The notes under the pieces were generated by a model, which ran no database searches, was not told the origin of the DNA, and worked only from the letters and a program-made list of their open reading frames with translations. DNA of 38,313 nt from an uncultured Granulosicoccaceae bacterium. Lineage in GTDB: Bacteria > Pseudomonadota > Gammaproteobacteria > Granulosicoccales > Granulosicoccaceae. The stretch spans positions 1-38,313 of the forward strand of contig CALKXD010000174.1 of the NCBI GenBank assembly GCA_938003855.1, written 5' to 3'. This document shows positions 1-38,313 of the stretch, in pieces; positions within the stretch are counted from its first letter, which is position 1, and each line of letters opens with the position of its first letter. Both the position numbers and the translations under genes were made by a program.

Positions 1-2
1 GG

Positions 3-188
3 GGTGGCTGCACTGCGTTGATGGTGAGCGTGTTGCTTTGGGTGTCTTTCGGGGTCGTTTGTTGGCGGGTTTTCGGTGAACTGACAAGAATTTCGGGCGG
101 ATTCAAATTTGTGTGGCTGGCAGATGGCGTTGTCGCAAGGCATGAAGTAACCACCGTATCCGGTCAGGCGGTATACTGCGGATCGTAA
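3..188 (+). other. possible 3' end of an upstream ORF (uncertain)
   Basis: One frame stays open from the window edge to a TAA at 186-188, about 61 codons. It reads as a hydrophobic stretch (ALMVSVLLWVSFGVVCW) followed by a polar tail. It could be the C-terminus of a membrane protein cut by the window edge, or chance. I recognise no family. A TATACT hexamer at 172-177 lies just before the next gene, but no convincing -35 sits at the right spacing. Confidence 0.15.
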
Positions 189-211
189 TCGACAATGCAT
201 ACAGGAAAAAC

Positions 212-1093
212 ATGAGTACGATCGGATTTATCGGACTGGGCCTGATGGGCTCCGCAATGGTCAATCGTCTGCAGGACAAGGGCTACAAAGTAAACGTGGT
301 GGCGAATCAGTCGCGCACCAATATTGATGCGGCCATCGCCCGTGGGGCAGTTGAATTTCCCAGTGCGCGGGAACTCGCCGCAAACAGCGATATTGTCATG
401 CTGTGCATGGGCACCTCTGCCCAGGTTGAGAGCCGTGTAGAAGGCGATGACGGCATCATAGCGGGATTAAAAGCCGGTGGTGTGGTCATTGATTTTGGTA
501 CTTCTCTTCCTGCATCAACGCGTAAGCTGGGAGACGCGGTCGCAAAAGCTGGCGGGCACTTTCTTGACGGGCCGCTCGGTCGGACACCGGCACATGCACT
601 GGATGGGTTGTTGAACATCATGTGCTCGGGTGATAAAGGTGCCTTCGACCAGATTCGTCCGGTACTCGAAGACCTTGGCGAAAACGTTTTCCATCTGGGT
701 GACCTGGGATCAGGGCATACCATAAAACTGATCAACAACTTTCTCGGTATGACGATAGCCAATGCAATGTCCGAAGCGTTTGCGATGGCTGATGTGCAGG
801 GTGTCGATCGGCAGTCGCTGTATGATGTGATGTCTGCCGGTCCGCTTCATTGCGCCATGATGGATTTTGTCAAAGGGTATGGTGTTGACGGTGATCCTTC
901 GCAACTGGCGTTCGCCATTAAAAACGCGGCTAAGGATGTCGGGTACTACTCGACGATGGCCAACGATGCCGGCGCGGAGAGCATAATGTCCCGATCTACT
1001 CTGCAGGGGCTCACCGAAGCAAACGACGCTGGACGTGGAGATCAGATGGTGTCGCAGATGGTGGATTTTTACAGCGAGAAAATGAAATCCTAA
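212..1093 (+). CDS. NAD(P)-dependent beta-hydroxyacid dehydrogenase (3-hydroxyisobutyrate dehydrogenase family)
   Basis: A 293-residue protein, the usual length for the 3-hydroxyisobutyrate / tartronate-semialdehyde / 6-phosphogluconate dehydrogenase superfamily. The N-terminal Rossmann motif GFIGLGLMGSAM is at residues 5-16. The substrate-binding segment follows as DGPLGRTPAHA near residue 118. The catalytic-lysine helix is GHTIKLINNFLG near 167-178, with the expected K and N residues. The enzyme oxidises a short 3-hydroxy acid to its semialdehyde in the cytoplasm, but the exact substrate cannot be read. AGGA eight bases before the ATG supports the start. The gene stands alone, convergent with the oxygenase pair downstream. 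Glyoxylate/succinic semialdehyde reductase is an equally possible activity. Confidence 0.9.
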   Translation: MSTIGFIGLGLMGSAMVNRLQDKGYKVNVVANQSRTNIDAAIARGAVEFPSARELAANSDIVMLCMGTSAQVESRVEGDDGIIAGLKAGGVVIDFGTSLPASTRKLGDAVAKAGGHFLDGPLGRTPAHALDGLLNIMCSGDKGAFDQIRPVLEDLGENVFHLGDLGSGHTIKLINNFLGMTIANAMSEAFAMADVQGVDRQSLYDVMSAGPLHCAMMDFVKGYGVDGDPSQLAFAIKNAAKDVGYYSTMANDAGAESIMSRSTLQGLTEANDAGRGDQMVSQMVDFYSEKMKS

Positions 1094-1110
1094 GCCGACC
1101 GCTGGCTTAG
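1090..1110 (+). terminator. weak hairpin at the end of the dehydrogenase gene
   Basis: CTAAGCC at 1090-1096 and GGCTTAG at 1104-1110 form a perfect 7-bp stem with a 7-base loop overlapping the stop codon. No T-run follows (ACGGTGGGTTTGG), so intrinsic termination is uncertain. Confidence 0.3.
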
Positions 1111-1276
1111 ACGGTGGGTTTGGTTATTGTCGAATTGTGCTGTTGCTCATTAATCGGTCAGCAGATTATGGTGATCGTGAACCGGGCGTGGGGCAGGCAA
1201 TAAAGCCACCGACCGCAGAGTTATGTGCGCTGGAAATTTGTGTTCGCCGTATCACACTGACTATCTCGCAAACTTA

Positions 1277-1951
1277 CTAGGGTTCGGCCCACAGACGGAT
1301 CAGGTTGCTGTAGCTGCGATCTACTGTGGTGGTAACCTGAGCATTCGGGGTCGCAGTATGCAAGGCCTGACGAGCGTCGTCCAGGTCGGCTAGAATCTCG
1401 CGCTTGTGCGGATCACGGACCATACTTTGTGCCCATAGAATTGCGGCAATGCGCACGCCACTGGTAATCTGAGTGACTTCGTGCAAACTGGATGCCGGGT
1501 AGGCAACTGCACTACCGGCATTCAGTTTGACAGGGGTATTGCCAAATTGGGTTGTGATGTTGAGCTCACCGCCGCTGTAGGTTTCCGGGTCTGTCAGAAA
1601 TACCGTGATGGCGATATCCGCTCTGTACAGTGCATTGCCGGTGCCCATAACCGGGTCATCTATATGCGGCGCATAGGCCATGCCGGTGCGGTAGCGTGAG
1701 ACAAAAGCGGCAGATAGTCTGGTTGGCAGGCACCGTCGTTGAAACTCAGGATGGTGGTAAAGGCGGTTGGCGACAATGTTATTGATCTTTATCCAGCTGT
1801 CACAGGATTGATCCATCTCTTCGTTGCTTTTGCCATGCGCTGCATGGCTGCCTGCGCTGTGCCTGCCGTGTTTCCAGCCGGCGACATCGATTAGCTCGTA
1901 TACCTGCTGTAGTTCTTCGGCGCTGACAACATTACTGATTCTGGCTAGCAT
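1277..1951 (-). CDS. PiuC/YbiX-like PKHD-type Fe(II)/2-oxoglutarate hydroxylase
   Basis: A 224-residue protein matching the PKHD-type hydroxylase family (PiuC/YbiX), normally about 225 residues. The iron triad is visible as H96-x-D98 in YAPHIDDPVMG and H157 in SSLHEVTQI. R167 in SGVRIAAILWAQS is the likely 2-oxoglutarate carboxylate ligand, and the C-terminal helical region typical of PiuC is present. In other bacteria PiuC often neighbours TonB siderophore receptors, but none is seen here. Its start lies 13 bp after the stop of the upstream oxygenase gene on the same strand, so the two probably form one transcript. The physiological substrate of this family is not established. Confidence 0.88.
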   Translation of the reverse strand: MLARISNVVSAEELQQVYELIDVAGWKHGRHSAGSHAAHGKSNEEMDQSCDSWIKINNIVANRLYHHPEFQRRCLPTRLSAAFVSRYRTGMAYAPHIDDPVMGTGNALYRADIAITVFLTDPETYSGGELNITTQFGNTPVKLNAGSAVAYPASSLHEVTQITSGVRIAAILWAQSMVRDPHKREILADLDDARQALHTATPNAQVTTTVDRSYSNLIRLWAEP

Positions 1952-1964
1952 GATGTATCAGCGC

Positions 1965-2555
1965 TCATGCAAATAGAACCCAGGTGGTGGCTATATATTT
2001 TACGCCGTGCTGCAGCGTGACGCCGCGATGCTCGTGTGTCCAGAATGGCGGGAATATAAGCAGCTTGCCGGTTTCCGGTGTGACCTTGATCTGCTGGTGT
2101 TTGAATTCTGTTTCACCGCCCGGTCCTTCTACATCGTTTAAATACCAGATAGCTACCAGTTGCCGATCACTGAATGAATGACTGCCGCTGTCCACATGCC
2201 AGTGAAAATACTCGCCGGGCAGGGTGCGTTGAATGGCGTAGCCGTAGTCTTTAAAACGCCCTGAAAAAAATGCATTACGCTCCCGCATAAAGCGCATCAC
2301 CGAGGCGATAGACGAAAACAAACTGCGGTCGATATCCTGCCAATGTGGCTTGCCGCTGATTACCAGATCAGTTGATCTTTTAATTTGCAGGTTCTCTTGT
2401 TCGGTCTGGCCCACACGGCCGGCGTACTGCTCGTCTGTGGCGTTTTCGAAACGGTTAATGATGTCGGCGCAGAGATCGCTCTGCAGAGCTTGCTCGACAC
2501 AGTAGATATGGCTGTGTGGTTGAATCTCCTGGGGCGTGGGGGTGTCTGAACTCAT
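1965..2555 (-). CDS. 2OG-Fe(II) oxygenase, prolyl-4-hydroxylase-like
   Basis: With the ATG at 2553-2555 the product has 196 residues. The double-stranded beta-helix motifs are H120-x-D122 (FHWHVDSGS), a distal His in FWTHEHRGV (174 or 176), and K186 in GVKYIATTW. A lysine at that place as 2OG anchor is typical of the prolyl-4-hydroxylase branch. An in-frame start at 2630 would add a 25-residue Pro/His-rich leader without any family resemblance, so the shorter start is preferred. It is the first gene of a two-gene unit with the PiuC-like gene and is divergent from the gene starting at 2696. The substrate (protein prolyl residue or small molecule) cannot be inferred. Confidence 0.82.
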   Translation of the reverse strand: MSSDTPTPQEIQPHSHIYCVEQALQSDLCADIINRFENATDEQYAGRVGQTEQENLQIKRSTDLVISGKPHWQDIDRSLFSSIASVMRFMRERNAFFSGRFKDYGYAIQRTLPGEYFHWHVDSGSHSFSDRQLVAIWYLNDVEGPGGETEFKHQQIKVTPETGKLLIFPPFWTHEHRGVTLQHGVKYIATTWVLFA

Positions 2556-2695
2556 CTGAGGTATTGGTCCTGGTCCCGGGTGGCACTGGTGCGATTGTAA
2601 AAACAAGGCGATGTGCGTGTAGAATAACACGCAGTCACAAACACAGTCTGGCGCGCCTGTCGCTTAAGGGGCATTACCGGGGAGGTTATATTTCA

Positions 2696-3295
2696 GTGGT
2701 AGTAAGGCGGATCAAGGATCGCTGGCATAACTCAACGCCTGATAGTTCAACGCGTGTGGTGCTGAGTGAGAAAACTCTCAATGATCAGGCCAGCGCGCTG
2801 GCCTATATTATCTGGAAGCTGGCGTTGAACAAGGCGATCAACCTGCACGCGGAGGACTTTCGTTACGATGACGATCATCAGCGTATTGGTGTGATCAGTG
2901 AGTTTGTCGCATTTCAGATTCAACACGTTGATCGACTCAGTCATCAGCACGGGTTGGGTGCTGACCGGCAGAACTTCCTGCAGTCATTGTGCGGGCATGT
3001 GGCTGAGCAAGTACAGGATAACCTCACTGACATTGCCGGCCCCGGTAACTATAAGCTGCCTTTTATCTCGTTACTTAACCGGCGATTTGCCGACTACGCC
3101 GACTTTGACTACCAGGGCAAATCCCTTGGCTACGGAGCGCTTCGCTACCTCGGCCATAGAGTGCTTGAACTAATGGGGGAGGATCAAACGAATCGCTGGG
3201 TGGTTGATCAGATTATTGAGATCGATGCACCAGAGATGATTGAGCAAGTTACCCGCTCAGCGACGCGTCTTTTCGGTTGGGAATCGGCTGATTGA
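2696..3295 (+). CDS. hypothetical protein, about 199 residues
   Basis: I do not recognise this family. An upstream in-frame ATG at 2516 would run into the divergent oxygenase gene and give an unlikely leader. A GTG at 2696 is preceded ten bases earlier by GGGGAGG (2679-2685), a strong ribosome binding site, so it is chosen. The product is soluble and largely helical in appearance, rich in His, Asp and aromatic residues. A middle segment (LSHQHGLGADRQNFLQSLCGH) is followed by a region with FADYADFDY and a helical C-terminus ending GWESAD. There is no signal peptide or membrane segment. It may be monocistronic; a short spacer separates it from the small protein at 3410. Confidence 0.7.
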   Translation: MVVRRIKDRWHNSTPDSSTRVVLSEKTLNDQASALAYIIWKLALNKAINLHAEDFRYDDDHQRIGVISEFVAFQIQHVDRLSHQHGLGADRQNFLQSLCGHVAEQVQDNLTDIAGPGNYKLPFISLLNRRFADYADFDYQGKSLGYGALRYLGHRVLELMGEDQTNRWVVDQIIEIDAPEMIEQVTRSATRLFGWESAD

Positions 3296-3409
3296 GCTGG
3301 TGCGAGCGACTATTGACTGTGCGTTTTTTGCGTCGTCTGCGAGTGGCTGCGGCAATACTATGCAATTAGATATATTTGAACAGCGATGCGCTTGAATTAA
3401 GCTGTAAAC

Positions 3410-3610
3410 ATGGAAAAACCAGACTATCACGCCACACTGAAGAAAATGCAGGACGCCGGAGTCAAAGCTGAGTATGCGCATGGATGGGCGAGTGGTGCGC
3501 TCGGAAATACCCTGCTCGAAGAGCAGCGCGTCACTGACGCCTACACGGCAGGCTACGAGGACGGCGAAAACGGCGTTCATGACGGCTACACCCAATGGAT
3601 TTCCAACTAA
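3410..3610 (+). CDS. small acidic hypothetical protein (66 residues)
   Basis: The ORF encodes 66 residues with balanced amphipathic composition. It has two Gly/Ala-Tyr-rich segments, EYAHGWASGALGN and YTAGYEDGENGVHDGY, which look like a duplicated A/G-Y-x-x-G helical-turn motif. It contains no cysteine and no membrane segment. The upstream region has only a weak purine stretch before the ATG. Overlapping frames give only low-complexity shadows, which favours this reading. The function is unknown. Confidence 0.5.
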   Translation: MEKPDYHATLKKMQDAGVKAEYAHGWASGALGNTLLEEQRVTDAYTAGYEDGENGVHDGYTQWISN

Positions 3611-3851
3611 TGGTTACCTGCAGCGCATGATGCCGGTTACAGCGTGTTTTTCCGCTGGCGGTCGGAAAACCTCGACAGCGGGTATAGTGTACAGGAACCA
3701 GCACCAGCGCCATCCGCTGTAGTTGTTGAGATTGAAAAGCACACCCGTCAGTGAGGTAGCCCTCGGGCGCGAACTGGCACCGAAGCAGTATTGGCTTATC
3801 AAAAGAGTCAATTAGCCATCTACGATAAATAATATCGACACGGGGAATAGA

Positions 3852-5126
3852 ATGACTGACATATCCAGAAGACACTTCACAGCGTTGCTGGGTGCCGGCG
3901 CGGCGTCAATGGCGATACCTTATCGCAGCAACGCTCAGGCGAAACCCAAAGTAGTGGTCATCGGAGGTGGTGCTGCAGGCGCTACCGCGGCACGCTACCT
4001 GGCAAAAGATTCGGATGGCGGTATAGATGTCACGCTTATTACCGCATCAGAAACCTACACGACCTGTTTTTTCTCGAATCTGTATCTGGGTGATTTCCGA
4101 AGCTTCGAATCTATTACCCACAACTACAAAAAGATCGCATCAGACTATGGCGTTAATGTCGTGCAGGGTTATGCCACAGAAGTCGACCGTGGTGGCAAGA
4201 TGGTGAAACTGGCTGACGGTGCCTCTGTACCGTATGACCGTCTGGTGGTAGCACCGGGTATTGACCTGAAATACGACAGTGTTGCCGGTTACTCCGAAGA
4301 AGCCGCTGAAATCGCCCCGCATGCCTGGCAGGCCGGCGCGCAGACGCAATTGCTGAAGAGCAAGATAGATGCGCTGCAAAATGGCGAAAATATCGTCATG
4401 GTGCCACCACCGAACCCGTACCGCTGCCCGCCGGGGCCGTATGAGCGGGTATCGATGATGGCGCATATTCTCAAAACGCGCGGATTGACCGACAGCAAGA
4501 TCATCGTCCTCGACCCGAAGCCCAAGTTCTCTAAACAGGGCTTGTTTCAGGAGGGATGGGATAAGCACTATGAAGGCATGGTCGAATGGTACGGCCCGGA
4601 TGTTCATGGAGGTATTGCCGGTGTCGATGCTGCCGCCGGGTCAGTCGAGACAGACTTTGATACCTTCGAGGGGGCAGTACTGAATGTTATTCCCGCGCAA
4701 ATGGCCGGTGTCATAGCCGGTAATTCAGGGCTCACCAACGACACCGGTTTCTGCCCGATTGAGGCGGAGTCCATGCGATCAACGATAGACAAAAACATCT
4801 ATGTGATCGGCGACGCCAGTATTGCCTTTGCCATGCCCAAGTCTGGCTTTTCGGCTAACAGTCAGGCCAAGGTAGCAGCCATGAATATACGCGGTGAGTT
4901 GCTGAGTTCTAAAGTGTTCCCCGCAAAATACAGCAATACCTGCTGGAGCCTGATTGCCACCGACGATGGCGTGAAAGTCGGAGCGCAGTACGCCGCGGTA
5001 GACGGCGAGATCGCAGCGACCTCTAAATTTATCAGTGCCACCGGTGAAGAGGCAGCGCTTCGCAAGACCACTTACGAAGAGTCGATTGGCTGGTATGACG
5101 GTATAACGTCTGATATTTTCGGCTAG
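3852..5126 (+). CDS. fccB: flavocytochrome c sulfide dehydrogenase flavoprotein subunit (FccB/SoxF type)
   Basis: A 424-residue periplasmic FAD protein. Residues 1-30 are a Tat signal (SRRHF then a hydrophobic stretch ending NAQA). The dinucleotide fold GGGAAGATAA is at 38-47. The redox-disulfide positions of the family appear as C192 in YRCPPGPYER and C301 in GFCPIEAES; C72 in TTCFFSNLY is a further conserved-looking cysteine. The C-terminal FCSD flavin-binding domain carries NTCWSLIA. Family members oxidise sulfide to sulfane sulfur and pass electrons to a c-type cytochrome. GGGGAA just upstream supports the start. No cytochrome subunit gene (FccA/SoxE) lies beside it. The persulfide dioxygenase-like gene at 6305 makes a sulfur role more likely. 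Confidence 0.9.
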   Translation: MTDISRRHFTALLGAGAASMAIPYRSNAQAKPKVVVIGGGAAGATAARYLAKDSDGGIDVTLITASETYTTCFFSNLYLGDFRSFESITHNYKKIASDYGVNVVQGYATEVDRGGKMVKLADGASVPYDRLVVAPGIDLKYDSVAGYSEEAAEIAPHAWQAGAQTQLLKSKIDALQNGENIVMVPPPNPYRCPPGPYERVSMMAHILKTRGLTDSKIIVLDPKPKFSKQGLFQEGWDKHYEGMVEWYGPDVHGGIAGVDAAAGSVETDFDTFEGAVLNVIPAQMAGVIAGNSGLTNDTGFCPIEAESMRSTIDKNIYVIGDASIAFAMPKSGFSANSQAKVAAMNIRGELLSSKVFPAKYSNTCWSLIATDDGVKVGAQYAAVDGEIAATSKFISATGEEAALRKTTYEESIGWYDGITSDIFG

Positions 5127-5405
5127 CTTAAATCAGGTAGTTGAAAAGCGGTGGCTTGGGTTGTACGGCATTGCTTGTCGCACAATCTGATCGTGCTCCT
5201 CCGTTCAGGGAGGGGCGGCACTTGCAAATCGGCGACTCTGTTTGTCGCGTCCTCTATCAAGGGCTGACACCTCCGGTCGGCTCTTGACCGGTGTGGCTGT
5301 GGAGCGCCTGCGGCGGTCGTCCATCAAACGGCGGTCAAGGGTTATCGCTTGTCCACGGGCTCGTGTACGCTGTGCAGGACTCAATAACACAGCAGGCGGT
5401 AATCA

Positions 5406-6161
5406 TTGCAACAGGCAGATACAGGTGCATCCCGGGTCGCCATTGTCACTGGCGGTGCGGCGCGCATCGGCGCGGCTATCGTCGAGCGCTTGCACGCGGA
5501 TGGTTACCGGGTCCTTATTCATTATCGAAATTCGGCGTCAGCAGCCGGGTCTCTGGCCAGCCGCTGTAATGCGGTTCGCCCCGACTCCGCGATAGCCTTT
5601 GCCGCAGATCTGGCCGACCACGACAGCGCCCTGCCTATTGTCAATGCCGCACTTGATCGGTGGCACAGAGTCGATCTGCTGGTTAACAATGCCAGTGAGT
5701 TTTTTCCGACACCCCTGGGGACGATCACGCAAGCTGTGCTGCAGCAGTTGTTTGCCGCCAATTTCGCTGCGCCGTTGTTTTTGTCCCAGGCCGCCTGGCC
5801 TGAGCTTCGGGAACGGTCCGGCAGTGTTGTCAATATTGTCGATATCTACGCGCAAAGTCCGCTGAAAGAGCACACGGTGTACTGTACGTCGAAAGCCGCA
5901 CTGGAGATGCTGACCAAGTCACTGGCATTGGAGTTCGCCCCGCATGTTAACGTCAACGGCGTAGCACCCGGGGCGATACTGTGGCCGGAAGGGCCGGCCG
6001 GCCTCAGCGATAAGCAACAGCAGCAGAAACTGTCGGCAATACCGTTGCAACGCAAAGGTGAGCCAAGCGATATTGCCGGGGCGGTGGCGTATTTAGCGAG
6101 CCCGGCTGCGAGCTATATCACCGGCCAGATTATCTCAATTGATGGTGGGCGCTCTCTGTAG
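5406..6161 (+). CDS. SDR oxidoreductase, pteridine reductase-like
   Basis: A 251-residue short-chain dehydrogenase. The cofactor motif TGGAARIG is at 15-22; its Arg after AA is typical of NADPH-dependent pteridine reductases. NNAS (94-97) is followed by FFPTPLG. The catalytic residues are D146-x-Y148 (VDIYAQSPL) and Y159-x-x-x-K163. The Asp in place of Ser and the long KEHTVYCTSKAAL loop are hallmarks of the PTR1/FolM group, which reduces dihydrobiopterin or dihydrofolate. The start is a TTG at 5406, the only plausible initiator in front of the Rossmann strand, with a GGCGG-like purine stretch upstream. The 279 bases before it hold no recognisable gene. Confidence 0.85.
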   Translation: MQQADTGASRVAIVTGGAARIGAAIVERLHADGYRVLIHYRNSASAAGSLASRCNAVRPDSAIAFAADLADHDSALPIVNAALDRWHRVDLLVNNASEFFPTPLGTITQAVLQQLFAANFAAPLFLSQAAWPELRERSGSVVNIVDIYAQSPLKEHTVYCTSKAALEMLTKSLALEFAPHVNVNGVAPGAILWPEGPAGLSDKQQQQKLSAIPLQRKGEPSDIAGAVAYLASPAASYITGQIISIDGGRSL

Positions 6162-6304
6162 TCTGAGCTACCATTGTCAGCAGGCGTCGATAGCAGCCGC
6201 GTACCGGTTTAGCCGGGGCTGTCGTTGGATTTTTCAGCCGCCGGGTGTCTGCACAGGCGCAATGACACCACTTTATTCTTGAACAGCAGCATGGAATAAC
6301 ACCA

Positions 6305-7171
6305 ATGAATAATCCTGCGGTAACGTCGTTTTTCGACGCAGCAACCAACACCATCAGCCACATTGTGGCCGACCCGTCGACGTCACGCTGTGCTGTGGTT
6401 GACTCACTGCTGGACTATGACGGTGCCTCCGGCCGAACCAGTACCGAATCAGCCGATGCCATTATTGCTAAAGTAAAGGAGCTCGGGCTGACGGTTGAGT
6501 GGATTATCGATACTCATGTGCATGCGGATCATGTGACCGGCGCCCATTACATAAAAGAGCAGATTGGCGGCAAGACCGGTATCGGTTCGATGATCACCGA
6601 AGTGCAGAAAGTCTTCGGTGAAATATTTAACGAAGGGCAGACCTTTCATACGGATGGCCGTCAGTTCGACCATTTGTTTGTCGACAACGAGACCTACCGC
6701 GTCGGCAACCTTGAGTGCAAAGCCATCCATACCCCGGGGCATACGTCAGCGTGCATGGTGCACTCAATCGGTGGATCATTGTTTGTGGGTGATACTTTGT
6801 TTATGCCTGATTTCGGTACCGCACGCTGTGATTTTCCCGGCGGTGACGCCGCTTTGCTGTATGACTCCATTCAGCGCATTTTCACCTTGCCCGAAGATTC
6901 CCCGATGTACATGTGTCACGACTACAAAGCCCCGGGCAGAGATGAATTTGCCTGGCAGACAACTGTGGGCGAACAGAAGCGAAATAACGTGCAGGTGAAT
7001 GAGTCAATCAGTAAGGCTGAGTTTGTCAAAATGCGCAGTACACGGGACGAAAAACTCGGCACACCGAAACTGATGGTGCCATCCGTACAGATCAACATGC
7101 GCGCCGGCGAACTGCCCGACCCGGAAGGTAATGGTTTGCGTTACATCAAGGTACCCTTGAACGCGTTGTAG
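6305..7171 (+). CDS. MBL-fold metallohydrolase, persulfide (sulfur) dioxygenase-like (Blh/ETHE1 group)
   Basis: A 288-residue metallo-beta-lactamase-fold protein. The metal motif H71-x-H73-x-D75-H76 (THVHADHVTG) is intact, as are His of HTPGHTSACM and the Asp of VGDTLF. The segment TARCDFPGGDA followed by LYDSIQRIFTLP and CHDYKAPGR is the signature arrangement of persulfide dioxygenases of the Blh/ETHE1 group rather than glyoxalase II. Such enzymes convert glutathione persulfide to sulfite and GSH in the cytosol. Together with the sulfide dehydrogenase flavoprotein two genes upstream, this suggests a short sulfide detoxification route. The ribosome site before the ATG is weak. Confidence 0.86.
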   Translation: MNNPAVTSFFDAATNTISHIVADPSTSRCAVVDSLLDYDGASGRTSTESADAIIAKVKELGLTVEWIIDTHVHADHVTGAHYIKEQIGGKTGIGSMITEVQKVFGEIFNEGQTFHTDGRQFDHLFVDNETYRVGNLECKAIHTPGHTSACMVHSIGGSLFVGDTLFMPDFGTARCDFPGGDAALLYDSIQRIFTLPEDSPMYMCHDYKAPGRDEFAWQTTVGEQKRNNVQVNESISKAEFVKMRSTRDEKLGTPKLMVPSVQINMRAGELPDPEGNGLRYIKVPLNAL

Positions 7172-7372
7172 TCATCTGCCACATAGGATAAACCCGCTTT
7201 AATGTGGTGGGTGGGATACTTTATAAGCTTTTTGGCCTTTGACGCAGCATTTGTGAATCACTGATAAATGTCGCCTGCGTGCAATATTTAGTGCTGCAGT
7301 TTCATTCTTTGAGATTGACTGGTTTGTGTGTCATAAAAAACACATAAAAACAGTGTTGAGATAAAGCGCTGC

Positions 7373-7866
7373 GAGCTGATCGAGATATCGATCGGCCAAC
7401 GCGTCGACAGCCACTCCGTGGAAATGAGTCGATTGACGAGTACCGTTCCTGTCAGGTCTGGACAGGTAGCGAATTCAACTACTGGCTGATGACGTTCGAC
7501 ATTGTTGGAAAAACGGCATAAAGAAGCTAGTGCTCCGCTCGGCTTTAGCTGTATAGAATAGGGCTATTGACTGATTGCAGTTGATGCAGGAAATAACTTA
7601 GCCCGATGCCGTATGCACAATGAAGATGGCCGTGCCCACTGTATGACTCAGCGCTTTGATCGACCCGCAGGCGGAGGGCGTCTGCACGATCAGTCGCTGG
7701 AAGCACTAATTTTGATGTTGCCTACAGCGACAATCTGACGGGGGATTGGACATCGACAGATCAGATGTGCAGGCAAGGCAAACACGACGGATCCAAACGA
7801 GACAATCTAATCGCATTTGCGGCCCGTAAACAGTGGCGCGACTATGCCGAACGTGCCGGTGTCTGA
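7373..7866 (+). pseudogene. decayed HipA-family serine/threonine kinase toxin
   Basis: No frame is open, but successive segments in alternating frames read as a HipA-family protein. Frame 2 at 7373-7462 gives ELIEISIGQRV, then VRSGQV. Frame 1 at 7471-7518 gives EFNYWLMTFDIVGK. Frame 2 at 7541-7707 gives GFSCIE-stop-GY-stop-LIAVDAG, NEDGRAHCMTQRFDR and GGGRLHDQSLEAL. Frame 1 at 7711-7866 gives FDVAYSDNLTGDWTSTDQM, then KRDNLIAFA, WRDYAERAGV and a stop. These match in order the family motifs RSGQV, YWLxKFDGV, NGRxHFMTxRFDR, LHMQSL, AYDVTYxxNPxGxWT and the C-terminal WPEFAEEAGV. The catalytic core between LEAL and FDVAY is deleted, and at least three frameshifts and two internal stops are present. 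No hipB remnant was recognised. The flanks 7172-7372 and 7867-8045 show nothing else. Confidence 0.75.
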
Positions 7867-8045
7867 ACAGCACGTTACGCAAATCGAAAGCGCGTTCAGG
7901 CGGGAGTTGAGCGGCTGCAGGTCATTGTCCTTCGTGCGAGGCTTGTCAGGGGGTCTGTGTTCTGTCTGGACAAAAATATGTAAATTCATATAATATTTCC
8001 CGGTAAGGATTGGGCCGTCGGTTCATCCACCGGGAGACCTGGAAC

Positions 8046-10208
8046 ATGGCAGAGAGATCTTTTCAGAAAGAGGTTCAGCAGTTAAAAATTGCCAGTGGTG
8101 ACACCTTCCGCGGTGAAGGTATCCTTGCAATTACAAAGGCTCTGCTCGAGAACGGTGTCGGCTATGTTGCCGGATACCAGGGGGCTCCTATCAGCCACCT
8201 GATGGATGTTCTGGCTGACGCTGAAGAAATATTGACTGAACTCGGAGTCCACTTTGAGGCCAGCGCATCAGAGGCGACAGCCGCAGCCACACTTGCCGCT
8301 TCAGTGCATTATCCAATTCGAGGTGCCGTGACCTTCAAATCAACGGTTGGAACCAACGTCGCATCAGATGCGCTGGCGAATCTTGCTTCCGGTGGTGTGA
8401 CCGGCGGTGCACTGATTATTGTCGGTGAGGACTACGGCGAAGGCTCTTCGATCATGCAGGAGCGCAGCCATGCGTTTGCCATGAAAAGCTCGATCTGGCT
8501 GCTCGACCCGCGGCCGAATTTACCGTCGATTGTAAAAGCGGTGGGTGACGGCTTCAGGCTTTCGGAGGCCAGCAACAGTCCGGTGATGCTGCAAGTACGT
8601 ATTCGCTCCTGCCATCTGTTGGGAGAATTTACCGCGGCGGAAAATGTCCGCCCACCCACGACCGTTAAAGATGCGCTTGAAAACCCGCAGCGTGACTATG
8701 AACGTATCGTACTGCCACCGTCATCGTTTATGCATGAGCAGGAAAAAGTCACCGTGCGGATGCCGGCTGCGGTGGCCTATATCGGTGACAATCATCTCAA
8801 TGAAATTTTCGGGCCTGATGACGCACCGGCGGGTATCGTGTGTCAGGGCGGTATGTATAACGCGGTGATTCGGGCCTTGCAGCGTCTTGGTCTGGCGGAT
8901 GTTTATGGTCAAAGCGATATCCCGCTGTATGTGCTGAATGTCACTTATCCATTGGTCGACGAAGAGTTCCTGGCTTTTGCCGAATCAAAATCCAGTGTGC
9001 TGGTGGTAGAGGAAGGTCACCCGGAATATATAGAGCAGGCGTTGAGAGCCCTGTTGCATAAGAGCGGATCGACCACCACACTGCACGGCAAAGGCACCTT
9101 CCCGATGGCAGGTGAGCTGACCGGTCAGGTGATGCTTGATAGCATTCGGCTGTATTTGCAGGAGAACGCGGCACAGCTGATGCCGGCGCAGGCCAGAGCG
9201 TCAAATGCACCCTCGCCGGAGGTTGACGCAACACTAGCCCGCGCACTACCGGCCCGACCACCAAGTTTTTGTATCGGGTGTCCGGAGCGGCCAATTTTTG
9301 CGGCAACGAAAATGGTCGAGCAAGAGCTCGGTGCACATCATATAGCCAGTGATATCGGCTGCCATCTATTTTCCATCAACGCACCGTTTAATTTAGGTGC
9401 CACTACCATGGGCTATGGTCTGGGGCCGGCGTCTGCATCGGCGTTTAACGATAGCTCGGCCGGGCGCCGTTCAATCTCTTTTCTAGGGGATGGTGGTTTC
9501 TGGCACAACGGTTTAACGTCGTCTATTGGCAATGCCGTGTTCAACAATAACGATGGCGTGATTATTATTGTCGACAACTTCTATTCAGCAGCCACCGGCG
9601 GTCAGGATATCCTCTCTTCGCGTGCCGACAACAAAAGCAAATCGACCAACCACACGATCAAGCATGCGGTAGAAGGCATGGGGGTAGGGTGGGTGCGACA
9701 GATTGATCGCACTTATGATGTGGGCCGGGTACAGGCAACACTCAAAGAGGCGTTAACCACCGAGGTGGTTGGGCCTAAGGTTATTATTGCCTCATCGGAA
9801 TGCATGCTGAATCGTCAGCGTCGAGTGAAGCCACTGGTGAATAAGGCGCTGGCCGATGGCAAGCGCATAGCGCGTACCCGTTTCGGTGTTGATGAGGATA
9901 TTTGCACTGGCGATCATGCCTGCATCCGTCTGTCCGGTTGTCCGTCGCTGTCGGTGAAAACACTGAATGATCCGCTGCGCGATGATCCTGTCGCAAGCAT
10001 TGATCAGCATTGCGTTGGCTGTGGTAATTGCGGTGAAGTAGCGGACGCCGCTGTACTGTGCCCGTCATTTTATCAGGCCGACGTCATCAGCAACCCCGGT
10101 TGGTGGGACCGCACCTGTAGCCGCCTGCGCAGGCGGTTGATCACCGCGCTGCAAACCAGGCGGGACAAACGTCGTCTGGTGTTTGATGAGGTGCCCGGTG
10201 AGCTCTGA
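8046..10208 (+). CDS. iorA: indolepyruvate:ferredoxin oxidoreductase alpha-type subunit
   Basis: A 720-residue TPP-dependent 2-oxoacid:ferredoxin oxidoreductase. The N-terminal pyrimidine-binding half contains YVAGYQGAPISHLMDVL and the TFKSTVGTNVASDAL region. The C-terminal TPP-binding half contains CIGCPERPIF, ASDIGCHLFSINAP, FLGDGGFWHNG and the Mg-binding VDNFYSAATGGQD. The last 100 residues carry clustered cysteines (CTGDHACIRLSGCP and CVGCGNC, later LCPSF) for iron-sulfur clusters. ATG at 8046 is chosen over a TTG at 8010 because GGGAG (8032-8036) sits ten bases before it. The enzyme decarboxylates aryl pyruvates from aromatic amino acids to aryl acetyl-CoA with reduction of ferredoxin. 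It overlaps the beta-type gene and must form one complex with it. Confidence 0.9.
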   Translation: MAERSFQKEVQQLKIASGDTFRGEGILAITKALLENGVGYVAGYQGAPISHLMDVLADAEEILTELGVHFEASASEATAAATLAASVHYPIRGAVTFKSTVGTNVASDALANLASGGVTGGALIIVGEDYGEGSSIMQERSHAFAMKSSIWLLDPRPNLPSIVKAVGDGFRLSEASNSPVMLQVRIRSCHLLGEFTAAENVRPPTTVKDALENPQRDYERIVLPPSSFMHEQEKVTVRMPAAVAYIGDNHLNEIFGPDDAPAGIVCQGGMYNAVIRALQRLGLADVYGQSDIPLYVLNVTYPLVDEEFLAFAESKSSVLVVEEGHPEYIEQALRALLHKSGSTTTLHGKGTFPMAGELTGQVMLDSIRLYLQENAAQLMPAQARASNAPSPEVDATLARALPARPPSFCIGCPERPIFAATKMVEQELGAHHIASDIGCHLFSINAPFNLGATTMGYGLGPASASAFNDSSAGRRSISFLGDGGFWHNGLTSSIGNAVFNNNDGVIIIVDNFYSAATGGQDILSSRADNKSKSTNHTIKHAVEGMGVGWVRQIDRTYDVGRVQATLKEALTTEVVGPKVIIASSECMLNRQRRVKPLVNKALADGKRIARTRFGVDEDICTGDHACIRLSGCPSLSVKTLNDPLRDDPVASIDQHCVGCGNCGEVADAAVLCPSFYQADVISNPGWWDRTCSRLRRRLITALQTRRDKRRLVFDEVPGEL

Positions 10209-11775
10209 TCCCGATAACCGCTTAAAGCCACTGGCCTCCAATGCGACGCCCGTGAGTGATACCTCTGCCGGTATTATAAAAATAGCCATTCATGCGGTCG
10301 GTGGTCAGGGTGGTGGTGTACTGGCGAACTGGATATCCGATCTTGCCACCCGTGGTGGATACGCCGTGCAAATGACCTCAGTCGCCGGTGTAGCACAGCG
10401 TACCGGTGCGACTATCTATTATATTGAGATGGTGCAGAAAACTGATAAAAGGCCTGTGCTGGCGCTGACGCCGGCCCCGGGTGATGTCGATATCCTGATC
10501 GCCGCTGAGTTAATGGAAGCCGGTCGTGCCGTAGTGCGCGGGTTTGTTACGCCGGACCGCACTACGTTAATTGCATCAAGTCACCGTATTCTGGCGGTGG
10601 ATGAAAAAGTCCTTCCGGGTGACGGACGCGCAGACAGTCCACTGGTCTATGAAAAAATAAAACTGGCGGCTCACAAGACCCTGTGCTTCGACATGGAATC
10701 TATTGCCAGCGGTGCGGGTAGTATGATTTCAGCCAGTTTGTTCGGCGCGCTGGCCAAAAGCGGTGAACTGCCATTTTCGAAAGACTTGTTTGAAGACGTT
10801 ATCCGCCGCTCCGGTCGTGGCGTTGATGCCAGTCTCACCGCGTTTCGCGGCGCATTGAACTATGACGAAGGTGTACCATTGGTCCGATTCGACTCCGCCC
10901 CGAAGGTCATCGGTGGTGATCGGTCCGCCGCACCGGTCGGGCCCGCTCGACTCATGGCGCAATGGCAGTCACTGTCTGATCAGGTGACGGCAATGCCCGA
11001 ACCGGTACAGAAGATGGCGATGGCCGGATTGCGCAAGGTGGTGGACTACCAGGACACCGCCTACGGTGCTGAGTACTTACAGACCGTGCAATTGTTTCTG
11101 GCTCAGGATTCTGGCGATAGTACCTATACACTGACCACTACGGCGGCCAAATATATCGCTAACGCCATGTGCTATGACGACATCATTCGTGTAGCGGATC
11201 TAAAAACCCGTGCCAGCAGAGAGCGACGCCTGCGTCGTGAGCAGCAGGCCGACGCCGGGCAGATAGTGCAAGTGACCGAATATTTTCATCCGCGCGCGCA
11301 GGAAGTCTGCGCTACGCTGCCAGCCCCGATTGGTCGTCGTATAGAAAACAGCCCGCGTTTGTATGGTCTGCTCAATAAGCTGGTGGACAAAGGCCGTCGA
11401 ATTCGAACCGACAGTGCCAGTGGTTTTCTGATGCTGTGGTGCACCAGTGTGCTAAAGCCGGTACGTCGTAGATTGCTGCGGCATCGGGTTGAAACGGATC
11501 ACCTGCAACACCTGGTGAACACCAGCCTGTCAGCCGCAGAGCAGTCGTACCCGCTTGCGATAGCCATTCTAAAATGCCAGCGGCTTGTCAAAGGGTATTC
11601 GGATACGCACGCAAGAGGGCAAAGTAAATATAGAATGCTCATCGACGCGCTACCGGCTTTAGGGGGGCAATCCGCGTCGGCCGAGCAATTGAGTCAACTG
11701 CTGGAGTTGGCGCTGCAAGATGAGTCCGGAGACTTGCTGCAGGCAGAATTGGCCGCGCTAACCGTTAATGCCTAG
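10198..11775 (+). CDS. iorB: indolepyruvate oxidoreductase beta-type subunit with long C-terminal extension (DUF6537-like)
   Basis: With the GTG at 10198 the product has about 525 residues; an ATG at 10186 is also possible. GAGG seven bases before the GTG favours the former. Residues 25-210 are the gamma-type domain of 2-oxoacid oxidoreductases (AVGGQGGGVLANWISDLA and SVAGVAQRTGATIYYIEM). The remaining 300 residues form a helical extension with LRKVVDYQDTAYGAEYL, typical of the proteobacterial indolepyruvate oxidoreductase family and assigned to DUF6537 from memory. Classical archaeal IorB is only about 200 residues. The gene begins inside the end of iorA, so translation is probably coupled. 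Confidence 0.87.
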   Translation: MSSDPDNRLKPLASNATPVSDTSAGIIKIAIHAVGGQGGGVLANWISDLATRGGYAVQMTSVAGVAQRTGATIYYIEMVQKTDKRPVLALTPAPGDVDILIAAELMEAGRAVVRGFVTPDRTTLIASSHRILAVDEKVLPGDGRADSPLVYEKIKLAAHKTLCFDMESIASGAGSMISASLFGALAKSGELPFSKDLFEDVIRRSGRGVDASLTAFRGALNYDEGVPLVRFDSAPKVIGGDRSAAPVGPARLMAQWQSLSDQVTAMPEPVQKMAMAGLRKVVDYQDTAYGAEYLQTVQLFLAQDSGDSTYTLTTTAAKYIANAMCYDDIIRVADLKTRASRERRLRREQQADAGQIVQVTEYFHPRAQEVCATLPAPIGRRIENSPRLYGLLNKLVDKGRRIRTDSASGFLMLWCTSVLKPVRRRLLRHRVETDHLQHLVNTSLSAAEQSYPLAIAILKCQRLVKGYSDTHARGQSKYRMLIDALPALGGQSASAEQLSQLLELALQDESGDLLQAELAALTVNA

Positions 11776-11885
11776 TCTGCGGTGGCAGTGTGTGAGTGTT
11801 CAGTGCGGCAGTCGTGCTGATACGGGCTTCAAACGCGACAGTTATTTGAAGTAGTTTACTGGCCCGCTGCTGTGGGCGTTGTACA

Positions 11886-13130
11886 ATGAGGGTTGATCGG
11901 TGTTTTCAGGAGTTTGGGCCTTTGTCTTATCAAGCGCAATCCGTCAGGTATAAGAAATTTGTCAGCTTGCGGGGTGTGTTGGCGACCCGCCAGGCGGGCG
12001 GTGCCGGTGTCTCTGTGGCGCACTGGCGGTTTGCCGCATTGCTTTGGTCTTTGCTTGGTATCAGTGTGGCGCCGGCTGGCATGGCGCAGGATAACCTGCC
12101 AGAAAAGTTCGGTGCGCTTCATTCGGCGATCAGCGATGAGTCTCGTGCCGGTTATTGCCTGCCATATGATGAGTCAGAACTCTACACCAAGCGTAGCAAT
12201 TCCGTCACGCTTGGCCCTGAGGATAACTGGGTGGACGCGATACGAAAGGCTTCTCCCGATACCGAATTTCTATTGCGCGATGGTACCTACAAGCTCGATC
12301 ACTATGCGCTGGTGGTAGGATCAGGTATCACTATTCGGTCACTCAGCGGAAACCGCAACTCGGTGACGCTGGCCGGTCGCGGCTACCAGGAACCCGCAGA
12401 AGGGCTGATGCTGGGCGGTGACGATATCACCATTGCTGATCTGTCGATAACCGCCATGCGTGACCACGCTATTTCGGTTAAACCCGGCATGGGGGCCCGG
12501 CAGCAAACGCGCATCTACAATGTACATCTGTATGACATTGGCACACAGCATGTGAAGGTCAGTGCCGGTGGCACTATCGATGGTCTGGTTGCGTGTTCGT
12601 CGATAGGGTACACCGCTGATGGCGTGGCTGGTGATTATATTGGAGGCATCGATCTGCACGAGTCCGAGAACTGGCTGGTACGGGACAATACCCTCTATAA
12701 CATTCGAGGCGACGGCACGGGCTGCAACGTCGATACCGATTGTGGAAGATACATCAGCGGGCCGGCAGTGCTGGTGTGGAACAATTCAAAGAACACCGTG
12801 GTTACCCGGAATCTGTTTTACGATAACTACCGCAACATTGCGTTCGGTCTTGGTCGCGGTCACGAAGGGGGCGTCATCAGTGATAACCTGGTGGTGCAGG
12901 ATAGTCCGGGTGACGCAGGTATAGAATTGCAGACCGCCAGCGGTACACGCGTTGAAAGTAACACTGTCGTGCTGGCGGGCTATTATCGGGGGGCGATCGA
13001 GTACCGCGATTCCAGTGAGCTGAAAATCCTGTCGAACACACTGACACGGGCTCCCCATGATCGCGGCGGTAACAAAGATATTACGTTGCGGGACAACGTG
13101 GTGGACCGGGATCTGGCCGATAGCCTGTAG
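11886..13130 (+). CDS. exported right-handed beta-helix repeat protein
   Basis: A 414-residue protein. A hydrophobic stretch FAALLWSLLGISVAPAGMA at about residues 49-67 looks like a signal peptide with cleavage after GMA. The true start may therefore lie nearer to it, for example at GTG 11976, but no ribosome site decides. The mature part has successive short parallel strands (ITIRSLSGNRNSVTLAG, ITIADLSIT, RIYNVHLYDI, LVRDNTLYNI, TVVTRNLFYDNY, GVISDNLVV, RVESNTVV, KILSNTLT) typical of pectate-lyase-like beta-helix (PbH1) repeats. Such proteins bind or cleave polysaccharide outside the cell, but no catalytic set was identified. The sulfotransferase gene starts 38 bp downstream and is probably co-transcribed. 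Confidence 0.8.
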   Translation: MRVDRCFQEFGPLSYQAQSVRYKKFVSLRGVLATRQAGGAGVSVAHWRFAALLWSLLGISVAPAGMAQDNLPEKFGALHSAISDESRAGYCLPYDESELYTKRSNSVTLGPEDNWVDAIRKASPDTEFLLRDGTYKLDHYALVVGSGITIRSLSGNRNSVTLAGRGYQEPAEGLMLGGDDITIADLSITAMRDHAISVKPGMGARQQTRIYNVHLYDIGTQHVKVSAGGTIDGLVACSSIGYTADGVAGDYIGGIDLHESENWLVRDNTLYNIRGDGTGCNVDTDCGRYISGPAVLVWNNSKNTVVTRNLFYDNYRNIAFGLGRGHEGGVISDNLVVQDSPGDAGIELQTASGTRVESNTVVLAGYYRGAIEYRDSSELKILSNTLTRAPHDRGGNKDITLRDNVVDRDLADSL

Positions 13131-13168
13131 ACGGTCAGCTGATTTGTAATCGCCGCTTCGGATAGGCA

Positions 13169-13855
13169 ATGATTGTCTGGCTTGCATCCTATCCGCGTTC
13201 GGGTAATACCTTCTGCCGTATTGTGTTGAATCGGTTGTTCGGTATTAAAACCCCGACGGTTTATGTGGGGGAGGATAACTCCGCCTTTGAAGTGGGGCGG
13301 GAGCTGGTCGGTCACGTGGCAGAGGAAATGACCGTTGCGCAAATGCACGCCAGCGCGGATACCTGGTTTGTAAAAACCCACCGTCGTGAGGAGGATGCCG
13401 GGCCGGCCCTCTATATTCATCGGGATGGTCGCGATTCATTGGTCTCCTATGCCTGCAAGTTGCATCAGGAGCAGCGCTTCCAGTCGAGTGACGCTGCGCT
13501 GCACAGTTTGCTGTTGCCATCGAAAAGTAACACCGGCACCTGGGGGCAGAATGCCTGTCACTGGCTTGATCGTGATAGTCGGCAGACGGTACTGATTCGA
13601 TTTGATGACTTAATTAAAAACCCGCTCGATGTGGTTGGTCAGGCGCTGGAACAGCTCGATCCAGCGCTTGATATTAGCCGGCAAAACCATCTGACAGTCC
13701 CGTCCTTTTCCGAGTTGCAGCAGATCAACGGTAATTTTTTCAGGCGCGGCGTGGTAGGCAGCCATAAGACGGAAATGTCTTGCGCTTTGCAGGAAATGTT
13801 CTGGGCGCAGCAGCACAACACAGATGCGATGGAAAGGCTGGGTTACCCGCGCTGA
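13169..13855 (+). CDS. sulfotransferase domain protein
   Basis: A 228-residue protein starting MIVWLASYPRSGNTF. The SYPRSGNTF segment at residues 7-15 is the 5'-phosphosulfate-binding loop of PAPS-dependent sulfotransferases. The 3'-phosphate-binding part is visible as YIHRDGRDSLVSYACK near 87-102 (R and S residues). A further conserved-looking segment is VLIRFDDLIKNPLDVV near 143. It is near the lower size limit for cytosolic sulfotransferases but appears complete. It would transfer sulfate from PAPS to a carbohydrate or small molecule. The exported beta-helix gene directly upstream suggests a sulfated glycan context (inference). Confidence 0.87.
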   Translation: MIVWLASYPRSGNTFCRIVLNRLFGIKTPTVYVGEDNSAFEVGRELVGHVAEEMTVAQMHASADTWFVKTHRREEDAGPALYIHRDGRDSLVSYACKLHQEQRFQSSDAALHSLLLPSKSNTGTWGQNACHWLDRDSRQTVLIRFDDLIKNPLDVVGQALEQLDPALDISRQNHLTVPSFSELQQINGNFFRRGVVGSHKTEMSCALQEMFWAQQHNTDAMERLGYPR

Positions 13856-13993
13856 CATCGGCGGGACACGCGCATTTTCCGCATCAGCACGTCAGCGATC
13901 TAGTCATCCTCATGAGCAAAAACCTGCCCTGATGGTGGATTTGCGGTAAAGTTTCGCTCGAGACACCTGTAGCGCTTTACCGCGGAGGACAAA

Positions 13994-14755
13994 ATGCTTA
14001 ACGAGCAACAGATTGGTGACTACCATGAAAACGGTTATGTAACGCCTGATTTCAGACTACCGGAAGATGTGATCGAGGACATTCGAGTGTTGCATGATCG
14101 TCTGCTGGTCAAGCACCCTGAGTTTGTTAATTATTGCCCCAACCTACTGGCTTACGATACCGGCTTTCTGAACGTTGCCCGCCTACCAGAGATTCTGGAT
14201 ATGGTCGAGCAGGTGATCGGGCCTAATTTCGCACTGTGGAACTCGAGCTTTTTTGCCAAGCCGGCTAATGGTGGTCATGCGACGCCCTGGCATCAGGATG
14301 GCGAGTACTGGCCGGTGCAGCCGCTGGCGACGTGTACGGTATGGATTGCAATCGATGAAGCAACACCGGAGAACGGTTGTCTGCGTGTTATTCGCGGGTC
14401 TCATAAAGCCCGCCGGCTGCGTAAGCACAATACCAATACCGCAGCAAATCTGACGCTGAGTCAGGAACTCGATCCCAGTGAGTACGATGTTGCCGACGCC
14501 GTTGATTTAGTGTTGAAGCCCGGTCAGATTTCATTGCACGATGTCTATCTGTTGCATGGCTCGGAGGCAAACCATTCTGCTAACTCCAGACGCGGGATGA
14601 CTTTGCGCTTTATGCCTACCAGTAGTGTGTTTGATCGCGACAAAGCCACTGAGCTGCATCAGCGGTTGGGCTTGCTGGATCACTCTGATCGAACATTGTT
14701 TTTAATGCGCGGCACTGATGAGTCAGGACAAAACGATTTTCGCCTACGTTTATAA
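13994..14755 (+). CDS. phytanoyl-CoA dioxygenase family protein (PhyH)
   Basis: A 253-residue Fe(II)/2OG dioxygenase. The iron ligands H100-x-D102 appear in ATPWHQDGEYW. The distal His is in LLHGSEANHS, followed by the 2OG-binding Arg in SRRGMTLRF. The middle WIAIDEATPENGCLRVIRGSHK is the characteristic PhyH core strand. The ribosome site GGAGGA lies six bases before the ATG. It is monocistronic and ends convergent with the MarR gene. PhyH-family members hydroxylate acyl-CoAs or small molecules such as ectoine and alkylphosphonates; the substrate here is open. Confidence 0.88.
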   Translation: MLNEQQIGDYHENGYVTPDFRLPEDVIEDIRVLHDRLLVKHPEFVNYCPNLLAYDTGFLNVARLPEILDMVEQVIGPNFALWNSSFFAKPANGGHATPWHQDGEYWPVQPLATCTVWIAIDEATPENGCLRVIRGSHKARRLRKHNTNTAANLTLSQELDPSEYDVADAVDLVLKPGQISLHDVYLLHGSEANHSANSRRGMTLRFMPTSSVFDRDKATELHQRLGLLDHSDRTLFLMRGTDESGQNDFRLRL

Positions 14756-14998
14756 AGGTGGCCGTTGCGGCGCCCGGGCAATCATCTGATGGGTTTTCTA
14801 TAGCCTGTTCTTCCAACAGATAGCACACAGCCAGAGTAAGATAGTGACACGATAGATTGAACCGATGTGAATGGGGCACGCTGTATCCGGTGTGTCAGCC
14901 GTGCTGTAACCGGCAAGGGCATTGGCTGTGGTCGCCGCAGACGGAAAAGGCGGTGTCTGTTTTATTGGTTTACTGGAAGTCTGGTCTGCTGGCGGGTG

Positions 14999-15469
14999 TC
15001 AGCGATTCAGGCTTTGCAGCAGTGACTGCAATGCGTGCTTTAAATTTTCACCGCTGGCACCTTCCAGAGACGCGAGCAATTGCTTTTCATGGCGGCGCGC
15101 GCTGTCTACCAGTGTGGCGGCGACTTTCCGGCCCTGTGCCGTCAGGTAAACCCGGACACGGCGTCGGTCTGCGCTATCTGTTTTGCGCTGCACCAGGCCG
15201 CGACGATCCATCTGATCGATAATACGTGTCAGGCGCGACTGCTCGATCAGTGAATACTCTGCAAGACGGGTGATCATTTCACCGTCCTGATCAAACAGGC
15301 AGGCGATCACGCGCCATTCGGGCACACGCAGGCCGGCGTCCCGCACTTGATGGTGGAACTGAGAACTGGCTGCATCACTGGCCGCTGCAAGCAAATACAA
15401 CAGATACGAAGATACAAACCCGTCTTGCGTCCGGTTATCTGCTGCTTTGTTGTTGCGTGCTGCTGTCAT
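14999..15469 (-). CDS. MarR-family transcriptional regulator
   Basis: A 156-residue winged-helix protein of the usual MarR length. The HTH lies around EMITRLAEYSLIEQSRLTRIIDQM and the wing at RRGLVQRKTDSADRRRVRVYLT, with the typical DxRxxxVxLT pattern. Long N- and C-terminal helices form the dimer interface. It is divergent from the ring-hydroxylating dioxygenase operon, with a 131-bp shared region containing a promoter and an inverted repeat. This strongly suggests ligand-responsive local repression of that operon. GAGAG precedes the ATG. A tail of about 15 residues before the first helix is polar and unremarkable. Confidence 0.9.
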   Translation of the reverse strand: MTAARNNKAADNRTQDGFVSSYLLYLLAAASDAASSQFHHQVRDAGLRVPEWRVIACLFDQDGEMITRLAEYSLIEQSRLTRIIDQMDRRGLVQRKTDSADRRRVRVYLTAQGRKVAATLVDSARRHEKQLLASLEGASGENLKHALQSLLQSLNR

Positions 15470-15542
15470 TGACTCTCACATCGGTGTAAAAGGAACCATG
15501 GGGTTGACGGCGTCTAAGGACATTTCAGCACACAAATAATCG

Positions 15543-15571
15543 TTGACGCAAATTATATGAAAATACATACT
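15543..15571 (+). promoter_or_regulatory. putative sigma70 promoter of the dioxygenase operon
   Basis: TTGACG (15543-15548) and CATACT (15566-15571) are separated by exactly 17 bp, matching the consensus at five of six and four of six positions. The site lies 30 bases before the GTG start of the reductase gene. Confidence 0.5.
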
Positions 15572-15575
15572 TCAT
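15557..15575. promoter_or_regulatory. putative MarR operator
   Basis: A perfect inverted repeat ATGAA-N9-TTCAT covers the spacer and -10 of the operon promoter. A repressor bound here would block RNA polymerase, and the divergent MarR gene is the obvious candidate. This is inference from position and symmetry. Confidence 0.45.
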
Positions 15576-15600
15576 GGCATGAGAGCCTTGGGAATAGACA

Positions 15601-16548
15601 GTGTCTCTTGAACTGATCATTAATCGAATAGAGAACGAAAATTCAAGGATCCGCGTCTTGTATCTTTCGGCCGCAGACGGCAGCGATCTGCCGGGCTACA
15701 CGCCGGGGGCCCACATTGACGTTGAGATCGATGGCATCGGTACACGCAGTTATTCACTAATCGACTTTTCAACACCGCTGGACAGCCCGAACTGTTACTG
15801 CATTGCGGTTCAGCGCGAAGATGACGGGCAGGGCGGCTCGCGAGCCATGCATCAATTCGAGTTTGGCGATGTCATGGTCGCATCGACGCCGAAAAACGAC
15901 TTTGAACTAACCACTTCGGACTCCCCGGTGATCCTGCTGGCGGGGGGCATCGGTGTGACGCCACTGATCTCCATGGCAACCCTGCTGCAGGATACCGGTG
16001 CCGCATTTCAGTTTCACTACAGTGGCCGTAACGCTGACTCAATTGCGTTTCGAAAGGTGCTTGATGAGCAGCACAGCGAACAGCTCTCAGTGTATCTTGA
16101 CGATCAGAACCCGCTCAGCCTCAATGCTCTGTTTTCATCCGCTGATGCGTCTTCGGTGGTTTATATCTGCGGGCCGCGGGGCATGATCGATGCGGCCAGA
16201 GAAGCGGCCGCGGCAAACGGGATCTCTGCGGATAATATTCATATCGAGCTGTTTGCAAGCGCAGAGACACAAACCGGCGACACAGGTTTTGAGGTCGAAA
16301 TTCAATCAACCGGTCAGGTGTACGAGGTTCCCCCGGGACAAACCATCATTGATGTACTGGAAGCGGCCGACATTGATCTGGTTTATGACTGTCAGCGCGG
16401 CGACTGTGGAATTTGCCAGACTGACGTGATCAGCGGTACCCCGGATCACCGTGATGTTGTGTTGTCAGATGATGAACGTGCATCTGGTAAGGTGATGCAG
16501 ATCTGTGTCAGCCGTGCAAAAACCGCGCGACTGGTGCTTGATTTGTAA
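15601..16548 (+). CDS. phthalate dioxygenase reductase-like electron transfer protein (PDR/VanB family)
   Basis: A 315-residue flavin reductase with C-terminal ferredoxin. The flavin motif RSYS is at 49-52. The NAD(P)-binding GGIGVTPLISMA is near residue 117. The plant-type 2Fe-2S domain has C264, C269, C272 and C302 in the C-x4-C-x2-C-xn-C pattern. Domain order FMN/NAD/2Fe-2S is that of PDR/VanB reductases of class I oxygenases. It would pass electrons from NAD(P)H to the Rieske oxygenase encoded directly downstream. The start is a GTG with GGGAA upstream. It is the first gene of the operon, behind the MarR-controlled promoter. Confidence 0.92.
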   Translation: MSLELIINRIENENSRIRVLYLSAADGSDLPGYTPGAHIDVEIDGIGTRSYSLIDFSTPLDSPNCYCIAVQREDDGQGGSRAMHQFEFGDVMVASTPKNDFELTTSDSPVILLAGGIGVTPLISMATLLQDTGAAFQFHYSGRNADSIAFRKVLDEQHSEQLSVYLDDQNPLSLNALFSSADASSVVYICGPRGMIDAAREAAAANGISADNIHIELFASAETQTGDTGFEVEIQSTGQVYEVPPGQTIIDVLEAADIDLVYDCQRGDCGICQTDVISGTPDHRDVVLSDDERASGKVMQICVSRAKTARLVLDL

Positions 16549-16604
16549 CGTAGCCCGGTGCCGTTGCGCGTCACCCGACATACGCCTGTAAAAAGGAAAA
16601 AAAC

Positions 16605-17936
16605 ATGAGTCATACATTCACCACGGCTGAGTCTGTAACGCGACTGGTTAATTCGCATCAGGTGCATCGCGATGTCTATACCAGTGAAGCGGTCTACCGA
16701 CTCGAAATGCAGCAGTTGTTTTGCAATGCCTGGGTATATGTCGGGCACGATAGCCAAACACCAGCCAAGGGCGACTACTACACCACGCAGGTAGGTGATC
16801 AGCCGGTGATACAAGTGCGCCATTCCGATGGTGAAATAAAAGTACTGTATAACCGCTGTCCGCATAAAGGTACCAAGATCGCTATAGACAGAGAGGGCAA
16901 CACCGGTAAGTTCTTCCGCTGCCCCTATCATGCCTGGTCGTTTAAAACCGATGGTTGCCTGCTGGCTATCCCGCTTAAGAAGGGCTACGTAGGGACCGGC
17001 CTCGATAAAACTGAAAATGTAAAAGGCATCAAGGCGGTTGGTGCGGTGATGAACTACCGTGGATTTATATTTGCGCGTTTGGCGGAAACCGGCATCAGCT
17101 TCGAGGACTACTTTGGCGAGAGCCTGTCGTCGATTGACAATATGGTTGACCGCTCGCCTGAGGGCAGACTGGAAGCCATTGGACCACCGCTTCGCTATAT
17201 GCATCAGTGCAACTGGAAGATGCTGGTCGAAAACCAGACCGATACCTGTCACCCGATGGTCGCACATGAGAGCAGTGCCGGCACCGCGATCAAATTGTGG
17301 CAAGAGCTTGGCAGCCCTGAGCCCAAGCCCCCGGCGATGCAGATCATCGCACCGTTTATGTCACCCTACGAATTTTTCGAAGACATGGGTATTCGAACCT
17401 GGCCCAACGGGCATGGCCACACCGGTGTGTATCATTCGATTCATTCTGACTACTCGGCGATTGCCGGTTACTTTGAGGCGATGGTGGCAAGCTATGGCGA
17501 CGAGCGCGCCAGGCAGATACTCGATGAAAACCGCCATAATACCGTATATTTTCCCAATATTATGATCAAAGGCCCCATTCAGCAGTTGCGCAATTTTATA
17601 CCGCTGGGGCCGGATAAAACGCTGGTTGAGAGTTATATTTTCCGACTGGTCGGCGCTCCCGATGAATTACTGGCTCGTACCGCCATGTACAACCGGATGG
17701 TTAATGCACCGACCAGTATTGTCGGTCACGACGACCTTGAAATGTATGAGCGTGCACAGGAAGGTTTGCTTTCAAACGGACTGGACTGGGTCAATATCCA
17801 GCGTCTGCACAGTGACGATGAAGACTATACACAGGAGGCAGTGGAGAACGGCACTACCGAGCGACAAATGCGCAACCAGTTTAACGCCTGGCTGAAGTTC
17901 AATACCTGCTCGCTGCCGTCCGGGGGCGTGGCATGA
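16605..17936 (+). CDS. aromatic ring-hydroxylating dioxygenase, Rieske alpha subunit
   Basis: A 443-residue catalytic subunit. The Rieske 2Fe-2S motif is C85-x-H87 and C106-x2-H109 (RCPHKGT, FRCPYHAW). The mononuclear iron site is D213, H216 and H221 in ENQTDTCHPMVAH, with the bridging Asp present. Length and architecture fit the alpha subunit of the benzoate/biphenyl dioxygenase superfamily. AAGGA lies eight bases before the ATG. The beta gene overlaps its stop (ATGA). With the reductase it should form a two-component class I system adding O2 across a ring. The substrate cannot be deduced from sequence alone. Confidence 0.93.
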   Translation: MSHTFTTAESVTRLVNSHQVHRDVYTSEAVYRLEMQQLFCNAWVYVGHDSQTPAKGDYYTTQVGDQPVIQVRHSDGEIKVLYNRCPHKGTKIAIDREGNTGKFFRCPYHAWSFKTDGCLLAIPLKKGYVGTGLDKTENVKGIKAVGAVMNYRGFIFARLAETGISFEDYFGESLSSIDNMVDRSPEGRLEAIGPPLRYMHQCNWKMLVENQTDTCHPMVAHESSAGTAIKLWQELGSPEPKPPAMQIIAPFMSPYEFFEDMGIRTWPNGHGHTGVYHSIHSDYSAIAGYFEAMVASYGDERARQILDENRHNTVYFPNIMIKGPIQQLRNFIPLGPDKTLVESYIFRLVGAPDELLARTAMYNRMVNAPTSIVGHDDLEMYERAQEGLLSNGLDWVNIQRLHSDDEDYTQEAVENGTTERQMRNQFNAWLKFNTCSLPSGGVA

Positions 17937-18415
17937 CTGCACATAGCAGAGAAGAGATAATAGACTTCCTCTATGACGAAGTACGGATGCTGGATGAAGG
18001 TCGATACAATGACTGGCTGGCGCTGTGGTTGGCCGACGGCCATTACTGGATGCCACTGGACTACAAGCAGACTGATCCTTTACTGGTCACCTCGCTTTTG
18101 TACGAAGATATCTTCATGCTGAAATTGCGCGTCGAGCGGCTCAATGGTGCGCGGACCTTCAGTCAAAAACCGAAAAGCCGCTGCCATCATGTGTTGCAGC
18201 GGCCGTTTGTTGATGTGATCGATAACGACCGCGGTTTTTATCAGACCAATGTGTCGATGCACTATATAGAGACCCGCCACGATGATCAGTTTTTACTGGC
18301 ATTAACCGCAACCCACGAACTAAAATCAGTGGACGGCCGGTTGAAAATTGCCAACAAACGCGTCGATCTACTGAATTCTGATGCCGCATTCGGCAACATT
18401 CAATTGTTGCCATGA
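17933..18415 (+). CDS. aromatic ring-hydroxylating dioxygenase beta subunit
   Basis: A 160-residue protein of the NTF2-like beta-subunit family. It opens with the helix EEIIDFLYDEVRMLDEGRYNDWLALW and then DGHYWMPLD, the family's usual first strand. RPFVDVIDNDRGFYQTNVSMHYIETR forms the sheet. Beta subunits have a structural role in alpha3beta3 oxygenases. The ATG overlaps the alpha stop by 4 bp, indicating translational coupling. The next gene's start overlaps its end in the same way. Confidence 0.9.
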   Translation: MTAHSREEIIDFLYDEVRMLDEGRYNDWLALWLADGHYWMPLDYKQTDPLLVTSLLYEDIFMLKLRVERLNGARTFSQKPKSRCHHVLQRPFVDVIDNDRGFYQTNVSMHYIETRHDDQFLLALTATHELKSVDGRLKIANKRVDLLNSDAAFGNIQLLP

Positions 18416-20037
18416 GCTCTATACCGCATGAAAGCATCTACCGCGCTTTTGTCTCCAGCGCAGAATGCTGGCCGGACAGGCCGGTACTCAATGTGTTGCC
18501 ATCGACCGCACAGATCTACAACATTGACTCCGCAGAGATAAGCTACCAGCAACTGCGTCAGCAAGTGGAGCAACTGGCTGATCGGTTCCAGCAGGCCGGT
18601 TACCGTCAGGGGATGCGGGTGGCCTTGCTGCAGGAAAACAGGCCGGTGTTCTTCGCGCTCTGGCTTGCGCTTAACAAGCTGGGGGTATCGGTGGTACCGA
18701 TCAATCCGGACTTGCGCGCAGCCGAGCTTGAGTATTTAATCGGCCACGCAGAACCGGCGCTAATCATAGCGATCGGCACACGCCTGACCGAGCTACAGCA
18801 GGCCGCCACGGCGGCCGGCATTGACCTGCAAGTGATTACCTTCGATAGTGTGTTTCCTGCGCCGCGTCGCAACGCGGTAGTGGCCGAGCTGCTCACCGGT
18901 GAAGCAATGGAAGCTGCGGTTCTGTATACCTCCGGTACCACTGGTAACCCTAAAGGCTGTGTATTACCTAATACCTATTTTTTACTGGCCGGCCAGTGGT
19001 ATGCGACTGTCGGCGGTATTGCCACACTGACTGAAAACGGCGAGCGAATGATCACACCGCTGCCACTGTTTCACATGAACGCGATGGCGTATTCGTTTAT
19101 GGCAATGGTCACCGTGGGTGGTTGCCTGATCGCATTGGATCGATTTCACCCGGGCAGTTGGTGGGCCGATGTAAAAGCGTCGGGTGCAACCTGCCTGCAT
19201 TATCTGGGAGTGATGCCATCGTTGCTGATGGCAGCCGCGAGCAGCGAAGCGGATCGCGATCACTCGGTGCGCTTTGGCTTTGGTGCCGGTGTCGATGCAA
19301 AGCTACACGCGGACTTTGAGCAGCGCTTTGGTTTTCCGCTGGTAGAGGCCTGGGCCATGACTGAAACCGGTGCCGGTGCGGTGGTCGCGGCCAGTACCCG
19401 GGATAACCGTCTGGTCGGGCAATCCTGTTTGGGCAAGCCAGCCGATGATATTGCCTGCCGCTTAATCGACGACAACGGTAGCGATGTTGTTGATGGTCAG
19501 CCGGGTGAGTTGTTGGTGCGCCGTCGCCACGGTGATCCACGCTACGGTTTTTTCTCTCACTACTATAGAAATAAAGCGGCCACCGATGATGCGTGGCAGG
19601 GCGGCTGGTTTCATACCGGCGATATTGTACGTTTGGATAATCAGGGGCAGCTTTTTTTTGTTGATCGTAAAAAAAATGTGATCCGCCGGTCAGGGGAGAA
19701 TATTGCCGCCGTAGAAGTTGAATCCATCTTAATGCGCCACCCGCGTATTCATGCCGCGGGCGTCGCAGCGGTGCCGGATCAGATCAGAGGTGATGAGGTA
19801 TTTGCCTGTCTGGTGGCAGATCAACCATCCGCACAACTTGCTGTTGATATCACACGGTGGTGCCTGACGCAGTTGGCGTATTATAAAGCGCCTGGCTATA
19901 TTGCCTTTGTCGATAAGCTACCGGTGACGGCAACACAGAAGATTCAGCGTGCAGAGCTCAAACGGCTGGCCGCCACCCTGATAAATGACTCTGACACGGT
20001 CAGTACCACCGCCTATAAAAAAAGACAAACCGCATGA
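18412..20037 (+). CDS. AMP-dependent acyl-CoA synthetase/ligase
   Basis: A 541-residue ANL-superfamily adenylating enzyme. The P-loop is YTSGTTGNPKG near residues 174-184, and motif A5 is WAMTETGAGAV. The hinge and A8 region reads GWFHTGDIVRLD and VDRKKNVIRRSGENIAAVEVE. The catalytic C-terminal lysine is in TATQKIQRAEL. The sequence is closest in style to CaiC-like and other medium-size acid:CoA ligases. In this operon it probably activates a carboxylic acid to the CoA ester before or after ring oxidation. Its start and stop overlap neighbouring genes by 4 bp (ATGA). Confidence 0.92.
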   Translation: MSSIPHESIYRAFVSSAECWPDRPVLNVLPSTAQIYNIDSAEISYQQLRQQVEQLADRFQQAGYRQGMRVALLQENRPVFFALWLALNKLGVSVVPINPDLRAAELEYLIGHAEPALIIAIGTRLTELQQAATAAGIDLQVITFDSVFPAPRRNAVVAELLTGEAMEAAVLYTSGTTGNPKGCVLPNTYFLLAGQWYATVGGIATLTENGERMITPLPLFHMNAMAYSFMAMVTVGGCLIALDRFHPGSWWADVKASGATCLHYLGVMPSLLMAAASSEADRDHSVRFGFGAGVDAKLHADFEQRFGFPLVEAWAMTETGAGAVVAASTRDNRLVGQSCLGKPADDIACRLIDDNGSDVVDGQPGELLVRRRHGDPRYGFFSHYYRNKAATDDAWQGGWFHTGDIVRLDNQGQLFFVDRKKNVIRRSGENIAAVEVESILMRHPRIHAAGVAAVPDQIRGDEVFACLVADQPSAQLAVDITRWCLTQLAYYKAPGYIAFVDKLPVTATQKIQRAELKRLAATLINDSDTVSTTAYKKRQTA

Positions 20038-21209
20038 GAGCACGCCAGTCCTACGATGGCGTGGTCGTTACCGCACCGTTTTCGACACCGTACCAGCGCT
20101 ACTCAATTGAAACTGCCCATTGGTGGATTGCGCGTGCACTGCGCGGGTCGTTACAGTCGGCGGGTTTAAAGCCGCTCGACATCGATGGGTTTACGGTTTC
20201 CAGCTTTACGTTGTTTCCGGATACTGCGGTGGGTTTAACTCAGCACCTGGGCTTATCTCCAAGGTGGCTTGATCATATCCCGATGGGAGGGGCGAGTGGT
20301 GTGGTGGCTCTGCGGCGTGCGGCGCGTGCTGTGCAGAGCGGTGACGCCAGCATTGTGGCCTGTGTGGCCGGGGATACAAATCACATCGATAGCTTTCGCG
20401 GCTTGCTGTCGAGTTTTTCGCGCTTTGCCATGGATGCTTCTTATCCTTACGGGTATGGCGGGCCAAATGCAAACTTCGCTCTGCTCACTGATCGCTATAT
20501 GCAGACCTATGGTGCCACCCGTGAGGACTTTGGTCGGCTTTGCGTGGCGCAACGCAGCAATGCGCTGAACAACCCGGGGGCTGTGATGAAAAAGCCCCTG
20601 ACGCTTGAGCAATATCTGGGTGCGCGTCCAATCGCAGATCCCATCGCATTGTTCGACTGTGTCATGCCGTGCGCCGGGTCAGAGGCGTTTCTGGTGATGC
20701 ATGAAGATCAGGCGCGCGCCCGTCAGTTGCCGTTTGCACGCCTCAGCGGTGCCATAGAGCGTCACAATGCACATGCCGCTGATCCCATTCAGTTGCGCGG
20801 TGGCTGGACGGTGGACATTGAAGAACTCTATAACATGGCAGACTGCACACCGGAGTCGATAGACTTGTTGCAAACCTATGACGACTACCCTGTGATCTCA
20901 ATGATGCAGATCGAAGATCTCGGTTTTTGCGCCAAGGGCGAGGCCGCATCCTTTGTGCGCGGGCATGATCTTACTACCCGTGGTGACTTCCCGCACAATA
21001 CATCGGGCGGTCAGTTATCGGCCGGTCAGGCGGGTGCGGCAGGCGGGTTTATCGGCATGGTGGAGGCAATCCGGCAGCTGACAGATGCCGCTGAAAACCG
21101 GCAGGTAAAAAATGCGGCGCGCGCGATGGTGTCGGGCTTTGGCATGATTAACTATGATCGCGGTGTGTGTTCTGCTGCGGCCATCCTGAGCAGCGAGGAC
21201 GCGTCGTGA
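20034..21209 (+). CDS. thiolase-superfamily protein lacking catalytic Cys/His, probable Ltp2-like aldolase
   Basis: A 391-residue thiolase-fold protein. Where thiolases carry the nucleophile in C-A-S-G, this protein has G86-A-S-G (PMGGASGVVALRRA), so the active Cys is missing. The C-terminal GHPxG histidine motif is replaced by NTSGGQLSAGQAGAAGG, which lacks His. The GGQLS element recalls SCPx/Ltp2-type members that act as retro-aldolases with a DUF35 partner. The next gene, overlapping by 4 bp, encodes exactly such a DUF35 domain. I therefore infer C-C bond cleavage or formation on a CoA ester rather than Claisen thiolysis. A non-catalytic role cannot be excluded. Confidence 0.8.
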   Translation: MRARQSYDGVVVTAPFSTPYQRYSIETAHWWIARALRGSLQSAGLKPLDIDGFTVSSFTLFPDTAVGLTQHLGLSPRWLDHIPMGGASGVVALRRAARAVQSGDASIVACVAGDTNHIDSFRGLLSSFSRFAMDASYPYGYGGPNANFALLTDRYMQTYGATREDFGRLCVAQRSNALNNPGAVMKKPLTLEQYLGARPIADPIALFDCVMPCAGSEAFLVMHEDQARARQLPFARLSGAIERHNAHAADPIQLRGGWTVDIEELYNMADCTPESIDLLQTYDDYPVISMMQIEDLGFCAKGEAASFVRGHDLTTRGDFPHNTSGGQLSAGQAGAAGGFIGMVEAIRQLTDAAENRQVKNAARAMVSGFGMINYDRGVCSAAAILSSEDAS

Positions 21210-22462
21210 CAACGCCACTGATTCCACCACCTAGAAAAGACCCGCAAAAGCGAACGGTCTCGCCAACGCGCCCACCGCAAATGCGAAGCCGTGCGGCACT
21301 GGGCTTGAGTGCGGCAGCGGCACACGGGCGCTTTGCGTTGCAGCGTTGCGCCGAGTGCGGGGCGGTGCAGTACCCGCCGCGTGATGCCTGTTCGTCGTGC
21401 CTGTCTCTAGAGCTGCCGTGGCAGGATGTTTCACCGCTTGGCGAAATACTCGCTGAAACGACGGTCAGAACATCAACCAAACTTTATTTTCGTGAGCGCG
21501 CACCCTGGCGCACCGGCAGCGTGCAGCTCGATGCCGGTCCGGTGCTTCTGTGTCATCTGCACGGCGACTGTGAACCGCGCTCGCGTGTTAAATTGCTTAA
21601 TCGTCTGGACCGCGCCGGGCAGGGCGTGTTACTGGCCGTGCCCCTGGAGAGGACCCCGACAATGGAAGACGATCCGCAGTTGCGTGCATTGACGTCAGAC
21701 CCTAAACATCGGCGTGTGTTAATAACCGACGCCCGCAACCCGAACGCACCGGCCCTGGCGACTAGCCTGTTGGCCGCTGGTGCTGCTATGGTGTTTGTCG
21801 GCGAGGCGGAAAGCTGGCGGCCGTATCCTGAAAAACCGCTGTTGCAAGCCATAGATGGCGTCGAGCTGTTACCGATGGACGTCACGGATACCGCATCGGT
21901 GCAGAAACTGGCCGGTGAACTGGGTGGCAAGACTGATATTCTAATTAACAATGCACGCTTTATCCGGCCGGGCGGTGTGCTGTCGCGTGGTGATACCGGC
22001 TTTGCCCGTGATGAAATGGAAGTAAACTATCTGGGTCTGATGCGCCTGGCACAGGCGTTTGGTCCGGCGATGTGCTCAAGAGTATCGGATGGTATCAACT
22101 CGGCGGTAGCCTGGGTCAATATACTTTCGGTGCATGCGCTGTCTAATGCGCCTGACTACGGCTGTTTTTCGGCATCTAATGCGGCAGCTCACTCACTTAG
22201 CCAATGCCTGCGGGCCGAGTTCCGGTCATCAGGACTGCGGGTGATGAATGTTTATTGTGGCCCCACCGAAGATGACTGGTACCAACCGTTGCCACCGCCG
22301 AAAGTGTTGCCGGAGTCATTGTCGCGCAGTGTTGTGCAAGGCCTCCAGCAGGGCCTTGAGGAAGTCTACTGCGGCGATGTTGCGAAAGACGTCTACACAC
22401 GCTTTGAGCAGTCTCCTAATATTCTGGAGCGGGAAACCACACAGGGGGTCGAAGGCGCATGA
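21206..22462 (+). CDS. DUF35 (Zn-ribbon/OB-fold) - degenerate SDR fusion protein
   Basis: With the GTG at 21206, overlapping the thiolase-like stop, the product has 418 residues. Residues 40-66 are a Zn ribbon with C48, C51, C62 and C65 (RCAECG, ACSSC); about 70-148 is the OB fold of DUF35 proteins. Residues 169-400 follow an SDR fold (VLITDA, PMDVTD, ILINNAR, NILSVHA), but the glycine-rich cofactor loop is replaced (DARNPNAP) and the YSASK catalytic motif reads F321-S-A-S-N325. The SDR half is therefore probably not a normal dehydrogenase. DUF35 proteins act as obligate partners of thiolase-fold aldolases and acyltransferases. The SDR part may be structural or bind CoA. Confidence 0.85.
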   Translation: MTTPLIPPPRKDPQKRTVSPTRPPQMRSRAALGLSAAAAHGRFALQRCAECGAVQYPPRDACSSCLSLELPWQDVSPLGEILAETTVRTSTKLYFRERAPWRTGSVQLDAGPVLLCHLHGDCEPRSRVKLLNRLDRAGQGVLLAVPLERTPTMEDDPQLRALTSDPKHRRVLITDARNPNAPALATSLLAAGAAMVFVGEAESWRPYPEKPLLQAIDGVELLPMDVTDTASVQKLAGELGGKTDILINNARFIRPGGVLSRGDTGFARDEMEVNYLGLMRLAQAFGPAMCSRVSDGINSAVAWVNILSVHALSNAPDYGCFSASNAAAHSLSQCLRAEFRSSGLRVMNVYCGPTEDDWYQPLPPPKVLPESLSRSVVQGLQQGLEEVYCGDVAKDVYTRFEQSPNILERETTQGVEGA

Positions 22463-23262
22463 GTCAAGCGACACTCAGTGAGCTGGCACTGCAGATAGCC
22501 AGTGGTGAGGTTCGCATAGTCGACCTCACACACACGTTGGACCCTGACTTTCCAGTGATTATTCTGCCCCCGGAGTTTGGCCAGTGTGCGCGCTTCCGAA
22601 TGGAAGAGATAAGCGCTTATGACCACCGTGGACCGGCGTGGAAGTGGCATAACATCAGTATGTCGGAGCATACCGGTACTCATTTCGATGCACCTTCGCA
22701 CTGGATATCCGGCCGTGATGTGCCCAACAATTCTGTTGATGAAATCCCCCCGCAGGCGTTTGTTGGTCCGGTTGCGGTGATCGACTGCTCGGCTCAGGCT
22801 GCGCTCGACGAAGACTTTGAACTTACCCCTGAGGTTATCGAAGCGTGGGAGCACCAGCACGGACGCATTGCCGCAGACAGCTGGGTGCTGATGCGTACCG
22901 ACTGGTCTAAAAAGTCCGGTGCAGACTATCTGAACATGAAATCTGACGGGGCGCATTCTCCGGGCCCCACACCGGATGCGATCCGTCTGCTGGTTGATCA
23001 ACGTAATATCCGTGGTTTCGGCACTGAAACGGTTGGTACGGATGCCGGGCAGGGGGCGCACTATACGCCGCCGTATCCGGCACATTTCTATCTGCATGGT
23101 GCGGGTAGATACGGCCTGCAATGTCTGGCCAACCTGGATCAGCTGCCTGCGACCGGTGCCATACTGATGGCACCGCCACTGAAAATTAAAGACGGGACCG
23201 GCAGCCCGCTGCGGGTGCTGGCAATGGTCCCCGCAGCGCAGCACGAAGGGGCACAGCAATGA
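22459..23262 (+). CDS. cyclase-family metal-dependent hydrolase (kynurenine formamidase-like fold)
   Basis: A 267-residue protein of the cyclase family (PF04199 type). The metal motif H71-x-G-T-H75-x-D77-x-P79-x-H81 (HTGTHFDAPSH) is intact. The DLTHTLDPDFPV opening and the late ETVGTDAGQG segment are family-typical. Members include kynurenine formamidase, isatin hydrolase and polyketide cyclases, all acting on amide, lactam or ring-opening chemistry. Between the DUF35 fusion and the SDR it most likely hydrolyses or opens an intermediate of the same pathway. It overlaps both neighbours by 4 bp. Confidence 0.9.
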   Translation: MSQATLSELALQIASGEVRIVDLTHTLDPDFPVIILPPEFGQCARFRMEEISAYDHRGPAWKWHNISMSEHTGTHFDAPSHWISGRDVPNNSVDEIPPQAFVGPVAVIDCSAQAALDEDFELTPEVIEAWEHQHGRIAADSWVLMRTDWSKKSGADYLNMKSDGAHSPGPTPDAIRLLVDQRNIRGFGTETVGTDAGQGAHYTPPYPAHFYLHGAGRYGLQCLANLDQLPATGAILMAPPLKIKDGTGSPLRVLAMVPAAQHEGAQQ

Positions 23263-23984
23263 GTCAGTACACCGCATTGATTACCGGTGGCAATAAAGGG
23301 ATAGGAGCCGATCTCGCAGCGCGGCTGCTGGAAAAAGATTACAAGGTAATTTCGGTGGCGCGGCGCGCACCGGAAAAATCACACCCCAATCTCTATTCGG
23401 TGGAAGCTGATCTACTGGACGCGGACGCGGTTAGCGCTGCCGCCACGGAGATTGCCGCCGCGCATAAGGTCACCCATCTTATTCACAATGCCGGGTTGAT
23501 CTGGCCGAATCTGATCGAGGATGCCAGTGCCAGTGATATCACCGGTCTGGCGCAGTTGCATCTGGGGTCTGCGCTGACTCTTTTGCAGGCGACACTGCCG
23601 TCGATGAAAGCGGATAACTTCGGGCGGGTGATGTTTAACGCGTCGCGTGCCGCACTGGGCGCCCCCACCCGCACTGCCTATAGCGCCAGCAAGGCCGGGA
23701 TGATTGGCATGGCGCGTACCTGGGCGCTTGAGTTAGCCGCTTACGGAATTACCGTTAATGTGGTGGCCCCCGGCCCCGTGTTGACGGACAATTTCTGGGG
23801 CATTATAGAAAAAGGCAGTGAACAGGAAACCGCACTGGCCGGGCGAATTCCAGTTAAGCGTCTGGGCACCGTGGCAGATGTGTCAAATGCGTTTCTATTT
23901 TTCTGCGATCCGCAAAACAGCTTTGTCACCGGTCAGACTTTATATGTGTGCGGTGGCGCCAGTGTTGGCACTTTAATGCTTTGA
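23259..23984 (+). CDS. SDR-family oxidoreductase
   Basis: A 241-residue classical short-chain dehydrogenase. The cofactor loop is TGGNKGIG at 9-16, the NNAG position reads HNAG, and the catalytic YSASK is intact in RTAYSASKAGMIGM. PGPVLTDNF and VTGQTLYVCGG follow as expected. It is the last gene of the operon. It is the obvious candidate for cis-dihydrodiol or hydroxyacyl-CoA dehydrogenation, in contrast to the degenerate SDR half of the DUF35 fusion. It ends 45 bp from the convergent minus-strand genes; no clear terminator hairpin was seen between them. Confidence 0.9.
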   Translation: MSQYTALITGGNKGIGADLAARLLEKDYKVISVARRAPEKSHPNLYSVEADLLDADAVSAAATEIAAAHKVTHLIHNAGLIWPNLIEDASASDITGLAQLHLGSALTLLQATLPSMKADNFGRVMFNASRAALGAPTRTAYSASKAGMIGMARTWALELAAYGITVNVVAPGPVLTDNFWGIIEKGSEQETALAGRIPVKRLGTVADVSNAFLFFCDPQNSFVTGQTLYVCGGASVGTLML

Positions 23985-24029
23985 TGTCAGTGTGTGGCCG
24001 GTGGCGAGTGTCTCACGACAAATAGCGGG

Positions 24030-25049
24030 TCAGTCTTTTTCGTCACCGACTTGTCCGGGCATCACATCGAGGTGATTCAGCATAGCCACAAACGCTGCAA
24101 GCTTTTTCTGTTTATAGGCTTCCAGATCCATGTTTTCGTAATCCAGAAACCCTTGTCCGGTGCGTAGTCCGATGCGGTTTTGCTGCATATTCTGATTGAT
24201 AATCTCGGGTGCGGCGTAGCGTTGTTCACCGGTGGCCCCGGTCATATAGTTACCGGCATGGTAGAGGATGTCACCGCCCCCCCAATCGATAAATTCCAGC
24301 ATGCCCAGTATGGCGAAGCGAAAGCCAAAGCCGTATTTACTGGCTTTGTCTATATCTTCGACAGAGGCGACACCTTCTTCGACCATTCGGGCCGCTTCGT
24401 TCATAGCAAGCATCTGCATGCGCGGCACAATATAGCCGGGACTCGCCTTGCAGACGACAGGCACCTTGCCCATGGCTTCCAGCAGGTGCTTTAGTCTGGC
24501 GGTGGTTTCCGGGGCTGTACGGCTGGCCGGGGACAGCTCTACCAGTGGCACCAGATAGGCCGGGTTAAGCCAGTGCGCGTTTAGAAAACGCTGCGGATTT
24601 GTGACCAGAATTTGCAAATCATTAGAGAGTATTGTGGAGGTGGTTGACGCGATGATCGCATCGTGCGGTGCGTGCTGGCATATTGTTTTAAATGCAGCGG
24701 TTTTTGCCTCCAGCGTTTCCGGCACCCCTTCCAATACGATGCTGCAGTCTTTGAATGCCTCGGCGACTTCTGCACTGTGGTAATAACTGACTTTCGCAAA
24801 AACATAATCCACCTGATCGGGTTTGACCATACCGAGTGTTGCGAGGGTGACCAACGTTGAATGAATCTCGTCCAGTGCTTGTTGCCGTGTTGCTTGCTGA
24901 TCATCGCCCGATCTGGCTTTAAGGTCGATCAGATTCGACTTGATACCTGCCAGGCAGAAGGCTATCGCCATGCTCCGGCCCATGCGACCGGCCCCGGCAA
25001 TGGCGATAGTCAGGTTGCTGTAACTCTGCTGTTCTGCCGGCTCAGTCAT
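24030..25049 (-). CDS. 3-hydroxyacyl-CoA dehydrogenase family protein
   Basis: With the ATG at 25047-25049 the product has 339 residues. It opens with the NAD fold IAIAGAGRMGRSMA and the acidic NLIDLKAR strand. IVLEGVPE, the catalytic-loop-like ASTTSTILSNDLQ and HWLNPAYLVPLVELSP follow. The C-terminal substrate domain contains SPGYIVPRMQMLAMNEAARMVEEGVAS and KYGFGFRFAILGMLEFIDWGG. This is the short 3-hydroxybutyryl-CoA dehydrogenase type (carnitine dehydrogenase is a relative). A longer ORF upstream would overlap the neighbouring gene extensively and is rejected. Its start overlaps the opine-dehydrogenase-like stop by 8 bp, so the two are coupled. Confidence 0.88.
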   Translation of the reverse strand: MTEPAEQQSYSNLTIAIAGAGRMGRSMAIAFCLAGIKSNLIDLKARSGDDQQATRQQALDEIHSTLVTLATLGMVKPDQVDYVFAKVSYYHSAEVAEAFKDCSIVLEGVPETLEAKTAAFKTICQHAPHDAIIASTTSTILSNDLQILVTNPQRFLNAHWLNPAYLVPLVELSPASRTAPETTARLKHLLEAMGKVPVVCKASPGYIVPRMQMLAMNEAARMVEEGVASVEDIDKASKYGFGFRFAILGMLEFIDWGGGDILYHAGNYMTGATGEQRYAAPEIINQNMQQNRIGLRTGQGFLDYENMDLEAYKQKKLAAFVAMLNHLDVMPGQVGDEKD

Positions 25050-26133
25050 CAAAGCCGTCCTCAAGCTGTTGCTGCATCTGCGCGACGCTAAGTGCACTAA
25101 GCCCCATCTGCTCAAGTGTGCGGCCGGTACGTCGGAAATCGTTGTCGCAGACGGCAGACCCAATCGCCAGTAGGCCGGTGGCGACCGGTGCGGCAACGCC
25201 GGCCCAGTCTGCGGCAGAGACCAGAAATGCCAGACCGGTGGCGACGTCTTCACGCATGTATCGATGCTCGGTCAGTACCAGATGCTCCCGCCAGTCGCCG
25301 GAATCGGTCAGTTTCTCGTGCGCCAGGTTGCCGTACATCCATTCTTCGCGTTCGGGGTCGTAGTGATCGGCCAGCGGGAAGTGCGGGCCGCTGTATCCCA
25401 GCGCTTCGCGAACCGCTATACGTTCGGCGTCCAGCTGTGTTGTTACGCGGCGGATGGCGGGTTGCGTTCCTTCGTTGTGGATATCCCAGTGATCAAAGTG
25501 CTCAATGGGTCCCGCGTTCATCAGGATCAATGGCGGGTGAATGATAGGGCCGGCATTCATCAGAGCGCCCGACAGTGCGTTGCCTGCGTCTTCCACTGAC
25601 GGGTAGGCCTGTTGAATCACCGATAGGGTGCGGGACTTTGCGCTGTGCGGGTAGACGCCGCTGGGCAGGCGCGTTGCCCGTGTGGTGATTGCGATCTGAT
25701 CTGCGCCGTGCAGACGAGACAGATACGGCAGGGTGCCGGCCTCGGCGAAGCTCACACGGGCCATACTACCGGCACTGCGGATAATGCGTGCCATCAAGAC
25801 ACTGCCGAAAGTCCCGGGTGGCAGAAATATCACCTGACCGTCAACCAGGTGTGGTGCCAGTTGTGCGGCAATAGACTCCTGTGCGGTGGCGGGCGTCGGG
25901 CAGACAATCAATTGCGCGCCGTCGAGGGCGGTGGCGATATCGTCCGTGACGACGTCGAGCGTTACCTGTCGTTGGCCGCTGATGTCTTTGAGTGTTAGTT
26001 GATTCTGCTTTGCTCTGAGTGCGGCTATCGCGTTGGAGTCGCGCCGCCAGAACCGGACAGAATGGCCGTTCAGAGTCAGGTCTGCGGCTGCTGCGTGCGA
26101 CCCGTTACCGCCGCCTAGTACTGCAATTTCCAT
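25042..26133 (-). CDS. NAD/NADP octopine/opine dehydrogenase family protein
   Basis: Starting at the ATG at 26131-26133 (AGGG upstream) the product has 363 residues. It begins MEIAVLGGGNGSHAAAADL, a dinucleotide-binding fold. The second domain has the opine dehydrogenase signature: LMNAGPIIHPPLILMNAGPIE, HWDIHNEGTQPAIRRVTTQLDAER and PLADHYD. Family members reductively condense an amino acid with a 2-oxo acid, or act on related 2-hydroxy or amino substrates. In-frame extension to 26304 has no ribosome site and no conservation. It is first in a two-gene unit with the hydroxyacyl-CoA dehydrogenase and divergent from the tautomerase fusion, whose promoter must lie in the 157 bp between them. Confidence 0.87.
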   Translation of the reverse strand: MEIAVLGGGNGSHAAAADLTLNGHSVRFWRRDSNAIAALRAKQNQLTLKDISGQRQVTLDVVTDDIATALDGAQLIVCPTPATAQESIAAQLAPHLVDGQVIFLPPGTFGSVLMARIIRSAGSMARVSFAEAGTLPYLSRLHGADQIAITTRATRLPSGVYPHSAKSRTLSVIQQAYPSVEDAGNALSGALMNAGPIIHPPLILMNAGPIEHFDHWDIHNEGTQPAIRRVTTQLDAERIAVREALGYSGPHFPLADHYDPEREEWMYGNLAHEKLTDSGDWREHLVLTEHRYMREDVATGLAFLVSAADWAGVAAPVATGLLAIGSAVCDNDFRRTGRTLEQMGLSALSVAQMQQQLEDGFDD

Positions 26134-26290
26134 CGCTTGCCCTTGCATGTCAGTGTATCGGTTTGTCTGTTGACACCGACGCACGATGACGGCCTGACAG
26201 ACAAGCGAATAGCGTATTGAGTTTCGGGGTAAAATGCGAACAGATTTTAAACCCGCCCGATTATGTCCGGCTATGTCCGGGGGAGAGAGC

Positions 26291-26851
26291 ATGCCAGTTA
26301 TCACGGTAACGCTGATTGAAGGCTATGAGGCCGACGCGCGGCAACGTTTGTCTGAGCGCCTGACCGATGCGACGCGCTCGGTGATAAAAGCCCCGGCCGA
26401 TGTGGTCACGATTATGATCAACGAAGTCTCAGCGGGAAACTACATGCGCGGTCGGGTATCGCGGCAGCCTGGCCCGGCACACGCTGATCAGGTACAGATT
26501 GTTCGCGATTATCTGAGCGCAATGGAAAACCGTGATCTGCAGCGGGCCGGTGGTTTTTTGTCGGCGGATTTTCGCATGACTTTTCCCGGTGGTGTGGTGT
26601 TTTCAGAAGTGGATCAGTTGATTGCCTGGGCCGGAGACAGGTATCAGTCAGTGGTTAAAACCTACCAGCGCTTTGATGAATGCGTCGGCAGTGATGACAT
26701 GACCGTCTATTGCTATGGCACACTCAGTGGTGTGTGGCCCGATGGTACCGCGTTCTCCGGCGTGCGCTTCATTGATCGCTTCACTATTGCTGACGGGCTG
26801 TTGCTTGATCAGCAGGTCTGGAATGATCTGGCTGAAGTGCGTGACGTCTAA
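26291..26851 (+). CDS. 4-oxalocrotonate tautomerase-SnoaL (NTF2-like) fusion protein
   Basis: The start is fixed by chemistry: tautomerases use the N-terminal proline, and the ATG at 26291 gives MPVITVTL with GGGGGAGA directly upstream. An ATG at 26234 would bury that proline. Residues 1-60 are the beta-alpha-beta 4-OT unit (ITVTLIEGYEADARQRLSERL, VTIMINEV). After a short linker (RQPGPAHA), residues 68-186 form a SnoaL-like NTF2 domain (VRDYLSAMENRDLQRAGGFLS, VYCYGTLSGVW, RFIDRFTIADG). The combined size is 186 residues. Both folds handle enol/keto or small cyclic substrates. It could serve the nearby catabolic genes, but this is inference. Confidence 0.85.
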   Translation: MPVITVTLIEGYEADARQRLSERLTDATRSVIKAPADVVTIMINEVSAGNYMRGRVSRQPGPAHADQVQIVRDYLSAMENRDLQRAGGFLSADFRMTFPGGVVFSEVDQLIAWAGDRYQSVVKTYQRFDECVGSDDMTVYCYGTLSGVWPDGTAFSGVRFIDRFTIADGLLLDQQVWNDLAEVRDV

Positions 26852-26894
26852 TACCGCATCGATCGGCGCACTGTAGAAATTATAGAGCGATAAA

Positions 26895-27545
26895 ATGCAC
26901 CAATGTAAGTTAGCTAGTTTTGATCTCGATGGTACGCTGATTCACGGTACCAGTTCGGCCGCGCATCTGGCGGGTAAGATGGGTGATCAGGCGCTGATTC
27001 GTGAGCAAGAAGCAAGCTACGCGAAGGGTGAAATCAGCAGTGTCCAGTTTGGTGACATGGATGCCTGGCGTTACCGGGGATATTCAAAGCACCAGATTCA
27101 TCGGTTTCTTGATGACGTACCGGTGATTCGGGATATCTCTTTGACGGTGAACTATTTTAAATCCCGTCGTATTGACTGTGTCATTTCAACCATGGCGTGG
27201 GATTTTATTGGTGAGTACGTTGCCCTGAAGCATGGCTTCAGCGCCTGGTCAGGACCGTCGCTTGAAACAGACAGCGCTGGGCGGTTCACTGGTCGAGTGG
27301 AAAAATATTTCCATGAAACTGAAAAAATATCATTCATCGAGACGCTTTGTGCAGATAAGGAGATTTCAATGACACAGGTGGTGCACATCGGAGACTCAAG
27401 ATCTGATTTTCCGTTGTTCGAGGCAGTGGGATTTTCTTTGGCGTTGAACGGCTGTGGCGAGGCACGAAGGCGAACTCACGTATCACTCGATACCGGTACT
27501 TTGTTTGCGGTCACCAATGTACTCCCCGGTCTGGATCAAACCTGA
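26895..27545 (+). CDS. HAD-IB family phosphatase (SerB-like)
   Basis: A 216-residue haloacid-dehalogenase-fold hydrolase. Motif I is D10-x-D12-G-T (SFDLDGTLIHG), motif II is the CVISTMAWDF serine/threonine region, and motif IV is HIGDSRSDFPLF with GDxxxD. The helical cap between motifs I and II places it in subfamily IB with phosphoserine phosphatases. It dephosphorylates a small phosphomonoester; the substrate is not determinable. It follows the tautomerase fusion after 43 bp and precedes the acetyltransferase closely. Only a weak ribosome site is seen. Confidence 0.85.
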   Translation: MHQCKLASFDLDGTLIHGTSSAAHLAGKMGDQALIREQEASYAKGEISSVQFGDMDAWRYRGYSKHQIHRFLDDVPVIRDISLTVNYFKSRRIDCVISTMAWDFIGEYVALKHGFSAWSGPSLETDSAGRFTGRVEKYFHETEKISFIETLCADKEISMTQVVHIGDSRSDFPLFEAVGFSLALNGCGEARRRTHVSLDTGTLFAVTNVLPGLDQT

Positions 27546-27559
27546 AGCAGGCCGTGTTG

Positions 27560-28012
27560 ATGAAAATACGTCGGGCACAAGCAAAAGACACGTCTACTCT
27601 CACCGCTATTGCACTGCGCTCAAAACAGTCGAACGGCTACGATACTGAATTTATGCAGGCCTGCCGGGAGGAGCTAACCGTCACTGACCGTCATCTGCAG
27701 TCCAGCGAATACTGGCTGGCCGAGACAGATGTCGTGTGCGGGTTTGCCGCGCTCCGGTTTGCGACCGATGCCGGTATCGCCGATGTGGAGTCGTTTTTTA
27801 TAGATCCGCCTTTTCAAGGGCAGGGTGTGGGCAGGCTGCTATGGCAAAAGCTGCTTGAGCGCGCAACACAACAGGAAACCCGGATGTTGCAGCTTGCCGC
27901 CGATCCGGCGGCGGTTGGCTTTTATGAGGTGCTGGGTTTTAGGGTGACAGGGCTGGTCCCGTCGGGATCAATCGCCGGACGCACGTTGCCACGAATGACG
28001 CTTAGCCTGTAG
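27560..28012 (+). CDS. GNAT-family N-acetyltransferase
   Basis: A 150-residue acetyltransferase. The acetyl-CoA-binding motif A reads FFIDPPFQGQGVGRLLWQKLLERA, with the Q-x-x-G-x-G pattern. Motif B is LAADPAAVGFYEVLGFRVTG. The ATG at 27560 is preferred to GTG 27554 or TTG 27557 because AGCAGG lies nine bases before it. It begins 15 bp after the HAD gene and is probably in the same transcript. The acceptor substrate is unknown. Confidence 0.87.
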   Translation: MKIRRAQAKDTSTLTAIALRSKQSNGYDTEFMQACREELTVTDRHLQSSEYWLAETDVVCGFAALRFATDAGIADVESFFIDPPFQGQGVGRLLWQKLLERATQQETRMLQLAADPAAVGFYEVLGFRVTGLVPSGSIAGRTLPRMTLSL

Positions 28013-28138
28013 CGATGTCAGGCATGATGATGTGATCGATAGCCGGCAGGTGACACTGCACCCGATAAGTAAAAAACACCACATGCGTTGATTTTTCTGC
28101 GGTAAAATAAGGGCTTTTCCGCTAACTGGTTGCCCTCT

Positions 28139-28468
28139 GTGCTTAATCGATGTGTTGTAATTCTGAGACCCAAACAGCCCTACCTCGACTGGGCTGAGCA
28201 ATTGGATGACGGGGGCACAGTGCCGACCGTCGATGGCGAGAAAGCGGCCTACCTGCTGCCCTCAAATGAAAGCGACCATGATGGCAGTGAAACCGTAAAG
28301 CATTGCTACGAAGGTTTGTTCGAGCTGGAACTGGCGGGTTGGCACCTGATCGAGGAAGACTGGCCGGCTAACCGGACCTATGAAATGTTCCAGCAGTGGT
28401 TTTCGGTGGAGTGGCACTCGATAGTCACGGACCTGTGCGCTGATCCGTTAATCGACGATGGGCTGTAG
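28139..28468 (+). CDS. conserved hypothetical protein (about 109 residues)
   Basis: With the GTG at 28139 the protein begins MLNRCVVILRPKQPYLDWAEQL. The VLxRPKQPxLDW opening, an acidic middle (YLLPSNESDHDGSET) and an aromatic C-terminal part (LAGWHLIEEDWPANRTYEMFQQWFSVEWHSIVTDL) are what I recall for an uncharacterised proteobacterial family. It is small, soluble and acidic. An alternative TTG at 28130 would add three residues. No function is known to me. It stands alone between the GNAT gene and the convergent PAS/GGDEF/EAL gene. Confidence 0.7.
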   Translation: MLNRCVVILRPKQPYLDWAEQLDDGGTVPTVDGEKAAYLLPSNESDHDGSETVKHCYEGLFELELAGWHLIEEDWPANRTYEMFQQWFSVEWHSIVTDLCADPLIDDGL

Positions 28469-28585
28469 TTACCGCTTGCAGCCCGTTGATCACTGACCCG
28501 TTGCGTGTGTGATTTGTCGGTATATTGCACAATGCCCCGGTAGAACTGCGCAAGTGTATTTTTTTTCCATGGCGAGCGATTCAGG

Positions 28586-31500
28586 CTACGCGGGATCGTA
28601 TTCAGGGAGTTTGGTGCATGATGTGGTGTCGGTGGTGTTGGCTTTCTCAATCAGTTGCTGCAGGCATTGGCTGAAGCGGACGGGCTTGCCAACCCCATAG
28701 CCCTGGACGTAGTCCACCCCAATGTCGCTCAGGGTACGGATGATGTCGTCGTTTTCGACGAATTCGGCAATTGTTTTTATATTCAGCAACTGACCGATCT
28801 GATGAATGGATGACACCATCACGTGATCAGTTGGATTGCTGACTATATCGCGGACAAAACTGCCATCGATCTTCAGATAGTCGACCGCAAAGTGCTTCAG
28901 ATAGTTAAACGATGACAAGCCACTGCCGAAATCGTCGAGTGCAAAGGCGCAGCCCAGGGATGTCATGACACTGATGAAGTTCTGTGCTTTTTCAAAGTTA
29001 CTGATAGCTGCGGTTTCGGTGATTTCAAAGCAGAGATTGACGGGTTTGATTGAGGTTCGCGCAAGTCGCTGCTTAACAAAGTCTGCCATAGAATCATCCG
29101 AGAGTGATTGCCCGGATAGATTTATGGTTACTCGTACATCACCTGTCCTGCTGTAGTTACGGTTGAGTTCTTCTAATGTGTTGGCGATCACCCAGCGATC
29201 AATGTCATTCATTAAACCGCGTCGCTCGGCTGCCGGTATAAAAGAGCCCGGTGCCAGCAGTTTATTTGTGGGGCTGCGCATCCGCAGTAAAATTTCATAG
29301 TGTTCGACTGTCAGTGATGGTTTGCCGGAGCCATCACTTTGCAGGGCGGCTATAGGTTGGGCGAATAAACAGAACTGATTGTTTTTAATGGCCTCCTTGA
29401 TCCCGCTGGCCAATAGCATATCGGAATGTCGTTGAGTCATCTCTCGATCACTGGGTTTGTAGACATGTACTCGTCCACGGCCATTTCCCTTTGCGGCGAA
29501 ACAGGCGACGTCGGCTTTCGAGAGGAGCTCGGATTCATTGGTGTTACTGTTAGTGATTGCCACCAGCCCGATACTGGCCCCCACACCGAAAACCCGGCCG
29601 TCCCAGGCAAAGCGATACTGCTCGAACTGCCGAATAGTACGTTCCATAGTGGCGACCGCTTCCTCCATAGTGCAATCGATAAACAGCAATCCGAACTCGT
29701 CACCACCCAGTCGGGCCAGGGTATGCCGGTCGCGCAGTTGTGTCGAGATTAGCTGAGCCACCTGTATCAGTAGCTGATCACCGGCAAGATGACCCACCGA
29801 GTCATTAATCACTTTAAACTGATCCAGATCCAGGTAACCCAATACAGCGGTGCGGTCCCCGTAAACCGATTGCTTAAGCGTCTGCGATAGTCGGCGTTCA
29901 AATTCGCGACGGTTGGGCAGATCGGTGAGGTCATCGTGTGAGACCTGATGATTGAGTATGGATTCCAGCTGTCGGGATTTAGTGATGTCTCTGCCTGCGC
30001 CCCTATAACCGCGAAATTCACCAGCGGTGTCATAACAGGGTTTGCCGCTGAGGACCAGATAGGACGGTGCGCATCGCTCGCCTACGGTGATTTCCAGTCC
30101 GTCAAATGCCGCGCGTTGTGTTATGGATTGTTTCAGTTGATCGGTGGCCCGGGTGTTTTCGCTGTTATACATTTTGATCGAGCGGTAACTGTTGCCGATC
30201 AGACGTTCCGGTGCGATACCGGTGAGTTCTTTGCATCGTTTCGATACATAGGTGATTCTTAAATCGGCGTCGAGTTCCCAGAACAGATCTGCTGCAGTCT
30301 CGGCGAAATCTCTAAAGCGTTCCTGACTACCGCGCAGTTCGGCCTCTAGTTCCTTATGTGCACTGATATTCCGTCCTGCTCCGACCAGGCCAATGATGTT
30401 TCCCTCGGTGTCCCGCAGTGGCACTTTTGACGTCGCCACCCAGATATGTTCCCCTTTATCCGGATGCAGAACGTGTTTCTGGTTATGCATTATGGACTCG
30501 CCGTTCTCGATGACTCGCATATCGCTGGCGTGAAATTCCTTTGCGATATGGGTGTGGTAGTAGTCGAAGTCGGAACTGCCTTCCGGGACAAGTTTTTCAA
30601 CTTGTTCGGGGTTTAGGTGAGAACGCATGAACGAGGCGAGCGCCCGGTTTTGTATGGTGAACCGTGCTTGTTTGTCTTTGGCGTAGATAAAATCGGGGAT
30701 GTTGTCGATCAGTGCGCGCAACAGGTTGCGTTCTTCTTTTATAGCCAGTTCGTTGTTTTTATCGGCCGTGATATCGACCATGGTTTGCAGGCATCCACCG
30801 TCAGGAAGCCGTTGTTCTGTTACTCGAAGCCAGGTGTTACGGTTGCTTAAAACTTCAATGGGTCCGTCGGGGTGGTTAAACTTTTGCAGCCGCTCTGCAA
30901 GCCATTGTGGTTCCCTGCCGAGTGCTTGTTCTACCAGTCCGGCGGCAAGTCTTTTTTGCTGACAATGCTCGAATTTTAAGCCCTGCTTAAGATCTTTGCC
31001 TAGAAAGCTATGAATTTCCTCGAACTTGCGATTGTACGCGACTAACCGGTTGTTATGATCGTACAGAGCGAATGAACCGGGAAACTCGTCTATTGCGCGG
31101 GTGAAGCGCCGTTCAATCTGCCTGGCCTGCTGTTCGAAGGCCTTGATATCAGTGACGTCGGTGGCGGTGCCACGGTAGCCTCTAAATTGGCCTTTATCGT
31201 TAAATACCGGCACGCCGCTGGTACAGGCCCAGCGCACACCGAGTTGCGTGTTTACCCGATAACAGAAATCACGGAACGGCTCCTGTCTGGCCAGTTGTTT
31301 TTTATGCTCGCTCCAGGCTTGTGCTTCAGCCTTGTTATGCGGTGATTCCGGTCTGGGTTTGCCGTACAGAGTGTTCCGGTCCATGTGGAACTTGCTTTCA
31401 ATCTGATCAGAAATCCAGGTAAAGCGCAGTTTGTGGTCCATCTCCCAGAACCAATCCGACGTCGAATTAGCGAAGTCGATCAGCCGTTGCTGTGTTTCTA

Positions 31501-31951
31501 AATGCCCTTGTTGGGCAGTTTGTATGTCTGTCAGGTCCTGGACGTTAATTATTACTCCGACAATTTTGTCGGCTACGCGATAGGGGGTACATTTGTAGTC
31601 TATGTAGCTGAGATCGCGGGGCTGCTGGTTTTGATCAGAAAGCGATTGCCAGAAGGTGTGCTGGGATACTGTGCCTTTCAATGCAAGGTCAACAAGGGGT
31701 TTAAGATCGTCCTGAAAATTAAATTCGCCAATTAAATCCGATAACCTGAGCCCGATAATCCGGTCCACAGGCAGGTTCCAGGCGGTAGCGACTGCGGGAG
31801 ATGTGCTGATAATCCGATAGCGGTGATCAACAATTGAAATCCGGTCAGTGACATTGGAGAGCATTGCCTGAAGCAGGTCACTGCTGAAGTAAGTCGGCAG
31901 CCTGGCATCCATGAGCTGATCTGCCGGTCGGGCTATTTTGTCAGACAACAC
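28586..31951 (-). CDS. five-PAS GGDEF/EAL cyclic-di-GMP turnover protein
   Basis: A 1121-residue cytoplasmic signalling protein starting at a GTG with GAGG eight bases upstream. Five PAS domains lie at roughly 25-145, 155-275, 280-400, 400-535 and 540-665 (for example DWFWEMDHKLRFTWIS and DLFWELDADLRITYVS). The GGDEF motif is exact at 749-753. The product-inhibition site RxxD upstream reads R-D-R-H, so feedback inhibition may be lost. The EAL domain (about 850-1105) has E in YEILLRM and keeps VTINLSG, FEITET, LDDFG, YLKID and a late QGYGVGKP, so phosphodiesterase activity is likely. There is no membrane segment. It is divergent from the large repeat protein. Confidence 0.93.
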   Translation of the reverse strand: MLSDKIARPADQLMDARLPTYFSSDLLQAMLSNVTDRISIVDHRYRIISTSPAVATAWNLPVDRIIGLRLSDLIGEFNFQDDLKPLVDLALKGTVSQHTFWQSLSDQNQQPRDLSYIDYKCTPYRVADKIVGVIINVQDLTDIQTAQQGHLETQQRLIDFANSTSDWFWEMDHKLRFTWISDQIESKFHMDRNTLYGKPRPESPHNKAEAQAWSEHKKQLARQEPFRDFCYRVNTQLGVRWACTSGVPVFNDKGQFRGYRGTATDVTDIKAFEQQARQIERRFTRAIDEFPGSFALYDHNNRLVAYNRKFEEIHSFLGKDLKQGLKFEHCQQKRLAAGLVEQALGREPQWLAERLQKFNHPDGPIEVLSNRNTWLRVTEQRLPDGGCLQTMVDITADKNNELAIKEERNLLRALIDNIPDFIYAKDKQARFTIQNRALASFMRSHLNPEQVEKLVPEGSSDFDYYHTHIAKEFHASDMRVIENGESIMHNQKHVLHPDKGEHIWVATSKVPLRDTEGNIIGLVGAGRNISAHKELEAELRGSQERFRDFAETAADLFWELDADLRITYVSKRCKELTGIAPERLIGNSYRSIKMYNSENTRATDQLKQSITQRAAFDGLEITVGERCAPSYLVLSGKPCYDTAGEFRGYRGAGRDITKSRQLESILNHQVSHDDLTDLPNRREFERRLSQTLKQSVYGDRTAVLGYLDLDQFKVINDSVGHLAGDQLLIQVAQLISTQLRDRHTLARLGGDEFGLLFIDCTMEEAVATMERTIRQFEQYRFAWDGRVFGVGASIGLVAITNSNTNESELLSKADVACFAAKGNGRGRVHVYKPSDREMTQRHSDMLLASGIKEAIKNNQFCLFAQPIAALQSDGSGKPSLTVEHYEILLRMRSPTNKLLAPGSFIPAAERRGLMNDIDRWVIANTLEELNRNYSRTGDVRVTINLSGQSLSDDSMADFVKQRLARTSIKPVNLCFEITETAAISNFEKAQNFISVMTSLGCAFALDDFGSGLSSFNYLKHFAVDYLKIDGSFVRDIVSNPTDHVMVSSIHQIGQLLNIKTIAEFVENDDIIRTLSDIGVDYVQGYGVGKPVRFSQCLQQLIEKANTTDTTSCTKLPEYDPA

Positions 31952-32320
31952 TTGTCAGACCTCAGCAAGTGCTTGGTGACGTTGCTGACCACCGGCTTGC
32001 GCAGCGATACGGGAGAGGGGGGCGTGTACAGCTTCTCATGAACAAATCCTTGTACTTGCTTTTGATACGTTGCCAGTCAACCGTGGTGATGTGATTGATA
32101 ACTGAAAAGGTGGCTGCGGAATGCACACAGTGTGCCAGTAGTCGCACTAAATTCGGGCACGCGCCAGAGCGGGTTGATCGGACGGTGATTGGCACGGCTG
32201 TACTGCATGCGCGCAAAAGCGGGAATTTTACCGTCGAATTTTTTGTCTTTTTGGCCTGTGTTGCTTGCTCAAGGTGTTAGTATCAGCGGTAAAATCGCTG
32301 AGCGAAACCGGACAATTTGT
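31952..32320. other. 369-bp intergenic region, no gene recognised
   Basis: This region separates the divergent PAS/GGDEF/EAL and repeat-protein genes. A minus-strand ORF at 31962-32216 has Arg/Cys/Ser-rich composition with no recognisable motif and is not called. The right half is T-rich (AATTTTTTGTCTTTTTGG at about 32237-32254) and has several -10-like hexamers (TAGTAT, TAAAAT), but no -35 at 16-18 bp spacing. Confidence 0.5.
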
Positions 32321-35300
32321 ATGATGGATCATGAAAACCTGAATAACGCCCGGCCGGGTGTGGCTTTTTTTGTCGTATCCCTGCTGGTATGGCTGGCCCC
32401 GAATACACTGCACGCCACGTCGGCGATTGACGGGGGAGCGCTGCCGAGTATCAGTCAGGTTAACGGGGTGCCGACGAGCTGCTCAGCCTGCCATGCGATG
32501 ACCGATAACAACAATCTGAAATTTTCAGATCAAGTGGTCGATTCCGGGACGGGATCTACGATACTGAGTATGACCGGTAATTCCAGCTTTAACACCTATA
32601 CCTCTATAGAAGATGGTGCGGTAACGCTGTCCAAGTCACCGACTGTCGCCGGTCTGGTTGAAGGCGTTAATAATTTTGACTACTGTATTATTGATACGAC
32701 GGCGGCACTGCAGGACTCAAATACAACCCGTGGCCCCAGAGACTATAACTGTGACACCGTCAAAATCACGGTAAGCGCTGCGCCGAATCAGGACCCGGTG
32801 GTCAGCGCCAGTGTCAGTTCACTGAGTCTGCAGGATGGTGCTCAGGATACCGTGACTGTCACTACCTCTGATCCGGACAACGATACGGTTACGGTAACCG
32901 CGTCATCCAGTTCAGATGCAATCGCCCGGGTGACCGGACCTGACGGCTCGGGGCGCTTTACGGTTGAAGCACGCTCAGTCGGCAGCGCTACGATTAGTTT
33001 TAGTGGCAGCGATGGCAACGGTGGAAGTGATTCGGCCACGGTGCAGGTAACCGTAACTGCAGCACCTAATCAGAACCCGACTATCAGCACCAATAGTAAT
33101 TCACTGTCTATACAGACCGGGCAGCAGGATACCGTGTCAGTGACGACAAGCGATTCTGACGGCGACACGGTAACCGTGACAGCCGCGTCCAGTGCCACAG
33201 CGGTTGCGACGGTATCGGGTCCGGATGGATCAGGCAATTACACGGTGTCTGCGGTATCGACGGGTAATGCAACGATCACTTTCAGCGCCAGTGATGGCAA
33301 TGGCGGGACAGCCAGCGCGTCGGTTCAGGTGACGGTAACCGCAACACCTAACCAGAACCCGACTATCACCACCAATACCAATACACTGTCTATACAGAGC
33401 GGGCAGCAGGGCACCGTGGCAGTGACGACAAGCGATTCTGACGGCGACTCGGTCACCGTGACGGCCGCGTCCAGTGCCACCGCGGTTGCGACGGTATCGG
33501 GTCCGGATGGATCAGGCAATTACACGGTGTCTGCGGCATCGACGGGTACTGCGACGATCACTTTCAGTGCCAGTGACGGCAATGGCGGCACAGCCAGCGC
33601 GTCGGTTCAGGTGACGGTAACGGCAACACCTAACCAGAACCCGACTATCACCACCAATACTAATTCACTGTCTATACAGACTGGTCAGCAGGGCACCGTG
33701 GCAGTGACGACAGGCGACTCTGACGGCGACACGGTAACCGTGACGGCCGCGTCCGGTGCCACAGCGGTAGCGACAGTATCGGGTCCGGACGGATCAGGCA
33801 ATTATACGGTGTCAGCAGTATCAACGGGCACAGCGACGATCACCTTCAGTGCCAGTGATGGCAATGGCGGTACTGCATCGACCACCGTGCAGGTGACAGT
33901 ATCCGGCGGCGCAGTCAATCAAGCGCCCGTCGTGACGACCGATGTTACCGCGCTGGCGTTGCAGATCGGTCAGCAGGGTTTTATAACAGTGAGCACCTCG
34001 GATGCCGATGGTGACACGGTGGCCGTGACGGCATCTTCCAGTGCCGCATCGGTCGCCACCGTGGCCGGACCCGATGCGTCCGGTGTCTATACGATTTCCG
34101 TAGCCACCGCAGGAGCCAGCAACATAACCTTCACCGCCGATGATGGCAACGGCGGGTCGGCATCAACAACCGTACCGATCACCGTCACTGCGGCCCCGGT
34201 AAATCAAAACCCGGTGCTGGCCCTTGATGTTGCTTCTCTGTCGATACCGGCTGGCCAGCAGCGCACTGTTGGCGTCACAGTCAGTGATGCTGACGGCGAT
34301 ACAGTGACCGTAACCGCAAACTCAAGTTCGACATCTGTTGCAGCCGTCACCGGCCCTGATGCGGCCGGTCGCTACACAGTAGCGGCGATTGCCGAGGGGA
34401 CGGCTGCGATCAGTTTCGCGGCCACTGATGGCAACGGGGGATCGGCTAACGGGTCGGTCGCCGTTACTGTGACCATGGCGAGTACCGGACCGGACTCGGA
34501 TGGTGACACAGTAGCCGATGCAACGGATAACTGCCCTTCGGTCGCTAACGCGAACCAGCTTGATACTGACAGTGACGGGGCAGGTGATCGCTGTGACGCT
34601 GATGCGAACGGTGATGGACGGTTGGATGCCGTTGCCTTGCTGACCGTACAGCAGGGCAGCAATCGTGGCGTGATCGGAGTCATTGGCAGTGGGTTGGGAG
34701 AGATGAGAGTCATCACGCAACTGACATCAGCCAGCGATAGTGACTACACCTTTGACTGGACTGGCAGCAGCAGCGTTCTGCTCAATGGTGGCAGCACCAG
34801 GATCGAGGGTTCAACACTGATTTTCAACCCCGATGCCGATGCGATTCCGGTCGGAGTCTACCCTGTGCAGCTAACCTATTCGGCAGATGGGCTGCAAGCC
34901 GTCGCACGCACAGTCATCGTGCTGATTGGCAATATCGGCTCGGAGCCTGCGGCGAATTTCTCGGATAACGACAACGACGGTTATCCTCAGCGCACTGATA
35001 ACAATGACAACAACGCGACCACCATACTGCTGGATTCCAGAACTGCCGGTGAGGTAACCGCCAACCCCGGCACCAGCTTGTCGATAGGCAGCCTGGCATC
35101 GCTCGCCTCCGCTTTGCAAAACTACCTTCAGTCTTCAGTGTTGCTGCAGTCTGATCAGCTTCAGCCTGTGGTCACTGCACTGTACCCTGATCTGAATGTA
35201 TCGCTCGATAGCGGTTTAACCAGTCTGGCCGGTGTTATAAATCTAGAGCTGCGCAGAGCCACTGAGGGCGGACTGCAGGCGGTTATCCGTTTTCCGAACG

Positions 35301-35707
35301 GATTGCCCGAGCAAGCTGCTGCCAGGGCTTTCCTGCCTCTGAGTGGTGGCTGGCAGACGCTGGCCGTTGATGCCAGTAACCAGATCGCCAGTGCGACGTC
35401 GTCGGGCGGTAGTTGTCCGTCAGTCGGTAATGCCGCCTATACCGCCGGACTGAATGCCGGCGCTGATTGCGTACAACTGTCACTGGCCGATGGTGGGGCT
35501 AATGATTCAGATGGCGCTGCGGATAGCGTGCTTCGATTGATTCTGGATATAGGGCAGGGCGACGGGTCGGTGACGGCATCCGGCTCCGGCGGCGGTGTAC
35601 TGCGAGCGGTGGATTTGCTGGTGTTGCTGCTTTTGCTGATAGCTGTCGGAAATCGTCACTATCTACCTGGTCTGCAGCAGGTGCTGTCCTCGCCAAAGCG
35701 CCGCTAG
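32321..35707 (+). CDS. exported multi-repeat Ig-like protein with one c-type haem motif and C-terminal sorting-like tail
   Basis: Starting at ATG 32321 the product has 1128 residues. Residues 14-36 form a signal peptide (VAFFVVSLLVWLAP to ATSA). A single CSACH haem motif is at 54-58. Six Ig/cadherin-like repeats of 94-95 residues begin near 156, 250, 344, 438, 533 and 628, each running NQxPxx to GQQxTVxVTTSDxDGDTVTVTA to SDGNGGxAS. Residues 724-766 are Asp-rich and thrombospondin-3-like (DSDGDTVADATDNCPS), likely binding calcium. A further domain with FPNGLPEQAAARAFLP follows. The end is GSGGG, a hydrophobic LLVLLLLLIAVG and a basic SPKRR, resembling GlyGly-CTERM-type anchors. An exported, surface or outer-membrane-associated protein is inferred. 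Confidence 0.85.
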   Translation: MMDHENLNNARPGVAFFVVSLLVWLAPNTLHATSAIDGGALPSISQVNGVPTSCSACHAMTDNNNLKFSDQVVDSGTGSTILSMTGNSSFNTYTSIEDGAVTLSKSPTVAGLVEGVNNFDYCIIDTTAALQDSNTTRGPRDYNCDTVKITVSAAPNQDPVVSASVSSLSLQDGAQDTVTVTTSDPDNDTVTVTASSSSDAIARVTGPDGSGRFTVEARSVGSATISFSGSDGNGGSDSATVQVTVTAAPNQNPTISTNSNSLSIQTGQQDTVSVTTSDSDGDTVTVTAASSATAVATVSGPDGSGNYTVSAVSTGNATITFSASDGNGGTASASVQVTVTATPNQNPTITTNTNTLSIQSGQQGTVAVTTSDSDGDSVTVTAASSATAVATVSGPDGSGNYTVSAASTGTATITFSASDGNGGTASASVQVTVTATPNQNPTITTNTNSLSIQTGQQGTVAVTTGDSDGDTVTVTAASGATAVATVSGPDGSGNYTVSAVSTGTATITFSASDGNGGTASTTVQVTVSGGAVNQAPVVTTDVTALALQIGQQGFITVSTSDADGDTVAVTASSSAASVATVAGPDASGVYTISVATAGASNITFTADDGNGGSASTTVPITVTAAPVNQNPVLALDVASLSIPAGQQRTVGVTVSDADGDTVTVTANSSSTSVAAVTGPDAAGRYTVAAIAEGTAAISFAATDGNGGSANGSVAVTVTMASTGPDSDGDTVADATDNCPSVANANQLDTDSDGAGDRCDADANGDGRLDAVALLTVQQGSNRGVIGVIGSGLGEMRVITQLTSASDSDYTFDWTGSSSVLLNGGSTRIEGSTLIFNPDADAIPVGVYPVQLTYSADGLQAVARTVIVLIGNIGSEPAANFSDNDNDGYPQRTDNNDNNATTILLDSRTAGEVTANPGTSLSIGSLASLASALQNYLQSSVLLQSDQLQPVVTALYPDLNVSLDSGLTSLAGVINLELRRATEGGLQAVIRFPNGLPEQAAARAFLPLSGGWQTLAVDASNQIASATSSGGSCPSVGNAAYTAGLNAGADCVQLSLADGGANDSDGAADSVLRLILDIGQGDGSVTASGSGGGVLRAVDLLVLLLLLIAVGNRHYLPGLQQVLSSPKRR
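32786..34480 (+). repeat. six in-gene tandem repeats of 282-285 bp
   Basis: Repeat units start at 32786, 33068, 33350, 33632, 33917 and 34202. The spacing is exactly 282 bp for the first four starts and 285 bp thereafter. Units two to four are nearly identical at DNA level, which points to recent unequal exchange or gene conversion; the outer units are diverged. Confidence 0.85.
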
Positions 35708-35799
35708 TACCGGCCGGAGTTACCCGGGCTGGTCCAGCGACTGCGGTGGATCAGCGCTTGTTACCGGTAATCATTGCCGACGACCCCTGCAGGTACCCT

Positions 35800-35832
35800 G
35801 GCCGCATTCCGGCCGCATTCCGGCCGCATTCC
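35800..35832. repeat. three perfect copies of an 11-bp repeat
   Basis: GGCCGCATTCC occurs three times in direct succession at 35800-35832, followed by a partial GGCCG. It lies in the 145-bp gap between the convergent repeat-protein and cheV genes. A hairpin role is possible because each unit contains GGCC, but none is evident. Confidence 0.8.
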
Positions 35833-35852
35833 GGCCGAGGGCTGTGCTGCGG

Positions 35853-36821
35853 TCAGACCGAGGGTGATTTCGGTACTACTATCAGATGATTCAGCGCGTC
35901 GGAGAATTCTTTCGGTTGAAGTTTGGTCAGATAGGCATCTACACCGGCTTCTTCGCCCAGTCGCCGCGATTGCTCGGCCGAAAGTGACGAATGCATCATG
36001 ACCGGAATACCGTTGAAGCGTTTGTCATCTTTTATGCTGCGTGTCAGCCTGTAGCCATCCATCACTGGCATTTCGACGTCAGTGATGATTGCGTTCAGGG
36101 TATCGGACAACGGCTTGCCGGTGGCGGCGGCAAGCTTTGCCTGCTCGTCGAGCAGTTCCAGTGCCTCCTGACCATCCTTTGCGTACTGGTATTCGATCCC
36201 CATTTTTTCTAGAATCCGGCTGATCTGCTTGCGTGCGACCAGAGAATCATCCGCGAAAAACACTTTTAGATGCTCTGTGGTTTTATCGAGCTTTGTTTCG
36301 GCGATGACGTCTATTCCGTTGCCTAGCACCTCGGATATAATTTTCTCGAGATCCGCCAGCATCAGCATATCACCGTCGGGCAATATACTGATTCCGGTCA
36401 GGGTGCTGCCGTGGTTTACACTCGTGAGTTCCGTTACAACATCTGGGGGCTGATTGATGTCGCGCCAGTCAAGCTGAATAATAGTGTTGACTTCATTGAC
36501 GATGAAGCCCTGCGTACTGCCGCTGAATTCAGTCAGTATCAGTATGTTCTGTTTGCTTGATTCGCAGTAGCCATAGTATTTTTGCAGGTTTACCACTGGT
36601 ACTGCGATGCCACGGACATTTGCCATACCGGCGGCACACTCGTGACTGTTGGGCTTTTGCACCAGGCGTGGCAGGGTAACAAGTTCTTTCACTTTAAAGA
36701 CATTAATGCCATACAGGGTCTGGCGACCTGCCGCGTCTTTATCCTCCAGCGTAAACGTCAGAATCTCCAGCCGGCTGCTGTCGTCTTTTGCGCTGCTATC
36801 TGTTCCTGGGGCATGAGTCAT
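35853..36821 (-). CDS. cheV: chemotaxis coupling protein CheV (CheW domain + receiver)
   Basis: A 322-residue protein with the ATG at 36819-36821; a TTG two codons earlier is possible. The N-terminal half is a CheW domain (YGINVFKVKELVTLP, GMANVRGIAVPVVNLQKYYG, NILILTEFSGSTQGFIV). The C-terminal half is a receiver with the acidic pair FFADDS, the phosphorylation Asp in IITDVEMPVMDGYRL, the Ser of MHSSLS and the Lys of YLTKLQP. CheV couples chemoreceptors to CheA and is itself phosphorylated to tune adaptation. It stands alone, divergent from the IclR regulator. Other che genes are not in the window. Confidence 0.94.
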   Translation of the reverse strand: MTHAPGTDSSAKDDSSRLEILTFTLEDKDAAGRQTLYGINVFKVKELVTLPRLVQKPNSHECAAGMANVRGIAVPVVNLQKYYGYCESSKQNILILTEFSGSTQGFIVNEVNTIIQLDWRDINQPPDVVTELTSVNHGSTLTGISILPDGDMLMLADLEKIISEVLGNGIDVIAETKLDKTTEHLKVFFADDSLVARKQISRILEKMGIEYQYAKDGQEALELLDEQAKLAAATGKPLSDTLNAIITDVEMPVMDGYRLTRSIKDDKRFNGIPVMMHSSLSAEQSRRLGEEAGVDAYLTKLQPKEFSDALNHLIVVPKSPSV

Positions 36822-37074
36822 TTGCAAATTTGTCCGTAAATTCGCGTGAGGTAGTCTTTACATAGACGCCTGTGCGCTGTGCTGGTTAACGGCAACCTTT
36901 CGATAAACTTTAGGCGCTCTCCACTTAATAGCTGCATGTTATTGATTTTCGAGCGGGAGGGGTGTTTGATTTGTGCCCGTTTCGATACGGTAGGGCTGCG
37001 TTTGCTGCACTGCTGCATGCGCCGGCACCCGTTGCGGTAAGATTGTGGTCTCCCAGGGTTTAATGAACTGATCA

Positions 37075-37938
37075 ATGCTTAAAAATATCCCTCAGCAGAC
37101 CAACCCCGAGACGGCTGGATCATCGGCCGGACCGGTCGTGCCGCCATTGGTTGCCAATGATGGCGCGGATACCCGCAAGGGGGTGCAGTCGGTCGAGCAC
37201 GCATTCTCGCTGTTGCAGATTTTCAGCAGTGCCAACCAGGCCCTGGCGATCAAGGACCTGGCTGAGGCATCTGGCATGCCCGCGTCCAAAGTGCATCATT
37301 ATCTGGTCTCGCTGGTACGCACCGGGGTGGTCCGGCAAACGGTAGACAGCCGCTATGAACTCGGGGCGTATGCGTTGCATCTGGGGCTGGCGGCAATGCG
37401 GCGACTTGAACCGGTAGAGCTGGCGGTCAATGCGGCCAGGCGGCTGCGTGATGAAACACTCGAGGCCACATTTATATCGGTTTGGGGGAACCACGGTCCG
37501 ACTATTATTCGATACATGGATGGTATACAGCCGGTCACGGTTGGGGTCAGAGCCGGTCAGGTGCTGCCATTGGCCAATTCGGCCACCGGTCGGGTGTTCA
37601 TGACCTGGGGCGGCGATAAGCTCATTGAATCAGTGGTCACTCGCGAGCAGATTGATCCGAAAACCATGGAGAAAATACAGCGCGATACCCGCGCCGATGG
37701 AATGGGGCGGGTTGACGGTGATTTGCTTCCACGGATTGCATCGCTGGCAGTTCCGGTTTTTGATCAGGAAGGTCGGCTGGCGCTGACGATCACACAGCTT
37801 GGATGGACCGGTGAGTTCGACAGTTCTACACAGGGTGTCATTGGATCGGCCTTGAAGCGTCGTTCGGAACAATTGTCGAGCGACCTCGGCTACAATGCGC
37901 AGGAGCTGCAGGACTCGCGTGGTGCTGATGTTAGCTAG
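37075..37938 (+). CDS. IclR-family transcriptional regulator
   Basis: A 287-residue regulator. The N-terminal winged helix (about 38-105) has SVEHAFSLLQIFS, LAIKDLAEASGMPASKVHHYLVSLVRTGVV and YELGAYALHLG. The effector domain shows VWGNHGPTIIRYMDG, GVRAGQVLPLANSATGRVFMTW and RIASLAVPVFDQEGRLALTITQLG, all family-typical. A polar leader of about 35 residues precedes the HTH. The final GADVS and the TAG stop fall at the left edge of the hairpin element: the T belongs to the flanking AGCT and the AG to the element, so the native C-terminus may have been altered. Its target genes are unknown; adjacent cheV is an unlikely partner. Confidence 0.88.
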   Translation: MLKNIPQQTNPETAGSSAGPVVPPLVANDGADTRKGVQSVEHAFSLLQIFSSANQALAIKDLAEASGMPASKVHHYLVSLVRTGVVRQTVDSRYELGAYALHLGLAAMRRLEPVELAVNAARRLRDETLEATFISVWGNHGPTIIRYMDGIQPVTVGVRAGQVLPLANSATGRVFMTWGGDKLIESVVTREQIDPKTMEKIQRDTRADGMGRVDGDLLPRIASLAVPVFDQEGRLALTITQLGWTGEFDSSTQGVIGSALKRRSEQLSSDLGYNAQELQDSRGADVS

Positions 37939-38096
37939 TGCCCATCCAGAAACAGGGTGTAGCGAGGATCATTCAGGTGCGTGAGATTTTGCCTACCACA
38001 GGTAGGCGCTCAGTTGTTCTTAAGTAACTACCTGTGGTCGGCAAAAGATGGCGTGCCTGAGTGTTCCGCAGTAGCGCTTGTTTTTGGATGGGCATT
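37937..38096. mobile_element. MITE-like 160-bp hairpin element, copy 1
   Basis: The ends are AGTGCCCATCCAGAAACA and, as imperfect complement, TGTTTTTGGATGGGCATT. The interior is also a long imperfect palindrome: TACCACAGGTAG near 37994 mirrors CTACCTGTGGTC near 38028, and GATCATTCAGG mirrors CCTGAGTGTTC. It is flanked on both sides by AGCT (37933-37936 and 38097-38100), a possible 4-bp target duplication. It encodes no protein. It differs from copy 2 at about eight positions. Confidence 0.75.
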
Positions 38097-38100
38097 AGCT

Positions 38101-38260
38101 AGTGCCCATCCAGAAACAGGGTGTCGCGAGGATCATTCAGGTGCGTGAGATTTTACCTACCACAGGTAGGCGCTTAGTTGTTCTTAAGTAACTACCTGTG
38201 GTCGGCAAAAGATTGCGTGCCTGAGTGGTACGCAGTAGCGCTTGTTTCTGGATGGGCACT
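38101..38260. mobile_element. MITE-like 160-bp hairpin element, copy 2
   Basis: A direct repeat of copy 1 at a 164-bp period (160 bp plus AGCT). Its terminal inverted repeats, AGTGCCCATCCAGAAACA and TGTTTCTGGATGGGCACT, are perfect over 18 bp. AGCT follows at 38261-38264. The better-preserved ends suggest that this copy is closer to an active form. Confidence 0.75.
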
Positions 38261-38313
38261 AGCTAACATCAGCACCACGCGAGTCCTGCAGCTCCTGCGC
38301 ATTGTAGCCGAGG
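38261..38313 (-). repeat. perfect inverted copy of the iclR 3' end, cut by the window edge
   Basis: These 53 bases are the exact reverse complement of 37884-37936, the last coding bases of the IclR gene. Together with the element ends, the perfect inverted repeat is 71 bp (37884-37954 against 38243-38313). It could be an inverted duplication of the regulator or an assembly fold-back at a contig end. Confidence 0.9.

Follow-up and report, generated by a model that had tools for sequence, protein, structure and literature searches.

A tautomerase-SnoaL fusion protein of an uncultured Granulosicoccaceae bacterium, a possible accessory isomerase in the catabolism of nitrogen-containing cyclic carboxylates

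In the tautomerase superfamily, 3-bromopropiolate labels Pro1, and a paper in Biochemistry reportedly deals with a SnoaL domain in this superfamily. Two PDB entries released on 2025-04-09 describe a protein that joins both domains: 9mua, titled '4OT-SnoaL from P. atlanticus - Apo form', and 9mup, whose title names a '3-bromopropiolate treated' form of 4OT-SnoaL. The genus is abbreviated in these titles and we read it as Pseudooceanicola atlanticus, an alphaproteobacterium. While a structure of 4OT-SnoaL thus exists, our literature search returned no paper assigning it a pathway, nor any paper on the tautomerase superfamily with SnoaL or on Pseudooceanicola atlanticus with a tautomerase, and no title among the literature matches listed was about a tautomerase-SnoaL fusion. 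The second described system that concerns this locus is the iad operon of Variovorax, which leads from auxin to anthranilate according to the main text of PMC12633357. Note that 'SnoaL', 'tautomerase' and 'hydantoin' do not occur in that main text, nor do 'opine', 'tautomerase' and 'NTF2' in the main text of PMC10374108, and that term searches of PMC9613470 and PMC11630574 gave no match.

The window, i.e., the whole stretch of 38,313 nucleotides that was analysed, carries a plus-strand gene of 186 codons plus stop at 26291-26851. The preliminary description had proposed that this gene fuses a tautomerase to a SnoaL/NTF2-like domain, and the fusion is real, since both Pfam domains score above their curated cut-offs: Tautomerase PF01361 over residues 2-54 (26294-26452, a beta-alpha-beta unit; E 1.1e-8, 35.3 bits against 22) and SnoaL_2 PF12680 over residues 71-171 (26501-26803; E 2.2e-7, 31.9 bits against 27). 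DUF4440 (PF14534) is also reached in the fusion protein, with 25.6 bits against a cut-off of 25.2. A sequence search of the PDB found the same combination in 9mua/9mup, residues 2-184 of the query aligning with residues 1-183 of the 9mua chain (E 3.8e-55). The protein is therefore a member of the 4OT-SnoaL family, whose architecture was already known from the PDB. In addition, a structure model was built on two sequences, for which one of the five models reached a mean pLDDT of 60.2 and the others 35-40. Since its residues 1-65 fell below a pLDDT of 50, the SnoaL part alone was used; in this single model, residues 57-186 match 9mua (Z 17.7, rmsd 2.6, 130 aligned) and the SnoaL part matches TerC (Z 14.2, rmsd 2.3, 119 aligned). 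Structure prediction thus supports the NTF2-like fold of the SnoaL part, while the tautomerase part of the model is unusable.

The start that places a proline directly after the methionine, as originally proposed, is well supported. Although two in-frame ATGs lie further upstream (26234 and 26273), a GGGGGAG stretch stands before 26291 at a usual spacing, the aligned start of the relatives is Met-Pro, and at 7 of 14 loci there is no in-frame start codon between the preceding stop and the Met-Pro. Assuming removal of Met1, this start is predicted to expose the proline.

The conserved residues of the tautomerase domain were counted in 41 aligned fusion rows, reduced to 37 distinct sequences that include 9mua and 22 of the 40 matches from the order of genome G732 (in the window's phylum but a different class). 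Pro2 (codon 26294-26296), Tyr12 (codon 26324-26326) and Arg53 are present in 37/37 and Tyr51 in 34/37, while position 58 is Arg in 32, Lys in three and His in two sequences; Arg53 and Arg58 belong to a YMRGRVSR motif (residues 51-58, 26441-26464, plus strand). Tyr12 occupies the aligned position of 4-OT Arg11, and position 40, aligned with 4-OT Arg39, is Thr in 32, Val in three and Ile in two sequences. All 37 fusions therefore lack Arg11 and Arg39, the two residues given as catalytic for 4-OT in the text available from PMC5818174. As a comparison, a short tautomerase of genome G771 carries Arg at the two corresponding positions. The six NCBIfam tautomerase models listed for the fusion protein all miss their cut-offs (32.5/80, 31.4/56.9, 31.2/70, 30.7/55, 30/86 and 25.8/103 bits). 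The suggestion that this enzyme performs 4-OT-type chemistry on 2-hydroxymuconate-like substrates is not supported in view of these replacements and scores, on which the canonical 4-OT role was rejected, and the 2-hydroxymuconate assay proposed earlier is unlikely to succeed.

The loss of the 4-OT arginines together with the newly conserved arginines 53 and 58, as well as the propiolate-treated form named in the 9mup title, could also indicate an enzyme of the CaaD/MSAD kind (hydratase, dehalogenase or decarboxylase), in which Pro1 would serve as general acid and the domain would not be an isomerase. We consider this unlikely: Pfam finds one tautomerase stretch only in the fusion protein, while two units are present in the great majority of members of the four other superfamily subgroups (in the part of PMC5818174 available), and none of the scanned neighbours was named as a dehalogenation gene.

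The genomic context was fetched for 26 fusion loci. A HyuB (hydantoinase B) gene lies near 21 of the 26 (L013-L016, L021, L022-L025, L058 and L133-L143), the five loci without a nearby HyuB being the window, L010, L011, L026 and L012, of which the last has no HyuB but does have amidohydrolase and flavoprotein genes. The usual layout consists of DctMQP-LeuD-LeuC-GntR on one strand and, divergent from it, fusion-HyuB-HyuA-amidohydrolase-isocitrate-lyase-type-flavoprotein. In the order of G732, HyuB is close to the fusion in 11/11 loci (L133-L143), all of which hold LeuCD, hydantoinase A/B, amidohydrolase, lyase and flavoprotein genes, with TRAP genes in 10. At the Neorhizobium and Tistrella loci, two racemase genes accompany an MmgE/PrpD gene, and the fusion there, at 163 aa, is shorter and stays under the cut-off for SnoaL_2/DUF4440. 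In genomes G036 and G788, hydantoinase A/B are absent and the operon carries two PuuE-allantoinase-like proteins instead (107 and 111 bits in G036, below the NCBIfam cut-off of 424.6), a replacement that points to cyclic amide hydrolysis. A PuuE-like protein occurs in 10 of 398 sampled genomes, and a SnoaL gene stands beside it in these two only.

In the window itself, the fusion gene stands outside a hydantoinase operon. The same genome holds TRAP-racemase-amidohydrolase-flavoprotein genes on contig C93 and HyuA-HyuB-LeuD-LeuC on contig C64 (L084, 5416-13834). As judged by eye, the latter group has CoA-transferase-looking genes on both sides as well as a lyase-like gene, and no isocitrate-lyase-type gene was seen among them. 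A search of the window's genome for close relatives of the methylisocitrate-lyase-type protein (E 1e-40) found none, an empty answer that alone shows nothing.

The fusion gene is divergent from two dehydrogenase genes and lies beside an iad-type operon. On the minus strand, the first neighbour (25042-26136) belongs to the opine (octopine/CENDH-like) dehydrogenase family (Pfam PF02317, 5.3e-29; best PDB match 1bg6, 5.2e-37), and the second (24030-25085) to the 3-hydroxyacyl-CoA dehydrogenase (3HCDH) family (NCBIfam PRK08269, 470.2 bits against 427). Of 50 genomes including the window's own, eight have a close relative of the opine dehydrogenase (E 1e-60), and all eight hold SnoaL, although G019 has just a fragment of it at the end of a contig; among the other 42 genomes, SnoaL was matched in one (G004). 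G019 (L089) carries LeuC-LeuD-lyase-HyuB-HyuA-amidohydrolase-flavoprotein-opine dehydrogenase-3HCDH on one strand, and this arrangement ties the window's neighbours to the hydantoinase operon.

The iad-like operon comprises eight plus-strand genes (15601-23984), recognised by family matches: reductase, Rieske alpha, a small ORF in the place of the beta subunit, AMP-ligase, thiolase-like, DUF35-SDR, cyclase and SDR. Its Rieske alpha matches PDB 9o71 (E 3.3e-165), which is IadDE in the available text of PMC12633357. The same eight genes in the same order occur in G007 (L093), where they are followed on the contig by TRAP, racemase, opine dehydrogenase and 3HCDH-SnoaL genes. The protein in the IadH place (21167-22462) combines a ChsH2-type zinc ribbon, an OB fold and an SDR in a single chain. 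Elsewhere in the window, two long ORFs at 8010-11775 resemble indolepyruvate:ferredoxin oxidoreductase subunits by eye, and their relatives in G012 (L092; 87 and 71% identity) stand beside relatives of the MBL and SDR genes found in the window; a 1172-aa ORF at 32189-35707 shows, by eye in its translation, several similar tandem segments.

With an aromatic (auxin) operon next door, ending in anthranilate in Variovorax (main text of PMC12633357), and a tautomerase domain in the fusion, one could think of an ordinary 2-hydroxymuconate (4-OT) tautomerase in an aromatic meta-cleavage pathway downstream of that operon. This is very improbable, given the absence of Arg11/Arg39 in 37/37 fusions, the six missed NCBIfam cut-offs, the hydantoinase gene beside 21/26 fusion loci and the lack of any meta-cleavage enzyme among the window proteins scanned (part of the window ORFs).

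The fusion was also compared with operons in which its parts are missing or rearranged. Operons with SnoaL and no tautomerase were found at L019, L061 and L124 (genomes G036, G788 and G967), G967 having HyuA/B with SnoaL only, and the PuuE-like operon of G409 (L125) has neither domain; the fusion protein is thus dispensable there. A strict rule by which the tautomerase would accompany HyuAB and be missing with PuuE-like proteins was rejected, being broken by G967 and G409. In G007 and G008 (L017, L018), the SnoaL domain forms the C-terminus of a 3HCDH-like protein devoid of a tautomerase, with 46-48% identity to the window's SnoaL, and Pfam SnoaL_2 is weak there (E 0.00057 in L018, nothing at E 0.01 in L017). 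Altogether, SnoaL without tautomerase in like operons and SnoaL attached to 3HCDH indicate that the two domains are separable. Near these SnoaL-only and 3HCDH-SnoaL loci, a tautomerase-domain profile (E 1) detected no separate short tautomerase gene, the search covering frames of at least 40 residues in 24 loci plus the window and matching only the three known fusions among them.

A tree of the SnoaL domain was computed from 47 rows, G047 and two short tautomerases having been dropped beforehand. Both 3HCDH-SnoaL rows fall among the fusions, as do the SnoaL-only rows from G036 and G788, and 26 stand-alone rows stand apart (support 100/99). Several inner branches are open or weak, Neorhizobium and Tistrella sit on very long branches, and 9mua groups, though weakly (91/75), with the stand-alone rows. 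Despite the several weak branches, the simplest reading of these placements would be that the tautomerase domain was lost and the fusion partner exchanged.

Five residues of the SnoaL part (Arg159, Asp162, Trp177, Asn178 and Asp179) hardly vary, either in the fusions or in 33 rows that lack a tautomerase domain, two of which are 3HCDH-linked; in these 33, the first four residues are kept in 33, 33, 32 and 32 rows. These residues, the SnoaL that occurs alone in like operons of G036, G788 and G967 or 3HCDH-fused in G007/G008, and the lost 4-OT arginines would all agree with SnoaL as the working domain and a tautomerase domain that chiefly serves as a scaffold for oligomerisation or is vestigial. 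We hold this to be possible but doubtful, since Pro2, Tyr12 and Arg53 are invariant in 37/37 fusions, none of which a bare scaffold would need, and 9mup is titled as 3-bromopropiolate treated.

Our preferred reading, to which we give a probability of about one half, is that the fusion protein is an accessory isomerase (a proton-transfer enzyme) of a pathway that breaks down a nitrogen-containing cyclic carboxylate of the lactam, imide or hydantoin type. The operon context, the exchange of fusion partners and the loss of the tautomerase with the operon kept suggest cyclic amides or imides as substrates. From the domains, the start, the residue conservation and the operon and fusion context as observed, we infer the substrate class, every reaction step and the hand-over between the domains as follows. 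The acid would enter through the TRAP transporter, hydantoinase A/B would open the cyclic amide, the isochorismatase-fold amidohydrolase would remove the nitrogen, the flavoprotein and the LeuCD-type hydratase would process the resulting unsaturated acid, and the methylisocitrate-lyase-type lyase (in the window's genome, possibly a CoA-dependent one) would split the acid so formed. Within this sequence, Pro1 may act as general base or acid and move a double bond or enol next to the carboxylate, which would be held by Arg53/Arg58, and the SnoaL pocket may act on, or hold, the same or the next intermediate; a coupled two-step enzyme of tautomerase and SnoaL is thus possible. In the window's clade, the step of the fusion or of SnoaL would stand close to the 3-hydroxyacyl-CoA-dehydrogenase-like and opine-dehydrogenase-like enzymes. 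A narrow full-text literature search found no paper on a pathway of this kind. An extension that we regard as improbable would make SnoaL a mobile pocket handing a reactive intermediate from one enzyme of a cyclic-amide catabolic pathway to the next (fused to the Pro tautomerase in many lineages, to the next, 3HCDH-like dehydrogenase in others and free in still others), recruited in the window's clade next to an auxin-degradation operon for a nitrogen heterocycle related to indole-3-acetate.

Among 95 related genomes (own included), 15 match the window protein at E 0.001, namely eight full length, four with the SnoaL part only and three with fragments or broken copies (G019, G035 and G038); the full-length relatives in seven other genomes share 74, 56, 52, 51, 49, 48 and 47% identity. 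The phylum sample (398 genomes, E 1e-10) gave at least 28 matches, of which two are full length (own and G732), one is tautomerase only and 25 are SnoaL part only, and the class sample (369 genomes) gave at least four, own and three SnoaL only, both counts being lower bounds because some first-look candidates went unscored. In the order of G732, 40 of 292 genomes match at E 1e-45, 39 of them full length (G956 with an in-frame stop) and one with SnoaL only (G967). Nine Sulfitobacter plasmid records encode the fusion with 99% coverage of the query and 49-55% identity, six of these copies being annotated 'tautomerase family protein', and none of 29 viral-contig stretches that matched a pattern encodes a relative. 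At L021, positions 956-1267 hold an internally deleted fusion copy in which the tautomerase domain keeps its beginning and the SnoaL domain its end, by either a real deletion or an assembly error.

Compared with the described systems, the gene kinds of the iad-like operon agree with the Variovorax iad operon in the order C-D-E-F-G-H-I-J (available text of PMC12633357), the sequence comparison applying to IadD only. The stand-alone SnoaL_2/NTF2-like proteins ('nuclear transport factor 2 family protein') share the domain, Arg159, Asp162 and Trp177-Asn178-Asp179 with the fusion but have no tautomerase domain. The closest counterparts, 9mua/9mup, equal the window protein in length (186) and domain order, and 9mua shares its Pro2, Tyr12, Tyr51, Arg53 and Arg58, which are common to 15/15 aligned rows, 9mua among them. 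They come from another organism, however, and at 48-49% identity about half of the residues differ; moreover, among the fusion loci with fetched context, the neighbourhood of the window copy differs from that of most. Finally, the founder 4-OT (1bjp) likewise consists of one beta-alpha-beta unit with an N-terminal Pro, but the fusion, unlike it, is devoid of the catalytic Arg11/Arg39 and carries a C-terminal SnoaL domain.
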